From the NCBI GenBank assembly GCA_026692845.1, contig JAPLNM010000038.1:1-60047 (forward strand): a stretch of DNA of 60,047 bases. The letters run 5' to 3'. The translations under genes and the position numbers were made by a program. This stretch comes from Planctomycetota bacterium. Lineage in GTDB: Bacteria > Planctomycetota > Planctomycetia > Pirellulales > Pirellulaceae. Every line of letters begins with the position of its first letter. Positions within the stretch are counted from its first letter, which is position 1. This document shows positions 1 to 60,047 of this stretch, piece by piece. The notes under the pieces were generated by a model. The model worked only from the letters and a program-made list of their open reading frames with translations, was not told where the DNA came from and searched no databases.

Positions 1-180
1 GTGCTGGTGCGAGATGTTGGCGACGAAGCGGCTTTCACGAGGAAGTGCCTGACGGATCGTTTGGCAGGATTCGTTGAATTCGTTGGAAGCTGCTTCGAAG
101 CGTTCAACGGCTCGCAGGTATCGCTGCAAGGCGAGCGAGACAGTTACACGCTGGTCGATATTCATGGCGGGTGTACTCAT
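1..180 (-). CDS. Hypothetical small protein, N-terminal part only (runs off the left edge)
   Basis: An open frame on the minus strand begins with ATG at 180 and stays open to the window edge, giving 60 residues that start MSTPAMNIDQRVTVSLALQR. A Shine-Dalgarno-like AAAGGA lies about 10 nt upstream, which supports this start. The residues look like an amphipathic helix with a normal amino-acid mix; I see no known domain. It lies directly downstream of the sigma-factor gene on the same strand, 83 nt away, with the conserved two-block element (224-269) between them. That placement suggests its own promoter. Function unknown. Confidence 0.6.
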   Translation of the reverse strand, partial: MSTPAMNIDQRVTVSLALQRYLRAVERFEAASNEFNESCQTIRQALPRESRFVANISHQH

Positions 181-223
181 TGATTTGATGTCCTTTGGTT
201 GTGTTGATTGAAAACTTGTCTTC

Positions 224-269
224 TCTATCTGTTGGAATACCCGGAACACGGGTGAGTTGACGGTTAGGA
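224..269 (-). promoter_or_regulatory. Conserved two-block element, copy 1
   Basis: Read on the minus strand it has the block CCGTCA, 13 unconserved bases, then CCGGGTATTCC followed by an A and ACAGATAGA. The same blocks with the same 13-nt gap occur at 20229-20275. It sits 44 nt upstream of the start codon of the leftmost gene and overlaps the last codons of the sigma-factor gene. Conserved blocks with a diverged spacer of fixed length look like a protein-binding site. A promoter read by the neighbouring sigma factor is one option; a recombinase attachment site is the other. Confidence 0.5.
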
Positions 270-860
270 TTCCAGATATCTTTCAAATCCTGCTTCCTCG
301 AAGAGCTTGCGGATCTGCAACATCCAGTCATTGAGCGTGGTTCGAGGGATACCGAGGTCGCGAGAAATCTCGGTCATTGAGTGGGTTTGACGGCGACGAA
401 GAACGTCTTGAAATTTCTCCGGCAACTTTGCCATAAACGTTGCGAGGTCCATGCGCAGGTCGTTGAGCTCTTCTTCACCAAGTCGACGCGATCGCCCAAG
501 TCGTCGATCTTGATCCTTGTCGTGTAAGGTCTGGGACATTTCAATTTGCCCACCGTCATCACCACGAATTGTCTTGCTCAGACTGACGCGGCCGACAGTC
601 GCACGTTTAACAACGGAGCGATCGCGAACGACGTTGGCCAAGTGGCGTTGCACCACGGTGCAGACGTAGGGATAGAGATGACCAACGGCTGGATCGTAGA
701 GTTGCAGGCTCTTAGTGGCCCGAACGTAAACCTCTTGGACCAGATCACTGCGGTCTTGGTGGGTAAAGTCGGACTTAGCGATTAGCTTGCCGACTTGGCG
801 ATTGATGACACTACGAACGAAATTGTCATCGGCGAGATTGATAGAATGGTTGTCTGACAC
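264..860 (-). CDS. ECF-like RNA polymerase sigma factor
   Basis: A 198-residue protein with the two-domain plan of short sigma-70 factors. The sigma2-like part is near residues 10-75 (DLVQEVYVRATKSLQLYD). A linker with many charged residues follows. The C-terminal part, about residues 140-190, reads as a sigma4 helix-turn-helix (SMTEISRDLGIPRTTLNDWM). It should direct RNA polymerase to a small set of promoters. The GTG at 860 is chosen because AGGAGGT sits 6 nt upstream; a longer frame to 887 lacks such a site. No anti-sigma gene is visible next to it. The leader (861-968) can form several hairpins, so expression may be controlled at RNA level. Its presence at the edge of a recombinase-bearing island suggests control of island genes, which is inference. 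Confidence 0.8.
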   Translation of the reverse strand: MSDNHSINLADDNFVRSVINRQVGKLIAKSDFTHQDRSDLVQEVYVRATKSLQLYDPAVGHLYPYVCTVVQRHLANVVRDRSVVKRATVGRVSLSKTIRGDDGGQIEMSQTLHDKDQDRRLGRSRRLGEEELNDLRMDLATFMAKLPEKFQDVLRRRQTHSMTEISRDLGIPRTTLNDWMLQIRKLFEEAGFERYLES

Positions 861-968
861 GAACGGACCTCCTGCTTGAGGCCCCACAGGCGACAGGTCC
901 GAGAGTTAAAGCCTGTGAGGCTCGCCCGCTCATTTGCGGGCTGTTTCCTGATGTGAATCAGACCTGTC
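861..968 (-). ncRNA. Structured 5' leader of the sigma-factor gene (candidate cis-regulatory RNA)
   Basis: Several stems fit in about 110 nt on the minus strand. GACAGGTC (961-968) pairs with GACCTGTC (892-899). CTGAT/ATCAG makes a hairpin at 948-961. GCCCGC/GCGGGC makes one at 924-941. GCCTCACAGGC (911-921) pairs with GCCTGTGGGGC (881-891) with one mismatch. The last pairing crosses the first, so together they would form a pseudoknot or two alternative folds. The 3' side ends just before the AGGAGGT ribosome site. No known riboswitch class was recognised; the structure is predicted by eye only. Confidence 0.4.
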
Positions 969-981
969 GTCCGCTACTGGC

Positions 982-1117
982 GAAAATTCCCAAAAACGGC
1001 CAGGGAAAGAAGAAAATTCCCGACCGCAACTACCGCAAACACTAGAAAAACATTGGGGAAACGCGATCAGAAATTTGCTAAAATCTCATGAGTGGGGTTT
1101 TGGGAAATTCCCAAAAC
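982..1117. promoter_or_regulatory. Divergent control region with palindromic operator
   Basis: Between the sigma gene (minus) and the small gene at 1146 (plus) the motif GAAAATTCCC occurs at 982-991 and 1012-1021. A related perfect palindrome, GTTTTGGGAA-A-TTCCCAAAAC, lies at 1097-1117, 28 nt before the GTG of the small gene. Repeated half-sites plus a full palindrome in a divergent promoter region are typical of a dimeric repressor site. The cognate regulator is not identified. Confidence 0.5.
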
Positions 1118-1145
1118 TCCCAGTTGAGTAGGAGGAGAATCCCGC

Positions 1146-1394
1146 GTGAAATTCGGATTTCGCAGACCATCGCTGAAGAAAAGAATTGCGGCGCGCACGT
1201 CCGTAAAGAGAGCGATTCGCCATCGCTTGGGACTCAAAGCGCCGATAGGCTGGGGATGGCTTACCAATCCCCGCAAGGCCGCCTACAACCGCGTGTACAA
1301 CAGAACGACCCGCGGTTGTTTAGTTTTAGTTATGGCAGCCGGCGCAGCGACGATATCACCATTCGTCTTGTTGACGGTTTGGTTGGTTCGCTGA
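1146..1394 (+). CDS. Small conserved-type protein with C-terminal membrane segment
   Basis: An 82-residue protein starting at GTG 1146, with AGGAGG about 10 nt upstream. The N-terminal half is very basic (RRPSLKKRIAARTSVKRAIRHR). The middle has the sequence GWGWLTNPRKAAYNRVYNRTT, split here as GWGWLTNPRKAA and YNRVYNRTT, a pattern I remember from small uncharacterised proteins of phages and mobile elements in other phyla. Residues about 58-81 are hydrophobic and would make one membrane span. It lies behind the palindromic operator at 1097-1117. Its last 39 nt overlap, in antisense, the end of the convergent gene at 1356. Function unknown. Confidence 0.65.
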   Translation: MKFGFRRPSLKKRIAARTSVKRAIRHRLGLKAPIGWGWLTNPRKAAYNRVYNRTTRGCLVLVMAAGAATISPFVLLTVWLVR

Positions 1395-2438
1395 AGAAAA
1401 CGAGTGCTCCCAGTCCTCGGGATGCAATTTGAAAATGCATCTCCAGCCCTTTCTATCGTCGGTGAGCTCAATTGGCTCGCCCTCGATGTCAAAGAACTGT
1501 TGAAGCGACTTGTTAAGTAATTCTCGCTGCTTGCGATTCTTTCGGCAGGCGTCAGGAGAAAGCCAGGTCATCATGCCATGTTCTCTTGCAAACTTTAGGA
1601 GTAGCTCCCACTGTTTGCTTGGCTTACCACTTCGCGAATCAACCAAGCCAAGTTGAGAGTACGTCAACACTTGCCGCTGGTCGCGGATGGTTACGCTGAT
1701 CTTCTCGGTGTCGCTAAATCGCATCTCGACATCGCTCCAGCGGCTACCACTGGGAGTTGGGAATCGACCAGTCACGGTTTTTGCCGGTGGCATCAGTCGA
1801 TCGCGGAACGCAACCAATTGCTGACGCGCCCATGGCGACAGGCACCACTCGCCATCGCTGAACAACAATGATTGAGCGAGCGGAACCACAAGAGTGCCTC
1901 TCGAGTCCAACATTGTCTCGTTGCGACTACTTAGAATCCGTTTGGATGTGAGAAACAAAACGAACGGTCGCTGAAACTCTGCCAAGAACGCATCGATGCA
2001 CCAATCAAGCCGGCGAGGATCGCTGACTTTGGCCAGGAACAACGAGAACCCAGATCCATTGGGATTCCCGTAGTGGCCAAGCCTGTATCGATACAGCGGG
2101 CCTCCGAGCCGTTCGAATGCCACTTCAAAGCCGACTAGCGAAGCAATCTCTCCGGCCAACTTGCTGAAGCTGAACTCGTAGCAAACGATGTCGCGGCGAT
2201 CGACGGGCACGTACTCCTCGGTCTTCTCGTTGTAGCCTTCGAAGTTACCATCCTCGACCTCGACAATTTCCAACCACTCGTACGGACGATTGGGAACTGG
2301 CAGCGCCGCTGCCAAGTCTTTGATCGGCACGAGGAAATCACAGTGCAAATCAAAAGCATCGCCGAGCATCAGCCGCCAACTCAAGTGCGATGTCGCCACA
2401 TCATTAAGCTGCTCAAGTGCTTGCCAGGGCTGGCTCAT
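1356..2438 (-). CDS. Hypothetical protein with the island-repeated C-terminal domain
   Basis: A 360-residue protein. ATG 2438 (MSQPWQALEQ) is chosen because AAGGAGG lies 8 nt upstream. Residues about 1-240 are an uncharacterised acidic region with no motif I can name. Residues about 245-350 (from RWSDVEMRF to GWRCIFKL) are clearly similar to the last 105 residues of the 666-aa protein at 15429-17429. Shared landmarks are W-S-x-V, KQW-(E/D)-LL, FAR, GEPI and KGW. The gene overlaps the end of the upstream 395-aa gene by 26 nt, so the two are probably translated together. The shared domain suggests it binds the same partner as the 666-aa protein; that is inference. Function unknown. Confidence 0.75.
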   Translation of the reverse strand: MSQPWQALEQLNDVATSHLSWRLMLGDAFDLHCDFLVPIKDLAAALPVPNRPYEWLEIVEVEDGNFEGYNEKTEEYVPVDRRDIVCYEFSFSKLAGEIASLVGFEVAFERLGGPLYRYRLGHYGNPNGSGFSLFLAKVSDPRRLDWCIDAFLAEFQRPFVLFLTSKRILSSRNETMLDSRGTLVVPLAQSLLFSDGEWCLSPWARQQLVAFRDRLMPPAKTVTGRFPTPSGSRWSDVEMRFSDTEKISVTIRDQRQVLTYSQLGLVDSRSGKPSKQWELLLKFAREHGMMTWLSPDACRKNRKQRELLNKSLQQFFDIEGEPIELTDDRKGWRCIFKLHPEDWEHSFSSANQPNRQQDEW

Positions 2439-3600
2439 GGCGAGTCCTCCTTGGTACTTGCTTCGAGATGATGAATCCACGCTGAGTGAGCCAATCTTCG
2501 ATTGTTGCGGATACTCGCCCACGGCTGTAAATGGCAACATTTGGAGGGCGGACTGTGATTGCCAATTCGGTCTTGCGTCCCTCAAGTTCCATCTTGAACG
2601 TTGCGGAGATCAAACGCCTTTCAAGGCGAATGTTTTTCTTCTTTGCTTGTGCCCAATCCAGCAGGTCCTCACCTTTGCGAATGGTTATCACACCGTAACG
2701 ATCATCTGGATCACCAAGCCACAGCTCGATCATTCGAACATCGGTAACGCCCTCGATACCACCGGGTGCCAGCGCATCGAATTCAAACTCGCGTAGTGGA
2801 TCAAGGGTGTATTTGATACCGGTTGGAAACAGGTTCTCGTTACCAAACATGTGCTTGCCCAAGAGCCGGCAATACAAAGCTTTCTCCTTGCCGGTCTTGG
2901 CATTGATCCGCAATTCCCCAAACTCGCGGTTGTAGATCGCTGACGCGCTCTGTACTGGCCAGAAGGACTGAAATCCAAATCGACCGTTCTCCACGATTCG
3001 CTGGCGTCGAAAGAGGCTACCGTGCATGATGGAGAATTCGACTTCATCGGCGTTCTCGAAAATCTCAACCCTCGTCCCTTGAGCGCGGAAACGCTCCACG
3101 TGCCAAGAGTCAATGTCGCGTTCCAACTGCTGAAGCGTTTCCTCTGCGGGAGTCACGAACTTTGGAGCAGTGGTTTGACTCGCTTGGAAATAATCGTACG
3201 AGCGAACTCTTTTGATACGCGAGAGTGCGTGTGTTTGGACAAGCTTCTCGGGATTGGACAACCAAGCCGCTGTGACGATATCTGCTGCTGAATGCTTACC
3301 ACCGGGCTGGATTCCCAATGAGTGAGCAGGTATACGATCGAGCAACAACTCGATCGCGACGGTGTTGGCTAGTTCATCGATAAGGCAAATCGCGTCCAGC
3401 AAGTCCGCTGGCGCTTCTCGATCTGCTTTGGTGATCTCACGTATGACCGCTTGGCAATCAATCTGATCAGGTGTTTCGATCGGAACGGACCGATTCGCAA
3501 AGAAATCGGCATAGGGGTGGAGTAGCTCGAACAGTCGCTTGGGATCGATCGATTCAATAACACCGGGGCGCGATAAACGCGGAAGTCGAACAGCGGTCAT
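2413..3600 (-). CDS. Hypothetical protein, coupled to the following gene
   Basis: A 395-residue soluble protein; ATG 3600 (MTAVRLPRLSRPGV) is preferred, with AAGG 8 nt upstream. I recognise no domain. The first 180 residues look helical and acidic. The second half (about 190-395) alternates short strands and charged turns and contains a hydrophilic core (LYCRLLGKHMFGNENLFPTG). No membrane segment or signal peptide is visible. Its end overlaps the start of the 360-aa gene by 26 nt, a sign of translational coupling, and the two form a separate small operon. A 375-nt non-coding gap with long inverted repeats separates it from the methyltransferase gene upstream. It is probably an accessory part of the same island. 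Confidence 0.7.
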   Translation of the reverse strand: MTAVRLPRLSRPGVIESIDPKRLFELLHPYADFFANRSVPIETPDQIDCQAVIREITKADREAPADLLDAICLIDELANTVAIELLLDRIPAHSLGIQPGGKHSAADIVTAAWLSNPEKLVQTHALSRIKRVRSYDYFQASQTTAPKFVTPAEETLQQLERDIDSWHVERFRAQGTRVEIFENADEVEFSIMHGSLFRRQRIVENGRFGFQSFWPVQSASAIYNREFGELRINAKTGKEKALYCRLLGKHMFGNENLFPTGIKYTLDPLREFEFDALAPGGIEGVTDVRMIELWLGDPDDRYGVITIRKGEDLLDWAQAKKKNIRLERRLISATFKMELEGRKTELAITVRPPNVAIYSRGRVSATIEDWLTQRGFIISKQVPRRTRHEPALAST

Positions 3601-3975
3601 GATGTAAACCTTGAAAATCAATACTTCATAGCAATCCTTCATTGATCAAAACGTCAAGCGATCCAACCGACTGACGCAAACAAAATGCGATTGGCAGTGG
3701 CTAGCCTACGGCTTCCACCGTGCAAAACTCCTAGCGCGGGCATCCCATCCGCCAGTCCATGACCGTTGTCCTATGTGATTCCATCCAGGCCAAGCCACTG
3801 CCAATCGCGAATGCTATCATCCCGATGGCTGTGACACGTTAGGTCACAGCCCGGAAGAATTCTTTGGAAAAGAAAAAATACCGGCCCGATTTGAGCGAAG
3901 CCGCACATAACCGCGTGGCAATCAAACTCGCGAGCGTGCGCTTCGAGAAAGGTCTTGCGACGGCAAGACTGATCG
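3601..3975. other. Non-coding gap with long inverted repeats
   Basis: No gene is visible here. It holds a roughly 122-bp element bounded by perfect 16-bp inverted repeats (3687-3702 and 3793-3808) and a second hairpin with 9-bp arms (GGCTGTGAC 3827-3835, GTCACAGCC 3843-3851). The promoter of the 395/360-aa operon must lie in this stretch. Confidence 0.6.
3687..3808. repeat. Inverted-repeat element of about 122 bp (MITE-like or small-RNA hairpin)
   Basis: Arms GCGATTGGCAGTGGCT (3687-3702) and AGCCACTGCCAATCGC (3793-3808) are perfectly complementary over 16 bp. The stem extends by 3 more pairs after a small bulge. The 90-nt interior can form a further short stem (AGCC-TAC-GGCT). No clear target-site duplication flanks it, and it lacks the GTTRRRY/RYYYAAC ends of an integron attC site. 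It may be a small non-autonomous mobile element or a structured RNA. Confidence 0.45.
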
Positions 3976-5061
3976 CTAATCTACGAGCATGATGGAATTT
4001 GAAAGCAAAAACGACTTGAGTGCATCAAGGGTAATATAGGGTGCGCAGGTACCGCCGTAGAGTGATGAAAATCTGTCCCATCTGCTTAGAATTCTAGCGC
4101 GGACCTTCTCTGCTATTGCTAGATTTTCACACTCAAGCGCAATTACACAGTCAGACAATACGATGGTTTGTGCGCAGTCGTAAATCGCACATTTCTTCGT
4201 TGCTGGTGATCCAACACGTGTGAGCAAAACTGCTGGACCACGAACCGCTCGCGTATCAATCTTCACTGATCGCTGATACTGGTTAACTTCAGTATCCACG
4301 ATATCAGTGCTGTGGATGAAAGGGAACCTGCGTCCGGCTAGACCATTTTCGGCTCTGTAAACGGGTACGCACCCCCGAACTACTTTCACGAAAAGATGAT
4401 CTTCGCCACGCCGACGAACTTGTTGGCAATCAATATTGGGAGTGGTCTGTACACTGTTGGCGAGTCGACGGAATCGAACAACTACAGTGGAAGCCGAGCA
4501 GTCAGGAAACGTATTATTCGAGTATCTTCCGATCTCATAGTAGTTTGCAACTCTCTGAATCTCTTCGAGAATCTTGGCATCCTTCCGGCTACTCAAACAC
4601 GATGCGGGAAGTATCGCGACAATTTCTCCTCCGGTCCGCAAAAACTTGATTGCTGTGAAAATGAAAGCCATGGCACGACTACAGGTGACTTGGCCAGATT
4701 CGGTATTGACTGACAAAGCTCTGCCACCGCGACCACTGAAAGGCGGATTCAGCAATACTACATCGCACTTCCCCAACAACTCTCTAAATCTTTTAGAGGC
4801 ATTCGTAGAACGATCGTTCAAAAAATCGCAACTTGAATAGGCTGAAATTCGTTCATCTGTCGCTAACTTTGATGAACATGCGAAATCTATATCATTGCCA
4901 AAAGTGAAGCAATCTGGCCATCGCGAACGTGCTGCGACTAGCAGATCGCCATGACCAGCGGCAAAGTCAGCTACAATCTCAACTTTCCGTACCCTGACAG
5001 CGTTAATTGCTGCTGTTGCCAGTTCCATCGGCGTGAAAAATTGGTCCTTCATCCGTGGCAT
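3976..5061 (-). CDS. N6-adenine DNA methyltransferase (Rossmann-type)
   Basis: A 361-residue class I SAM-dependent methyltransferase. The SAM-binding motif I is VADFAAGHGDLL near residues 30-41 and the catalytic motif IV is NPPF at 105-108, which is typical of enzymes methylating the exocyclic amino group of adenine. The N-terminal KDQFFTPMELA resembles the start of many type I and type IIG M domains. The region after about residue 210 may be target recognition. The gene overlaps the preceding 310-aa gene by 13 nt. An internal ATG at 5052 would make a neat ATGA overlap and may be the true start. It is the last gene of the seven-gene unit. It could mark self DNA for the ATPase module or be the modification partner of an unseen nuclease activity. 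Confidence 0.85.
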   Translation of the reverse strand: MPRMKDQFFTPMELATAAINAVRVRKVEIVADFAAGHGDLLVAARSRWPDCFTFGNDIDFACSSKLATDERISAYSSCDFLNDRSTNASKRFRELLGKCDVVLLNPPFSGRGGRALSVNTESGQVTCSRAMAFIFTAIKFLRTGGEIVAILPASCLSSRKDAKILEEIQRVANYYEIGRYSNNTFPDCSASTVVVRFRRLANSVQTTPNIDCQQVRRRGEDHLFVKVVRGCVPVYRAENGLAGRRFPFIHSTDIVDTEVNQYQRSVKIDTRAVRGPAVLLTRVGSPATKKCAIYDCAQTIVLSDCVIALECENLAIAEKVRARILSRWDRFSSLYGGTCAPYITLDALKSFLLSNSIMLVD

Positions 5062-5981
5062 ACCAATTGTGTTACTTCGTAAACATGGAGACGTTTGATT
5101 CCTTCTGTTCGCTCTGCCTTCCGAACCGGATGATCGTATACGATCTCGACTTGTTCAGGATACTGCAATGCAGAGATGACCGCTGCCAGCGATTGAGGCT
5201 TTGTTCCTATAGGTGCAAGCGCGATACTCCGATTCTTGTGCTCATAACGTAATTGGTTGATGACATTTAAGGTAGCAAACGGACAGCTTGCGGGAGCAAA
5301 GATTACTTTTCTCCATGCCTGGCTCTCTCTCAATGCGGTACGATTTGCCCAGTAAGTTATGAATGGGAATTCGGCACGAAATCCTGGAACACCAACTATT
5401 GGAAAAATCAGTTGTCCAGAAGGTTCAAGCTGATTTATCAAGTATTGAAGGCGGGTCCCTTCAAATCCAAGCAGCGGAGCAAAGACACCTGCATTACGGT
5501 CACGCCGGAATCGGGCGAAACCGGGGAGCGGACGAATGCCTTCGATCTTTTCGCTGAGATCATAGATGACATTCTGAGTTGGCCGGGGATTCATTCGATA
5601 GTCATCTGGCTCAACATAAACCACTCGTACTCTTTTTCCGTCCGTATTCTTCAATCCTCGAAGCAACGCTGCCCAAGTGCTGTGCCGCAATCCGGTAATA
5701 TCGAGATATAGAACCTTAGACTCTACCGCTTGCCAAAAAGCCGTCAGCTGTGACAAGCTTCGCAACTGAATGACGCCACCCGCTCCTGAGAACTCAATCT
5801 CATCCGCAGCCTCCCGCAGTACACGGTAGAACTGAACATTGCGGCATCCATGCTCCCATTGTTCACCATGTCTACTCCGCTTCTCAACCGATACTCCAGC
5901 GACATACGCACTGCCTGGCTCGGGACAGAAGTCAGCTACGGACTCAAATGTTGTCGTTAGGGCGGCGGTGCTATCCATCAT
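5049..5981 (-). CDS. Uncharacterised protein of the PRTase/ATPase module
   Basis: A 310-residue protein without a recognised domain. The fold looks alpha/beta: hydrophobic strands (KVLYLDITGL, RVRVVYVEPDD, QLIFPIVGVPGF, SIALAPIGTKP, QVEIVYDHP) alternate with helices. The C-terminal stretch LAPIGTKPQSLAAV (about 254-267) recalls the GTK-containing loop of CARF-type nucleotide-sensing Rossmann domains, but the likeness is short and may be chance. It starts 11 nt inside the end of the ATPase gene and overlaps the methyltransferase gene by 13 nt, so all three are tightly coupled. By position it may be a sensor or effector that works with the ATPase and the phosphoribosyltransferase-like protein. 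Function unknown. Confidence 0.75.
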   Translation of the reverse strand: MMDSTAALTTTFESVADFCPEPGSAYVAGVSVEKRSRHGEQWEHGCRNVQFYRVLREAADEIEFSGAGGVIQLRSLSQLTAFWQAVESKVLYLDITGLRHSTWAALLRGLKNTDGKRVRVVYVEPDDYRMNPRPTQNVIYDLSEKIEGIRPLPGFARFRRDRNAGVFAPLLGFEGTRLQYLINQLEPSGQLIFPIVGVPGFRAEFPFITYWANRTALRESQAWRKVIFAPASCPFATLNVINQLRYEHKNRSIALAPIGTKPQSLAAVISALQYPEQVEIVYDHPVRKAERTEGIKRLHVYEVTQLVCHG

Positions 5982-7848
5982 TACCGTAAAACTGTGAAAA
6001 GAATGTCAATTGCCGGGGAAGTTCAGAAGACGTAGCACGCTTGTGCTCCCGAAGAATTCCACTAATTGTTTGCTTGGGACTTTCGATCAAAGCAAGCAAC
6101 GCACTGGAAGAGATTTCCATTTTGCGCTTCCGCCGAGGGCTGAACTCGAATAACGCGGCAAAGATCGGGTGGATTGTATAATCAAACTCGATGGTATCGG
6201 ATTCAGTCACTAACTTTGTCCCTTGAAACCGAACGAGAGCTAGGTGCATCACCGCCTGCTTGAGCAAATCGTCGAGTTCTGCGGTCATGCTCGTCAGATG
6301 GAACTGATTAAGCTCTGGCGCATGCCCAAATGGCTCAGCTGCAAACTGCTGAAAAATCCGGCCTAGCGCGAGCAGTAATTTTGTTAGCTTCGCGCCGCTG
6401 ACAGAAAGCCCTTCTAACTCTGAAAGATTCATTGCACCAACACTTTGAGCGGTCTTGGTTTGAACCTCAGGTGATATTGGAGACAGTAAATCGGAGCCGG
6501 ATCTGATATGTGCCATAAGACTGTGATCGACCAATTCAAGCATATAGCGTATGTTTCCGCAGGCCAGTTGAGCATACACATCGAGCCCACAATAGTACTT
6601 ATCCACTCCACGCTTGCGTTTCCGAATGGCAAAAAGAGCAGCGTACTTGTAGTTGTCGAACCTTTGCCTCCAAGAGGCAGGATTCGACTCCAGCTCGGTA
6701 ACCTCATCCTGCAAATTTCGCGAATGGCTCTTTGACCATTCGCTCAAGAAAAAGATCTCGAGGTTCGAGAGCTTTTCCAAAGTTGCGAGCGAACTCGCTG
6801 AAAGTTGACTTTCAGCGGCTTGCAATATTGAGCTGGCATGCTCCGCGACTCCGAGTAGATCAGCTTCTTCCTCGATACTTAGCGATGGTAACGCATGTCG
6901 AAGTCGAGAGTCGATTTGTTTGCCTTCAATTTTCACTTGCCGCAATCTGGTTTCGCAGACTTCTGTTGCGAAAGACAAGAATGACTCGCCGTTCATTTTG
7001 TCTCCAATTCTGACCAATGCGTAATCAGCAGGAGAAACCAATTGCTCGTTTGGCTGGAGCGTGGTTCTACACACCCATCCTAGCTCCTTCACCCCGATCT
7101 TGAAAAAGAACTGCCCAGTCGTGTGCTTGATGTAGGTATTCAATACTTGTTGTTGGTATGGCAGCAGATTTTCATACTCGTCGAGTAAGAAGAAGATGTG
7201 CTTGCCCCGAAACTGCTGACATGCCAGAACCGCATTACAAAGGAGTTCTACCGGCCTTTGCTGTAGCGACAGTTCGATCTTAGGATGATCTGCGATATTG
7301 TTTATCTCTGCCTCGAAAATTAGACGAGAGTCGATAATGCGATCATGCAGTTCCCGATGACTGTCCATTGCCGCAAGATGTAGAGACGTGCAAACTCTCG
7401 TTAACAGATTGCGATCGAGATCGACCTTTAATTCGTAGGTGTTTTCGTACCAGTCAACAAATTCCAGGAGAAGCTCGCATAGCAGAAGATTGGTATAGTG
7501 TGCGAATGCTGGTATCCACTGCTCCGCTGACCACCCAGCGCCCGTAAAAGCTGCTACATGATTTGTGTTTATTCGGTGGTATAACCCAATAAACTGTGGT
7601 TCCTGTCGTGCTGACGCATCAACCTTTTGTGACAATGCATACTGCCCTAGGTAGGAAAGTCCGCGAAGAACCGTGGTCTTTCCAGTTCCTCGCCCCCCGA
7701 CTAGCACGCACGATTGTCGTGTAGTCAATTCCGGGAAATACCGTGGTTCGGTATAGAGGTCAAAAACCTTTTCCTGTAGCCATTCCGCTCGGTAGCTTCC
7801 GAAAAGATCGCTGAGTTGTTTTTGAAGCTCCTCAGAATTTGAAGTCAT
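5971..7848 (-). CDS. ORC/CDC6-like AAA+ ATPase
   Basis: A 625-residue AAA+ type ATPase. Walker A is GGRGTGKTT at residues 51-59 and Walker B is HIFFLLDEYEN at 217-227, with the acidic pair intact. The long insertion between them and the helical C-terminal half (about 380-610) fit the large ORC/CDC6-like ATPases of prokaryotic conflict systems, which I recall being encoded beside phosphoribosyltransferase-like proteins. The end (about 560-600) may be a winged-helix-type DNA-binding part. Start ATG at 7848 overlaps the stop of the upstream gene as ATGA and has GAGGAGA just ahead. It probably acts as an NTP-driven switch or loader on nucleic acid. The base composition of this gene and its immediate neighbours seems more AT-rich than the helicase gene, suggesting a different origin. 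Confidence 0.8.
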   Translation of the reverse strand: MTSNSEELQKQLSDLFGSYRAEWLQEKVFDLYTEPRYFPELTTRQSCVLVGGRGTGKTTVLRGLSYLGQYALSQKVDASARQEPQFIGLYHRINTNHVAAFTGAGWSAEQWIPAFAHYTNLLLCELLLEFVDWYENTYELKVDLDRNLLTRVCTSLHLAAMDSHRELHDRIIDSRLIFEAEINNIADHPKIELSLQQRPVELLCNAVLACQQFRGKHIFFLLDEYENLLPYQQQVLNTYIKHTTGQFFFKIGVKELGWVCRTTLQPNEQLVSPADYALVRIGDKMNGESFLSFATEVCETRLRQVKIEGKQIDSRLRHALPSLSIEEEADLLGVAEHASSILQAAESQLSASSLATLEKLSNLEIFFLSEWSKSHSRNLQDEVTELESNPASWRQRFDNYKYAALFAIRKRKRGVDKYYCGLDVYAQLACGNIRYMLELVDHSLMAHIRSGSDLLSPISPEVQTKTAQSVGAMNLSELEGLSVSGAKLTKLLLALGRIFQQFAAEPFGHAPELNQFHLTSMTAELDDLLKQAVMHLALVRFQGTKLVTESDTIEFDYTIHPIFAALFEFSPRRKRKMEISSSALLALIESPKQTISGILREHKRATSSELPRQLTFFSQFYGNDG

Positions 7849-8768
7849 GTTCTCCTCATCAGTGGTTGCCAGCTGGATGATTCGTGGTAGTAGATAGGTA
7901 GGGTCGCATCTGGGATCCCGTGTTCGAACGCAATCCCAAGAGCCAAGTCATGGAAACCGCGCCAGCCTTCGTCGAGTCCCGCTCGCTTGCTCACATTCTC
8001 GAGAAACTTAGGTGCACTTTGAATTAGATCACTTGTCCAGAATCGCGATCTAGGAGATAGGGCACTGTAGCTTTCATCCAATTCGTGAGCAGGTACAAGC
8101 TGCACACTCGGCGCGAAACGCCTAATTTTGGCTCGCCCCTTCCAAGTACAGAAAATAGGGCAGTAAAAAGCCGTAAACGCTTGTTTGCCTTCTTCTGCTA
8201 TTCGTTTGAATGAGTAATGCGTGCCTGGCGCGATTGTCAGTGTCCTATCCCAAGTGTCGCAAAATTGGTTTCCAGATCCCACAAAGTCGTCTACGAAAAC
8301 AATGGTTTTACAATCGCCGAAAAATATCTTCTCTACCGCTTGTTCGTTCGTGAGTATTTGCCTCGCATCCAAGCCCAAGAATTGTCTTGAAAGTCGCGCG
8401 AAATGGTATCCACTATCCGTTGGGCTAGGATCCTCTCCCGTAACGTGAGTGATCGCGACATTGTGCAAAAACTCAAGCCATTGCTCATGCAATACCTCAT
8501 CCGCTTCACGAAAGTCACAATTGGCTGAAGCAAGTTTGTTGAACGCAAACCGAAATAGATGTTTTGTCAAATCGTTGGAATAATACATGAAGTTCATGAG
8601 CAAGCGTTCTGCGAAATTCCTCTCCTCCTCAGTGAAGTTCGATAGCCAGCCTGAGTAGTTCAGGTTTCGTTGCAAGGGCCACAATTGCGATTCGACTAAG
8701 AAATCGCATCTTTCGAGCAGTAGCTCGTGATGGGCCGACATTTGCTCGGGGCTGTTTGGTTCGTTCAA
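7845..8768 (-). CDS. Phosphoribosyltransferase-like protein (PRTase-CE type)
   Basis: A 307-residue protein. The segment IVFVDDFVGSGNQF (residues 156-169) is the PRPP-binding loop of type I phosphoribosyltransferases in a slightly altered form (VDDxxGSG in place of the usual VDDxxxTG). The helical region before it (about 1-140) replaces the usual hood. I recall a family of this shape, called PRTase-CE, found beside ORC/CDC6-like ATPases in prokaryotic immune gene clusters. The start is TTG at 8768, chosen because it overlaps the GIY-YIG stop codon as TTGA; the next gene overlaps its own stop as ATGA. It may make or hydrolyse a nucleotide signal, or modify a nucleotide pool. Substrate and reaction cannot be read from the sequence. 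Confidence 0.8.
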   Translation of the reverse strand: MNEPNSPEQMSAHHELLLERCDFLVESQLWPLQRNLNYSGWLSNFTEEERNFAERLLMNFMYYSNDLTKHLFRFAFNKLASANCDFREADEVLHEQWLEFLHNVAITHVTGEDPSPTDSGYHFARLSRQFLGLDARQILTNEQAVEKIFFGDCKTIVFVDDFVGSGNQFCDTWDRTLTIAPGTHYSFKRIAEEGKQAFTAFYCPIFCTWKGRAKIRRFAPSVQLVPAHELDESYSALSPRSRFWTSDLIQSAPKFLENVSKRAGLDEGWRGFHDLALGIAFEHGIPDATLPIYYHESSSWQPLMRRT

Positions 8769-10027
8769 GATGCGTTCCCCCGTCGCTTCATGCTCGCTGT
8801 TTCCATATCAAACACATAGTCGCTAATCGATCCATCCTTGATTCGCTCGACAACTTGTTCGACCACCTGCAGTGGAACAAGGAACCACTCGCGAGGTTGA
8901 ACCTTCCCGCCGAATCGATCGGCTAGCGCTAGGTCAATACGAGCGCGCGCGAGGAACTTGTGAAGCAGAGATTCAAACGCCTTGCAGTTGATGTTCGCTA
9001 ATCGGTAGACCGCCACCAACTCTACCGCGGCGAAGAGATACGTCGTTTCCTTCTTGGCGTTGGACACTCGCTTCTCGGGATCGCCAGTAGTCAGTCCGAT
9101 CTTATGGAGCAGTTCGCGGTTCTCTTGCACGAACGGATTATCGGAGAGGCTTCGAGCCACGTAGATCGCACCAGACTCGCAGTCGCCGTCCTCCATGACA
9201 TTGGAGAAGAGCGGGCCTAAGTCGCTAAAGTCTTCTTCAATCTCGGCTTGTTGCGGTACGATTCGCCGGCTGTTTTCGTCTTTGTTTAGCGCTCGTCGCA
9301 ATGAACGAAGTAACAAGTCTGACTCGGTACCATTGTCGAAGATGACTCGTAGGCGTCGATCTCGTTCGCCGTGTTCAGGAGTGAACCACTCACCTGTCTC
9401 TGCGACCAGTGCCTTCTGGCCATCCACGATGAACCAGTCGCCCTTGCGTATCTGAGATCGACTGCTGGTCTTGAACAACTCGGTCGATTGACGGCCGGTC
9501 TCAAGATCAGCCTGAACGGCTTCGAAGTCCAGCCGAAAAGCGTCAAAGTCTGCGCACGGCTTGCGCTGGGCAACCTCTTCTGGAACGTTCCGCTCGGCAT
9601 TCCGCTCGGCAGCCGAACGAACGTGTTTCATCGTCGTGATATCATTGTCTTCGGGGCTAACGCCGAGTGCTTCCAAGAGTTCATCGTCGCTGTCCAGCTC
9701 ATACTCTTCGGATGGCTCACTGACGCGATCTGTCAGTATTCCGTCAGCATCCATGGGCCTCAGAAGATCCAAGCACTCGGCATCGCCGCGAATTCGGTCT
9801 AGCCGAAGTGCGTACAAGCGTTCGAAGATATCTCGGCCTTCACCGTGCTGTGGAAGTCGTTCGTGCTCTCGATAGTACCGCTGAATGTCTTCGAACCCAG
9901 CGATGATCCGTTCTTGCTTGGCCGTGTAGGTCTGATCCTGCTTGATTTCGGTCTCAACACCAAGCTCAGCCAAAAGCGCATCATCGTCATCCGTAAATGC
10001 TGCTTCCTTCGTCTTCTTTTTAGCCAC
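8765..10027 (-). CDS. GIY-YIG nuclease (T5orf172/MUG113-like), R-M-like subunit
   Basis: A 420-residue protein starting at GTG 10027, 8 nt inside the helicase gene end. The C-terminal third (about 285-400) carries a GIY-YIG-type fold: GAIYV at 286-290, HKIGLTTG at 308-315, an arginine at 320 and the FESLLHKFLA helix with a glutamate at 352, in the arrangement of T5orf172-type nucleases. The N-terminal part has two copies of an acidic motif, DDDALLAELGV (about 14-24) and DDELLEALGV (about 114-123). A short module with RLPQHGEGRDIFERLYALR resembles one at the end of the helicase. It is probably the DNA-cleaving subunit that works with the helicase and the large methyltransferase. The linkage of these three genes is something I remember from many bacteria. 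Confidence 0.85.
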   Translation of the reverse strand: MAKKKTKEAAFTDDDDALLAELGVETEIKQDQTYTAKQERIIAGFEDIQRYYREHERLPQHGEGRDIFERLYALRLDRIRGDAECLDLLRPMDADGILTDRVSEPSEEYELDSDDELLEALGVSPEDNDITTMKHVRSAAERNAERNVPEEVAQRKPCADFDAFRLDFEAVQADLETGRQSTELFKTSSRSQIRKGDWFIVDGQKALVAETGEWFTPEHGERDRRLRVIFDNGTESDLLLRSLRRALNKDENSRRIVPQQAEIEEDFSDLGPLFSNVMEDGDCESGAIYVARSLSDNPFVQENRELLHKIGLTTGDPEKRVSNAKKETTYLFAAVELVAVYRLANINCKAFESLLHKFLARARIDLALADRFGGKVQPREWFLVPLQVVEQVVERIKDGSISDYVFDMETASMKRRGNAS

Positions 10028-12095
10028 TTGTTTTCTCCTGTTTCATTCGCGCCAGGAATGCGATTCCCTCCGCCATTCGCCGCTCCCACGCATCTTGGCT
10101 GGTGATCGAAGGCAAGCGTCCGCGTTCGTTCTTGAACTTCAAAGCGCGCTTCGCAAGATCGCGAGCCTCTTCGGGTGTCAGTTGAACTCGCCGGCCAGCG
10201 ATCGCTGACTGGACCTGTCGCAATCGCTCTTCGTTCATCGTCTTGGCGAGAATGTTGTACGCCTCGCCGAAGGGATTGATCGAGTCGATTAGGTCGACAT
10301 TCAAATCTCGAACATCGGTCACATAGCGGCGAATCCCGTCGATCAGCGCCGTGTTCGAAGTTGCACCACTGCCACTCGCTTTCTTGCCACCCATCTGAAT
10401 CAGGTTAAGGGCTGCAACGGCGCGCTGCCGAATGGCCTCTTGGTCTTGCTCAGACAAGTCGGGGTACTTGTCGCGAATGATCTTACCCATTCGCTGCTGA
10501 GTTGTTTCCTGAGGTGGAAGCTCGTCATTGAACAAGCCATCCTGGACGGTGCGAGTGTCTTGAACGAAGGAAGCCAAAACCTCGTTGAGGTCCTCACGGC
10601 AGATTCTGGTTGCTTCGTCACTCTCGGGTTCGATGAGCCCATTTATCTCAATCTGAACACCGCCAGTCGCAGGGTCCACGCCAACATTGCAACCACCATG
10701 ATCGTATCCGTCAGTTCCGTAGTCCAACCCAGGCTGAGGTCCGCTCGGAACGTTGGGGCCGTTCGGTACGTTAGCTGGCGTCTTTGGACGGAACTCGAAA
10801 CGAGGTGCGAGCACTTGTTCCATCAGCAAACTGGCTGCAATGGCTTTAAGCGTATCGTTGACCGCCTCGGTAACAGCTTGCTCACCTGCGTCCGGCTCGG
10901 CGATCAAGTTGGTAAATCTGGCTCTTGTTTTGCCAACAGCATCACGTGTCGCTCGACCGATGATTTGCACGATTTCAGTCAAGCTACTGCGGTAACCGAT
11001 GGTCAGAGCATGTTCGCACCAAATCCAATCGAAACCCTCTTTGGCCATCCCCAAGGCGATAATGATGTCCACGTGATCTCGATTTTCGCGACCTACCGGA
11101 TCACGGAGCGCGGCTGCAACCTTCTCGCGTTTGATCGGTTCGTCGTCAACGAGATCTGCAATTCGCAGAGTTCGTCCTGTCGATGTTTTCACAAGCTGAA
11201 AACCAGTAACGTCATCGGTGCCCAACCACTCACCTAATGTCTCGAGGATGTGCTCAACTTCTTTGTGCTTGTCTTGAGTGCTTTCGCGGCTGTTAACATT
11301 CGGGATGTGAATGATCGTCTTTTCGTTCTCGTCAAGAACCTTTGGCAGATCGTCAAGGTAGCTCCCAGAATAGAAGTAGTAGCCAATGTCCAACTGCTTA
11401 AGATGCTTATAGCCACTGAGCTGTTCGTAGTAGGTGTAGGTCACCGTCACAAACCGCCTCTCATCTTCCGGCATCAGCACGGCAGCAGCGTCGCCGCGGA
11501 AGTAGCTGCCCGTCATGGCGATCAAATGCGTCTTGTCGCGCTCGATCAATTGTCGCACGAATTCGCCTAGACGATTGTCGTCACTCACCGATACGTGGTG
11601 AAACTCGTCGACGGCAATAAGGCGATCATCAAAGGCTTCAACACCGAACCTTTCAAATGCAAAACGAAACGTGGCGTGAGTGCATACCAACAAGCGATCT
11701 TCGGAAGCCAGAAAACGCCCCAGTGCTTCAACCTTCCCACCGTCGGTACCAGGCGCGTTGCAAAGGTTCCATTGTGGAGCGACAGTCCAGTCGGTGAAGA
11801 AACCATCCTTGGCGAGCTGAGTGTTACCAAAGCTCGCACCAATCGACTTTTCAGGTACGACCACGATCACCTGCTTCAGGTTTTGGCGGTGCAACTTGTC
11901 GAGCGCAACGAACATGAGCGCTCGACTCTTGCCCGATGCTGGCGGTGACTTGAGTAGCAGATACTGCTCGCCACGAAACTGCCAGACGCGTTGCTGCATG
12001 GCACGCATACCCATCGCGTTCGATGTGATGGATTGGCCACTGCCCGCATAGCTGACGCTTACGCCGGGCATCGATTTTGGCTTTGGTTCACTCAT
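10020..12095 (-). CDS. SF2 DEAD/DEAH-type helicase, R-M-like subunit
   Basis: A 691-residue superfamily 2 helicase or translocase. Walker A is SPPASGKS at residues 50-57, the DEAD-box variant is DEFH at 163-166, motif III-like MTGSY follows near 194, and motif VI-like QIIGRATR lies near 387. The C-terminal 250 residues are helical and end in a module (RLPSITSQDAWERRMAEGI) that resembles one in the adjacent GIY-YIG protein. ATG 12095 has AAGGA 10 nt upstream. The gene follows the large methyltransferase after 90 nt and overlaps the nuclease gene by 8 nt. It likely moves along DNA after recognition by the methyltransferase subunit and brings in the nuclease; this mechanism is inferred from type I and type III relatives. 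Confidence 0.9.
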   Translation of the reverse strand: MSEPKPKSMPGVSVSYAGSGQSITSNAMGMRAMQQRVWQFRGEQYLLLKSPPASGKSRALMFVALDKLHRQNLKQVIVVVPEKSIGASFGNTQLAKDGFFTDWTVAPQWNLCNAPGTDGGKVEALGRFLASEDRLLVCTHATFRFAFERFGVEAFDDRLIAVDEFHHVSVSDDNRLGEFVRQLIERDKTHLIAMTGSYFRGDAAAVLMPEDERRFVTVTYTYYEQLSGYKHLKQLDIGYYFYSGSYLDDLPKVLDENEKTIIHIPNVNSRESTQDKHKEVEHILETLGEWLGTDDVTGFQLVKTSTGRTLRIADLVDDEPIKREKVAAALRDPVGRENRDHVDIIIALGMAKEGFDWIWCEHALTIGYRSSLTEIVQIIGRATRDAVGKTRARFTNLIAEPDAGEQAVTEAVNDTLKAIAASLLMEQVLAPRFEFRPKTPANVPNGPNVPSGPQPGLDYGTDGYDHGGCNVGVDPATGGVQIEINGLIEPESDEATRICREDLNEVLASFVQDTRTVQDGLFNDELPPQETTQQRMGKIIRDKYPDLSEQDQEAIRQRAVAALNLIQMGGKKASGSGATSNTALIDGIRRYVTDVRDLNVDLIDSINPFGEAYNILAKTMNEERLRQVQSAIAGRRVQLTPEEARDLAKRALKFKNERGRLPSITSQDAWERRMAEGIAFLARMKQEKTSG

Positions 12096-12185
12096 GGGGT
12101 ATTCGTCCTTGATGGCAGTCTGGCAATGTGTAAGACGGAACTGTCAAGGATTTCTTGACGGTTGTATTGTTGAAGAAGTGAACGC

Positions 12186-14978
12186 TCATTTCTTGCCTTT
12201 CTCCTTTGACGTCATCTCGGTATAGAGTTGGAAGAGCGTCTCGAGTCGTTCCGTATCGTTCTTGAAGCGGCGGCCGATGTAGATGCGTTCCAGTACTTCG
12301 TCGTTACGATCGTGTGCGGCGCGCAGATCGTCAGGCATCGTCTCCGAATCGTAGAGCTCCGCGATCGTCGCAGGCCAATGGGCTTCGCGTGTTAGCAGGA
12401 TATCTTCAGCGCATCGGGTCAGATCAGTTTTGTTTTCGTCGGTGAGAGGAGGGACCGGAAAAGTGTTCCATCCAAGGGTGTTCGAGTATGAGAAATCCGT
12501 GCGCATCCGAACACAAACTGTGGCTATCCATGACCGGTGCAGCCGTGAACTTATTATTGCAACACACCACAACTGAGGCGTGTACGCGGCATAGTTCCTG
12601 TCAGTAACAATGGTGTTTGCGCTAATCAGTCCAGTTGGCAGATACTGTCGATTTTCGGAACTGACTCGCGGAACTACTATCGCGTACGGATTGGGTACAT
12701 TCATTTCCCGAAATTGATGAGGCTTCTTCGACATGTTCGCCATTCCGGGGTCTACGCTTCTTGTTCGGAAATCCCTGACGTGCGCAATGCGTTTCTCAAT
12801 CGCAGGATTTTCAAGAGCTTCGCTCAAGTCATCATCAGTAAGCCAAAGGCAATAGCGCATTTTGCCTTGGATGAACTCAGTAGAGCCCAATGCAATTTTG
12901 GTAAATCTAGACAATTCCGTATTGGTAAGGCCAAGCTTTCCTCTGTCATCGCGAGACAGTAGCAAGCCTCCGTCATCTTTGGGTACATTTCCAAGCGTTA
13001 GCTTAGGTAAGCCTGATATTGAAGATGTTCTTGGCATGACGATTACGGTTGGTCCCGCCGTTAAGTATGGCGTGATGTTATCAACCTGGCGAGTAATCTC
13101 GTCGTCGAAAAGGGTCTTTGCCGATCTTTCGTCTTTCTTGCATAGCCCGATAATAACACATGTAACCCCTGCTTTATTTGCCGCTAGGTTCGACCATGTG
13201 AATGATGTAAATGCAAAGCAGATATCCACTTCGTCCATCACTAATGCCCAAAACCTCGGCACATGTTGCCCTTGCACAAGTGAATTAGTGGATACGAATG
13301 CGCAGGCGGCATTGGTCGTTTTTAGGAACCCACACGCTTTGAAGAAGAATCCACAGATGTAGTCCAGCGATTTCCATGCGGATGTCACGCGTCCAAGAAC
13401 TTCCTTGATATCCGCCTTCTGCAATTTGTTTTGTTTCTTGTCTCCAACGTAAGGCGGATTGCCACAGATGTATGTTTCGCCCCCTTCGTTCTCAAAATCG
13501 ATCTCTATCTGATCCAGTGGCGTCTGAAACAAATCATTCTCAACGAGCTTTACACCCGTACCCGTTGGCGGACATACCTTCAGCCAGTCCAATCGCAAGG
13601 CATTGCCATGGGTGATCCAATTCTCTTTGTTGAGCGGTAGAAACTCTGCAAGTGCCAAGCGTTGGCCGCGGTATAGTTCATCGCACTGGTACTCGGCAAT
13701 GATTAGTGCCAAACGAGCAATCTCGACAGCGAAGTGCCTCAGCTCAATTCCGCGAAAGTTGGTAAGCGGAATTTCCGAGGCCCTATCCGGCTCTCCCCGC
13801 AGGATATTGATCTCGGCTTCAATCTTGCGCATCTCTTTGTACGCGATGACTAGAAAATTTCCGCTACCGCAAGCCGGATCGAAGACGCGAATGCGAGCCA
13901 AGCGCTTTCGAAGATTGAGCAACTTTCGAGGGTTCTTGCCTGCTTCCTTCAATTGCGCATGCAAGTCATCAAGGAACAGCGGATTCAGTACCTTTAAGAT
14001 GTTCGGGACACTCGTGTAGTGCATGCCCAACGCACCACGCTCCTCGTCGTCGGCAACAGCTTGAATCATCGAACCAAAGATGTCGGGATTGATCTGTGTC
14101 CAATCGAGCGAGCCAATGTGCAACAGATAGGACCGAGCGATCTGCGTGAACTTTGGAACCGTGCCTCGCTCGGACGTTGAGCCGTTACTTCCAAACAATC
14201 CTCCGTTGACGTACGGGAACTGGCCCGCCCATGGACGCAGCTTGGCCGTGTCGCGTGCCTTCGTCGGCACATCCATAGCGCGGAAGACCTCGGCAAGAAC
14301 AAAGTCCGTGTTCTCGCCGCTCGGATCGCTCATCTGGCGAACTGTCTCGGTGAAGAGCGCGTTCCCGTTGAAGATCCCGGTATCTTCCGCGAAGAAGCAA
14401 AAGATCAATCTCGCGAAGAAATGGTTGAGCTCTTCCCGCCGCTCGTCCCCGTCCCAGTCCGGATTATTGCGCAGCAGTTCGACGTACAAGCGATTCAGTC
14501 GCCCAGTGGCCTTGATATCGAAGGCGTTCTCGCGGATCTGCCGTACGGTCGAGATCCCCGCGAGCTCGAGGAAGTAACCAAAGTGGTCAGCCAGTTCCTT
14601 GAACTCGCACACCAATGGCGGCTCTTCCGAATTCAGGCACTCCGCGTGAACCGTATTCCCATCCGTTGCCAGCGCAAACTTCGCTTTGTGTTTGCTCGAT
14701 GCAGAACTATCCACCAAACGCTTAAGTAGTCGAGCGACAGCGTCGGGGCCACCCGCAGAGCATGTGGCGATGTGAATGTTGTTCCGCTGAAGTACGGCAT
14801 GAATTCCGTCACCTGCCACGTCCGTCTTGTTCGTCGAGTTCTTTCCGACGCTACGTAGTCGCTGAAGAGTCGCAGTCTTATTGCCGAACGCCTCCAAGAA
14901 AGCGTACGAGAACTCGGCCGCGTTGAACGGCTCTTCGACCAGCTTACTGACTGCTTCTTCGATCTCGACTGCGTTCAA
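12186..14978 (-). CDS. MmeI-like class I SAM-dependent DNA methyltransferase (recognition and modification subunit)
   Basis: A 930-residue protein. Order of parts: an N-terminal region (1-160) of unknown fold; a helical spacer (about 165-330) containing NHFFARLIFCFFAEDTGIF and the conserved GMHYTS at 319-324; a methyltransferase core with VFDPACGSGNFLV (365-377) and NPPY (507-510); then a target-recognition and C-terminal region (about 600-925). This is the layout of MmeI-family enzymes. The N-terminus does not show the clear PD-(D/E)xK nuclease site of MmeI, so cleavage is probably supplied by the GIY-YIG partner. The start is TTG 14978 with GGAG 8 nt upstream; no in-frame ATG fits. It heads the seven-gene unit and faces the XRE regulator across 118 nt. 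Confidence 0.9.
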   Translation of the reverse strand: MNAVEIEEAVSKLVEEPFNAAEFSYAFLEAFGNKTATLQRLRSVGKNSTNKTDVAGDGIHAVLQRNNIHIATCSAGGPDAVARLLKRLVDSSASSKHKAKFALATDGNTVHAECLNSEEPPLVCEFKELADHFGYFLELAGISTVRQIRENAFDIKATGRLNRLYVELLRNNPDWDGDERREELNHFFARLIFCFFAEDTGIFNGNALFTETVRQMSDPSGENTDFVLAEVFRAMDVPTKARDTAKLRPWAGQFPYVNGGLFGSNGSTSERGTVPKFTQIARSYLLHIGSLDWTQINPDIFGSMIQAVADDEERGALGMHYTSVPNILKVLNPLFLDDLHAQLKEAGKNPRKLLNLRKRLARIRVFDPACGSGNFLVIAYKEMRKIEAEINILRGEPDRASEIPLTNFRGIELRHFAVEIARLALIIAEYQCDELYRGQRLALAEFLPLNKENWITHGNALRLDWLKVCPPTGTGVKLVENDLFQTPLDQIEIDFENEGGETYICGNPPYVGDKKQNKLQKADIKEVLGRVTSAWKSLDYICGFFFKACGFLKTTNAACAFVSTNSLVQGQHVPRFWALVMDEVDICFAFTSFTWSNLAANKAGVTCVIIGLCKKDERSAKTLFDDEITRQVDNITPYLTAGPTVIVMPRTSSISGLPKLTLGNVPKDDGGLLLSRDDRGKLGLTNTELSRFTKIALGSTEFIQGKMRYCLWLTDDDLSEALENPAIEKRIAHVRDFRTRSVDPGMANMSKKPHQFREMNVPNPYAIVVPRVSSENRQYLPTGLISANTIVTDRNYAAYTPQLWCVAIISSRLHRSWIATVCVRMRTDFSYSNTLGWNTFPVPPLTDENKTDLTRCAEDILLTREAHWPATIAELYDSETMPDDLRAAHDRNDEVLERIYIGRRFKNDTERLETLFQLYTEMTSKEKGKK

Positions 14979-15096
14979 CCGATCGCTCCATCAATTGGGT
15001 GATTGTGAGAAATGTCCTCCTAGCATGGCCACATGTTGCCTGCAAGCTGCTACAATCCTACAATGCTAGCCTCACTGGAACAAGCAGGGATTGAAG
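14979..15096. promoter_or_regulatory. Divergent control region of the defence operon and the XRE regulator
   Basis: A good sigma70-type promoter reads rightward: TTGCCT at 15036-15041, a 17-nt spacer and TACAAT at 15059-15064. An inverted repeat, CTAGCAT (15020-15026) and ATGCTAG (15063-15069), brackets it, and its right half overlaps the -10 box. This is a plausible operator for the XRE protein, which would then control both its own gene and the leftward operon. No convincing leftward promoter was found by eye. Confidence 0.5.
15036..15064 (+). promoter_or_regulatory. Predicted sigma70-type promoter of the XRE regulator gene
   Basis: TTGCCT, 17 nt, TACAAT; transcription would start near 15071, about 26 nt before the ATG at 15097. 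The -10 box also overlaps an ATGCTAG half-site, which suggests autorepression. Confidence 0.5.
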
Positions 15097-15432
15097 ATGG
15101 ACAAGTTCGGCGACCGAATTCGTGAACTCCGCAAAGCAAAAGGCTATTCCCTCCGCCAACTGGCTCCGTTGGTCGGCGTCGGGTTTTCGTATCTGAGCAA
15201 AGTCGAGAACGACAAACTCGACTTCGAGGGCACGGCGTCCGAGTCGCTGATCCACCGCCTTGCGGACGTACTGGAGGCGGACGAAGAGGAGCTATTGCTG
15301 CTCGCCCACCACGTCCCCAAGCGCATTGCTGACCGGATTCTTGAACAGCCAGAAGTGTTCCGAACCCTTGCATCACTAGATGCTGAGGAGCTTGAGCGAT
15401 TCGCGAGCCGACATACGAGAGTGCCTAGATGA
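15097..15432 (+). CDS. XRE-family helix-turn-helix transcriptional regulator
   Basis: A 111-residue protein with a Cro/C1-type HTH at about residues 5-65: RIRELRKAKGYSLRQLAPLVG, shown here as RIRELRKAKG then YSLRQLAPLVG, followed by SYLSKVEND. The remaining 45 residues are a short acidic and helical tail. ATG 15097 has AGGGA about 7 nt upstream; a TTG at 15091 would sit too close to it. The gene is divergent from the methyltransferase-led operon and overlaps the 666-aa gene by 4 nt (ATGA). Regulators of this kind, placed like controller proteins of R-M systems, delay nuclease expression until DNA is methylated. That role fits here but is inferred. Confidence 0.85.
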   Translation: MDKFGDRIRELRKAKGYSLRQLAPLVGVGFSYLSKVENDKLDFEGTASESLIHRLADVLEADEEELLLLAHHVPKRIADRILEQPEVFRTLASLDAEELERFASRHTRVPR

Positions 15433-17429
15433 GTGACGTCGCCGCTGCTACTTACTTTTTCTTGACCGTACGCTCTGATGCATCAAGCCCGCCATCGGTG
15501 TTTTATTACGCTGACGATGAATGGATGGCCATCGAGCTTTGTAAGCTGTTCAAGTCTGAGTTTGGGCAGTTTTGTGATCACGAGTTTTCCCACATGGTAG
15601 TCAGTGGGGACGATACGACTCAGCTTGTGCGACTTCGTACTGCCGTCGACGAGGTGTCACTATACCAAGATCCAGATCCAGGTATTTACGATCCCGAACC
15701 GACACAGGAATTACTACAACTAGCCAACTATTACTCGCGTGCGACCCAGTGGGAATCACTGCTTGAGAGCTTGCGAAAGCAAGAACCAAAAGAATCTCGA
15801 ACGAATGGTCCAAAACAAGGTGCGGCTACCGCGACCGGTGAACTTGAGATCCAATCGCTCGAGCGTGTTCGATCCTTGCTTGAGAAGCATCGATTAATGT
15901 TTCTCTATTTTGCTGTACCCAAACAGATCAATCCGCTAGCGACGGGAAACAAGTGGCAGCTAGATAGCCTAAAGCCCGATCAATTTCCAAAGTTCAAAAG
16001 TGATGAAATTGATGATGACGGGGAGTTTCTCTTCACTTACCGACGGCGACTCGAACAGTTCGTTCAAACGTGCTATAGCAAGTTTGGAAGCGGTGCCGGA
16101 AGCAAGCCACGGGTGCTAACAGAAGACTGTACCATAGTGGATGTTGAAGGTGGTTCACTACCAGCCTGGTACCTTGACGATGGTGCCTGTGTCTACCTTG
16201 ATGAGTCTGCGGAACAGATTCTTGCGAGCATGCGCGATGCCGTACGTAAAGGGCAAAGTCGACTGCTCCAGCCATTTATCAAGGCCATTAAGGACGCTCT
16301 GCACGACCAAGGTAAGTCCAAGTGGTATGCGTCCGAGCCAGTTCGATGGGAGTATGTGTCTCGCCTGGATTCAATCCTGCATGAATTGAGGACGTTCGAG
16401 CTAGAACAACCGAGCATGAATAAGGCTGCAACCGCAGAGGAGGTTAAAGATCCCACGCTGGACGACGCTGCAGGTTCGCCTGATGTCAGCGCTGAAGATT
16501 TGCTCAAGGGAATCCCCGAGGAGGACGATCGCAACTCTGGATTGATTCTTCTGATGTTATTTGCTCAGGCATATTACAAGATGCTTGAAGCAACAACTTC
16601 CCTGTCTGATTGGCTGACGGCAATGGACCTGGGGCTCAATCATTCCTACATATGGACCGTTCAAAACCTGACCAACTTACTCAAAAACAATAAGCATCTA
16701 AGCGACTTCCCAGAAAAGTTCGAACCCATGTTCGACGATCTATATCCAACAACAATCACTGATGTCGATTGGCAGTGGATGGTAGCGCCTCATGCTGATG
16801 GGTTCCTGGCCACGGTTCAGCGATATGTGCTTAAAAAGGGGACATACGATCCCGAAGAAGGCTCACCGGCTTGGATCATGGTGCAACTTTTCCGGCCCGG
16901 AGTGGAGACAGCGATTGAACGGGCCGAGAATTACAATCGACGTCTTCGCAAAGCGCAGAAAGCCATGTTTGGTGAGACGACAAGTACGAAGCCGCACGAC
17001 GCCGCCGTCAAGGCAGATAGCGACGTTGCGAAGGCTGAAGAGTCGCAACAAACGACTACCAATGTAAATACTCAGATTGCCATCCCTCCAGGGGCTAAAT
17101 GGTCAGAAGTCGCAATAAGATTCTTGGACGCCCACAATGTGCAAGTCACATTTCGAGAGCAAAGTCAGCGATTCCACTTTACACAAATGAACATGGCGGA
17201 CGGTCGCTCCAACCTGAAACCGACAAAGCAGTGGGATCTACTTTACTCATTCGCTCGCGATAACGGGGTGATCAACTGGGGGAGCAAAAGTGCCTCACCC
17301 AAGCTGAAGAAGCAGAAGCAAGAGCTTAGTGAAAAACTATCCTCGCTATTTGCCATCGTCGGGGAGCCAATCGTTTACTTGGATGAGGTAAAAGGCTGGA
17401 AGACAGTATTCCAGATTATGGACTCGTGA
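15429..17429 (+). CDS. Uncharacterised 666-aa protein with the island-repeated C-terminal domain
   Basis: The ATG at 15429 overlaps the stop of the regulator gene as ATGA, so the two are coupled. The first 560 residues are soluble, acidic and helix-rich with no motif I can name; residues about 310-365 look like a low-complexity linker, and a second linker (about 515-555) precedes the last domain. Residues about 560-666 match the C-terminal domain of the 360-aa protein at 1356-2438 along the whole length (W-S-E-V, KQWDLLYSFAR, GEPI, KGW). No signal peptide, membrane segment, nucleotide-binding loop or nuclease motif is visible. It is probably an accessory or effector component of the island. 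Its stop lies 3 nt from the convergent HTH gene. Confidence 0.75.
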   Translation: MSDVAAATYFFLTVRSDASSPPSVFYYADDEWMAIELCKLFKSEFGQFCDHEFSHMVVSGDDTTQLVRLRTAVDEVSLYQDPDPGIYDPEPTQELLQLANYYSRATQWESLLESLRKQEPKESRTNGPKQGAATATGELEIQSLERVRSLLEKHRLMFLYFAVPKQINPLATGNKWQLDSLKPDQFPKFKSDEIDDDGEFLFTYRRRLEQFVQTCYSKFGSGAGSKPRVLTEDCTIVDVEGGSLPAWYLDDGACVYLDESAEQILASMRDAVRKGQSRLLQPFIKAIKDALHDQGKSKWYASEPVRWEYVSRLDSILHELRTFELEQPSMNKAATAEEVKDPTLDDAAGSPDVSAEDLLKGIPEEDDRNSGLILLMLFAQAYYKMLEATTSLSDWLTAMDLGLNHSYIWTVQNLTNLLKNNKHLSDFPEKFEPMFDDLYPTTITDVDWQWMVAPHADGFLATVQRYVLKKGTYDPEEGSPAWIMVQLFRPGVETAIERAENYNRRLRKAQKAMFGETTSTKPHDAAVKADSDVAKAEESQQTTTNVNTQIAIPPGAKWSEVAIRFLDAHNVQVTFREQSQRFHFTQMNMADGRSNLKPTKQWDLLYSFARDNGVINWGSKSASPKLKKQKQELSEKLSSLFAIVGEPIVYLDEVKGWKTVFQIMDS

Positions 17430-17432
17430 CTC

Positions 17433-17852
17433 TCATCGATCTGTACGCCGCGAAGTGATCCATTTCTTCCGTTGGCTTTCCCAGCTTGAGTCCATCGCAA
17501 GTTGCTGAAGCACTTTTAGGCTCAAACTATCACTCTCATGATTGTCGCTACTGCTAAGAAGGAGTTCCTCCTGAATTTCAGGAGCCAACAGTCGCAAATT
17601 CATGATCTGAGTCACTCTCGCCCGCGTCACATGCCCGAGGCGGGCGAGGTCAGCGTAGTCGGTGACGACGCCTTGCCTGATGAGGTCCTCGAAGTGGATC
17701 GCGAGTGCCATGTATCGCGAGATGCGTGGGATTCGTTCGAGTGCTGGCTTGGATTCGTCCGATTGGGATGCCCCTTCGACGATGCGCTTCTTGGCTCCAC
17801 GGCCGCGTTGCTTGATTGAGAACTGAAAGTCGACGCTAACTGGCTTATTCAT
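17433..17852 (-). CDS. ParB/KorB-like HTH protein, recombinase accessory
   Basis: A 139-residue basic protein. The segment from TDYADLARLGHVTRARVTQIM (split as TDYADLARLGH and VTRARVTQIM), about residues 64-84, is a helix-turn-helix, and the following NLRLLAPEIQEELL resembles the helix after the HTH in ParB-like proteins. ATG 17852 overlaps the recombinase stop as ATGA. It is the last gene of the four-gene recombinase operon. Such small HTH proteins often follow serine recombinases in planctomycete and proteobacterial elements; it may assist DNA binding or direct excision. The role is inferred. Confidence 0.7.
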   Translation of the reverse strand: MNKPVSVDFQFSIKQRGRGAKKRIVEGASQSDESKPALERIPRISRYMALAIHFEDLIRQGVVTDYADLARLGHVTRARVTQIMNLRLLAPEIQEELLLSSSDNHESDSLSLKVLQQLAMDSSWESQRKKWITSRRTDR

Positions 17853-19423
17853 GATGCCGCCTCCACAAGTTCAGGACGGTTCTCCATGGCGATCGTCTTG
17901 ATGCCATCGGGATGGAACGTGATGGTCACGCGACCGGTCGCTCCGTCATAATCGATCTGCTTTACAATCAACTGGACGATCCGTGATTGCTCGCGGACTG
18001 TAAGCGATTCCCAGATCGGTTCGAAGCTAGTCAATGCGTTGACCACATCCTCGCGGGTTAGCGTCTGGGCCTGCAGCGCCGCCAGCTTCACGCTTACGAT
18101 CGTATGCCGGTGTTCGGCGCGCCGAAGACTCTCGTGCCAGTCGGCTAATTGCTCCAGGGAGGTCGCATCCGGCGAGCCTGGCTTAATCTTGGGGGCGGCA
18201 ACGCGGATGGCTTCGTTCCAATACTCCAGCTCTTTGACAAGCTCGTCCCGTTCGGCCACAAGTGCCCCAAGTTCGCGGTCCGATTGGATCTTGGCTTGTT
18301 CCACCACCTCGTCGACCAGCGCCGCGTCGTGGCCAACGTGGCGTATCTTGTCGACGACAAACTTCTCGATCTCGGCGGCCGGCACTGACTTGGACTTGCA
18401 GTTTTTCCAGCCACGCTTCTGGGCCTTCATGCAGACATAGTAACGGTAGCGTTTTGATCCGTTCTTGGTCGTGTGCGTCGGCGTCATCGAACAGTCGCAG
18501 CAAGCGCAGCGAAGGATACCTTTGAGCATCGCCCCAAATTTGTTTCTCGCCTCAACGCCGCCAGTTCGGCCGTTGCGTCTCAGAAGCGATTGAACCTTCT
18601 GCCAAACCTCCGGTGAAATAATCGCGTCGTGCTCCCCTTCGTTTACTTCGTCTTTGTAGCCAAGCTTGCCGATGTAGGTCACATTGGTCAGGAGTCGGAA
18701 CAGCGTTGCCTTGGTAAACGGCGAGCCGCCCCGGAGGGTTCCCTTCTTCGTTTTCCATGACTTGTTGTTCCAGCCACGGTTGTCGAGTTCAGCGATGGTC
18801 GCCATGATCGATTCGCGTTCTAAGTACAGGCTGTAGATCGCCCTGACCCTATTGGCCTCGACCTCGTTGATTCGAAGCTTGCCACCTTGCGGCTCGATGT
18901 CGTATCCAAGCAGCGGCATGCCACCAGACCATTTGCCTTTACGTCGCGCCGCAGCGATCTTGTCACGGGTTCGCTCCGAGATCAGCTCGCGTTCGAACTG
19001 CGCGAACGACAGCAGCACGTTGAGCATCAGCCGGCCCATCGAGTTGGTTGTGTTGAACTGCTGTGTCACGCTGACGAAAGCGACCTGGTTGCGTTCGAAG
19101 ACTTCGAGCATGCGAGCGAAGTCCATAAGCGAGCGGCTCAGTCGGTCGACCTTATAGACGACCACGCAGTTCACCTTGCCGGCTTCAATGTCCGCCAGCA
19201 ATTGCTTGAGCGCCGGACGATCCATGTTGCCACCGGTGAATCCACCATCGTCGTAGCGATCGGGCACGCAATGCCAGCCCTCTTGCGTTTGGCTTTTGAT
19301 GTACGCCTCGGCGCATTCACGTTGGGCGTCGAGCGAGTTGAATTCCTTGTCGAGCCCTTCGTCTGTGGACTTGCGGGTGTAGATCGCACAGTTCAATTGG
19401 CGATTGATGTTGGCCTTGTTCAT
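17849..19423 (-). CDS. Large serine recombinase (site-specific integrase)
   Basis: A 524-residue recombinase. The N-terminal resolvase domain has the catalytic serine at 19 in AIYTRKST, then VVVYKVDRLSRS (about 85-100) and the arginine-rich FERELISERTRDK. The recombinase domain spans about 165-290. A zinc ribbon follows (LRCACCDCSM and, further on, YYVCMKAQKRGWKNC), then a coiled-coil region (about 375-455) typical of phage-type integrases that join attP and attB. It starts 4 nt inside the DUF2924 gene end (ATGA). It is the most likely agent that moved this island. All catalytic positions look intact, so it may still be active. Confidence 0.93.
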   Translation of the reverse strand: MNKANINRQLNCAIYTRKSTDEGLDKEFNSLDAQRECAEAYIKSQTQEGWHCVPDRYDDGGFTGGNMDRPALKQLLADIEAGKVNCVVVYKVDRLSRSLMDFARMLEVFERNQVAFVSVTQQFNTTNSMGRLMLNVLLSFAQFERELISERTRDKIAAARRKGKWSGGMPLLGYDIEPQGGKLRINEVEANRVRAIYSLYLERESIMATIAELDNRGWNNKSWKTKKGTLRGGSPFTKATLFRLLTNVTYIGKLGYKDEVNEGEHDAIISPEVWQKVQSLLRRNGRTGGVEARNKFGAMLKGILRCACCDCSMTPTHTTKNGSKRYRYYVCMKAQKRGWKNCKSKSVPAAEIEKFVVDKIRHVGHDAALVDEVVEQAKIQSDRELGALVAERDELVKELEYWNEAIRVAAPKIKPGSPDATSLEQLADWHESLRRAEHRHTIVSVKLAALQAQTLTREDVVNALTSFEPIWESLTVREQSRIVQLIVKQIDYDGATGRVTITFHPDGIKTIAMENRPELVEAAS

Positions 19424-19920
19424 TTGTCACCACCTTTTTTGTTGAGCTTGAAGAAGTGGTATCCGTTGCAGTGCTGGCCCGTAATCTTCTTGGCCACAGC
19501 GCTTAGCGTCTTGTAGATCGCCCCCTCGTATTCGAAGCCGTTCTCCAGAACGAGCACCACGATTTTCTCGCCTTTGTAGACTCGCTCGATCTCTGATCTC
19601 GGCGGCGGGAGACGATTGTCTTCTTCTGGCTGGACGAATCCCGTCACGGTGTCGCCCGTCGACTTCAGGGCTGGCTTGATGGCTTTGGGGGCAGTCGTAC
19701 GGATGTCGGTGCCGCGAGCAAGTTCAGCGGCGCGACGCCTGGCCCGCTGTGAAATGTCACCTTCGATGTTGGCCTGCATCTTCCAAGCGATGCGTTTGAC
19801 GAGCCACTGTTTGTTGCGCGTGTTGGTTGGCTCGCCCCATGTCTCTTCGAATTTCTCTCTTAGCTGCCCAACTGTCATGCGTTGGAGCAGAGCGACCTCT
19901 TTGTCGATGTCGATTTGCAT
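19420..19920 (-). CDS. DUF2924 domain protein
   Basis: A 166-residue protein. The first 70 residues (LREKFEETWGEPTNTRNKQWLVKRIAW, given here as LREKFEETWGEP and KQWLVKRIAW) and the C-terminal pattern with YKGEKIVVLVLENGFEYEG and a GQHCNGYHFFKL end match the DUF2924 family, which is nearly always encoded just before a serine recombinase. ATG 19920 has AGGAG 6 nt upstream. Overlap with the recombinase start is ATGA. It probably assists the recombinase, perhaps as a DNA-binding or directionality factor; no experiment is known to me. Confidence 0.85.
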   Translation of the reverse strand: MQIDIDKEVALLQRMTVGQLREKFEETWGEPTNTRNKQWLVKRIAWKMQANIEGDISQRARRRAAELARGTDIRTTAPKAIKPALKSTGDTVTGFVQPEEDNRLPPPRSEIERVYKGEKIVVLVLENGFEYEGAIYKTLSAVAKKITGQHCNGYHFFKLNKKGGDK

Positions 19921-19943
19921 TGATTTCTCCTGAGAAAATGGAC

Positions 19944-20156
19944 TCACTGGTCGTTAACCACGTTGGTCACAGAGAGCACGCTTTCAGAAGGAACTTCAAG
20001 GCAAGCTGTTGGCAATTCCGCTGGATCGTCGTCGATTTCTGAATCCAGGATCGCCACACGCGATTTCATTCGCACAATGCCGGCGGCCAGAATCGCAGCG
20101 ATTTCCGATCGCCGAGCCGGCGCGGACAATGAGGAAGGGGGAACAGACGATAGCAA
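19944..20156 (-). CDS. Small protein heading the recombinase operon
   Basis: A 70-residue protein from TTG 20156, chosen because GGAGGTG lies only 5 nt upstream. The core RRSEIAAILAAGIVRMKSR resembles small proteins I remember upstream of DUF2924 and recombinase genes in other bacteria. The rest is acidic. It is 23 nt upstream of the DUF2924 gene. The conserved two-block element (20229-20275) lies 73 nt before its start and is the probable control site for the operon. Confidence 0.6.
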   Translation of the reverse strand: MLSSVPPSSLSAPARRSEIAAILAAGIVRMKSRVAILDSEIDDDPAELPTACLEVPSESVLSVTNVVNDQ

Positions 20157-20228
20157 CTCGCACCTCCATGCTCAACGCCGCCATGATTAGCGGCTCGAAG
20201 ACAGGCATTCGCAGCAACAACAGCCGCG

Positions 20229-20275
20229 TCTATCTGTAGGAATACCCGGTGCGGGTTCGAAATGACGGATTAGGG
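20229..20275 (-). promoter_or_regulatory. Conserved two-block element, copy 2
   Basis: Minus strand: CCGTCA, 13 nt, CCGGGTATTCC, T, ACAGATAGA. Both blocks and the gap length match the copy at 224-269; 20 of 21 bases in the second block and its tail are identical, while the 13-nt spacer has largely diverged. It lies upstream of the recombinase operon on the same strand. It may be a promoter for the sigma factor encoded at 264-860, or one half of an attachment-site pair. Confidence 0.5.
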
Positions 20276-20365
20276 TGCGAAAGAGACGATCGAATTTCTT
20301 GCTTGCTGCACCCAAAGCCTGAATACCGACGCACTCAGCCAGAAATTCGAACTGCAAATGCAGAA

Positions 20366-21526
20366 TCACGACAATCTTGAAAGCGATTCGTAAATCTGCT
20401 GACAGTCAGAAAGTACCACGCATTGATAGTTGGACTCGCATCCAAAATTGCTGTCGTATACTAAGTGCCGCAAGCTAGCCTCGGTCAGAAACATGTCGCA
20501 ATAGCCAATCGCGGAAGTTGCATGGCGAAAGTCTTCAAAATCTCCTTTCTTGTAGTTTCGGGTTCGATCCAGTCTTACAAGTGCATGTAGTGCCGCAGGT
20601 ATGCTAACGCTCGGCATTTCAGTTGTAATTCGCTTGTTTCGAAATGCTTCACGAATCATCCTACTCACCATTTTCCCGGCGAAACAAAGTTCAGGCTTAC
20701 TAGTGCCTTCAACTGACTTGCCTTCGAGAACTGCTTGTTGCTGAAGATATTCGCCAATGGCTAAGTGATGTGACTCTAGGACCCCGTCGACTTCGTCTAA
20801 AAAAAGGGAATGAAACTGATCTTTCGCTTTTTGGTGCTCAAACTTACCGCTTGTGAGTTTGCTTGCTAGGTCATGGTTTACACGCTGATCTGTTCCGTCG
20901 CTTAGAGGCATGACTTCGACCATGTCTCCGAATGAACATGACCACAACACATCGTCCATTGCCTTCTGAATTGCATTTGCAACAAGAGGGTCTACTGAAT
21001 TGTCGTCTAAGGAAATAAATGTATCGCCGAGAACGAAGCCCACGCGTGTCCAGACCATCTGCTCGATTGGGATAAGTTCAACGTGTGGATGAATTATGCG
21101 ATGATAAAAATACACAAACTCGCAACCAAACAATGGGTCGGGCGGTTGGATTGCAAAGCCACCACTGAGTTCGTCAATCATCTTCGCGGTAGCTCCGCGA
21201 GTAGCTTTGTCAGTCTGATACAGCAGTTCCGCGAAGACTGGATAGCTAATTGGGCAAATCGTTGATCCGCACTCTCGGAGCCTTCGCAACTCACTGGCGA
21301 TCTGAACGTGAATTGGTTTTTGTTCCCTACCCAAATAGACATCCCGAACGTAGATCCAATACTTAGTATCCAAGTAGATGCGTCGTTTGCTAGCCGCTTG
21401 CCTGCCCCAATCACGCCTTCGTTTTTGAGTATAGGTGATAGCGTCCACATCAGGGTGCTGCAAATGAAAAGCAAGCGTGTCCGGTGTGCTTTTCATGCTT
21501 TCTGGAATTGGAATGCTTTTCTTCAT
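20366..21526 (-). CDS. PIN-like nuclease domain protein
   Basis: A 386-residue protein. RRIYLDTKYWIYV (about 48-60) is a first PIN-domain motif with the catalytic aspartate at 53. Near the end, KGDFEDFRHATSAIGYCDMFLTE (given as KGDFEDFRHATSAI and GYCDMFLTE) carries the DxxH and YCD-FLT motifs that close the acidic site in PIN folds. The middle (about 110-300) is a long helical insertion. ATG 21526 has AAAGGG just upstream. PIN domains cut RNA and are common in toxins and defence effectors; no antitoxin-like small gene is adjacent, though the HEPN-like gene upstream on the same strand may be its partner. The gene seems more AT-rich than the core genes. Confidence 0.65.
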   Translation of the reverse strand: MKKSIPIPESMKSTPDTLAFHLQHPDVDAITYTQKRRRDWGRQAASKRRIYLDTKYWIYVRDVYLGREQKPIHVQIASELRRLRECGSTICPISYPVFAELLYQTDKATRGATAKMIDELSGGFAIQPPDPLFGCEFVYFYHRIIHPHVELIPIEQMVWTRVGFVLGDTFISLDDNSVDPLVANAIQKAMDDVLWSCSFGDMVEVMPLSDGTDQRVNHDLASKLTSGKFEHQKAKDQFHSLFLDEVDGVLESHHLAIGEYLQQQAVLEGKSVEGTSKPELCFAGKMVSRMIREAFRNKRITTEMPSVSIPAALHALVRLDRTRNYKKGDFEDFRHATSAIGYCDMFLTEASLRHLVYDSNFGCESNYQCVVLSDCQQIYESLSRLS

Positions 21527-21604
21527 TGCCCTTTGTTCTAACCAAGTTATGCGACCTTTTGCGTGACTTTGTAGTTGCATCCTCGTGCCCGACTCGTGTT
21601 GCCC

Positions 21605-23011
21605 TTATGGCGTCATCTGCATCCATGGTACTGATTCGACAGTCCCAACGTAGCGAGTTGTAAGGCGATTGCTGTACGTGTCGCGGTATCCGCAAACCCT
21701 TAGGATCACCATTTCGACCATCCATAAACCAGCTTTCCAAGCATCAAGATAAGCCTGAGAGTAAACATCTCGATTCTTGACGTCAGGATGAACGAGTGAA
21801 TTGCGAATATCGCTAAAGGCGTGTGGCAGATCTGTCCATTTCACGGAGCTATTTGATTGAATCAAGCCATAAATTGACTTGCAGTTTGCAGGAATACTAC
21901 AAGGTATCCCAAGAGATCCCAGTAGCAACCTAATCTTATCAGATGCCCAGAGATCCTTAAAGCCTTTTGCCGTCAACAGTTGCTTGTCGTTGACGATGTG
22001 TGTGTATGCAAGTAACTCCAAGGCGGCTTGAATCAAGATAATGTTAGCGTCGATGCCAGAATGCGAGTTGCACGAACGTACGTACCAGTAGATGGCTTCG
22101 TGAAGCGGACGACCCCATACTTCGCTCGATAGAGTTTTCACAAAATCTGGAAAAAGAGACTGCAGCTGAACAGGATGATTTCGGTCAAACCATGTTTCTA
22201 ACGGTGGGTCGCAACTGATTGGTGAATTCCAACAACTCCAGACCTCATTCTGCGCTGCATCGAATCCAGTAGCGCATACGGGAGCCAAGCGAATTCCATT
22301 CGCAAAGGAGAAGAAATCCTTCAGCGTCGCAAGGAGATTGCTTGCTTCTGCACCGCTAATCAGACTGCCGTCTTGTTTGCAAATCTCGGCAGCATGTGTG
22401 CATTTGCAACCGCCCTCGCTTCGGATACCTCTCGCGTTGTCGCTTGTTTCAAAAAGCGAGTTGATAACAATGCGGAAGATTTCTGATTTCAGACTGGTCT
22501 GATGAATCGCTACCGAAGATCTGCCTCTTGTTTCCGATAACCCTTCCGTCAGCGACATGAATTCGTGGTGATTGAATAAATGAAAGACGATGCGTGACAT
22601 CATCGTTTTGTCATCTCCCAGGGAAATCACAGGTTCGCTCTCAGGAATCCATACGAAGCAATCCCCAACGTAACCACCATGAAAACCGGCGATTTCTTTT
22701 CCCCGGAAGCAGAAGTCTTTCGGTGGTTCTATCATTCCAAGCATCTGTGGAATCGATACTTTGCCATCAGGCACTTTTGCCTGAAAGACAAGCGATGGGC
22801 GTGGCGATAAATGAAGCAAAGCCTCACAAGCAGAAGAATAAGCTATACCCTCCATCGTGAATGTCGCGGTATCCTTCGCAAGTACTTGAACGGAAGAGTT
22901 ATTCGCTAGGTCAAGTATGGGCTTGACCATCTTGGTTTGGATCATGTCCGGCAATGCTCTAACTCCTTTGTAGATGATTGCATTCAGTTTTAGTGATCGA
23001 AAAGACAGCAT
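21605..23011 (-). CDS. HEPN-like C-terminal domain protein (YopA/ApeA-like)
   Basis: A 468-residue protein. The C-terminal 130 residues are helical and contain RNSLVH, the R-x4-H signature of HEPN ribonucleases, preceded by a helix with AALELLAYTHIV. The middle part, with ETWFDRNHPVQLQSLFPDF and EAIYWYVRSCNS, is similar to proteins I remember as having a YopA central domain and a HEPN-type tail. HEPN proteins often act as RNA-cutting toxins in phage defence. The start is uncertain: ATG 23011 has AGGAG 19 nt upstream, and a longer frame continues to 23092 with a possible GTG in between. It precedes the PIN-like gene by 78 nt on the same strand. Confidence 0.6.
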   Translation of the reverse strand: MLSFRSLKLNAIIYKGVRALPDMIQTKMVKPILDLANNSSVQVLAKDTATFTMEGIAYSSACEALLHLSPRPSLVFQAKVPDGKVSIPQMLGMIEPPKDFCFRGKEIAGFHGGYVGDCFVWIPESEPVISLGDDKTMMSRIVFHLFNHHEFMSLTEGLSETRGRSSVAIHQTSLKSEIFRIVINSLFETSDNARGIRSEGGCKCTHAAEICKQDGSLISGAEASNLLATLKDFFSFANGIRLAPVCATGFDAAQNEVWSCWNSPISCDPPLETWFDRNHPVQLQSLFPDFVKTLSSEVWGRPLHEAIYWYVRSCNSHSGIDANIILIQAALELLAYTHIVNDKQLLTAKGFKDLWASDKIRLLLGSLGIPCSIPANCKSIYGLIQSNSSVKWTDLPHAFSDIRNSLVHPDVKNRDVYSQAYLDAWKAGLWMVEMVILRVCGYRDTYSNRLTTRYVGTVESVPWMQMTP

Positions 23012-23497
23012 AAGTGATGTGGATGTTCGCTCCTGGGAACTTCCCACACTCCCACGCTTATGCTTATCGCGATATCGGCTTCGGTTTTTCAATGGTTCAG
23101 CCGGTCAGCTTTGAACGAGTCTATGGCGATCCCCATCGGTAAAAGAACGCTTAGACAGTCCGCTTCATCGGTTCGAGCAAATTGTAGCCAACAAGTTCGA
23201 ATCCGTTCTCGCCCGGTCTCCGAACGAGAACTCTGTGTTAACTCTGGAGCCCCCCGAAAAGAGAGAGTCAGAGAGTTCGGGACCGATTTTTCGCACCGGC
23301 GGGTGCAACCTTGAAGGTTGCGTTCGAGAGACGGAAATCTCTCCGCAAACAGAGATCGCAGCGGTTTGGGCCGGCGGAACGCGAAAAGCGTTGGAAACCC
23401 GCGAAAAACTGGGTAGAAACGAAAAACGCCCGGCGGTCGATCTCTCGACGCCGGGCGTTAAGTCTTTTGGTCGTCAAAGTTAGAACTTTGACGCAAG
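23012..23497. other. Island-to-core junction, hairpin-rich, no gene seen
   Basis: No convincing gene. It contains a 17-bp palindrome GCAACCTT-G-AAGGTTGC (23305-23321), a GCACC/GGTGC hairpin just before it, an AACGC/GCGTT hairpin near 23378-23392, and the tRNA terminator at 23422-23460. The island boundary is expected here, between the HEPN-like gene and the tRNA, but no duplicate of the tRNA 3' end was found. Confidence 0.4.
23422..23460 (-). terminator. Rho-independent terminator behind tRNA-Asn
   Basis: On the minus strand a strong GC hairpin with arms near CGCCGGGCG and its complement (one bulged base) is followed by a short run of T (GTTTTTC). It lies about 38 nt beyond the tRNA 3' end. 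Confidence 0.75.
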
Positions 23498-23570
23498 CTC
23501 CCCCGGGAGGGCTCGAACCTCCGACACGCGGATTAACAGTCCGCTGCTCTGCCGACTGAGCTACAGGGGA
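23498..23570 (-). tRNA. tRNA-Asn (anticodon GTT)
   Basis: A 73-nt cloverleaf fits fully: acceptor TCCCCTG with CGGGGGA (one G-T pair), D arm GCTC/GAGC, anticodon stem GCGGA/TCCGC around the loop CTGTTAA with anticodon GTT, a 5-nt variable loop and a T arm GGAGG-TTCGAGC-CCTCC. The discriminator is G and CCA is not encoded. Its 3' end points toward the accessory island, as expected if the gene marks an integration site. A terminator follows. Frames across it are not coding. Confidence 0.96.
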
Positions 23571-23768
23571 ATTTTTTTTCTTGGGTATCCGAACTTTACT
23601 CGCTTCGCTCCCCTTTTTCAAGCCTAACTCGCACGAACTTGGTCTACCCCACCCGCCCATAGATTCCCTAAAATAAGTGATTTGGATTAGATCGCCTAAT
23701 CCAATGGCCTGCTTTTGGGCCGGATCCTTCCGATCGATCGGTATCCTGTCACGAATCGCTCCTGACGC

Positions 23769-24176
23769 TCAACTTCGGCGGTGCGGGCTTTCGCGGGCAA
23801 GCAGCACAAGGATGCAACTGCCGTCATCGATGACGTTTAAACCCGCCTTGCGCGCTGCACTGCTGGCTTGCTCATCCTCGGCGCCGGGTTGCATCCATAC
23901 GTTTTTGACCCCCAACGCTATCGCTTGCTCGATGACTTGGCGTGTGATGCTCGGTGGTGTGACGATCGACAACGATTCGGGGATCACGGGCAACTGGGCC
24001 AGGGTCCCAAAGGCCGCATGGCCTTCGACTTCCCCTGCTGTGGGATTCAATGGGTATACGCGCCGACCCGAGCCGACGAGGGCTAGGAAGACTTGGTTGC
24101 CATATTTGGAGCGATCGCGAGATGCGCCTGCAACGGCGAAAGTTCCTGCGCTCAAAAACGATTGGAGAGGGTTCAT
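23769..24176 (-). CDS. CoA-binding domain protein (YccU-like)
   Basis: A 135-residue single-domain Rossmann protein of the CoA_binding_2 family. Visible marks are the N-terminal FAVAGASRDRSKYGNQVF, the VYPLNPTAGEVEG strand-turn, SIVTPPSITRQVIEQA and the VWMQPGAEDEQAS loop, at the usual spacing and length for the family. The closing segment VIDDGSCILV replaces the common cysteine-containing end (DxCIL), which is close to consensus. It should bind CoA or a related nucleotide; the biological role of these proteins is not settled. It stands alone between tRNA-Asn and the divergent mqnD. Confidence 0.88.
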   Translation of the reverse strand: MNPLQSFLSAGTFAVAGASRDRSKYGNQVFLALVGSGRRVYPLNPTAGEVEGHAAFGTLAQLPVIPESLSIVTPPSITRQVIEQAIALGVKNVWMQPGAEDEQASSAARKAGLNVIDDGSCILVLLARESPHRRS

Positions 24177-24692
24177 GATCCGGTCGATTCTTTCGATGCG
24201 CAGGGCCGATTGAAGGTCTGTTGCGGGTTATCTTAGCCGAGCCGCAGGTCCCGTGCGCGATGGATGTGCATTCAAGGTTGCTTGGCGCAAGCCGCGGGCA
24301 ATGGCTATAGGACCCGCACCGTTTCGATCGTGCTGGACCGCCGGGAAGTACTAACCTGCTGGGGCCTAAACGCTGCGTCGTAGGGGGATTGGTCAAATGG
24401 CCCAACCGCTTGCGCTCAATACCGTTGACCCTTCACCGGAGGGCTTGCGCCCAACCGCTTTCAAAAACCCCTCGGCATGCGCCGAAATACATTTAAATCC
24501 AATCTTTCCTGAAATGATCCAAATGTCGATTTGACGGTATTGCACTTGCGCTGGTTGGCTCACAGGTGAGGCGATCCTGGTGGGTTGCTGTAGGTTTTTT
24601 CAGGGAAGTTACATCGGAAACCCCGATTGCGGTTGCTACCAAAGAGACCGAATTTCCGGTACGATTCAGATTCCTGTCTAGCCCTAATTATC
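24177..24692. other. Divergent intergenic region without a visible gene
   Basis: About 516 nt between the CoA-binding protein gene (minus) and mqnD (plus). Frames here are in antisense or lack ribosome sites and typical composition. No strong hairpin, tRNA or repeat was seen. Confidence 0.4.
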
Positions 24693-25604
24693 ATGACCTC
24701 CGCCGATTTGCTTGAAATGTCTTCGACCTCAGAAAACCCCGGTACAAAACTTATCCGTGTCGGCCACAGCCCTGATGCTGACGATGCCTTCATGTTCTAC
24801 GGGTTGGCTAAGGATTGCTTCGACACCCAGCACTATCGCTTCGAACATGAGCTAGTCGATATCGAAACGCTCAACCGCCGGGCCTTCCAAGGCGAACTGG
24901 AACTCACGGCCCTGAGCCTTCACGCTTACGCTTATCTGAGCGATCGATACATGATCTGCTCGTGCGGAGCGAGCATGGGGGACAACTACGGTCCAATGAT
25001 CGTCACCCGGAACCCATCCACGAGGGACGATCTGCGTGGCAAGACGATCGCGGTCCCAGGAACCCTGACGACCGCTTATCTTTCCTGCCGAATGTGGCTC
25101 AAGGAATTCGAACATGTTGTCGTGCCCTTCGACGAAGTTCTCGATGTCGTCGAGCAAGGATCCTACCAAGGCAAGAGCATCGATGCAGGGCTCGTGATCC
25201 ACGAAGGGCAACTGACCTACCAAACCCAGAATCTGCACCTCGTTGTCGATCTAGGCAAATGGTGGATGGAACAAACCGGCTTGCCTTTGCCACTGGGCGC
25301 CAATGGCATCCGCAAGGATCTTGGGCCTGATGTCATCCGCGACGTCAACAAGTACTTGTACTTGAGCATCAAGCACGGCCTGGAGCATCGCCACAATGCC
25401 CTCGATTACGCACTTGGATGGGGGCGGGGATTGGAGCGAGACAAAGCCGATACGTTCGTCGGGATGTACGTCAACGAATGGACGTTGGACTTTACCGACC
25501 GTGGTCGCCAAGCGGTCCGAGAGTTGCTCAAGCGTGGATACGAAGCGGGCGTGATCACCAAGCTTGTCGAACCTGAGTTTGTCGATCCGCCGACGTCTCC
25601 TTGA
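24693..25604 (+). CDS. mqnD: 1,4-dihydroxy-6-naphthoate synthase-type enzyme (MqnD family)
   Basis: A 303-residue protein of the MqnA/MqnD fold, which is like a periplasmic binding protein but cytoplasmic. The start VGHSPDADDAFMFYGL is the MqnD signature and distinguishes it from MqnA. Further family marks are LTALSLHAYAYL, the glycine-rich NYGPMIVTR, the loop DAGLVIHEGQLTY and the LPLPLGANGIRKDLG segment. MqnD converts cyclic de-hypoxanthine futalosine to 1,4-dihydroxy-6-naphthoate in the futalosine route to menaquinone. ATG 24693 is taken as start; ATG 24717 is an alternative. No other mqn gene is in the window, so the pathway is dispersed here. Confidence 0.88.
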   Translation: MTSADLLEMSSTSENPGTKLIRVGHSPDADDAFMFYGLAKDCFDTQHYRFEHELVDIETLNRRAFQGELELTALSLHAYAYLSDRYMICSCGASMGDNYGPMIVTRNPSTRDDLRGKTIAVPGTLTTAYLSCRMWLKEFEHVVVPFDEVLDVVEQGSYQGKSIDAGLVIHEGQLTYQTQNLHLVVDLGKWWMEQTGLPLPLGANGIRKDLGPDVIRDVNKYLYLSIKHGLEHRHNALDYALGWGRGLERDKADTFVGMYVNEWTLDFTDRGRQAVRELLKRGYEAGVITKLVEPEFVDPPTSP

Positions 25605-25705
25605 GGTACTGCTTCAATAACACGGCTACGATCAAGTCCCTGAACCGATCATCGGAGCGATGTATTTGCGGAAAATAGTTCTTGGCTGATAGGGGAGATT
25701 GCCAA

Positions 25706-26622
25706 ATGCAGCCCATTGGTATTCGTCCTACTAACGATTTCGCACTTAAAAAACGTTTGGGTCTCCAGAGAACAAGGTGGCTTTGATCAGCCTCCTCAAT
25801 GCCATTCTCACGTTACCGGTTCCGATCGTCGATGAGACGATCGAAAACCCGTACAACTTGCAGGATTTCCAAAACGACAAGTTGTCGATCCTCGACATTC
25901 GCGCAGTCGACCAGCGGGGTGCGATCTACGACGTCGAGATGCAGTTGTCGACGCAGACGGGACTCGTCAAGCGGATCGTTTTCTACGGGTGCGAAGTCTA
26001 CGCAGGTCAACTCAAGGCCGGGGACGATTATTCCAAGCTCAAGCCGGTCTATTCGATCTGTTTGTTGCTGGGGCAACTTTGGGACGATTCTCCCAAGGTG
26101 CATCACGCGTTTAGACTGGTGGATCAGGATTCGGGGCGTTTGCTTGAGGAAACTTTAGAAATTCACACGCTCGAGCTTGGATGGTATAATCTCCTGGAGA
26201 GCGAGCTTGAGACCGCTAGCCTGCTGGACCGTTGGCTGTATTGGTTGCTCCACGCCCACCAGTACGATGCACAGACGCTTCGGAGTTTGTTCTCCCAGCC
26301 AGAGTTCCAGAAGGCGACCGACTCGATTGACCGGATTGCCAAGAAGACCGAGGACAGAGCCATGTACGATACACGTGAAAAAGCCATCCGCGACCAGCAA
26401 TGGATCCTTAACGCCGCTCGCCGTGAAGGGCTCGAGGCAGGCCGTTTAGAGGGTCGTGAAGAAGGGCGTGAAGAAGGTGAACTTTTCGGCAAGATACGCA
26501 TGTTGCAAAATTTGTTGAGTCTCCCTCAGTCGACCGACAAGGAGCTGCAACCCAAAGCCAGGACCGAACTTGAGACGTTAGCAACCGAACTCCAAACTCA
26601 GTTGCGAAAGCGGATGGCATAG
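25706..26622 (+). pseudogene. Rpn-family recombination-promoting nuclease / putative transposase, with a one-base frameshift
   Basis: Family members usually start with a sequence like MQPIGIRPTNDF followed by KKTFGSPENK. Here ATG 25706 (AGGGGAG upstream) opens that frame, but a tract of six A at 25748-25753 puts it out of register and TGA follows at 25784-25786. The rest reads on in the -1 frame from TFGSPENKVALISLLNAIL to 26622. The PD-(D/E)xK core is present: ILDIRAVDQRGAIYDVEMQ (given as ILDIRAVDQRG and AIYDVEMQ) contains the D and ExQ positions. The C-terminal part is a charged coil with GREEGREEGE. Reading of CTT-AAA-AAA with a -1 slip would restore one protein of about 305 residues, so this could be a recent mutation, a sequencing error, or programmed frameshifting. 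Confidence 0.75.
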
Positions 26623-26859
26623 TTTCCAAAGGAATCCAGTTCACCTAAAGACTAACGCTCCATCAGTCAACGACAGTCCTCCAGAGCGATGAAGTCAGGC
26701 GTGAGGTGGGAGGAAGAGGAACTCGGCGAGCAACGGCAGTATGCGGTCTTTCCTCAGCGGCGGGCTTCAAGCTTACTTTTACGAAGGGATCGATCCGTGG
26801 TGGAGTCCTCGTCGGTCTGGTCGATCCTGTGGTTGGCCGACGGAACCGGACGAACGGAA

Positions 26860-29800
26860 CTAGCGAGCGCGGCTGATGAGGACTTCGTGAACCCCCTGGC
26901 CTTCGATCCAGCGGTAGCGTTTGTCGACGTCGAGATTTTCGACGACATCTACTTTGCCTGAGGGCCATACGCAACGAACCTTGGTGAGTTTGGATTTTTT
27001 CCCGACTCCAAGGTGGATCAAGCGTTCGTTGGATCCGAAGAAACCTTCGCCATCGCACAGGGAGGTTACCCAGAACTCCTCGTCGGCTTCGATGCGCAAG
27101 ACCGCACCGATCGCATCGCGTTCGCTCAGGGTGCCGACCAATTCCCACTGCACGAAATGGTTGGCGCTTGCGGTTCGATTTTCCAGCAGTGCTGCGGGTC
27201 GATCTAGGTGGGTTGCAACCAAATCCGGTTTGCCGTCGACGTTGAAATCGAGCATTTGCAGACTGCGGCCAATCCATTTGCCATCGAAGTAGGGGCCCGG
27301 AGAAGGGTTTTGCAGCCAGCGAAATTCACCGTTTTGGTTTTTTAGGATTTGCGTTGGCATATGCCAAGGGATATTCTCAGTGCGAAGGTCATCGATGTGG
27401 CCATTGACGGCGATGAAATCCAGCCAGCCGTCGCTGTCCAAATCGGAAAATTGGCTACCGAAGCTCAGTTGGTCAAGCGTTGCAATTCCCAGTTTCGACC
27501 GGCGAGTGCCATCGACAAAAACCCCAGGCAGTGTCTGCAGGTACAGCGTGCTGACTTCGTTGTAGAAGTTCGTCACGATGATATCCAAGAGTCCGTCGCG
27601 GTTTTGGTCACCGCAGGAGATCCCCATACAAGCCTGAGCTCGTCCGATGCTATCGACAGCGACACCCGAGGCGGCAGCCGATTCGATCAGGTCCCAACGG
27701 CCTAGATGGTCGCTTGTACTGGCACCTGTAGTAGCGATTGGGAAAGACGCAGGCTCGCTGAGCAAGAGGTTGTTTGGCGAAACATCGTTTGCAAAGAACA
27801 CGTCGTTTCCATGGCGCTGATCGAGGTTGGTAACCAAGGTTCCGAGCGTGTAGCCGGTCCGGATCGATTCGAGCAGAGGATCGGGGGCGGATTCCCAAGA
27901 TCCATCGCCGTTGCTCAGGAGGATTCGATTTTTGCCGGGCGGGTACATCTTGGGGTTGCAAGAGATCCGCGTGGAGTTGTTCGATTCGCATCGTCGCGAG
28001 ATCGATTCGGAGCCGTAGACATACGATGCAGAGATCAGGTCGGGCAAGGAGTCGCCGTTTAGGTCCGCCGCGTGGATGGAGCTGTTCCAAAGCGAGTTCG
28101 AGTCATCTTGAGGCACGAGCGAGACCTCAAAGGTACCGTCGCCTTGGTTTCGGTAGATGCGAGAGACGGCTAGGTTTGCGACCAACAAGTCGGGAAATCC
28201 GTCTTGATCGAAGTCCGACACGCCGACGCCTTGGCCGTAGCCGACATCGCCTGCGTGGGCTAGTTTCGCGACCTCTCGAAAATGCTTGCCAGCAATCGAG
28301 CGGAAAAGTGTTTTGGGTTTGTACTCTGGGTTTGAATCCAAGGGCGAGGCTTCGGCTTCGGAGAAATACAAATCGGGCCAACCGTCTTTGTCGAAGTCCA
28401 AGGCGTTCACACCGCCGCCGATTCCTTCGATGGTGTACCAAGAGCGGTTGGATTTGGCGCCATTGTTGTAAGCGCTGTGGATTCCGAGTTCTTTGGCCAC
28501 ATCCTCCATTGCGATGATCCCCATTGCATTGGCCCCGCGAGCACCCGAGAGGGGGGCAAGGGTCTGGGCAGAGGGCAGGTTGTCAGGATCGGGATTGTCG
28601 GTTGTTTTGTTGGCGGCAAGTGTTCCGGGTGCAAGAGTGCCGGGTGCAAGTTCGCTCGGTAGGGGCCAGGATTCCCAAGGCAGGCCGTCGAGGACTTTTG
28701 GATCCGTAGGGGGGATTTTTCGAAGGGCAAGTTTTTGCTCCTTTAGGGCCTCGGTCATCGGACGGTGCCCCAAGGTTACTGCGAGGGCTTCCCAGCCGAA
28801 GGCTGCGACATCGTCCCCTAGATTTTGGTAGATGCCGGCGATTTTGTCGTAGAGTTTTGGGTCACCGTAGGCGTAGGAAATTTGCTGGGCGTAGTCGTTG
28901 ATCGAGATCAAGTCGTTGGCGAATTGCCGGACCCGTTGGGCCGATTCGATCCTCTGGAGTTCGATCAGCGCGTCGGCCAAGCCTTGATAAGCAGCAACGT
29001 GCCTTCGATCGAGTCGGATCGCTTCGACGAAGCACCGAGCGGAGGCTTGGTCCTGATCGTTTCGGAGCATTAGGCCACCGAGGGCGTACCAATACTCCGG
29101 ATGTTTCTGTGCGTTCGTCGGTGGTTTCGATAGCCAGGATTGCAATTCCGAGAGACGATCGGTTTCGAGCAAACTCGTGGCTGTCCAGACCCAAGGTTCG
29201 AGCAAGTCTGGGTGCTCAGTAGCGATTTGCTTGAGGGCCTCGAAGTTTTTTTCGTAACCGTTTCGGATCAAGCGGGTGCGAATGGGGGCAAAGGCGACGT
29301 AGGGGTGATCGGGGTAGGCATTGGCAAAAGCGTTTCGAACGGTTTCGTCGTCAAAGTAGTCTCTAGGATCGACCGTCGCGAGGAGTTCGAGTCGCGTGAA
29401 ATCCCCGAGGCGGATCAAGCGTTGGAGATAGCGGTTGGCTTCGAACCGGCGGCCTTGGGCGTTGTAAATTTTGGCGAGCAGTCGGATGGCAGGAACGGCT
29501 GTGGGGTAATTTTTGACAATGGCCAGAAGCTCGGCTTCGGCTTCTGGAAGTTTCCCGAGCGTGACGGTCCACTCGGCGGCTTGTCCGGCCGCCGGAGCGG
29601 CTCTGGGGGAATCCTGTGGGATACGTCGGATGGTTTGGATCGCTGCGGGCAGATCGTCTTTGGCGGCCAAAACCAGGGCCGACAGATAGATCAGCTCCGG
29701 GTCTTGGGGGCGGACCAGTGCCAATCGTTTGACGGCATCCCAAGCTTCCTGGGTTTTGTTCTGAGCCAGCAGTTGCGAAGCCTTCTTTAAGCCTTCCCCG

Positions 29801-30000
29801 AAGTCCTCTGTCTTTGGTGAGCCTTGTGAGTTAGGTGGGCTTTGTGAGCTTTGTGGCTCGAGAGCCTCAGTTGTCTTCGTCGCTGCAGTTGTTTTGGGGG
29901 TATTGGTGCCGCACCCGATGCCTAAGCACGGCACGAGCAGCGCAGCGTTGAGCAGCGCGACGCAGATCGACGATCGCAAAGGGTAAGAAAGACGAGGCAT
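26860..30000 (-). CDS. Exported FG-GAP/ASPIC-UnbV lipoprotein with N-terminal TPR repeats (CRTAC1 family)
   Basis: A 1,046-residue protein. A signal sequence ends in a lipobox-like GIGC near residue 29, so it is probably a lipoprotein. Residues about 70-420 are TPR-like helical repeats (for example QAAEWTVTLGKLPEAEAELL). Residues about 480-900 hold FG-GAP/VCBS calcium-binding blades, recognisable by repeated DxDxDGxxDL units such as DFDKDGWPDLYF, DFDQDGFPDLLV and DLNGDSLPDLIS. The end (about 930-1010) matches the ASPIC/UnbV domain. Such proteins are abundant in planctomycetes and are thought to fold as surface beta-propellers; no enzymatic role is known. It is transcribed alone, convergent with the Rpn gene and divergent from the sensor kinase. 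Confidence 0.88.
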   Translation of the reverse strand: MPRLSYPLRSSICVALLNAALLVPCLGIGCGTNTPKTTAATKTTEALEPQSSQSPPNSQGSPKTEDFGEGLKKASQLLAQNKTQEAWDAVKRLALVRPQDPELIYLSALVLAAKDDLPAAIQTIRRIPQDSPRAAPAAGQAAEWTVTLGKLPEAEAELLAIVKNYPTAVPAIRLLAKIYNAQGRRFEANRYLQRLIRLGDFTRLELLATVDPRDYFDDETVRNAFANAYPDHPYVAFAPIRTRLIRNGYEKNFEALKQIATEHPDLLEPWVWTATSLLETDRLSELQSWLSKPPTNAQKHPEYWYALGGLMLRNDQDQASARCFVEAIRLDRRHVAAYQGLADALIELQRIESAQRVRQFANDLISINDYAQQISYAYGDPKLYDKIAGIYQNLGDDVAAFGWEALAVTLGHRPMTEALKEQKLALRKIPPTDPKVLDGLPWESWPLPSELAPGTLAPGTLAANKTTDNPDPDNLPSAQTLAPLSGARGANAMGIIAMEDVAKELGIHSAYNNGAKSNRSWYTIEGIGGGVNALDFDKDGWPDLYFSEAEASPLDSNPEYKPKTLFRSIAGKHFREVAKLAHAGDVGYGQGVGVSDFDQDGFPDLLVANLAVSRIYRNQGDGTFEVSLVPQDDSNSLWNSSIHAADLNGDSLPDLISASYVYGSESISRRCESNNSTRISCNPKMYPPGKNRILLSNGDGSWESAPDPLLESIRTGYTLGTLVTNLDQRHGNDVFFANDVSPNNLLLSEPASFPIATTGASTSDHLGRWDLIESAAASGVAVDSIGRAQACMGISCGDQNRDGLLDIIVTNFYNEVSTLYLQTLPGVFVDGTRRSKLGIATLDQLSFGSQFSDLDSDGWLDFIAVNGHIDDLRTENIPWHMPTQILKNQNGEFRWLQNPSPGPYFDGKWIGRSLQMLDFNVDGKPDLVATHLDRPAALLENRTASANHFVQWELVGTLSERDAIGAVLRIEADEEFWVTSLCDGEGFFGSNERLIHLGVGKKSKLTKVRCVWPSGKVDVVENLDVDKRYRWIEGQGVHEVLISRAR

Positions 30001-30272
30001 GGGAGCACAGGAGGAGAGGTCTTGCTGGCAATCCGTAATTCTATCAGGAACGATATCTTCGTGGTTTTCGGGGGCCGATGCAAGCTTCAGGACGGTGAAA
30101 CCACCCGCAAACCTATTTTAACGCGGGGATTTTTTCCAATGCGAACGATCCTGGGCATCGAAGGGGATCTTCGGGTACTAAGTAGAAATACAGGTGTGAC
30201 TTGGGCCTGAAACGTGCAAGATAGGAGTTAAGCTATAGAGAATCGCGTTGACTGACGCGACGGAGTGTCTTC

Positions 30273-32213
30273 TTGAACGTTTTGCTGGTTTGCTCTTTGC
30301 TAGTGCGATTGATGTTTGTGCGCGTTTTGCCTTATTGTTCTCGGTGCAGTTGGCTTGTGGTCCTTGGGATCGGCTTGGGCATGTTCGCACCGAGTGCCGG
30401 GGCGCAGGAGAAGTCGCTTGGGGATCTCACGAACGTGAATCTCACGGACCTGAATCTTACGGGGGGACAGTCCGAGGGGAGTGCGACTGAAAGTCGAACC
30501 GCCCAGGACGTTGGAATCAAGCGGGTGGTGATCCTCTATTCGCATCGTCAGATGTCGCCGATCAACAAGCAGTGGCACACTGGGATTGTCGATGGGATCA
30601 AGCAGGTTTATCGCGGACCGATCGACATCGAGGCCGAGTACATGGACGTCGTATTGCAAGAGGACAAGGAATTTTTCAACGAGTGGTCTAAGGTGCTTGA
30701 GTTGAAATACAAGAAGTATCCGCCCGATGTGGTCATTCCTGTTTTCTTTCCGGCATATACCTTTGCTCTGGTAAACAGGGATAAATTTTTTCCTGATTGC
30801 CCGATGGTATTTTGTGGTGTTCCGAAGGCCTTTGCTGAAAGCCAAATTTTCCGACGCAACATTACGGGAGTTGGAGGTCAATTGGATAATAGGCCTTCTG
30901 TGGAAGTGATCCAAAAGGTGCTACCCGGGACGAAAAAGCTTTTGGTTTTATCGGGCAAGTCTCGATTGGATGTGTGGCTGAGCAGCATCGCCATCAATCA
31001 AATCAAGATTGCCTTTCCGGAGATCGAATTGCAAAAACTTGAAGGCTTGACTCCGTCGGAGGCTGCCTCGGAGATGGTTCGAGCGGGTCCGGATGCTGCA
31101 GGCTTGATGCTGTCTTTTGAATTGGACAACCATGGCAACCGCATGAATACTACCGAGTTTTTGAACGAGCTCAGAAATGAGGCAACGGTTCCGATTTTTG
31201 GTTGCTACGATACGATCTTAGGGCAAGGAATCCTGGGTGGTGCATTGCTTTCCCCGCTTGAGTTCGGGAATACTACCGGACTGCTCGTCGGCAGGGTCCT
31301 CAATGGCGAATCGGCGGACGAGATCCCTAAGGACTACAATCACTCGCATACGATCGCATTCGATGACGAGGTCATGCGGAAGTTCGGTATATCCGAATCA
31401 CGGCTTCCGGCGGGTTCTAGAGTGATCAATCGCAAACCAAGCTTGTGGAATCAGTACGGCCGCTATCTGGGCACAGGGCTAGCAGCACTGCTTGTACAGT
31501 CCGCGATTATTGTCAGTCTGCTTCTGAACCGCGCCAAGCGCATCGCGGCCCAGAAGGAAGCTCAGTCGCTTGCAGGAAGGATCTTGTCGGCGGGCGAGGA
31601 AGAGCGAAGGTACTTGGCAAGAGAGCTACACGACGATGTATCCCAACGCTTGGCTGCTGTTTCGATAGAAACCGGCACGTTGGAAAACCGGATGAACGAG
31701 TCGAGTGAGATCAAGGATTCGCTGGGCAAGCTCAAGAGGAACCTGATAGGGATTTGCAACGATTTGCATCGAATGAGTCGGCACATGCACCCCTCGGTGC
31801 TCGACGACTTTGGACTCTCCGAAGCCCTCAGGTCCGAGTGCAGCGATCTGAGCCAACGCTGGGGCATTCCGATAGAATTGCATTGTTCGAAAAGGTTTCC
31901 CGAGATCCCCAAGCCGGTCGCGTTATGCTTGTACCGAGTTGCGCAGGAATCGCTCTGGAACGCGATCCGCCATTCGGGCAGTTCGAAAATCTCGATCGAG
32001 CTCAAAAGCGATGCAGAATTCGTCTACATGGATGTTTCCGACGACGGAAGGGGTTTTGAGCCTAGCACGATCCAGAAGACCCGGCGGCTCGGTTTTGCGA
32101 GCATGAACGAACGCATCCGGCTTGTAGGTGGAACGATCAAAACCAAAAGCGCCCCGGAGCAAGGGGTGACCATCTCGGTCGTAGCCCCGATCCCTGATGC
32201 ATCAACACCCTAA
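30273..32213 (+). CDS. Sensor histidine kinase with ABC-transporter substrate-binding-like sensor
   Basis: A 646-residue NarL-type kinase. A signal or anchor helix covers about residues 5-43. Residues about 80-380 resemble the ABC_sub_bind family of periplasmic binding proteins (RVVILYSHRQMSPINKQWHTGI, given as RVVILYSHRQ and MSPINKQWHTGI). A membrane span at about 400-419 is followed by a HisKA_3 dimerisation helix with the phospho-acceptor histidine at 453 (ARELHDDVSQRL), then a HATPase domain with DDGRGF near 592. It should sense a small extracytoplasmic ligand and phosphorylate the response regulator encoded 36 nt downstream. The TTG start at 30273 is preferred because GGAG lies about 8 nt upstream; ATG 30312 would remove part of the signal. 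Confidence 0.88.
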   Translation: MNVLLVCSLLVRLMFVRVLPYCSRCSWLVVLGIGLGMFAPSAGAQEKSLGDLTNVNLTDLNLTGGQSEGSATESRTAQDVGIKRVVILYSHRQMSPINKQWHTGIVDGIKQVYRGPIDIEAEYMDVVLQEDKEFFNEWSKVLELKYKKYPPDVVIPVFFPAYTFALVNRDKFFPDCPMVFCGVPKAFAESQIFRRNITGVGGQLDNRPSVEVIQKVLPGTKKLLVLSGKSRLDVWLSSIAINQIKIAFPEIELQKLEGLTPSEAASEMVRAGPDAAGLMLSFELDNHGNRMNTTEFLNELRNEATVPIFGCYDTILGQGILGGALLSPLEFGNTTGLLVGRVLNGESADEIPKDYNHSHTIAFDDEVMRKFGISESRLPAGSRVINRKPSLWNQYGRYLGTGLAALLVQSAIIVSLLLNRAKRIAAQKEAQSLAGRILSAGEEERRYLARELHDDVSQRLAAVSIETGTLENRMNESSEIKDSLGKLKRNLIGICNDLHRMSRHMHPSVLDDFGLSEALRSECSDLSQRWGIPIELHCSKRFPEIPKPVALCLYRVAQESLWNAIRHSGSSKISIELKSDAEFVYMDVSDDGRGFEPSTIQKTRRLGFASMNERIRLVGGTIKTKSAPEQGVTISVVAPIPDASTP

Positions 32214-32249
32214 AACACTATCACCCTTAGGTATCTAATTAAACCACTT

Positions 32250-32888
32250 ATGAATCGAATCAAAGTACTCTTGGCAGACGATCATCGGATCGTTGCCGAC
32301 GGATTGCGAACTATCCTCGATACCGATTACGATTTGGTCGGCATCGCAAAGAACGGTAGGGAGTTGGTCGATCAAGCGCTACTGCTGCACCCCGATGTGA
32401 TCGTCGCGGACATATCTATGCCTTTACTCAATGGACTCGACGCGATGGAGATGCTTCAACGCATGGACTGTCGGCCCAAGTTCGTTTTTTTGACGATGCA
32501 CAAAGATGTGACTTATGCCGCCAAAGCGATTCGTCAGGGAGCGATGGGCTATGTGCTCAAGCACTCAGCGAGCGAGGATCTCCTCAGAGCGCTTCAATTG
32601 GTTGTTTCCGGAGAGAAATTCATTTCCCCGGAGATCGCCGATGGGTTGCAAACGTCCGAAGACCAATTGACCGAACTTGAGGAGCACAAAATGCTGACCT
32701 CTAGGCAACGCGAAGTACTCCAGTTATTTGCCGAGGGCAAATCGGCCAAGGAGGTAGCGGCGACCTTGGGGATATCCGCACGTACGGCCGAGAATCATAA
32801 AGCGCGGATCATGACCCAACTGAAGCTTCATAGCACCTCGGAGTTGGTCCAGTATGCGATGCGACATGGGCTGATGGCCAACCCATAA
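32250..32888 (+). CDS. NarL/LuxR-family response regulator
   Basis: A 212-residue protein. The receiver domain has the acidic pair DD at 10-11, the phospho-acceptor aspartate at 54 (IVADISMP), the conserved threonine in FLTMHKD and a lysine in YVLKHS. The C-terminal LuxR-type HTH is complete: LTSRQREVLQLFAEGKSAKE, then VAATLGISARTAENHKARI. It is the partner of the histidine kinase just upstream and acts as a transcription factor. Targets are not evident from the window. Confidence 0.93.
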   Translation: MNRIKVLLADDHRIVADGLRTILDTDYDLVGIAKNGRELVDQALLLHPDVIVADISMPLLNGLDAMEMLQRMDCRPKFVFLTMHKDVTYAAKAIRQGAMGYVLKHSASEDLLRALQLVVSGEKFISPEIADGLQTSEDQLTELEEHKMLTSRQREVLQLFAEGKSAKEVAATLGISARTAENHKARIMTQLKLHSTSELVQYAMRHGLMANP

Positions 32889-32896
32889 TCACGGGT

Positions 32897-33466
32897 TCAG
32901 TCCGTCTGGTTTTCTTCCGTCTCGTTTTCGATCGTGTCTCGGAACAGATCATCGCGGGAGTGGAGCTGGTAGAACAAAGCGCGTTTCTGCTCAGGCAACG
33001 AGTAATCGAAACCGAGCTTGCGCAAAAAATCATCCGAGGCGCTGATTGCCATGACTTCGAGAATGCCTTTCTTGCGAGCGCGCTCGACGCAAGCTCGGAC
33101 AAGATCGCTGCCGATCCCACGGCCTTGGTATCCATCGTCGACGGCCAAGCATTGGATTTCACCAAGTTTGCGAGAGTAAATCTCGACGGCTGCGAAGCCA
33201 ACGATCTTGGGCTTGCCATCCTGGGTAGCAGTCCCAGGTTGCTCAGCAACGAATCCGTTGGCCATTAAGAGAATCAGTTCCGACTCGAGGCGTTTGAGTA
33301 ACTTGCGGGCTTTAATGAACGGTTCGAGCAGGGCTTGGATGCTATCGAGGTCGTCGTAGTGAGCCGAGCGGATCAGGTGTTCGGATTTGCGTGCCGGATG
33401 GGTTTGGCCGACATCGATTGTTTTTTCCGGGTCGTTCTTTTTTTCGGGGAAAGATTCGTTCTTCAT
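32897..33466 (-). CDS. GNAT-family N-acetyltransferase (N-acetylglutamate synthase-like)
   Basis: A 189-residue protein. After a charged 30-residue N-terminus, the GNAT fold begins with IRSAHYDDLDSIQALL. The acetyl-CoA binding loop is VDDGYQGRGIGSDLV (Q/RxxGxG/A), followed by AISASDDFLRKLGFDY. The layout with a RKLLKRLESELILLMANGFVAE segment (given as RKLLKRLESEL and ILLMANGFVAE) is like the acetyltransferase part of ArgA, so arginine biosynthesis is possible. It is convergent with the response regulator gene, 8 nt apart. The substrate is not proven. Confidence 0.82.
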   Translation of the reverse strand: MKNESFPEKKNDPEKTIDVGQTHPARKSEHLIRSAHYDDLDSIQALLEPFIKARKLLKRLESELILLMANGFVAEQPGTATQDGKPKIVGFAAVEIYSRKLGEIQCLAVDDGYQGRGIGSDLVRACVERARKKGILEVMAISASDDFLRKLGFDYSLPEQKRALFYQLHSRDDLFRDTIENETEENQTD

Positions 33467-33714
33467 AGGCTTCGAATTGCTAGCAAAGATCCGCAGTGCA
33501 TAAGGAGCGATAAACTCGACGATTGGGTCCCTATCATCGATCTTTTGCTAGCAAAACACAAGACCTAGGAAGAGGATCGCTAGTCGGTACAGTCGTACCT
33601 TCGGCTTGCCCTATCTATCTAGTTTCGCGTATATCGTACGTTTTATCGTTTGCATGCAGTTGCGTTTTGGCCGAATAACCGAAGGGAGTTTCGGTTGGAG
33701 AGACCACCGAAATC

Positions 33715-35016
33715 ATGACAGAATATTTAGCCAATGCCAGCGACGACATCATGGGACAGCGGATCTTCTTTTCGGTGGGAGAGCCCAGTGGGGATTTGCA
33801 TGCAGCGAATCTGATCCAGTGCATCAAGCGAATCGATCCGACGACGCGTGTGCGAGGGTTTGGAGGATCGAAGATGATCCAAGCCGGATTGGATTTGGAT
33901 TTTGACTTAACGAGCATGGCCGTCTTAGGGATCACCGAGGTGCTTCCGAAACTTCGCGAATTTTTCCGCATCGCCGACATTGCTGAAGGCTGTTTCAAGC
34001 GCGGCGAAGTCGACGGAGTGGTCTTGGTCGATTTCCCAGGTTTCAACTGGCATATTGCCAAGCGGGCTAAGAAGTATGGTTTACCGGTCTTCTATTATCT
34101 GCCGCCCCAGCTATGGGCTTGGGGTGGCTGGCGCGTGAAGAAAATGAAGCGCTATGTCGATCGTGTTTTCTGCAACTTGCCTTTCGAAAAGGAGTGGTTC
34201 GAAGATCGCGGTGTGAGCACTACCTATGTGGGTCATCCCTTTTTCGATTCGATTGCCAATACTCCATTGGATTCGAAGTTCATCGCGCGTTGGCGCGATT
34301 CGGGACGTTTGCAAGTCGCAGTATTGCCTGGTTCACGAGAGCACGAAGTGCATCGGATTTGGCCGATGCAGTTGCAGATCATCCGGCAGTTGGCTCATGA
34401 GTTCCCCGAAGTCGAATTCTTAGCCGCGACGCTCAAAGATTCGCATGCGTTGTGGTGTCAAAGTCAGCTCAGCGCCTCGGACCAGGGATTACCGATCCAT
34501 ATTTTCTCAAGCAAGACCAGTGAGATTCTCGAGTTGTGCGACTGTACGTTGATGAAGAGTGGATCGGTTTCGCTTGAGGTCATGGCCAGGGGTAAGCCCG
34601 CATCGGTGATGTACCATGTCAGCGACATGACCTATGCGATCGGCAAGATGCTCGTCAAGTGCCAATACATGTCGCTCCCGAATTTGATGGCCCAGGCACC
34701 CTTGATGCCCGAGTTTCTTTCGCACGGAGCGATCCATTCCCGATCGTCGCGACGGTCGATCGAAGCGATCACCCAGGAAATGGTCAAGCTTTTGGGGGAT
34801 CCCCAGTACCGCAATCTGCAGCGACAGCGACTCCGGGAATTGGCGAGTCTTACGGCCAAGAGCGGGGCGACTCAGGCCGTGGCTCAAAACATCTTGACCG
34901 ACCTGCAACCACGCTTGGAACTGCGCCGCCGAAATCGGCTTGAGCTCACGCCGATCGACCCACAGGAGATCCCTCAGGGCAATGCATATGAGCCCCATCG
35001 CGCCAAGGCGGCTTAA
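33715..35016 (+). CDS. lpxB: Lipid-A-disaccharide synthase
   Basis: A 433-residue GT-B glycosyltransferase that joins UDP-diacylglucosamine to lipid X in lipid A assembly at the inner membrane. Family marks: FFSVGEPSGDLHAANLI at the start, GFGGSKMIQAG, SMAVLGITEVLPKL, VDFPGFNW, YYLPPQLWAWGGWR, YVGHPFFD, VAVLPGSREHEV and CTLMKSGSVSLEVM. Length is near the usual 380-400 with a 35-residue C-terminal extension. ATG 33715 is used; ATG 33751 (MGQRIFFSVGEP) would match most homologues equally well. With kdsB downstream it indicates an LPS-type outer membrane. Confidence 0.94.
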   Translation: MTEYLANASDDIMGQRIFFSVGEPSGDLHAANLIQCIKRIDPTTRVRGFGGSKMIQAGLDLDFDLTSMAVLGITEVLPKLREFFRIADIAEGCFKRGEVDGVVLVDFPGFNWHIAKRAKKYGLPVFYYLPPQLWAWGGWRVKKMKRYVDRVFCNLPFEKEWFEDRGVSTTYVGHPFFDSIANTPLDSKFIARWRDSGRLQVAVLPGSREHEVHRIWPMQLQIIRQLAHEFPEVEFLAATLKDSHALWCQSQLSASDQGLPIHIFSSKTSEILELCDCTLMKSGSVSLEVMARGKPASVMYHVSDMTYAIGKMLVKCQYMSLPNLMAQAPLMPEFLSHGAIHSRSSRRSIEAITQEMVKLLGDPQYRNLQRQRLRELASLTAKSGATQAVAQNILTDLQPRLELRRRNRLELTPIDPQEIPQGNAYEPHRAKAA

Positions 35017-35091
35017 CTCGTGTTGACCTAAGGTCGGATATTCACTACAACCGTAAGAGTCGGGACGCGCAGTTGCGGTTTCCGGCAAAAA

Positions 35092-35164
35092 GGCTCCGTA
35101 GCCAAGTGGCTAAGGCAGCGGATTGCAAATCCGCCACGCGTGGGTTCAACTCCCACCGGAGCCT
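35092..35164 (+). tRNA. tRNA-Cys (anticodon GCA)
   Basis: A 73-nt cloverleaf: acceptor GGCTCCG with CGGAGCC, D arm GCC/GGC, anticodon stem GCGGA/TCCGC around TTGCAAA with anticodon GCA, variable loop of 5 nt, T arm GTGGG-TTCAACT-CCCAC, discriminator T. CCA is not encoded. It lies between lpxB and kdsB, so the open frame of kdsB that extends upstream through it is not coding. Confidence 0.96.
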
Positions 35165-35204
35165 CTTTCTTTTTTCGCTCGGCCGAACCTTTAGAAGACG
35201 CTGG

Positions 35205-35996
35205 ATGCACGCGAGCAACACCCCTTTGCGGGCCCAAATCGTGATTCCCGCAAGGTTGGCATCGACCAGACTCGCAGAAAAACTGCTCCTTGCCCAGACC
35301 GGCAAACCCTTAATAGCCCACACGTATCAAGCTGCCCAGAGGAGTCGATTGGCAAGCGGCGTGACCCTGGCGGTGGACCATCCAAGGCTGGCTCTAGTCG
35401 CCCAGCAGATCGGTGCCGACTGGGTGATGACCGATCCGTTGGCAGCTAGTGGAACGGACCGGGTTGCCGAAGTCGCGATAGCCCGTCCCGAGGTGGATAT
35501 CTTTGTCAATGTCCAGGGAGATGAGCCCGAAATCGCTGGCGAATCGATCGATTTTTTGATCGAACTCTTAGCCCGTACCCCGGATGCGACGATTGCGACC
35601 CTAGCAACCCCGATTCGCCGTCGCAAGGATCTCGAAGATCCTGCGTGCGTCAAGGTGGTTCGGTCCCATGCGGGAATGGCTTTATACTTCAGCCGATCGG
35701 TGATCCCTTACCCTCGCGACGGGTTTCCCGAGTCTGAATCGGGGCAATTGGACAACTCGCACAGCGATTTGCAAAGCTATTTGCAGCACCTGGGAATCTA
35801 CGCTTACCGCAGGGATTTCCTTGTGAATTTAGACCAGTTAGCCCAAAGTGAGCTTGAGCGTATCGAGAAGCTCGAGCAATTGCGTTTCCTTCAGGCAGGG
35901 CATCGGATCATCGTCGGAGTCGTCCCGCATGCAACGCGGGGGATCGACACGCGCGAGGATTACGACGCTTTCTTAGCTAGACAGAAAAACTTATAA
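35205..35996 (+). CDS. kdsB: 3-deoxy-manno-octulosonate cytidylyltransferase
   Basis: A 263-residue enzyme that makes CMP-Kdo from CTP and Kdo for lipopolysaccharide. Motifs: IPARLASTRLAEKLL (CTP-binding start), GKPLIAHTYQAA, DHPRLALVAQQIGA, ASGTDRVAEVA, VNVQGDEP, YFSRSVIPYPR, HLGIYAYRRDFL and a closing HATRGIDTREDYD. The ATG at 35205 is chosen because the frame upstream runs into the tRNA-Cys gene. It starts 40 nt after the tRNA and may be transcribed with it. Confidence 0.94.
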   Translation: MHASNTPLRAQIVIPARLASTRLAEKLLLAQTGKPLIAHTYQAAQRSRLASGVTLAVDHPRLALVAQQIGADWVMTDPLAASGTDRVAEVAIARPEVDIFVNVQGDEPEIAGESIDFLIELLARTPDATIATLATPIRRRKDLEDPACVKVVRSHAGMALYFSRSVIPYPRDGFPESESGQLDNSHSDLQSYLQHLGIYAYRRDFLVNLDQLAQSELERIEKLEQLRFLQAGHRIIVGVVPHATRGIDTREDYDAFLARQKNL

Positions 35997-36094
35997 CGTG
36001 ACAATTCTCGGGTTTGGCCTTAGAATGCCTATCCAGCGATTCTGACTGCCTCAGAAATAATGATTCCGGCTAACAACACCGACAGCCAAGGCGC

Positions 36095-36532
36095 ATGAGC
36101 ACAGCACACTCCGATCCAACCAGTTTGGCCAACAACTCGCAGACCGTCGCCGACAGTATTGAATCTGCCAAAGTCGCTGCGCGCGTCGCCGCAGAGAACA
36201 AAGGCCAAGAGATCATCCTATTGGATTTATCCAAGCAAACGAGCATTTTTGATTGCTTTTTGATCGTCACGGGAACATCCCGACGCCAATTGCATGCGAT
36301 TGCCGAAGAGATCGACCGAGAGCTAAAAAAGCTCGGAGAGGTTCGACTCAGGATGTCTGGTTACAACGAAAGCCAATGGATTGCGATCGACTACGGTGGG
36401 ATCATCGTTCATTTGTTCGACGAAGAGCATCGTCGGTTCTACGACCTTGAGGGACTCTGGGGAGATTCCCAGCGGATCGACCTAGAGCCGGTGCTCCTAT
36501 CGACAGGGGCTCGTCCTAGTCGTAGCTTGTAG
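36095..36532 (+). CDS. rsfS: Ribosomal silencing factor RsfS
   Basis: A 145-residue RsfS/Iojap-family protein. Marks are ILLDLSKQTSIFDCFLIVTGTSRRQ, given as ILLDLSKQTSIFDC and FLIVTGTSRRQ, then HAIAEEIDRELKK, the GYNESQWIAIDYGGIIVHLF segment (GYNESQWIAIDYGG, IIVHLF) and FYDLEGLWGD. RsfS binds ribosomal protein uL14 and blocks joining of the subunits under nutrient stress. A 30-residue N-terminal extension and a short C-terminal tail differ from the E. coli length of 105. It follows kdsB by about 100 nt. Confidence 0.94.
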   Translation: MSTAHSDPTSLANNSQTVADSIESAKVAARVAAENKGQEIILLDLSKQTSIFDCFLIVTGTSRRQLHAIAEEIDRELKKLGEVRLRMSGYNESQWIAIDYGGIIVHLFDEEHRRFYDLEGLWGDSQRIDLEPVLLSTGARPSRSL

Positions 36533-36575
36533 CCCTAGCTTGTAGCCCTAGCTTGAAGTCTTCGCTTGAAGTCCT
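36523..36575 (+). repeat. Short degenerate tandem repeat of about 13 bp
   Basis: TAGCTTGTAGCCC occurs twice in tandem, followed by two variant copies with GCTTGAAGTC. It overlaps the stop codon of rsfS. It is probably a slippage product without function. Confidence 0.45.
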
Positions 36576-36599
36576 GGCCTCTTGGAGTTTGATCTACCG

Positions 36600-36797
36600 A
36601 TGGCAATTTCGCTGATCTATCTGCTTTGGTCGATCCCCGTACTGCTGGCCGTGAGTTTGGTGATGGCCGCGACGCGTCATGAACGCTGGGACTTGATCCG
36701 CAAGCAAGCCATCAGCAGTGCGGCCTGGACGTTGACATTCCTTGGTGCCATCGCCTTGGTACTAGCCGTTGCGATGTGGTGGATCGGATCGAATTGA
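36600..36797 (+). CDS. Small membrane protein
   Basis: A 65-residue protein beginning MAISLIYLLWSIPVLLAVSL. Two hydrophobic spans, about residues 3-22 and 40-62, are separated by a basic loop (TRHERWDLIRKQAIS), suggesting a hairpin in the inner membrane. ATG 36600 is preferred over a TTG at 36582. It stands in the same direction between rsfS and the zinc-ribbon gene. No function is known. Confidence 0.6.
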   Translation: MAISLIYLLWSIPVLLAVSLVMAATRHERWDLIRKQAISSAAWTLTFLGAIALVLAVAMWWIGSN

Positions 36798-36864
36798 ATT
36801 CGGCTCCCCGAGACGCTAGGATAATGGGAGATACGCCTTACCGCTTTCCCCTGGGGAACTGACC

Positions 36865-37092
36865 ATGCCATTGTACGAATACCGTTGTAAAGATTGCGAA
36901 CGGGAGTCGGAGCTGCTTGTTAAGACCTTGGGGTCCGAGCCGCAGTGTCCGGAGTGCGGTTCGGTGCGCATGGAAAAATTGCTCAGCGTCATCGGCTCGC
37001 CGGTGGTTGGGAGTGGGTCGAAGCCACAGCAGAGCGACCCTGGGACATGCGGCAAACCACAATGCGCTCGGGGTTGCATGTTCGGGAACTAG
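36865..37092 (+). CDS. FmdB-type zinc-ribbon protein
   Basis: A 75-residue protein. MPLYEYRCKDCERESELLVK is the typical FmdB-like start, with zinc-binding pairs CKDC and CPEC at about residues 8-11 and 28-31. The tail has three further cysteines (GTCGKPQCARGC), an extra feature that may also bind metal or react. FmdB proteins are regulators or small putative zinc proteins; the role here is unknown. It is 5 nt ahead of the large lipoprotein gene and may share its mRNA. Confidence 0.85.
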   Translation: MPLYEYRCKDCERESELLVKTLGSEPQCPECGSVRMEKLLSVIGSPVVGSGSKPQQSDPGTCGKPQCARGCMFGN

Positions 37093-37097
37093 ACACC

Positions 37098-39536
37098 ATG
37101 CGTCGGATCTCCAGTCTGGTTTGGTTGCTTTCCCTTCTTGTGTTAATCGCTGGGTGTCGGGGTTGCACCAGCGACGCGAATTCCGACAAGCTCACCGATC
37201 AAGAGAAGCAAAAAAGAAAATTGCGGTTGGTAGCCGACGAGCTTCGTACGCTACCGTTCTCCAAAGAGATCGTCGGCAATTCGGTCAAATCTGGGCATTG
37301 GTATCAGACCCGTCAAAAGCTCAAGGCCAACCAGAATGATGAGTCTCTGACGGCATCGCTTTACGAAGTCGATCGCAACGATTTGCCGACGAGTCTATGG
37401 CCTCAGGGTCTTGCATTGCAATTCGAGCGAGACGTCTCGGTGGCCAAGGGGCAGGAGAAAACCATTGAGATGAAGGTCCTTCAGACCGACGTGCCATTCC
37501 CAGAACAGACCGCCGGGACTTTCCCGCTAAACAATCAGCTTTCGATCTTCACCCGGTACGCCCAACGCGGCCTTGGCAGCCCATTGCTCGACGAGAGGTT
37601 TCTGTTGAAGCTTCTCAAAGAGTACCAGTATGACATGCTCGTATTGAGCCGCGATGTTTCCCGCCAGGTCTTTTGGCGGGGCCTGGATTGTGTGGTTTGG
37701 CCCCAATACGAACCGGATATGAAATTCAAAGTCATGCCGCATCGGATCATCGATATCTCTGAAGAGGAAATGACCGATGCGATTCCTTCCCAACTGCTTA
37801 CCATGACCAGCGTCTCGCACATGGTGCTCAACGATGTGTCGCTGAATATTCTGCCTCAAGACCAGCAAGATGCGATCCTCGATTGGCTCCATTTCGGGGG
37901 GACCATCATCATCAATGGCCCCGACGCGATCGCGGGGGTTGAAACCTCGTTCCTGAAACCCTACGCACCTATCCAAAACACATCGTCTGGCGAACTTTCA
38001 CCAGAGCAACTCCTAATGCTCAACGATCGAGATTCCTGGTGCCTACGCTACCATGGAACGGACCAAGCGGTCCCATTAAGACCCAATAAGCCAATCCCGA
38101 TTCTTCTAGGTCAGGTCGAATCGCCCAGCGCCTGGATCGAGAATCTAGAGGGACTCGTCGCAGAACGATTGGTCGGCCAAGGCCGCATCGTGATGACCTG
38201 CTTCCCGATGAATGACTCGGCTTTCGTAAACTGGCCATCCTACTCGGCCTTGATCCACAACGCGGTCCTTCGCAAACCGGCTCGCGATGTGAAAATCGAC
38301 TCGGATCTCGAAAACCCGCGCAAGCTGGTCTACCAAGTCGATGTTTTTGAAAAAGACGGTTCGGGCAGCAAGGAACGACGCTCCGCTCAGGAATTTGAGC
38401 GCAGTTCGAATTTCAATACGCGTTTGCGCCTATGGGCCAGAGATCTCGACCTGACAACCAGCAAGCGAGGTCCCGATGCGTTCAAGCCCATGGAAGAGGT
38501 CGCCGGGGCGAAATCGTCGAGTTTTGGGGCCTGGAACGCCAATGCACTCGTCGGTAAGGCAGCCGATGGGTATCTGAAAAAACTCTCAGGAATCACCGTC
38601 CCAAATCTAAATACGATTCTCAAATGGTTGCTTGCGTACCTGATTGTCTTGGTTCCCTTGAACTGGTTGTTCTTTAGGCTCATCCGAAGGCTGGAACTGG
38701 CCTGGATCGCCGCGCCTCTGATCGCCATTGCCGGAGTCTTTGTGATCGCCAAAGCGGTTCAACTCGACGTCGGATTTTCGCGCAGCGAGACCTCGGTGGC
38801 TCTGGTGGAAATGCACAACAATCACCCGCGCGCCGTGCTCTCCTCTTTTCACGCGCTTTACTCCTCGCTGACGACCAATTACCAAATCGTTTACCCCGAG
38901 GGCCAAGGAGTCGTCAGCCCCATGCCCCAGCATCGCCAACGCAGTGTTACGGCCCGAGGCAAACTCCTTTCCTATCGAATCGCCGATTCAAAAGGAGCCG
39001 GGTTCCAAGCCTTCCCCGTCCTGTCGAACACCACCGGCTTGGTGCAAAGTGAAGAGGTCATTGCCCTCGGTGGAGCCGTCGCCTGGACGATCGATCCGTC
39101 GGGCAGTGCCTATCAAGTCTCCAACGGTTCGGACCATGCGCTGCGCGATGTCATCCTCCTTGGATTTACATCCACGGGCGAACTGAAACGAGCTGACATC
39201 GGAACGATCAACGCAGGCGATGCGGCCGAAGGTCAAACCCAGTCGCCCCCAGGATCAACTGCCTTTTCTTGGACGACCACCGAAACCGATCCCGATCGGA
39301 TGAAACTCCAAGCCTTGGTCGAAGAGATCTTGGCGAACTATCCCTTGCAACGCGAAGAATGGATCGCCCTCGGATGGACCGATGCGGAGCTATCGAAGCT
39401 TCAAATTGCCCCGATGACGCCTCAGCGTCGATCCAACACACTGCTGCTCATGCACGCTCAGACCGGATCGCTCGGCTCGATCGAGCATGACCTGCGACTG
39501 ATTCCACCATTGCCCAAAGAATCCGATGAGTTGTGA
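37098..39536 (+). CDS. Large membrane-bound lipoprotein of unknown function
   Basis: An 812-residue protein from ATG 37098. A signal sequence with lipobox LIAGC (cysteine at 20) marks it as a lipoprotein. The region about 200-300 (YDMLVLSRDV, QQDAILDWLHFGGTIIINGPDA) looks like an alpha/beta domain related to glutamine-amidotransferase-like parts found in planctomycete membrane proteins. Two hydrophobic spans lie at about 505-565 (LLAYLIVLVPLNWLFF and WIAAPLIAIAGVFVIA). The last 240 residues should be outside the membrane. A longer upstream frame overlaps the FmdB-type gene and is rejected. Its end overlaps the GluQRS start by 11 nt. Confidence 0.8.
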   Translation: MRRISSLVWLLSLLVLIAGCRGCTSDANSDKLTDQEKQKRKLRLVADELRTLPFSKEIVGNSVKSGHWYQTRQKLKANQNDESLTASLYEVDRNDLPTSLWPQGLALQFERDVSVAKGQEKTIEMKVLQTDVPFPEQTAGTFPLNNQLSIFTRYAQRGLGSPLLDERFLLKLLKEYQYDMLVLSRDVSRQVFWRGLDCVVWPQYEPDMKFKVMPHRIIDISEEEMTDAIPSQLLTMTSVSHMVLNDVSLNILPQDQQDAILDWLHFGGTIIINGPDAIAGVETSFLKPYAPIQNTSSGELSPEQLLMLNDRDSWCLRYHGTDQAVPLRPNKPIPILLGQVESPSAWIENLEGLVAERLVGQGRIVMTCFPMNDSAFVNWPSYSALIHNAVLRKPARDVKIDSDLENPRKLVYQVDVFEKDGSGSKERRSAQEFERSSNFNTRLRLWARDLDLTTSKRGPDAFKPMEEVAGAKSSSFGAWNANALVGKAADGYLKKLSGITVPNLNTILKWLLAYLIVLVPLNWLFFRLIRRLELAWIAAPLIAIAGVFVIAKAVQLDVGFSRSETSVALVEMHNNHPRAVLSSFHALYSSLTTNYQIVYPEGQGVVSPMPQHRQRSVTARGKLLSYRIADSKGAGFQAFPVLSNTTGLVQSEEVIALGGAVAWTIDPSGSAYQVSNGSDHALRDVILLGFTSTGELKRADIGTINAGDAAEGQTQSPPGSTAFSWTTTETDPDRMKLQALVEEILANYPLQREEWIALGWTDAELSKLQIAPMTPQRRSNTLLLMHAQTGSLGSIEHDLRLIPPLPKESDEL

Positions 39537-40473
39537 CCAGCCAGTCCGAGGACGCTTGGCTCCCTCGCCAACAGGAGCTCAGCACCTAGGCAACGCTCGC
39601 ACTTTCTTGATCGCCTGGTTGCATGTGCGTTGCTTCAACGGCGAATTGCTCCTGAGGGTCGAGGACCTCGACACCCCGCGAACCAAGTCCTGGGCGAACG
39701 AGCAAGCGATCGACGACCTCCGCTGGCTCGGGATCGATTGGGATAAGACCGCACCGCTGCAATCCTCCCGAACAGATCGCTACCTCGAGGCACTCGAAGT
39801 CCTCAAACAAAGAGAACTTGTCTATCCGTGTACCTGCAGTCGCACCGAAATAGAAGCGTGTTCATCCGCACCGCACGAATCGTTTCTCGATGGGATCGTT
39901 TATCCGGGCAACTGCGCTGAGCGGACGGCTCAGGCCGCCCAGCGGCTCGAGGCTCAAGGTCAACGCTATGCTTGGCGGTTTCGATTCAGCGAAGGAACCA
40001 AGGAGTGGGTCGACGACCTGCGAGGTCCACAGCAACTCGATGCCAAAGTGTCTCTTGGGGATTTCATCGTCGCACGGAATTATGGCCCACCGGCCTACCA
40101 ACTTGCCGTGACGGTCGATGATCATGAGCAACAGATCAACCATGTCCTTCGCGGAGACGATCTGGTCTACAGCACGTATAGGCAACTTGCGATTTACCAA
40201 GCATTGGGGTGGGAGTCTCCTGGTTGGCTCCATGTCCCTTTGGTCGTCGGCCCCGACGGAAAACGGCTTGCCAAGCGCCATGGCGACTCGCGTCTATCGT
40301 ACTGGCGTGAGCAAGGCATGCGGCCTGAGCAATTGATTGGCTCGATCGCCGAGTCGTTGCGACTGACCGACACCGACGCGCCGCTCGGCGCCAGGGAGTT
40401 GCTTTCGATCGCGCAAAACAAGGAGCACTGGTGGCTCGATATCCCCAAGTCGCCTTGGGTTTTTCATCAGTAG
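39526..40473 (+). CDS. gluQ: Glutamyl-Q tRNA(Asp) synthetase
   Basis: A 315-residue paralogue of glutamyl-tRNA synthetase lacking the anticodon-binding domain. The class I HIGH-type motif is APSPTGAQHLGNART (12-26) and the KMSKS-type loop is KRLAKRHGD (about 248-256). Four zinc ligands typical of GluQRS can be seen as YPCTC and the later CXXXC-like EACSS and YPGNC. It loads glutamate onto queuosine at position 34 of tRNA-Asp. The start ATG at 39526 lies inside the end of the preceding gene, so the two are coupled. Length fits the family. Confidence 0.92.
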   Translation: MSCDQPVRGRLAPSPTGAQHLGNARTFLIAWLHVRCFNGELLLRVEDLDTPRTKSWANEQAIDDLRWLGIDWDKTAPLQSSRTDRYLEALEVLKQRELVYPCTCSRTEIEACSSAPHESFLDGIVYPGNCAERTAQAAQRLEAQGQRYAWRFRFSEGTKEWVDDLRGPQQLDAKVSLGDFIVARNYGPPAYQLAVTVDDHEQQINHVLRGDDLVYSTYRQLAIYQALGWESPGWLHVPLVVGPDGKRLAKRHGDSRLSYWREQGMRPEQLIGSIAESLRLTDTDAPLGARELLSIAQNKEHWWLDIPKSPWVFHQ

Positions 40474-40526
40474 CGGACCGATCAAGGCCAGTGAGGATCG
40501 ACGGGCATCTGGAGCCCAAAAGGGGA

Positions 40527-41198
40527 CTACTTTTGCAAGCCGAAGACCTTCAACGAAGCAAGTGCGTCTTGGGTTCGAAGCCGTCTGAGCAATCGAGTCT
40601 CAGGGCATACGCAGCTGCTAAAGAGGATCTCGTGTCCGAGGCTTGCAAGTCCTCGGTAGGGGCGCACCTCGAATCGATCTGAGGGTCCCTCGGGCAAACC
40701 AGCTTTCCATTCGGATAGGATGTTGTCGCGTTGGACAGGGTGTGAGGGATAGGCTCTTTTGAGGGTCGATCGATCGAGCAGTTCGCAGATCGGAGGGTTG
40801 GCAACCAAGAGGCGTTCGGATTCGATGAGCTGTGGCATCCAACGGTAAAAGAACCAGAGCATCAGCGAGCACCCATGGATACCATCTGCATCGGGATCAA
40901 ACAGAAGGATGATTCTTTCAAAGCGGCATCTTTGGATATCGAAATCTTCTGCGAATCCAGCACCGAGTGTGTCGATCAGTTGCTGGAACAATCCGTTCGA
41001 CTCGACTTTCGCACGGGTCGCTTTCCATGCGTTCATCGGCTTGCCCTGCATCGCTAGTACCGATTGGAACTGGGCGTTTGAAACGCGTTCGACAGCCGCC
41101 CCGGCCGATTCGCCTTCTACCAAAAATAGCTCTTGAGACGTTGGCTTTGGGTTTACCGGAGCGTCGCTTGCTTTGTGTTCCAAGATCGGAAGTCCCAT
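40527..41198 (-). CDS. Stand-alone TOPRIM-domain protein related to GyrB/ParE
   Basis: A 223-residue protein that corresponds only to the TOPRIM part of type IIA topoisomerase B subunits. The catalytic glutamate lies in LFLVEGESAGAAVERV and the metal-binding DxDxD in LLFDPDADGIHG; QGKPMNAWKA is the loop found in GyrB. The ATPase and transducer domains are absent, and no frame upstream codes for them. The intact metal site suggests function rather than decay. It might work with a separate partner or act as a nuclease or primase-like enzyme; I recall stand-alone forms in planctomycetes but no assigned role. Confidence 0.82.
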   Translation of the reverse strand: MGLPILEHKASDAPVNPKPTSQELFLVEGESAGAAVERVSNAQFQSVLAMQGKPMNAWKATRAKVESNGLFQQLIDTLGAGFAEDFDIQRCRFERIILLFDPDADGIHGCSLMLWFFYRWMPQLIESERLLVANPPICELLDRSTLKRAYPSHPVQRDNILSEWKAGLPEGPSDRFEVRPYRGLASLGHEILFSSCVCPETRLLRRLRTQDALASLKVFGLQK

Positions 41199-41266
41199 GC
41201 ATGCGTTAGAGGAGGGGAGTTAGTCAAGCGGCTTGATTTCGGGCGGAACTCAGGGGCAAGAATAGA

Positions 41267-41300
41267 CGAAGGCCGGATCTGGAGTCAGAACCGGCCTTCG
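41267..41300. terminator. Hairpin between two minus-strand genes, possible terminator
   Basis: Perfect 10-bp arms CGAAGGCCGG and CCGGCCTTCG enclose a 14-nt loop. A short T run follows on the plus strand (CTTTTA) and only a weak one on the minus strand. It lies 80 nt downstream of the gene at 41381-41608. Confidence 0.5.
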
Positions 41301-41380
41301 CTTTTACTTGGTAGATTTCTAGCCGAGAGGTTTCTCGCCGATGTTCATCGATGAGCGTTAGGACGAGTCGGACTTGGTGT

Positions 41381-41608
41381 TTACTCGCGTGGTCGAATCG
41401 CGCCTGTTAGGCCACTGTAGTCGACTCGATCATCGTTGTGCCACAGGGGCTGACCGAGTTCAACGCGTCGTCGAAGAACTTCGATCTTTTCTTGCGAACC
41501 GGCCGGTGCATCGGTAGGCAAGAACTTCGCATCAGCGATGGGATCGAAATCCTCGTCGTGACCGTACTTGAGGATGGCTTCGAAAACATTTTTGCAAAGA
41601 TTGCTCAT
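41381..41608 (-). CDS. Small conserved-type hypothetical protein
   Basis: A 75-residue acidic protein, MSNLCKNVFEAILKYGHDED and following. ATG 41608 has AAGG about 11 nt upstream; the frame extends to 41659. The C-terminal half (EVLRRRVELGQPLWHNDDRV) looks structured and lacks membrane segments. No domain is recognised. It is followed by the hairpin at 41267-41300 and appears to be a single-gene unit. Confidence 0.6.
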   Translation of the reverse strand: MSNLCKNVFEAILKYGHDEDFDPIADAKFLPTDAPAGSQEKIEVLRRRVELGQPLWHNDDRVDYSGLTGAIRPRE

Positions 41609-42150
41609 ACTGTCTGGAACCTTTTGAGTGAGATTCATCAGATACGGGCGCCCAGCCACGTGATCTGAGTTAAGTGGTATCGGATTATTCGTAGTGGAAG
41701 TCTAATAGTCAAGCAAAATAAAACCACATTTTCATCGGCTTTTCGCTGGACCTGAACGCTGAGGGCTCTGGGAAAAAGGTAACGAAAAGACCGACTGCAA
41801 CGACGCTTGGAGCGAGGTGCAAGAAGCCAACAAAGAGCCGGTCCCTAAGGGGCTTATCTTCCCCTTACGTCTTTTCGCCTTCAAAGTCCACGTCGGATCA
41901 TGCTCGGGGGAGGGCTCAGCCTAGCCCTTTGAAGAAAATGCGGATTTTTGACGCAACTGCCTATTTGGGGGTGAACGAACGGCGCGTTGCGAACGTCTAA
42001 ACCGGAACGTTGCGATACGGCCAAGGGCTTGTCAATCGAGCGAAGCGATCGAGTATAATTGACGTGAGCTCTCGACCCGAGAGACAAAAAGACCCGAGAT
42101 ACAAAACGACCCGCAGACCATTGGAACCTTTAAGGGAGTACTCAAAACTA
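41609..42150. other. Intergenic region with the hflX promoter
   Basis: About 540 nt between divergent genes. A promoter-like pair is present at 42029-42059. The rest shows no gene, tRNA or strong repeat. Confidence 0.4.
42029..42059 (+). promoter_or_regulatory. Predicted sigma70-type promoter of hflX
   Basis: TTGTCA at 42029-42034 and a perfect TATAAT at 42054-42059 with a 19-nt spacer. Transcription would begin near 42066. This argues that the hflX frame upstream of that point (to 42010) is not translated. Confidence 0.5.
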
Positions 42151-43554
42151 GTGCGCACGCACGATCGATCTCATAGTTTGACTAGTGAAAAAGGAGTTCT
42201 TGCAAGACTCCTTCTACCCAATGATTTTGTCTCAGACGATCCTTTTGATGAACTCAGGGGGCTGGCAGATACTGCCGGAATCGAGGTCTGTGGCACGATC
42301 TTTCAAAAGCGCGAGCATCCGGATTATTCGACCTACCTGGGTAAAGGTAAGGTCGAGGAACTGGTGAACTTTGTCGAGCATGTCGGGGCCGATGTGGTCT
42401 TGTTCGACAATGACCTGACCCCAGCGCAAACCCGGAATCTCGAAAAATCGCTCGGCACGAAAGTCCTCGACCGATCCGAATTAATCCTGGATATTTTCGC
42501 AACCAACGCCTCAACGCACGAGGCTCGGCTAGCCGTCGAATTGGCACAGTTGGAGTACTCGCTGCCGAGGCTCAAGCGGATGTGGACGCACTTGTCGCGT
42601 CAAACGATGGGTGTTGGGATGCGCGGGCCGGGCGAAAAGCAATTGGAAGTCGACCGTCGCTTGGCCGAGAAGCGGATCCATGAGTTGAAATTGGATTTGT
42701 CCAAGGTCGAGAAGCGCAAGGCCAGAGAGGTCGCCTCGCGCGATGGCACCTTTTGCGTTTCGATCGTCGGCTATACCAACGCCGGCAAGAGCACGCTGAT
42801 GAATGCACTTACCGGTGCAGGAGTCGAAGCGGCCGATAAACTCTTTGCGACTCTCGATACACGAACGCGCCGTTGGATGTTACCGGGTTGGGGACCGATC
42901 TTGCTGAGCGATACCGTTGGATTCATTCGTGATCTGCCTCACCATCTGATTGCGAGCTTTCGCGCGACGCTCGAAGAGGCTAGGCAAGCCGATTTGCTCA
43001 TGCATGTCGCCGACGCGAGCAACCCATCGGTATTCCAGCAGATCTCGTCGGTTTATAAAGTCCTAAAGGATCTCGATATCCAGGAGAAGGACACCCTGCT
43101 GGTGCTCAACAAATGCGATTGCCCGGGTGCTGGCGAACGCATATCGCTGGTCCAAGAGCGCTACCCCAATGCGATCCCCATTTCGGCCATCAGCGGACTT
43201 GGACTCCAGCGTCTGTCGATGGCAGTCAGCGATTCACTGACGTCAAGTTTCGTTGAACTCGAACTTCGATTGTCCATCGGCGACGGCAAAACCATCGCCT
43301 GGCTCGCCACGCATGCCGAGGTCCTCTCGAAGCACTACCAAGACGACTTGTGCTTGGTCCACTGCCGGATGAGTATCGGCTGTGCCGGTAAGCTTGCAGG
43401 AAACGGCATTGACATGCGCGTGCTCAAAGGCACCTTGCCCGAGCCGATCCGGCAAGGATTGCCCAACAACGCGACGTTTATCCCAGCCGAAATCGGGACC
43501 TCGATGCTAGAAGCGTCGATTCCTGGGGTTCCGGTGCGTCCCAAGGTGGGTTAA
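42151..43554 (+). CDS. hflX: GTPase HflX
   Basis: A 467-residue translational GTPase of the HflX family, which splits or rescues stalled ribosomes under stress. The N-terminal HflX domain runs to about residue 195 and contains YLGKGKVEEL, LFDNDLTPAQTRNLE and the glycine-rich MGVGMRGPGEKQLEVDRR. The G domain has G1 GYTNAGKST (about 207-215), G2 region FATLDTRTR, G3 DTVGFI and G4 NKCD. A C-terminal domain of about 100 residues follows. GTG 42151 is chosen since GGGAG lies 12 nt upstream and the promoter's expected start site rules out the earliest TTG at 42010; GTG 42064 is less likely. Confidence 0.9.
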   Translation: MRTHDRSHSLTSEKGVLARLLLPNDFVSDDPFDELRGLADTAGIEVCGTIFQKREHPDYSTYLGKGKVEELVNFVEHVGADVVLFDNDLTPAQTRNLEKSLGTKVLDRSELILDIFATNASTHEARLAVELAQLEYSLPRLKRMWTHLSRQTMGVGMRGPGEKQLEVDRRLAEKRIHELKLDLSKVEKRKAREVASRDGTFCVSIVGYTNAGKSTLMNALTGAGVEAADKLFATLDTRTRRWMLPGWGPILLSDTVGFIRDLPHHLIASFRATLEEARQADLLMHVADASNPSVFQQISSVYKVLKDLDIQEKDTLLVLNKCDCPGAGERISLVQERYPNAIPISAISGLGLQRLSMAVSDSLTSSFVELELRLSIGDGKTIAWLATHAEVLSKHYQDDLCLVHCRMSIGCAGKLAGNGIDMRVLKGTLPEPIRQGLPNNATFIPAEIGTSMLEASIPGVPVRPKVG

Positions 43555-43556
43555 GG

Positions 43557-44363
43557 GTGGCTAGGCGACGACTTCAGGGTCTCCGCGTGCTGCTGACGGG
43601 AGCCTCGAGCGGCATCGGATTTTGCATGGCCAAGCAACTGACGCTCGCCGGAGCACAGGTCTTGGTCACGGCGCGTCGAAAAGATCGCTTGGACAGACTG
43701 ATTCTCCAAACGCGCGATCAGCATGGAACCCTCCAGGCGATCGCAGGGGATCTGACCTGTGCGGCCCATCGACAACGACTTGCAAATTGGTGTCAGGACA
43801 ACTGGCACGGCTTGGATGTACTTGTCAACAACGCCGGTGCCGGCGCGATCGGCCCGTTTGAACAAGCCGACGTCGATCGATTAAGGAAAGTCATGGAGAT
43901 CGACTTTTTCGCTCCGGCAGAGTTAACTCGCCTGTGTATTCCGCTGCTTAAGCAGGGCACACGGCCAGCAATCTTGAACATCGGATCGGTCTTAGCCCAT
44001 CGCGCCGTTCCGAACAAAAGCGAGTATTGTGCCGCGAAGTTCGCGCTTAGGGGTTGGGCCGAGTCGATCCGCGTCGAGTTATCTCCGCTGGGGATCGAGG
44101 TTCTGATGGTCTCGCCAAGCACGACCCGTTCGGAGTTTTTCGATGCGTTGGTCGACACCCACCCCGATACCAAAAGTCGCTCGGCTGGAAGCATGTCCCC
44201 CCAGCGCGTAGCCGAACTTGCCCTCAAGGCCTTGGTCCACTCCAAGCGCGATATGGTCCTGAGCCTCGGAGGCAAAGCCTTGGTCGCCATGGGCCGTTGG
44301 TTCCCGCGCATGACCGACCGATTCTTGGCCTCGACGGTCAAAACACGCAACGATTCTAATTGA
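43557..44363 (+). CDS. Short-chain dehydrogenase/reductase
   Basis: A 268-residue classical SDR. The cofactor loop is TGASSGIGF (TGxxxGIG) near residue 14. NNAGAGAIGPF follows the central strand, and the catalytic set is S (NIGSVLAHR), Y and K in SEYCAAKFAL (YxxxK). The arginine-rich VTARRKDRLD after the first strand suggests NADP preference. The end, GGKALVAMGRWFPRMTDRFL, is basic and may touch the membrane. GTG start 3 nt after hflX, so the two form an operon. Substrate unknown. Confidence 0.88.
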   Translation: MARRRLQGLRVLLTGASSGIGFCMAKQLTLAGAQVLVTARRKDRLDRLILQTRDQHGTLQAIAGDLTCAAHRQRLANWCQDNWHGLDVLVNNAGAGAIGPFEQADVDRLRKVMEIDFFAPAELTRLCIPLLKQGTRPAILNIGSVLAHRAVPNKSEYCAAKFALRGWAESIRVELSPLGIEVLMVSPSTTRSEFFDALVDTHPDTKSRSAGSMSPQRVAELALKALVHSKRDMVLSLGGKALVAMGRWFPRMTDRFLASTVKTRNDSN

Positions 44364-44423
44364 GCCATTTTTCAGATTGAGCCATTTAAACCGGACGATT
44401 CAAACGCAATGACCTTCGGTGGA

Positions 44424-45596
44424 TTACAGACGGCCTCTCCAGGCTGTCTTTAGTCGCAGGACTTGGCGCACCAGGGCGGTCCATTGCAGGATCACAAACC
44501 ACAGAACGCTCCATGGGTGCAAGAGCGCACCGAGCATCGACTGACCAAACCGCTTCTGAGCTAGCAGTCTAGGGGCCCAACCAAGCAGGGTCGCAATCCC
44601 TAGAACGATCAGCGTCGCAAGAGGCAACCCACTCGACGGCAACCCAATCCTTAGGGAACCATCGACGCACCGGACCAATTGCCACAGAAACAAGCAGATC
44701 GGTAGGACCGAACCACCGAGCAATAGAATGGTGAACGGAACGATCAGTTTGGGATTGGCGATCCCCTCGGTAGCATTCTTCAGGAGACCTTGATGCACCT
44801 GATGCATGTTTTGGTACATACGGCATGTTGCTAGATCGGATGCGTCGAACAGGTCGGTTTTAAGGCCAGCTAGTCTAAAGGCCCGTGGAAGCTTGATCCC
44901 GTCATGACGCGACTGGGCAATCGCGCGGTGGCCACCGGCCTGCATATACTCGGACTTCTTGGCTAGAAACAGTTGCCCGCAACCGGCTGCAAAGCCCGGA
45001 TCGGTCGAGTTTCGCATACGATCGATCGGTAGGAATCCAAGCAGGATATAGTGCATCATCGGGATCAATAGCTTTTCGGCAAAGGTACCGGTTTCTTGGA
45101 ACGGAAAGCCGCTGATCAAGGGGGCTTGTCGGTACTCTTGTTCGGCAAGAATGCGTGTTAACGCCTCGGACGAAAGCCGCACATCGGCATCGAGAAACAA
45201 TAGTCGGTCGTATTGAGCCAACTGCGCCAATTGCCAGCAAGCGTTTTGCTTGCCATTCCAGCCCGGGGCAAGCCCCTGCGAGCGGTGCAATTGGATCGAT
45301 GGAAAACGCTCCGATTTCGATTCGACAATCGCAGCCGTTGCATCCTCCGACGCATCGTCGAGGACCAGCACCTCGAAGTGTCGGTGGGTGCTTTCGATCA
45401 AGCGATCGAGGGCAGCGTTAATGCTCGATTCCTCATTGCGAGCCGGTATCAAAACGCTCACAGGAAGACTGCTGGCTTGCTCCAACAACGACGGATCGCT
45501 GCAAGCCCGCTGGAAGTCTTGAAGGTTCTTTAGGAACATCGCAAGTGGCAAAGACGCCAAGGCCAGCACGATGCATGCAGTGACAAAAAACGCCAT
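44424..45596 (-). CDS. Family 2 glycosyltransferase, membrane-bound
   Basis: A 390-residue GT-A enzyme. An N-terminal membrane helix (about 2-22) precedes the catalytic domain: VSVLIPARNEESSI, EVLVLDDASEDAT, GWNGKQNACW and the metal-binding FLDADVRL. Two or three hydrophobic helices (about 280-370) form the C-terminal membrane part. The plan resembles HpnB- and CrtQ-type glycosyltransferases that act on hopanoid or carotenoid lipids, so a lipid acceptor is plausible but unproven. ATG 45596 has GAGG 8 nt upstream; the longer frame to 45701 lacks support. Confidence 0.85.
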   Translation of the reverse strand: MAFFVTACIVLALASLPLAMFLKNLQDFQRACSDPSLLEQASSLPVSVLIPARNEESSINAALDRLIESTHRHFEVLVLDDASEDATAAIVESKSERFPSIQLHRSQGLAPGWNGKQNACWQLAQLAQYDRLLFLDADVRLSSEALTRILAEQEYRQAPLISGFPFQETGTFAEKLLIPMMHYILLGFLPIDRMRNSTDPGFAAGCGQLFLAKKSEYMQAGGHRAIAQSRHDGIKLPRAFRLAGLKTDLFDASDLATCRMYQNMHQVHQGLLKNATEGIANPKLIVPFTILLLGGSVLPICLFLWQLVRCVDGSLRIGLPSSGLPLATLIVLGIATLLGWAPRLLAQKRFGQSMLGALLHPWSVLWFVILQWTALVRQVLRLKTAWRGRL

Positions 45597-45886
45597 CGAC
45601 TCAACCTCATCCTTCCCAATGCGGATCTTACAAGTTGCATAATACCCAGTTCCAACAAAGCTCGCAAAAACCCTACCCCACGGCTCTGGCACCGAGCTCA
45701 ATTTTGATTCGAGCCGATAGGCTTCGAGCAGTTGAGTAGTATCCCTCGTTTTTCGTTTTTGTGAGGCACTATTGACAATTTATCGGATACAGTCCGTTTA
45801 CGATTCCACCCGGGGGGTCATGAAACGCGATTGATTTGGTCAGATTCAAACCCAAATATGTCCCTTACTCTCCCAGACTTCTCCTC

Positions 45887-47362
45887 ATGCACCGAAACTG
45901 CATTTGCTCTTGCGGAACTCAAATCCGACGACCGCTCTTGCGATTCAAGCGGGGTATCAAGTGCCCAAACTGCGGCGAGCTGGTCACTTTTAAAGAACAA
46001 GCCGATCCTTCCGAAGCGGATCTAGACTTTCCGCCAAAAACCGAATTCCCGAATCGACCAGTCTTAGGACAAAAACCCAACTTTGGCGGTCCGAGACGAC
46101 GAATCCCTTCATTCGTTTGGATTTTCAGCCTTGTATCGATTCTTCTTGTGCTCTTTGCGATTGGATCGGCTCGGTGGTTCGTGGCCCCTTCGAGCGACGT
46201 GTCGGAAACGACGCCGGCGGTTGCTTTTGATTGGTCCAAGGAATCGAAATGGGACACAGAAATCGACCCATTCAACGGAACGTTTTCCGGCTCTCGGATC
46301 GCCAAGGAATTCACAACCGCAGCTTGTGCAAGCCAGTACGATTCGATCGAGCCACTTTTCGATTTAGATCCCATGGTCGATAAAATCCTCCTGGGAAACA
46401 AATCACGAGAGTCCTCGCGTTCCAATTCGACGGGATCTCTTTCAGAGCAACTGCGAATTTTGATCCTGTGTTTCCTCGAAAATTCGAAATGGATCACCTC
46501 AGGGTACCACGACTGGAGAACCATCGGCTTGGTAACCCAGGAAGACCGTACGGCGGTCTTGATAAGGTACTACCGCGAAACCGCAACGCCAATCGACCTG
46601 CTCGACTCCGAAGACATCCTTTTGCCTTTGACCAAAATGGTCACCTTCGACAACTTCAAGATCCACTGCAGCGACTTGTTCAAAACCAAAATCTCCGAGC
46701 GAACGAGCGATCGAAAAATCCAAGGCTACGTGCATTCGACTTTCTATGCAGACAAGAAGTTTGGATACGTCATCCTGATGCTCTCTGGCCCGGGACCGAA
46801 TAAGGAAATCGAAGATCTCTTCGACTTCCAAGTCCAACGCCCTCTGAGCCAATTGTGCTCGGTTTGGACCGGATTTTCCGACACAAATTCCGATCAACTA
46901 ACCGTCGATAGCGCCCTGCTGCCGGGTCCCTCGGATACGGACTTGAGTGCCATTCAGGAATGGCTCAAGCTCCGTAACGATAGTCTCAGTACGCTCGAAC
47001 CCACAGCGATCCGTAATTCGCTGAACAGGTTGTATGCACAAACCAAAGATCCGTTGATGCTCGACCTTCTGGGCCGCTTAGAGTCCGACCTGGGCAATCG
47101 TGACTTGGCCTTGGAACAATTTCGCAAAGCCGAACAAGGCCGATTTGAATCGCTTGCATCCCACCGCGCATTGATCCTCCATGCGATCGAGTCGCAGGAC
47201 CAAGAGCAACTCATCGAAAGACTTAGCCAACTCCACAGTTATTGGCATGTCAAACTCACCGGTTTGGATGCAGAAGAAGATCGCAAGCGATTCTTCAAAT
47301 TCCAAGGCTACTGGAGACGCGGCGAAGGACTCTCAAGACCAAGCACTCCAGGGTCCCTCTAG
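45887..47362 (+). CDS. Zinc-ribbon membrane protein of unknown function
   Basis: A 491-residue protein. The first residues (MHRNCICSCGTQIRRP and, further on, IKCPNCGELV) hold a CxC-CPNC zinc ribbon of the kind seen at the start of many planctomycete proteins. A single membrane span lies at about 75-98 (FVWIFSLVSILLVLFAIGSA). The remaining 390 residues are a soluble domain, with a helical, TPR-like end (about 395-470). ATG 45887 is taken as start; a TTG at 45836 is possible. A TTGACA box at 45772-45777 lies upstream but without a convincing -10 box. Its end overlaps the convergent 1,400-aa gene by 4 nt. Confidence 0.7.
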   Translation: MHRNCICSCGTQIRRPLLRFKRGIKCPNCGELVTFKEQADPSEADLDFPPKTEFPNRPVLGQKPNFGGPRRRIPSFVWIFSLVSILLVLFAIGSARWFVAPSSDVSETTPAVAFDWSKESKWDTEIDPFNGTFSGSRIAKEFTTAACASQYDSIEPLFDLDPMVDKILLGNKSRESSRSNSTGSLSEQLRILILCFLENSKWITSGYHDWRTIGLVTQEDRTAVLIRYYRETATPIDLLDSEDILLPLTKMVTFDNFKIHCSDLFKTKISERTSDRKIQGYVHSTFYADKKFGYVILMLSGPGPNKEIEDLFDFQVQRPLSQLCSVWTGFSDTNSDQLTVDSALLPGPSDTDLSAIQEWLKLRNDSLSTLEPTAIRNSLNRLYAQTKDPLMLDLLGRLESDLGNRDLALEQFRKAEQGRFESLASHRALILHAIESQDQEQLIERLSQLHSYWHVKLTGLDAEEDRKRFFKFQGYWRRGEGLSRPSTPGSL

Positions 47363-50300
47363 TTCCCTTCCTGGCGATCTCGGTTGGCCAACAACTGGGA
47401 ATAAATCCTAACCCGTGCAAGGCTCTTGAGCGGTACGGCACGGTCGAGCCGATTGGAGGATAACGAATTTTGATCCTGGTCCAAAACTCGATCCACCTCC
47501 TCCTGGAGCACCATCAACCAAGCGGGGACTTCGAGTCCCACTCCCGTAGGCTCTCGCATCATTAGATGAAGTTCCTGGACAAGCAGATCAAAGGCCCGGC
47601 TCTGCTGCAACTCGCTGCTTCGCAGCTGACGCATTGCTGGCCGGATCAACGCTCGCATCCGATCGATCGTCATGGGCTTGAGAAACCGCTCGTTGAGCCG
47701 GTCGGCCACCGAGGGCATCATCATGGCGTAAGTTTTTTGCAACTTGGCAAGTTTCTCTAAGAAGCTTTCCGATTCGTGGGCGACCCGTTCGTACATCGCT
47801 CGTCGCCATTGCATCGCCGAACTATGGCAGCCGGCATGAACCAGAACCTCATGGGCCCAAAAAACCGGCTTGAGATTCCAACTGATCCGATCGTATCGGA
47901 CCCTGAGCCTCAGGAAATCCAGGAACATGTAGAGCATCTCGCCACGGTCCGATTGGGTCGTGGTGGTGTTGTAGTCCTTGTACTCGGCGTAATGGTCGAT
48001 AATCGCTTCAAAGACCACCGCCAAATGCTCGCGAGCTTGATCAAAACCGATCTGCCCAGCTTCGATCGCCTCGAGGACCGGCTCGATCTCCGGACTGTCT
48101 CGGTTGACCATCGCTTGGTTGAGCCAATTGCCAACCCCCTGGTGCAAGATCGCTCGCACATGGGGCAAGCTCAAAAAGACCTGCGTGAAAAGCCCATGCC
48201 CGTACTTCTGGATGAACTCCGAAAGCGGACCCCATCGCTTCGGATTGTCGACCGACTCTAAAACGCTCAGTCGAAGCGTTCGGGAATGGGAAAGCCAATG
48301 CCCTAAAAGGCCCTCGGTAAGCCGCTCCAAAAGCGGTACGAGCGAATCGGTTTTGGGCTCAGGCAAATTCCGATCGACCAACTCGTCGAGCTCGATCGAC
48401 TTCAAGTCGTCAAGCGGATCCTTCTGAGGATCGCTCGGACAGTCCCGGATCTTTTTGACCTTCTTCAATCCATACGGATTGCCTGACCATCCGAAAGAGT
48501 TCCGAACCACGCACCGGACCATCGCCTTAAAGGCGATTTGGAACAGGTCGTCAAACTCCGTGACGGCTCCATCACCGACATGGTTTTGGATCTCCATCCT
48601 CCTAGCCATCGCAATCAATTCAGCAGCGAACAGATAGAAGCCTTGGCGAGGCAACCAAGTCAATAAATGCGTCAATGTCCGTCGCCTGGATCTTGTAAAG
48701 ACGATCTGCTTGGGATCCCCGCCTTTTGCCAAGGAAACATAGAGCAGTGGCTGCTCACCGATGGCTTCCAAGTATCTCTTGAAGCTCTCCTCGACCCGGC
48801 CGCGTCGCTCTGCCATCAGATGACCGTACAGCTCGATCGCACATCGATCGTCAAGCGAAATCGATTCGAGACTCTGTGGCCACGCTTGGGTCGTGTTGTC
48901 CTTGATCTCCTCGGCACTCTGAAAAAACGCGAATTGAACTCCAAGCAGCATACGGCAGGCATCCGAGGTCTCGACGGCCGTTGCGATGATCTTCTCGATA
49001 AGCGATTCCTTGGCTACTCTCTGACGATCGTAGCGGGTCATCGAGTCTGCATCGGTTCCCCCCGTCGATACCAAGTGACTGCGGATTTGATCGAGCAGCC
49101 GCATAAGCCCCTCGCGTTGCGATACGCTCGAGCTGATCCAACCGCCAAAGGCTTCTTTCATCCGGGCTCGGTGCGGCAAGGCCTTGCTCGGTCCACGTAC
49201 CTTGCTGAGCCAAGCTCCCGACTCGGCCAACTGTTTCCACATGTGTGCAAGGCCGCTGAGAAACAGCAGATGCTCCCCGATCCGCTTCGACTCGGCGATG
49301 AACTCCTCGTCGGATCCAGTATCGTTCTGGTAGACCGGACCATCGACGCCATCGTCGGTCGTGTCGCTGTAGATGAAGCCGTCATAAGCCGCACCGAAGG
49401 GATGCTCTTTGGGATCGTCGTCGAGATTCGATTCCAAGACCGTGTCGCGCGACGATCCGTTGCGCGGACCTTTGAGCAACTTAAAACTCGGGGTCTGCCA
49501 AAACTCCTCTCCGTTGGACTCTAAATACCCAAAGAACTTCTCGATCGAACTCCATGTCTCGATCGCATTGGTGCTCGATCGACGCGCCGGATCGAGCAAG
49601 CATTCCATCCATCGCCTTGCAAAGTCCGAATAAGCGATCGAGCCGCTGGAAATACCCACGCGAGGAACCTGGCCGAGCCAATGGATCAACAAGGCCCTTG
49701 AACCGACAAAGTCCTGACGATCTAAAAGCGCCTCGATGACCAACGCATACGCCTTGGGCGAATCAAAGATTTCGGCATGGGGAGTCCAGAATCGAAGATC
49801 CCCGGCCGCTGCGCCTCCACGATGCCAAAGCCGCAGTGCTCGCGCGACATGCTGCGAGGATTCCAAAGCCACCTGCGGATCCGTCGCATGCACTTCGGCG
49901 ACCTCGTAAGCCGCATACTGTCGCCACCACTGGGATAACTTGCGAAACTGCCCCTCGGTCTGATTGCACAATTCCTCCATGTCGCGGGCAGCCGCCTCAC
50001 GCCAAATCCGAGATAGCAATCCAAAACTCATCTCCATGATCTCGACAAGCTCGTGCGCTCGGTCGTCGGGGACCGTTGCATCGCTGGTGCTGAAACGGTT
50101 GAAGTTCCCGCCAAAACCCAAAATATTCCACGGATCGACCAAGGCCCCGCAGGCGATCCCACGCAGCACCAAATCCTCGATCTGCTCGGGAATCTCCGCG
50201 GCTTGCTCGAGTTGGCCCCGCCTCAATAGCTGATTGCCTATCGTCAACAAACAGTCGATTCGGCAAAGGATTCGAGCCGAGGGAACCTGCACATCGTCTG

Positions 50301-51561
50301 CCTCCTCCTTGGCCGCATTGGCACTGCCCATCCTTGCAAAAATGCGAGCCACCTGAATCCTCTCGACCTGGGCTGCTCGCAAGCGACCGAGCGTCGTGTT
50401 GAGCTCCTGCCTAGCTCCCCCCAAAGGCTGCCTGCGAATCTTCGCCTCAGCCTCTAGCCGCACCGCATGCGACCCTCGCAAACGTGGTAAGTACTCGATG
50501 TAAAAGGCATCCCTATAAGCCGCTACGTGACTGAGCATCTGCATGATCGTCGTCGTCGATGCAATGCTGTTTGGCGTAGCTCCGCAAATCCCCGAAGCCA
50601 TCAGGATCGTGCCAGCCAAAACCGCTGCTGCCTCCGTGAGCAACTCATCAGGCGACAATTCCCCCCCATTTCGAACCCGGGCCATCAACGCGTCGACCGT
50701 GACCTGCTGCAATACAAAACGGCGGTAGTATCCCGACGCATCAAGCAAATTCGGATCCCATTGACCAAAATAATAATTCGGTCGCGTATTGACCGGATGG
50801 TCAAAATCATACGCTCTGGGATCCAAGGCCACCTCGTCGAGTCGATTCAGATCGAATTGCGCAGCACTCAATATCCATTCCGACGTCTGACTCAAAACCC
50901 GTAATGTCCGCTCGATCAACTCGTAATAAGGCCCATGGGCAACTCCCACTCCCCGAATGAAAAGCGGTATAGGCCGAAGCCACTCGTGCTCATAGGGCTC
51001 CAAGTCATGGCCCTCGAGCGTTGCAACCGGCCGATATCCCACATAGTCGTTGAGCTCCCCGATCGCTCCGGCGACAATCCGGTCCAACTGATCCCAAGGA
51101 CCACCCTGCTTGAGCGTCGCCTCGATGGCCCGACCCAAGAACAAACTGTTGAAGATCCCCTGGGGCTCCTGATGGAAAAGCAGATCGCTATGAAAGTCCA
51201 AGTAGTCTGGGAGCAACGATCGCCATACCAACTCGATGACTCGCGAAGCTTGCTCGCTTTGCGCAAATGCCGGATTCGATCGCCTCAAGGTCTCCAACTG
51301 CTCGACAAGCCACTGCTGGATCTTCAACCATGCCGGCAATCCCGCAAAAACCGACCGGTCGCCACCATCGAGCGCAAGCAAATAAAGACGGTTCAAGGCC
51401 GAGAGGAACTTCAAATCGGTCTTGCCCGAGGAGAAGTTTAAATAGCCAAGGACCTGATTCAAATCCTCGATGCGCTCGGATTCCATGAGCCCTACCTCGG
51501 GACGGTCCCCCACCGGTGCGTGTTCGTCTGGTTCTTTCCCATTTGGCGTCTGACTACTCAC
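47359..51561 (-). CDS. Very large cytoplasmic protein of unknown function
   Basis: A 1,400-residue protein, MSSQTPNGKEPDEHAPVGDR onward, without signal peptide, membrane segment, Walker motif or zinc site. It is helix-rich throughout with many acidic residues and tryptophans, and looks like a set of alpha-solenoid stretches (for example RIDCLLTIGNQLLRRGQLEQ). No domain is recognised. The coding is clear from its length and its normal amino-acid mix. It is transcribed alone. Such giant orphan proteins are usual in planctomycetes; a scaffold or structural role is only a guess. Confidence 0.8.
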   Translation of the reverse strand: MSSQTPNGKEPDEHAPVGDRPEVGLMESERIEDLNQVLGYLNFSSGKTDLKFLSALNRLYLLALDGGDRSVFAGLPAWLKIQQWLVEQLETLRRSNPAFAQSEQASRVIELVWRSLLPDYLDFHSDLLFHQEPQGIFNSLFLGRAIEATLKQGGPWDQLDRIVAGAIGELNDYVGYRPVATLEGHDLEPYEHEWLRPIPLFIRGVGVAHGPYYELIERTLRVLSQTSEWILSAAQFDLNRLDEVALDPRAYDFDHPVNTRPNYYFGQWDPNLLDASGYYRRFVLQQVTVDALMARVRNGGELSPDELLTEAAAVLAGTILMASGICGATPNSIASTTTIMQMLSHVAAYRDAFYIEYLPRLRGSHAVRLEAEAKIRRQPLGGARQELNTTLGRLRAAQVERIQVARIFARMGSANAAKEEADDVQVPSARILCRIDCLLTIGNQLLRRGQLEQAAEIPEQIEDLVLRGIACGALVDPWNILGFGGNFNRFSTSDATVPDDRAHELVEIMEMSFGLLSRIWREAAARDMEELCNQTEGQFRKLSQWWRQYAAYEVAEVHATDPQVALESSQHVARALRLWHRGGAAAGDLRFWTPHAEIFDSPKAYALVIEALLDRQDFVGSRALLIHWLGQVPRVGISSGSIAYSDFARRWMECLLDPARRSSTNAIETWSSIEKFFGYLESNGEEFWQTPSFKLLKGPRNGSSRDTVLESNLDDDPKEHPFGAAYDGFIYSDTTDDGVDGPVYQNDTGSDEEFIAESKRIGEHLLFLSGLAHMWKQLAESGAWLSKVRGPSKALPHRARMKEAFGGWISSSVSQREGLMRLLDQIRSHLVSTGGTDADSMTRYDRQRVAKESLIEKIIATAVETSDACRMLLGVQFAFFQSAEEIKDNTTQAWPQSLESISLDDRCAIELYGHLMAERRGRVEESFKRYLEAIGEQPLLYVSLAKGGDPKQIVFTRSRRRTLTHLLTWLPRQGFYLFAAELIAMARRMEIQNHVGDGAVTEFDDLFQIAFKAMVRCVVRNSFGWSGNPYGLKKVKKIRDCPSDPQKDPLDDLKSIELDELVDRNLPEPKTDSLVPLLERLTEGLLGHWLSHSRTLRLSVLESVDNPKRWGPLSEFIQKYGHGLFTQVFLSLPHVRAILHQGVGNWLNQAMVNRDSPEIEPVLEAIEAGQIGFDQAREHLAVVFEAIIDHYAEYKDYNTTTTQSDRGEMLYMFLDFLRLRVRYDRISWNLKPVFWAHEVLVHAGCHSSAMQWRRAMYERVAHESESFLEKLAKLQKTYAMMMPSVADRLNERFLKPMTIDRMRALIRPAMRQLRSSELQQSRAFDLLVQELHLMMREPTGVGLEVPAWLMVLQEEVDRVLDQDQNSLSSNRLDRAVPLKSLARVRIYSQLLANRDRQEGN

Positions 51562-51722
51562 CGGTCCCCCCGGTCTTTACGACCTGGATTTTCCGTCTTG
51601 ACTCTTTAGATCTGAAGCGTTGATCCAATGGCAATCAATGTAGATCCGAGGGGAAATTCACGGAAGTGGTTTTTTCGTTCCCCCCGGAGATAAAGAAGCA
51701 AGATTTCCCCCGAGCAAACCAA

Positions 51723-51752
51723 CAAAAAAGCGGACTCCGATCCGGAATCCGC
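51723..51752 (-). terminator. Rho-independent terminator of the DPFG-repeat protein gene
   Basis: On the minus strand the arms GCGGATTCCG and CGGAGTCCGC (one mismatch) form a hairpin followed by CTTTTTTG. It lies 80 nt after the stop codon at 51832. Confidence 0.7.
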
Positions 51753-51831
51753 CTGTGAATTGACGGTGTTTTGTAGGTCAGCTGGCAAGAACCCGCCCTG
51801 CGAAACTGGTTCGAGAAACTGGTTCGGGGAA

Positions 51832-52542
51832 CTAGTTGCCGAACGGATCGTCCGAGGCCGGTGGGGCGTTGGGCTTGGCACTGCCACCGAACGGATCGTC
51901 CGAAGCCGGTGCTGGGTTACCCGGTGCTGGATTACTCGCTGGCGGTGCGTCGCCGAATGGATCGTTCGTTGCCGGTGCTGGTGCGACTCGCTCAGGCATC
52001 GGCCTGGCTTGCCCCTTGTTGAAATCTGCTCCGTCTCTGAACGGATCGTTGATCGATGGAACGGGTCGCGGAGGTGCATCCGAAGGCGATCCTGGATTGA
52101 GCTCCCCGTTTCGAATCCCTTGCTCATAGCGCAACCGTTGCATTTCAAGGTACTTGCCCCGCGATGCCAAACGTGCCTTGCGTCGAATCGCTTCGATCTG
52201 GCAACGGACCGGACCCTGGATCCGCTCCAATGCCTTCCCGACGTTCACAACGCGCTTGCCGTCGATCTCCATCTGCGCGGCTTGCTCAAAGTCCGACTGG
52301 CCCGCCTCGGGATCTCCCGATACGGCCGCGTCGCAAAGTCCTCGGAAGTAAAACGCTCGCGGATCCTGACTCCCCGATGCGATCGCATCGTTGAGCCACT
52401 GCTGTGCGGTGGCCGCATCGCCGCGGAAATAAGCATGCACGGCATGCCCATAGACATCGTCAAGTGGGTCTTGAGCCCAAACGGGAATCGAAACAAACGC
52501 TGCGAGCACCAGCGCGCACAGGCAAGAGAATCTCAGATGCAT
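51832..52542 (-). CDS. Exported TPR-like protein with C-terminal DPFG repeats
   Basis: A 236-residue protein with a clear signal peptide (MHLRFSCLCALVLAAFVSIPVWAQ, given as MHLRFSCLCALVLAAF and SIPVWAQ, cut after residue 24). Residues about 25-105 are TPR-like (YGHAVHAYFRGDAATAQQWL). The last 90 residues are proline-rich with short repeats of the type NDPF or DDPFG (INDPFRDG, TNDPFGDA, SDDPFGGS, SDDPFGN). Such repeats occur in secreted planctomycete proteins and may mediate binding. Function unknown. Confidence 0.8.
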   Translation of the reverse strand: MHLRFSCLCALVLAAFVSIPVWAQDPLDDVYGHAVHAYFRGDAATAQQWLNDAIASGSQDPRAFYFRGLCDAAVSGDPEAGQSDFEQAAQMEIDGKRVVNVGKALERIQGPVRCQIEAIRRKARLASRGKYLEMQRLRYEQGIRNGELNPGSPSDAPPRPVPSINDPFRDGADFNKGQARPMPERVAPAPATNDPFGDAPPASNPAPGNPAPASDDPFGGSAKPNAPPASDDPFGN

Positions 52543-52746
52543 ATCAAAGCTACCTAAGGTGATTACGACCTACGACAGTTACATGGAAACAACAACGTAA
52601 TCCTAATTCCTTATCCAGACCGTGCAAACTATTTGCGGTTTTCCACTAGAATTGACCCCACTGGTCGCCGTAATAGTGCCGGTTGTAACGAATACCCAGT
52701 TGTGTCGAACTTGCCGCCCCCCCCGCTTTGACTGCACTCGAAGACT

Positions 52747-53931
52747 GTGAATTTCCTGCGTTCGCTCCCGCACCTGATCCTCCAAGGCTTCCGGGCACTC
52801 GCTAGGTTCGCCTGGAACGCATTTAGCCTTGTGATGGTCTTGAGCTTCGCTGCAACGATTCCAATCGTCCAATTCGCAAGCCTCGGGTACATGCTCGAAT
52901 GCTCGGCTAGGATCGCAAGCGGCCTGCCGATCCGCTCCTGTTTCCCAGGAATCGCTCTGGCCGGCCACATCGTACGATGCGGACTGTGGACGCTGCTGAC
53001 CTGGCTGCCGATTTGGTTCGTCACCGACCTGGGATACTCCTCGGAGTTGATCCAACCAGAATCCAACGCAGCCCTAAGCCTCCGGATCACTGCTCGAATC
53101 CTTGCGATCCTATGGGTCCTATGGGTCGTTTGGGCGATCCTCCGCGGCGGTCGCTGGTTCCACTTCCTGTGGCCTCAACCGATCCGATTTTCCAAAACCA
53201 TCTTCACGCGCTCCTTCTGGCTCGATGCCGAAAATCGCTGGTGGGAATTCCTCAAAGAACTGCACCTATGGCGCTTGATCCGTCTGGGCTTCCAAGCCAG
53301 CCTCGGTGCGGGGATCTGGCTGGCAATCCCAGCATTGATGATCCTTCTGTCTCTGAACGCGGCCCCAGAAGTCAACGCCAGTCAACAAGGCGGGCTGGCG
53401 CTGCTGGGACTCCTCGGTGCGATCCTCATGGCCTGGGTCATCCAGTACCTGCCGACGCTCCAATCCTACATGGCTTGGAACGCTCTGATGGCCCGCCAAG
53501 GACTTGCTAAACCAGAGGCGACCAAAGAACGACTCGGCGGGATCCTCAAGCGATCGGCCGCTCGCGAAACGTTCCGCCGCGTGCCCTTGAGATTCGCACT
53601 CGCCAATATCCTATTTTTAGCCCTGGCCCTGCCTCTGTACCTGCTGAGAATCGAATCGATCCCCGCCGAACTGTGGTTCTTACTGTCGATCTTTTTCGTC
53701 GTCTTGATGTTCCCTGCCAAACTTCTTATCGGCTGGGTTCTGCGATGCAGTTTTAGAAAAACCAAAGACGCACACTGGACCCTGCGTTGGTTGGCCTGGA
53801 CCTGCCTGCTAGCGGCGATCGCAATCTACGTCGGCTTCCTGTACTTAGGAAAATTCGCACTATGGGAAGGGGGAGCGATCCTGCTCTTGCAGCACGCTTT
53901 CCTGCCCCCTGTCCCATTTTATCTGCGATGA
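52747..53931 (+). CDS. Polytopic membrane protein
   Basis: A 394-residue protein starting at GTG 52747. About six to eight hydrophobic spans can be seen, at about residues 25-50, 72-98, 112-130, 185-205, 212-235, 285-300, 305-330 and 345-370. The short N-terminal motif YMLECSARIASG and the overall plan are like the DUF4013-type membrane proteins of planctomycetes. No transporter motif is visible. It lies divergent from the DPFG-repeat gene and convergent with the histone-like gene. Confidence 0.78.
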   Translation: MNFLRSLPHLILQGFRALARFAWNAFSLVMVLSFAATIPIVQFASLGYMLECSARIASGLPIRSCFPGIALAGHIVRCGLWTLLTWLPIWFVTDLGYSSELIQPESNAALSLRITARILAILWVLWVVWAILRGGRWFHFLWPQPIRFSKTIFTRSFWLDAENRWWEFLKELHLWRLIRLGFQASLGAGIWLAIPALMILLSLNAAPEVNASQQGGLALLGLLGAILMAWVIQYLPTLQSYMAWNALMARQGLAKPEATKERLGGILKRSAARETFRRVPLRFALANILFLALALPLYLLRIESIPAELWFLLSIFFVVLMFPAKLLIGWVLRCSFRKTKDAHWTLRWLAWTCLLAAIAIYVGFLYLGKFALWEGGAILLLQHAFLPPVPFYLR

Positions 53932-53973
53932 TTAGGCCGAACCGCTAGCCCTCAAATAGCCAGCGAACCGCGA

Positions 53974-54864
53974 CTATCGGCCTTTGGAGTCTCGCTTGCT
54001 CTGCGCTCGCTTGCCCTTGGCCGACACGTGACCGGCAATGTTGCTGGTGCGATTCGAAAGCTTCGCGCGGTTGGCCTTGGCGTTGCCTGCCAATTGAGCC
54101 TTGGTCGCCGGAGTCGCTGGGAGAATCCCAGGCTTGGCCGTCGTCTTGACGACCTTCTTGGGTCCTGCGAGCACGGGTGCCGAACCGGCCACAACGGCCC
54201 TCTTAGCCGTCCGCTTGGCGGCCGTCTTGACGAGCGTCTTTTTGGCCGCTTCGGTCTTCGCAGCAGGTGCCTTCTTGGTCGCAGCCTTGACGGCAGGTTT
54301 TACCGGGGCCGACTTGACTGGGGCCGCTTTGGCAGCAGCCTTTACTGGAGCAGCCTTTACTGGAGCAGCCTTTACTGGAGCAGCCTTTACTGGGGCAGCC
54401 TTTACTGGGGCCGACTTCTTCGCAGCCGCTTGGATCGATCTAGCTTTGGCGACTTTGTTTACAGTCTTTTTGACTCCCTGAAGCTCCGTTCTGGCCGCTT
54501 GCCGCGATACGCGTGCCGAAGCCGTTCGCTCCCTTGGCGTTAGCTTCTTGGGCGTCGCCTCGACGCTCGTCGTCGTCGCTACGGTGGCCAATCGGGCTTG
54601 ATAAGCCTCAAGCGCTTCGTGCATCACTTGATGCTTGCTATAGGTCTTCGATGCCAGATCCGGCTCTCCGGTCGTGCGGCTCTCGTCTCGCGATTGTCCT
54701 CGCGATAGCTTCTGCCACTTGTCGACCAACTTGCGAGCATTCGCTGCATTGGTCTTGAGCTGCATCGAGGTCAACTGTTCGATCGCCGGTGTACGGCTGT
54801 CGGATACCAATGCATACTCGGCCTTCGTGCACAACAATCGGATTTCATCCAAAGACAAGCTCAT
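53974..54864 (-). CDS. Lysine/alanine-rich histone H1-like protein
   Basis: A 296-residue protein. Residues 1-100 form a normal helical domain (MSLSLDEIRLLCTKAEYALV, then LKTNAANARKLVDKWQKLSR). From about residue 130 the sequence is low-complexity and strongly basic, rich in A, K, P and T, with five tandem KAAPV units. This resembles the tail of bacterial histone H1-like proteins that compact DNA. ATG 54864 has GGAG 8 nt upstream; a longer frame to 54978 lacks a site. It probably binds nucleic acid and may help shape the condensed planctomycete nucleoid, which is inference. Confidence 0.75.
   Translation of the reverse strand: MSLSLDEIRLLCTKAEYALVSDSRTPAIEQLTSMQLKTNAANARKLVDKWQKLSRGQSRDESRTTGEPDLASKTYSKHQVMHEALEAYQARLATVATTTSVEATPKKLTPRERTASARVSRQAARTELQGVKKTVNKVAKARSIQAAAKKSAPVKAAPVKAAPVKAAPVKAAPVKAAAKAAPVKSAPVKPAVKAATKKAPAAKTEAAKKTLVKTAAKRTAKRAVVAGSAPVLAGPKKVVKTTAKPGILPATPATKAQLAGNAKANRAKLSNRTSNIAGHVSAKGKRAQSKRDSKGR
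54334..54412. repeat. 15-bp tandem repeat inside the histone-like gene
   Basis: The unit TTTACTGGAGCAGCC occurs about five times, nearly perfect, and encodes the five-residue repeat KAAPV on the minus strand. Near identity of the copies suggests recent slippage, so length may vary between strains. Confidence 0.85.
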
Positions 54865-54987
54865 CTCAAACGCTCCAAAGAAGGTAGAACAAAGTAATTG
54901 CATTTTAGGGAAGTTCCTCAGTGTAGAACAATCCCATCGACTGGAAAGAGGGAGCAGGACCTCCGCAACGCTTCCCAAAGGCCGAGT

Positions 54988-56292
54988 TTAGCGAGGAGCA
55001 AAGCCCGATCCGGGCGGACCTGCGGGCGCTCCACCAGGACCCCTAGGTCCTGCCATCTGCGCAAGGCCCGATGCCAAATTCGATAACTCGCCGAGCGTCT
55101 TGTCGAACTCGCTTTGACTCTTGGCATTCTTGAGATTGTTCAACGGAGCATTGGCCACCAACAATCCGGTCGTGAGCCCCTGCTGAATCTTCTGGGCATC
55201 CATCGTCGCTATCAAAGCTTTGGCTTGGCTGATCCCAGTATCCCAGTTCTTGACCAATTCCTCCGGAAGCCATCTTCCCTCACTCAATACCAATGCGATC
55301 GGAGGCGGTGGTGGTGGTCCGCCCGGTGCCTGGGGGATCGATAACGTGGCGGTCGTCGAGGATGTCTTTTCCACTTGCCAGTTGGGCTTATTGAGAATCT
55401 TGGCGTCTTCATACTGACTTCGGATCGGATTGCTCGTCGGCAACGTGAGGATCGCGGTATCGACCGACTTGAGCAGTTTGGTCAAATAACCGTCGAGCAA
55501 GCCTCGCATGTTCCCCTGCTGCATCCGCTTGCCATCGAGCAGATCCTTGGCAACCAAAGAGTCGGCAACATCGACCATCGCAGGATACGACGGCTCGAAC
55601 TCGGACCGGATGTCTGGAGGCAACCCTATAACCGTGCTGTTGAGAATATAGTTTTGCTGCTTGCGCAGGATCTCGATCAACGAGTTGCGGGTCTTGCGAA
55701 TCATATCGAAGCTGCGTACATCAACCTTGGAAGCAAACGCGACCATGAGCTCTTCGAGTTGCTTTTGCTTCGATGCAGGCATCGCATCCCACATCACAAT
55801 GTAGTTGTCCTGCGAGGTTTCCTTAAAGATCCGATCGATGAATTCCTTGGGGTCCATGTTGTCCTGGAACTGCATAACCGGTCTGGATGATTCCGACGCC
55901 GATGCGGCCGGTGATGTTTTCTCCGGGGATTTTTTCTCCGGGGAAGCCGCACTCTTCGGATCGCTCAAAGCAGGCTTGGGACTCGAAGCCCTCGGGCTGG
56001 TCATCCCGCTTTTGGACCTGGCAAGCTCCAAACTCTCGGGGCTCAATCTCTCAAATGGAATCTTGATCTCTCGTCCGTCGGCCCGCTTGAGCACCAATTG
56101 CTCTCCTTCGACCCGCAGATACTGCGCGTCGACTTTGAACCGCCCGGTGTCGTCGGACCACTCAAGAAACTTTTCCTGCGCATAGGATCCTTGAGCGCCT
56201 GCCAAAAGCAGCCCCCAAGCAAGCGTGCAGGCAAGCAGCCGACCTGAAAAAGAAAAAGCCTTGGTATTCATAGCGGATCGATGTGTCATCAT
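54988..56292 (-). CDS. Exported SHD1-domain protein
   Basis: A 434-residue protein with a signal peptide (about 1-40, ending ...AGAQGSYAQ). The N-terminal domain FLEWSDDTGRFKVDAQYLRV and following IKIPFERLSPESLELA is the SLA1 homology domain 1 as used in many planctomycete secreted proteins. A linker rich in serine, proline and lysine (about 90-135) leads to a helical domain (about 140-330) and a disordered end with runs of proline and glycine. ATG 56292 has GGAG 9 nt upstream. SHD1 domains may bind peptides; function unknown. Confidence 0.82.
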   Translation of the reverse strand: MMTHRSAMNTKAFSFSGRLLACTLAWGLLLAGAQGSYAQEKFLEWSDDTGRFKVDAQYLRVEGEQLVLKRADGREIKIPFERLSPESLELARSKSGMTSPRASSPKPALSDPKSAASPEKKSPEKTSPAASASESSRPVMQFQDNMDPKEFIDRIFKETSQDNYIVMWDAMPASKQKQLEELMVAFASKVDVRSFDMIRKTRNSLIEILRKQQNYILNSTVIGLPPDIRSEFEPSYPAMVDVADSLVAKDLLDGKRMQQGNMRGLLDGYLTKLLKSVDTAILTLPTSNPIRSQYEDAKILNKPNWQVEKTSSTTATLSIPQAPGGPPPPPPIALVLSEGRWLPEELVKNWDTGISQAKALIATMDAQKIQQGLTTGLLVANAPLNNLKNAKSQSEFDKTLGELSNLASGLAQMAGPRGPGGAPAGPPGSGFAPR

Positions 56293-56799
56293 GAACAAGA
56301 ACTCCAGGAATTCACTGGCACAGGCCCAAAGACTATTTTTTAAAAAAGGGTTTTAAAAAAGGAAGCACCCCCCGCCCATCGACGTAGTCGTCGGTTAGGA
56401 CCAGTGCTCGTGCTCGTGCTCGCCGTCAATCAGTATAGCGATCTAGGGCATCGATCTGCAACATCCGCGACCGTCTCGATCAACGATTCGCATCGCCGCG
56501 TTTCGAACATCCATCGAGTACGAGTACCGTTTCACTGAGTACGATTACGACGAAATCCCCAAATTTGATGCAATGCACAATCTACAGGACGATCGATCAG
56601 AATAAGTCGAACCTAGCTAGATCACAGCGCATTTTACAACATCTTTGCCGATCTTTGCCTGAGCGTTCGGAAAAATACCGCGGCAAGCGAACCGTGTTTG
56701 CTACAATTTTTGATTCCCATTTGACGCGACCCGTTTTTTAAGCGGCAAGCGTCGAGATCCCGCATCGCTTCTCTATCTCCTGTCGTTCCCACTGGTCCC
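56293..56799. other. Intergenic region with no gene seen
   Basis: About 500 nt between divergent genes. There are A/T runs near 56335-56360 and a short GCTCGT repeat near 56406-56420. No gene or RNA was recognised. Confidence 0.4.
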
Positions 56800-57918
56800 A
56801 TGAAGCTCTTTTCGATCTGCCAAGCAATCGTTTCTGCATCTTTGCTCCCGAGACTTCTGCTCCCAATCCTGGCCGTTGCGATCCCCGCAACGGCCATGCT
56901 CAAGACCGCAGAAGCCCAGGACCCACCAGTGCCCTTGATCTTCGATACCGACATGGGAAACGACTGCGATGATGCACTGGCTCTGGCCATGATCCACGCG
57001 CTGCAATCCCGCAAGGAATGCGAACTGCTGGCCGTCACGATCACCAAAGACCACGAACTGGCCGCGCCGTTCGTCGATTGCCTGAACACCTTCTACGGAC
57101 GTGGTAACATCCCCATCGGCGTGTGCCGCAACTCCGGCAAAACCCCCGATGCAGGCAAATACAACCAAGTCGCCAAAATCACCGACGATGGCAAACTCCG
57201 CTTCGAACACGACTTGCTCTCAGGCAACAACGCTCCGACGGCCGTCGAAGTCCTCCGCAGAACCCTCGCCCAGGCCAAGGACGCCTCGGTCGTGGTCGTC
57301 CAAGTCGGCTTCTCAACGAACCTTGCGAATCTCCTGGCTTCCCCGGCCGATGCGATCCATCCCCTTTCGGGCCGCGAACTGTTCGCCAAAAAAGTCAAAC
57401 TCGTCTCGATCATGGCCGGAGCCTTTGCCCCGATCCCCAACGACCAAGGGGTCCTCGGGGATCATCGCGAATACAATGTCGCCGAAGACATCTCATCGAT
57501 CAAAAAACTTGTCGAACTGTGCGACGTTCCCATCCTTTGGAGCGGCTTCGAAATCGGACTGAATCTGACCTATCCGCACCAAAGCATCCTCCAAGACTAC
57601 CGCTACGTGCCCCACCACCCGGTGGCCGAAGCTTACATCGCTTACATCCCACCTCCTCACGATCGACCCACCTGGGACCTGACAAGTGTCCTGGCCGCAG
57701 TGCGTCCTGACCGAGGCTATTTTGAAATCAGCAAACCCGGCACCGTCACCATCACCGACGATGCGATCAGCCGCTTTGCGGAAAACCCCCAAGGCAAACA
57801 CAGGTACCTGATCCTCAAGCCCGCCATGGCCATGGCCGAAAGGACCCGCGAAGCGTTGGTCCAACTCTCGAGCCAACCCCCAAACCCATCATCGGGCGGT
57901 AACCAAAGATCCCCATGA
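56800..57918 (+). CDS. Exported nucleoside hydrolase-like protein
   Basis: A 372-residue member of the inosine-uridine nucleoside hydrolase family. A signal peptide covers residues 1-40 (ATAMLKTAEAQ). The calcium-binding motif is FDTDMGNDCDDALALAM at about 48-64, and the second aspartate-rich portion VVVQVGFSTNLANLL and WSGFEIGLNLTYP follow as in the family. It should split the N-glycosidic bond of nucleosides outside the cytoplasm, perhaps to use nucleosides as food. The usual histidine in the C-terminal part is not clear, so activity is likely but not sure. The end overlaps the next gene by 4 nt (ATGA). Confidence 0.85.
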   Translation: MKLFSICQAIVSASLLPRLLLPILAVAIPATAMLKTAEAQDPPVPLIFDTDMGNDCDDALALAMIHALQSRKECELLAVTITKDHELAAPFVDCLNTFYGRGNIPIGVCRNSGKTPDAGKYNQVAKITDDGKLRFEHDLLSGNNAPTAVEVLRRTLAQAKDASVVVVQVGFSTNLANLLASPADAIHPLSGRELFAKKVKLVSIMAGAFAPIPNDQGVLGDHREYNVAEDISSIKKLVELCDVPILWSGFEIGLNLTYPHQSILQDYRYVPHHPVAEAYIAYIPPPHDRPTWDLTSVLAAVRPDRGYFEISKPGTVTITDDAISRFAENPQGKHRYLILKPAMAMAERTREALVQLSSQPPNPSSGGNQRSP

Positions 57919-59369
57919 GCACTACCCCCAACGATGACGACGAGTGGTTCTCCCTCGAACCGATCGAACCGAAAAAGGAATCTCCTAAAAAAGATCCCCC
58001 TAAACCCAAACCGGTCGATCCGAAGGATACCCCCCGAAGCGTCTTCGACGACGACCTGCCGGACCTTGTCCCGTTGCCACCTTCGGCTGCCACCCCAAAA
58101 GCCAACCCAAAAGCCACCGCGAAGCCGACCCCTGCGAGCGCCCAGAAGCCGGCTTCTGCACAAGGGACTCCAGGGGCAAAAGGGTCACAAGGGTCTTCAG
58201 CGTCTTCTTTACCCCCCACTTTGCCTGCTGCAAGCAAGCCTCCTGCAAGCAAGCCTGATCTGGAGTATTCGATCGGTTGCCAAGTCTGCAAATCGATTTT
58301 GTCGGTCCAAGCATCGCAAGTCGGCAAGCAGATTCGATGTCCAGACTGCCACTCGATGGTGAAGGTTCCCCCACCACCGATCAAGAAGCCTGTCCAATCG
58401 ACCCCGATCGACCAACTCGCCTCGGTGGATTTGGCACCCGTCGAGGGGACCAACCCGCGATCCGCATCGGGCACATCGTTGAACACCAAAGCGATGCTCA
58501 ACAAAGCCTCCAAGGAGATCGAGCGCGATCGCGAGGAGATCGAGGCGGTCAGCCGGGCGTTTGACTCCAAAGAATGGCTCTCTCGGACGTTTGGATTCCT
58601 GAGCGATTCTCGAGTGGTCTTGTCCCTGGTTCTCCTCGGGCTTGCGACGGCCCTGTGTTTCTACATCGGATCGACTTATGGCGATCTGTTGGTCACGCAC
58701 AATGCAAACCGAGTGGCCCGCCGCCTAACGCGTACCATTGCGACCACCCCAGAGCAGACCAGCACCATGCTCTATCGCTTCGTGACCGGCCTGGTCAATC
58801 TGCTCATCACACTGCCTATCATCGCGACGTTCATCTTGGCCGTAGCGATCATCCCGAAAGCTGCCAATCGGCTCAAGCGGATCGATCCTTGGCCGTTGAT
58901 GAGTCATCTTCGCCAATACGCTGCGCCGGCTGGCGTCGCCGCAGCCGTTTGGTACTTAGCCCACCTGATTGGACATACCCTGTCTATGCCGCTTGCGATT
59001 CTGAAGATGCCCGTGTCGATTCAAGAAGCCTTCGCGGAGTTCGTGCCGTGGCTTATTTTGCCGGTGGTCTATCTGAGCATGCTTGAATCGCAAAGCCACC
59101 AGCAGCCCTTTTCACAAAGCATTTACCGATCGATTGCGGCCAAGCCGGATGCTTGGGGAGCGATGTACATGCAGACGGGGATTGGCTTTGTGCTTTACTT
59201 TGTGTGCACTCAGATTGGGATCCTTCAAGGGACCGCGTTTTTCGCTGTCGCGGGATTTTTCTTTCCATGGTTCATCTGCTTCCTTGCCAACCAATACGGT
59301 GTGCTTGCTGGACGGGTCAGTGACGTGACCGAATTGGGATACGAAGGGGATTTTTCGGAGCGCGAATGA
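57915..59369 (+). CDS. Zinc-ribbon polytopic membrane protein
   Basis: A 484-residue protein. Residues 1-115 are a proline-, lysine- and alanine-rich disordered region. A zinc ribbon (CQVCKSILSVQ and IRCPDCHSMV) lies at about 122-147. Four or five membrane spans follow, near 235-250, 293-315, 338-360, 375-395 and 420-455. ATG 57915 overlaps the nucleoside-hydrolase stop. It belongs to a large group of planctomycete membrane proteins with an N-terminal ribbon; role unknown. The small membrane protein gene follows 4 nt later, and the three genes form one operon. Confidence 0.78.
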   Translation: MSTTPNDDDEWFSLEPIEPKKESPKKDPPKPKPVDPKDTPRSVFDDDLPDLVPLPPSAATPKANPKATAKPTPASAQKPASAQGTPGAKGSQGSSASSLPPTLPAASKPPASKPDLEYSIGCQVCKSILSVQASQVGKQIRCPDCHSMVKVPPPPIKKPVQSTPIDQLASVDLAPVEGTNPRSASGTSLNTKAMLNKASKEIERDREEIEAVSRAFDSKEWLSRTFGFLSDSRVVLSLVLLGLATALCFYIGSTYGDLLVTHNANRVARRLTRTIATTPEQTSTMLYRFVTGLVNLLITLPIIATFILAVAIIPKAANRLKRIDPWPLMSHLRQYAAPAGVAAAVWYLAHLIGHTLSMPLAILKMPVSIQEAFAEFVPWLILPVVYLSMLESQSHQQPFSQSIYRSIAAKPDAWGAMYMQTGIGFVLYFVCTQIGILQGTAFFAVAGFFFPWFICFLANQYGVLAGRVSDVTELGYEGDFSERE

Positions 59370-59373
59370 ACGA

Positions 59374-59661
59374 ATGAAACCGCCACTCGATCCGGAACAA
59401 TTGGCCGAACGCAAAGCCCTAAGGCAGTTGCTTTTGTATATTTTTGGCGAGGTCCTCATCAGCGTGCTGCTCATCGCGGTCAATGCTGGGATGGTTTTTG
59501 GGTTGGTCCAAGCCCTTGGCTGGCTTTTCCCCAGGTTGGACGCTTCGGACGAATTGAGTCCCTCGGCCATTCCTCAGTTGATCATCTACACCCTCCCGAT
59601 CCTTTTGCTGTTCCTTGAATGGTATGCATGGGACATCCTGACCTCGGTGCGCCGACGTTAG
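59374..59661 (+). CDS. Small two-span membrane protein
   Basis: A 95-residue protein, MKPPLDPEQLAERKALRQLL onward, with hydrophobic spans at about 20-45 and 66-85 and a basic C-terminal end (SVRRR). It lies 4 nt after the previous gene and is presumably co-translated with it. No domain is recognised. Confidence 0.7.
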   Translation: MKPPLDPEQLAERKALRQLLLYIFGEVLISVLLIAVNAGMVFGLVQALGWLFPRLDASDELSPSAIPQLIIYTLPILLLFLEWYAWDILTSVRRR

Positions 59662-59737
59662 ACGCAAACCCGACCGCTTGGCCCCCCCTCCCCACCAGGG
59701 CTTTGGCTGGGGGGGTGAGGGGGATGACCGCGCGTAA

Positions 59738-59980
59738 GGCTGTTTGGGTAGTAGATCTCCCGTAGAGATCCGGCTGTTTGGTAGTGGATCTCCCGAAGAG
59801 ATCCGGCTGTTTGGTAGTGGATCTCCCGAAGAGATCCGGCTGTTCGGTAGTGGATCTCCCGTAGAGATCCGGCTGTTTGGTAGTGGATCTCCCGAAGAGA
59901 TCCGGCTGTTCGGTAGTGGATCTCCCGTAGAGATCCGGCTGTTCGGTAGTGGATCTCCCGAAGAGATGCGGCTGTTTGGT
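59738..59980. repeat. Seven tandem 33-bp hairpin repeats
   Basis: Units start at 59753, 59786, 59819, 59852, 59885, 59918 and 59951, an exact 33-bp period. Each has a 7-bp stem, GGATCTC and GAGATCC, around CCGAA or CCGTA, joined by GGCTGTTTGGTAGT-like spacers (T or C at one place). Copies differ at only a few sites. Because 33 is a multiple of 3, all frames stay open and give 11-residue repeats in two minus-strand frames, but neither has a ribosome site or a normal composition. It is a tandem repeat array, not a CRISPR array, since there are no unique spacers. Confidence 0.9.
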
Positions 59981-60047
59981 TTTAGCCCGGACGGCGACAC
60001 TTCCCTGCCGGTGTGCGTAAGCCACCGGACCCGGGCAACAAAACAAC

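Follow-up and report, generated by a model that had tools for sequence, protein, structure and literature searches.

The closest described relative of part of the locus presented here is the DnmA-YeeB-YeeC cluster, encoded by yeeABC in B. subtilis and widespread on plasmids, in which an MmeI-like methyltransferase, a superfamily 2 helicase and a T5orf172/GIY-YIG gene follow each other in this order (PMC9973331). According to the accessible sections of that source, the trio of B. subtilis conferred no defence against phages, while homologues from V. crassostreae were positive for defence. The cluster as described in these sections comes without PRTase, ORC or CARF6 genes and hence corresponds to the first three genes of our locus only.

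The remaining genes fall largely into families that already have names. Pfam lists PRTase-CE, ORC-CDC6-like and HD-CE as protein families, not as the gene set found here, and they reportedly originate from a survey of conflict systems. We describe the locus as two parts, cassette A (g1-g3) and cassette B (g4-g7).

A seven-gene array and its DnmA-YeeB-YeeC part

All seven open reading frames are present on the minus strand of the window (the whole analyzed stretch of 60,047 nucleotides), with the limits that a preliminary description had assigned to them, and encode proteins of 930, 691, 420, 307, 625, 310 and 361 aa (g1 to g7). A heading in that description could be read as if genes were fused; they are neighbors instead. 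Behind a 90-nt gap between g1 and g2, the genes overlap by 8 nt (g2/g3), 4 nt (g3/g4, TTGA), 4 nt (g4/g5, ATGA), 11 nt (g5/g6) and 13 nt (g6/g7), in line with the tight packing described before. The ATGA junction holds. The TTG start of g4 and with it the TTGA overlap are doubtful, since the counterpart in locus L007, 53% identical to g4, aligns from an ATG at 8741. This alignment makes the ATG the more likely start, which would leave a 23-nt gap after g3. As judged from the sequence, g1-g7 are probably read as one transcript. An Rfam search of window positions 1-20000 gave no match.

An assembly join at 8765-8768 had been considered possible. We reject it, because a contig from a viral collection (L076) contains all seven genes as open frames in the same order as the window and aligns with window positions 1-12492 in a single blastn alignment (93.5% identity, 32 gap openings). 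L076 is a close relative, with g2-g7 being 97-100% identical, and is not independent of the window.

The first gene, g1 (12186..14978, minus strand), encodes an MmeI-like, DnmA-type N6-methyltransferase with a target-recognition domain. It matches the MmeI N, helical, MTase, TRD and C domains of Pfam as well as the type IIG model of PADLOC (5e-272), and its alignment with the MmeI structure 5hr4 begins at residue 127. A DnmA-type enzyme would carry no REase motif of its own. An EFK motif is located at g1 residue 125 and also occurs in L059 and L076, but no ExK was found within the first 150 residues of the trio relatives L060 and L084-L087, so that no ExK is conserved in the N-terminus of trio relatives. 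According to Pfam, g2 (10020..12095, minus strand) is a YeeB-like DEAD/ResIII helicase and g3 (8765..10027, minus strand) a YeeC-like T5orf172/GIY-YIG protein and predicted nuclease, with matches to T5orf172 and MUG113. Plasmid records matched g2 in 264 and g3 in 223 cases, seven of which were opened. Gene types and order identify g1-g3 as the published DnmA-YeeB-YeeC cluster, as far as the accessible text of PMC9973331 defines it. This synteny and the plasmid relatives bear out the earlier impression of a recurring restriction-modification-like trio. Between near-identical copies of the trio, the target-recognition region is swapped.

Components of cassette B

The gene g4 (7845..8768, minus strand) encodes a PRTase-CE protein with a VDDFVGSG loop. 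Its match to PF24390 (6e-49; 167.6 bits against a cut-off of 27) agrees with the phosphoribosyltransferase-like character noted before, and residues S119, G120, D160 and D161 are invariant in an alignment of 11 sequences. Comparison of the PRTase profile with the PDB gave weak matches only (best E 0.18). The next gene, g5 (5971..7848, minus strand), codes for an ATPase of the ORC-CDC6-like type, as previously proposed, with GGRGTGKTT as its Walker A and LLDEYEN as its Walker B motif. Like g4, it lies far above the family cut-off (PF24389, 4e-138; 462 bits against 27), and G51, G56, K57, T58 and D223 are invariant among 12 aligned sequences. The structural model is only fair (pTM 0.46); archaeal Orc1/Cdc6 proteins bound to DNA come out first in its fold comparison, at low TM, and a PDB search with the sequence profile came up without a relative (best E 0.2). 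A scan of genome contigs with g5 recovered one locus, L007.

The product of g6 (5049..5981, minus strand), previously described as unknown, is a CARF6 protein, as it matches the PADLOC model PDLC01913 with an E-value of 1.2e-103 over residues 4-307. The scanned g6 relatives match this family too, and the model name, CARF6--CARF_STK_AAA, indicates that its authors knew of a kinase-ATPase fusion. The predicted model (pTM 0.86) consists of two Rossmann-like halves. A profile search of the PDB matched Card1 at 4e-4, and fold searches gave partial support, returning Csm6 with a probability of up to 1.00 and a TM of only about 0.3. KaiC, which leads this search by E-value, was set aside, its TM being about 0.2 over some 350 columns. 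GTKP and DITG motifs are conserved among relatives. CARF proteins normally read nucleotide signals, and g6 looks, by sequence, like a sensor that would bind a nucleotide-type ligand. The nucleotide-signaling flavor that had been suspected is strengthened by this assignment. Within g6 itself no effector domain was detected. Of 149 plasmid records matching g6 six were opened, while a scan of genome contigs with g6 returned 53 stretches with no relative among them. The alignment of CARF6 relatives was too diverse to serve as a search query.

The last gene, g7 (3976..5061, minus strand), encodes an N6-adenine DNA methyltransferase with an NPPF motif (PF02384, N6_Mtase, 5e-8). Its C-terminal region, with HSTD, RVG and SDCV conserved in an alignment of nine relatives, looks by eye like a target-recognition domain. 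The array thus contains two different DNA methyltransferases, the MmeI-like g1 and the N6_Mtase g7, as had been stated. Cassette B is without a recognizable nuclease.

Distribution and modularity of the two cassettes

Gene content, order, conservation and modularity of the cassettes can be observed directly. The core of cassette B is an ORC gene directly followed by CARF6, an arrangement present in 24/24 loci; this count leaves out three loci with an ORC-like gene and no CARF6 by profile (L070, L072, L073), two with a CARF6-like gene and an ORC match under the cut-off (L144, L145), and L076 as a near copy of the window. The position directly before ORC acts as an enzyme slot, holding a PRTase, an HD-CE protein (L065) or a phosphoesterase-like protein (L063), and a PRTase is present in 17 of the 24 loci. 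In the survey of HD-CE proteins 47 of 382 were over the cut-off, and only L065 and L148 were used. A DNA methyltransferase belonging to one of four Pfam classes accompanies 20 of the 24 loci; of the other four, one is broken by a transposase and three lie at contig ends. The distance matrices of the four module genes correlate with r 0.66-0.90 in 14 loci (L078 was left out, as its PRTase is split), and 0/2000 permutations reached the observed r for each of the six gene pairs, with kinship of hosts and loci uncontrolled.

The two cassettes part company elsewhere. A trio gene was found in 0/23 other ORC+CARF6 loci and g4-g6 in 0/9 other trio loci, as counted in limited flanks and partly on short contigs. 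Relatives of cassette B have changing neighbors, whether they lie on plasmids, on viral contigs or on genome contigs. A second trio copy in the same assembly (L059) is followed by different genes right after the last stop codon of the trio. At the cassette joint (8742..8775, minus strand), DNA similarity to this copy breaks off at position 8775, with ten bases of g3 still to come. We reject one seven-gene system as a general rule, based on the lack of co-occurrence in both counts. The neighborhood data go largely against the preliminary description, which had suggested that a cutting system could be coupled to a signal-driven layer: the module never stands beside a trio in the 23 loci, and the trio stands without g4-g6 in 9/9. 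Very probably, the locus consists of two mobile defence cassettes that are independent of each other and adjoin end to end, although shared transcription may couple them within this lineage.

Proposed mechanism, alternatives and known systems

Cassette B is most likely a methylation-marked, ligand-gated defence module with an enzyme acting on nucleotides. We tentatively propose a mechanism whose functional steps we infer throughout. In cassette A, g1 would methylate host DNA at its own site, g2 would translocate and g3 would cut. In cassette B, g7 would mark self DNA, and g5 would assemble on unmarked or replicating foreign DNA, licensed by g6 upon binding of a nucleotide-type ligand. The ATPase might then activate the enzyme encoded just upstream, here the PRTase g4, which would alter a nucleotide or ribosyl metabolite and thereby halt infection. 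The methyltransferases in 20 of the 24 loci fit the self-marking step, and a nucleotide link is suggested by dUTPase_2 genes directly before the PRTase in three loci and by NADAR genes next to PRTase-CE (L139, L140, L145). Taken as a whole, the explanation by two cassettes together with this mechanism falls a little short of an even chance.

The conserved active-site residues of g4 would also suit a signal maker: the ORC protein would activate the PRTase on infection, CARF6 would sense the ribosylated nucleotide, and another part would do the harm. The usual role of CARF proteins fits this idea, and the dUTPase and NADAR neighbors suggest ribosyl-nucleotide chemistry. However, HD-CE and phosphoesterase-like proteins, usually nucleotide-degrading enzymes, occupy the same slot, and family-model scans detected no other effector domain in g5-g7; we regard a signal-making g4 as unlikely. 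Alternatively, CARF6 could read cyclic oligoadenylate from the host's Cas10, making cassette B an accessory of type III CRISPR. We retain this reading because the Cmr2 model found two type III-B Cas10/Cmr2 genes with GGDD motifs in the host assembly (contigs 22 and 182), by which the idea of a host lacking a cyclase was rejected; in the same genome, every hit of the Csm1 model stayed below its cut-off. PADLOC assigns these PRTases to PRTase_III-A, and Cmr2 was matched at E 0.001 in 4/11 ORC+CARF6 genomes compared with 18/149 (p 0.047), but over the curated cut-off the numbers are 2/11 and 9/149 (p 0.17). Moreover, the window's contig 38 carries no Cas10, related modules reside on plasmids, mostly of Klebsiella among the records matched by g6, and plasmids of E. 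coli C600 and J53 derivatives carry the Klebsiella-type ORC gene, although these strains are not known to have type III CRISPR. A CRISPR accessory is accordingly quite improbable.

Tight spacing and the lack of a detectable minus-strand promoter-like site at the cassette joint would be expected if the seven genes formed one coupled unit in this lineage, with cutting by cassette A feeding or triggering cassette B. L076 has the same arrangement, two other modules lie behind type I HsdR genes (L062, L065), and in L139 PRTase-CE is placed between HsdM and a NADAR-HsdS frame. Since L076 is not an independent case, and both the counts in other loci and the different genes behind the second trio copy speak against one unit, such coupling seems very unlikely. 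Still less probable is a relic, in which cassette B or the trio is inactive and methylation alone persists, a reading that PMC9973331 puts forward for the B. subtilis DnmA. Broken copies elsewhere (L012, L059, L067, L078, L088, L089) and the B. subtilis trio without phage defence are consistent with this, but all seven frames are open in the window and in L076, and g4 and g5 retain the motif residues that were checked.

The preferred reading, a ligand-gated cassette B, would have consequences beyond this locus. CARF sensing would extend beyond CRISPR signaling, and methylation self-marking would be coupled to a metabolic stop, not to DNA cutting. Exchangeable slots predict that the ORC-CARF6 core is portable, that the methyltransferase is the immunity gene, and that the ligand can be found by mass spectrometry. 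In its most specific form, a nuclease-free, methylation-gated and Cas10-independent system with a fixed ORC and CARF core, an undescribed ribosyl-nucleotide ligand, a pluggable nucleotide-acting enzyme and any class of methyltransferase, the idea is possible but doubtful.

The literature searched, which had CARF classification and conflict-system surveys outside its scope, yielded no experimental study of an ORC-CARF6 module, and among the matches listed for the CE family names only unrelated uses of HD appeared. The accessible portions of PMC12839542, PMC4012209, PMC12669027 and PMC8195603 contained nothing on the g4-g7 gene set. MADS resembles cassette B in combining a methyltransferase with an ATPase, and PADLOC matched g7 to mad2 (1e-12) and g5 to mad8 (4e-4); however, g7 reaches only 25.3 bits against a cut-off of 720 for MAD2 of NCBIfam, and beyond g5-mad8 the PADLOC scan matched no other MADS part to g4-g6. 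The pairing of an enzyme with an NTPase has a precedent in DS-8 from DefensePredictor, since both its metallophosphatase and its NACHT part are required for defence in E. coli (PMC13092281). Like the proposed cassette B, DS-8 places a nucleotide-type enzyme under a P-loop NTPase, but it is a single metallophosphatase-NACHT protein, described in the available text without PRTase, CARF or methyltransferase, and the likeness drawn here is one of outline. Cassette B is made of families already named in Pfam and PADLOC, combined in a poorly understood four-gene set. The trio is an established cluster, and its two copies in one assembly are followed by different cargo.

Seven genes in two cassettes

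All seven minus-strand open reading frames of the preliminary description were found where it had placed them, g1 to g7 running leftward through 3976..14978. A gap of 90 nt is followed by overlaps of 8, 4, 4, 11 and 13 nt. Doubt attaches to the TTG start of g4 (7845..8768) and with it to the TTGA overlap between g3 and g4. L007, the nearest relative of g4 outside the window's lineage, begins aligning at an ATG at 8741, and the TTGA overlap may therefore reflect start choice. A site search of the region found neither a promoter-like nor a terminator-like site on the minus strand at the g3/g4 border, and across the gene region such sites were no more frequent than in shuffled sequence.

The viral-collection contig L076 carries all seven genes in the same order and aligns with the window at 93.5% DNA identity over 1-12492 and at 91.3% over 13434-15372. 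The arrangement is therefore real. L076 is a close relative, so it is no proof of two separate origins. Close to the cluster, a serine recombinase and a DUF2924 gene (17849-19947) are perhaps part of an integrated element. The ORFs at 1356-2585 and 15429-17429 have no Pfam match above cut-off and, by eye, seem to share a C-terminal stretch. Self-comparison of the window revealed a short tandem repeat near its end (59738-59980), each unit being about 33 bases long.

Profiles of all seven genes were applied to loci from plasmids, viral contigs and genomes. These loci, 24 with ORC and CARF6 (including the window) and nine other trio loci, are a sample and not a census, with varying flank lengths and some short contigs. 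Trio genes (g1-g3) were found in 0 of the 23 other ORC+CARF6 loci, and g4-g6 in 0 of the nine other trio loci (L059, L060, L083-L089). The genes had been described as a single combination, with a neighbourhood count proposed as a check; run by profiles, this count, which did not include the near copy L076, placed trio and four-gene module together in no other sampled locus. Judged by their neighbourhoods, g1-g7 are best read as two cassettes rather than one system.

A fixed core with exchangeable slots

Pfam assigns g4 to PRTase-CE, g5 to ORC-CDC6-like and g7 (3976..5061) to N6-methyltransferase, confirming the earlier PRTase-like and ORC/CDC6-like readings. The gene formerly called unknown, g6, has no Pfam match and is identified as CARF6 by PADLOC (E 1.2e-103). 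With E values of up to 10 allowed, a profile built from 16 g6 relatives retrieved six PDB chains. Two were below 0.001, both Card1, followed by two Csm6 chains, a DUF1887 protein (a CARF nuclease) and one unrelated design. These matches argue independently for CARF6. The predicted g6 model (pLDDT 79, pTM 0.86) has two Rossmann-like halves, with conserved DITG in the first and GTKP in the second, and a single chain may therefore form a pseudo-dimer. Fold searches were mixed: Csm6 reached a probability of up to 1.00 but a TM of about 0.3, and KaiC ranked top by E-value with a TM of about 0.2. In g5 the Walker residues are kept among relatives. Its model is only fair (pTM 0.46), and its sequence profile found nothing in the PDB. 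The two fold matches below 0.001 were both archaeal Orc1/Cdc6 structures with DNA, ahead of eukaryotic ORC, RdrA and clamp loaders, with low TM throughout. For g5, DNA loading is plausible.

CARF6 lies directly after ORC on the same strand in 24/24 loci, and a PRTase is present in 17. Gene distances among the four genes correlated at 0.66-0.90 (14 loci with all four); in each of the six pairwise comparisons, none of 2000 permutations, with host kinship uncontrolled, reached the observed correlation. By these measures the four genes behave as a conserved unit.

The slot directly before ORC holds PRTase-CE, HD-CE (L065) or a gene that has the calcineurin-associated wHTH domain and also matches the DS-9 phosphoesterase weakly (L063). 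In L069 a kinase-like region below the Pfam cut-off is fused to ORC. The PADLOC model CARF6-STK-AAA indicates that the kinase-type fusion was already known to the PADLOC authors. A Metallophos domain is fused to ORC-CDC6-like in L070 (8808-11333), where the profile found no CARF6. A DNA methyltransferase accompanies ORC+CARF6 in 20/24 loci. Fifteen have the g7 type, which lies behind CARF6 in the same direction (eight), ahead of PRTase (five) or behind CARF6 on the opposite strand (two). PF01555 occurs in L064, L066 and, as a partial match, L012; PF02086 occurs in L063 and PF00145 in L065. The remaining four are broken by a transposase (L067) or end at contig ends (L068, L069, L071). This pattern fits a need for a self-marking enzyme of whatever class.

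Among plasmid records, 149 matched g6, 128 of them from Klebsiella; a K. quasipneumoniae plasmid (L011) has the order methyltransferase, PRTase, ORC, CARF6. The module also occurs on viral-collection contigs (L077-L081), in one Acinetobacter record and on genome contigs. In Planctomycetota, the CARF6 model matched 5/294 sampled genomes and ORC-CDC6-like exceeded its cut-off in 14/392. The module families already bear names in Pfam and PADLOC, and conflict-system and CARF surveys reportedly list parts of this gene set. Our literature searches turned up no experiments on the module, the papers of most relevance lying outside the material searched. The present analysis adds that ORC and CARF6 form a fixed core, that the slots are exchangeable and that the module here adjoins the trio.

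PRTase chemistry and the CRISPR link

A dUTPase_2 gene directly precedes the PRTase in three loci from different hosts (L008 8486-9151; L062 12084-12671, a place that L015 and L092 also represent; L082 7377-8015) and in none of the remaining loci searched. Outside the module, PRTase-CE adjoins a NADAR gene in L140. In L139 (5452-10888) HsdM and PRTase-CE are followed by a single frame that joins NADAR to HsdS specificity domains, and L145 combines PRTase, a weak ORC match, CARF6, PfkB and NADAR. PRTase-CE is also fused to WD40 repeats (L141, 8057-12124) or an HD domain (L142, 7805-10654). NADAR is described as a ribosyl N-glycosidase for ADP-ribose derivatives in PMC9503650. The neighbours point to nucleotide or ribosyl chemistry but give no sign of its direction. 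We favour an effector role, since nucleotide-degrading enzymes can occupy the same slot; that the PRTase makes a signal is the main rival reading.

The assembly encodes two Cas10/Cmr2 genes with GGDD motifs on contigs other than the window's, so cyclic oligoadenylate may be present in this cell. As a rule the module is unlikely to depend on Cas10, though in this cell it may: modules are also plasmid-borne, mainly in Klebsiella, and the Klebsiella-type ORC gene was plasmid-borne in 4/5426 E. coli genomes, all labelled C600 or J53 derivatives. Cmr2 exceeded its cut-off in 2/11 ORC+CARF6 genomes vs 9/149 in a background containing the window's own genome (p 0.17), and at a looser threshold in 4/11 vs 18/149 (p 0.047); the model for Csm1-type Cas10, run on the window's own genome, gave matches below its cut-off. 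The type III-B loci of the assembly lie on contigs 182 (L074) and 22 (L075). A 931-aa ORF in L074 (645-3440) looks reverse transcriptase-Cas1-like by eye, and nearby ORFs carry ITGGTK motifs.

The trio and its relatives

All five MmeI domains were found in g1 (12186-14978) by Pfam, and PADLOC matched it to type IIG (E 5e-272). No ExK is conserved across the N-termini of its trio relatives; g3, which ends in T5orf172/GIY-YIG, is thus probably the cutting part. Between them, g2 is a DEAD/ResIII helicase.

A second trio copy lies on contig 168 of the same assembly (L059, 4118-14124), with blocks of 78-87% DNA identity to the window. Similarity stops at 8775, ten bases short of the end of g3. Directly behind this trio come genes for a DUF4062 protein and a PDC-M41A-like protein and, in the opposite orientation, one for a DUF5131 protein; a RhuM gene separates the trio's first two genes. 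Its helicase is broken into two frames. With assembly contamination at 1.16%, contig 168 could be a contaminant instead of a second copy in this genome. Plasmid trios also carry other genes within or behind them. As annotated, methyltransferase and helicase are separated by an ATP-binding protein and hypothetical genes in L083, one hypothetical gene in L084 and toxin-antitoxin genes in L087.

Between window and L076 (g1 at 859-3660), g2-g7 are 97-100% identical. Within g1, residues 1-517 are 95-98%, 518-845 42-45% and the remainder 84% identical; residues 518-845 contain the target-recognition domain by Pfam limits. Identity to the L059 gene (11413-14124) follows the same pattern, 94-95% over the first part and then 39-43%. 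Near-identical trios therefore seem to have swapped the region setting DNA specificity.

PMC9973331 reports that gene order is conserved around DnmA homologues and that the B. subtilis DnmA cluster gave no defence against phage; it also cites V. crassostreae homologues, deletion of which led to greater sensitivity to some phages. By gene order, g1-g3 match the DnmA-YeeB-YeeC cluster described there.
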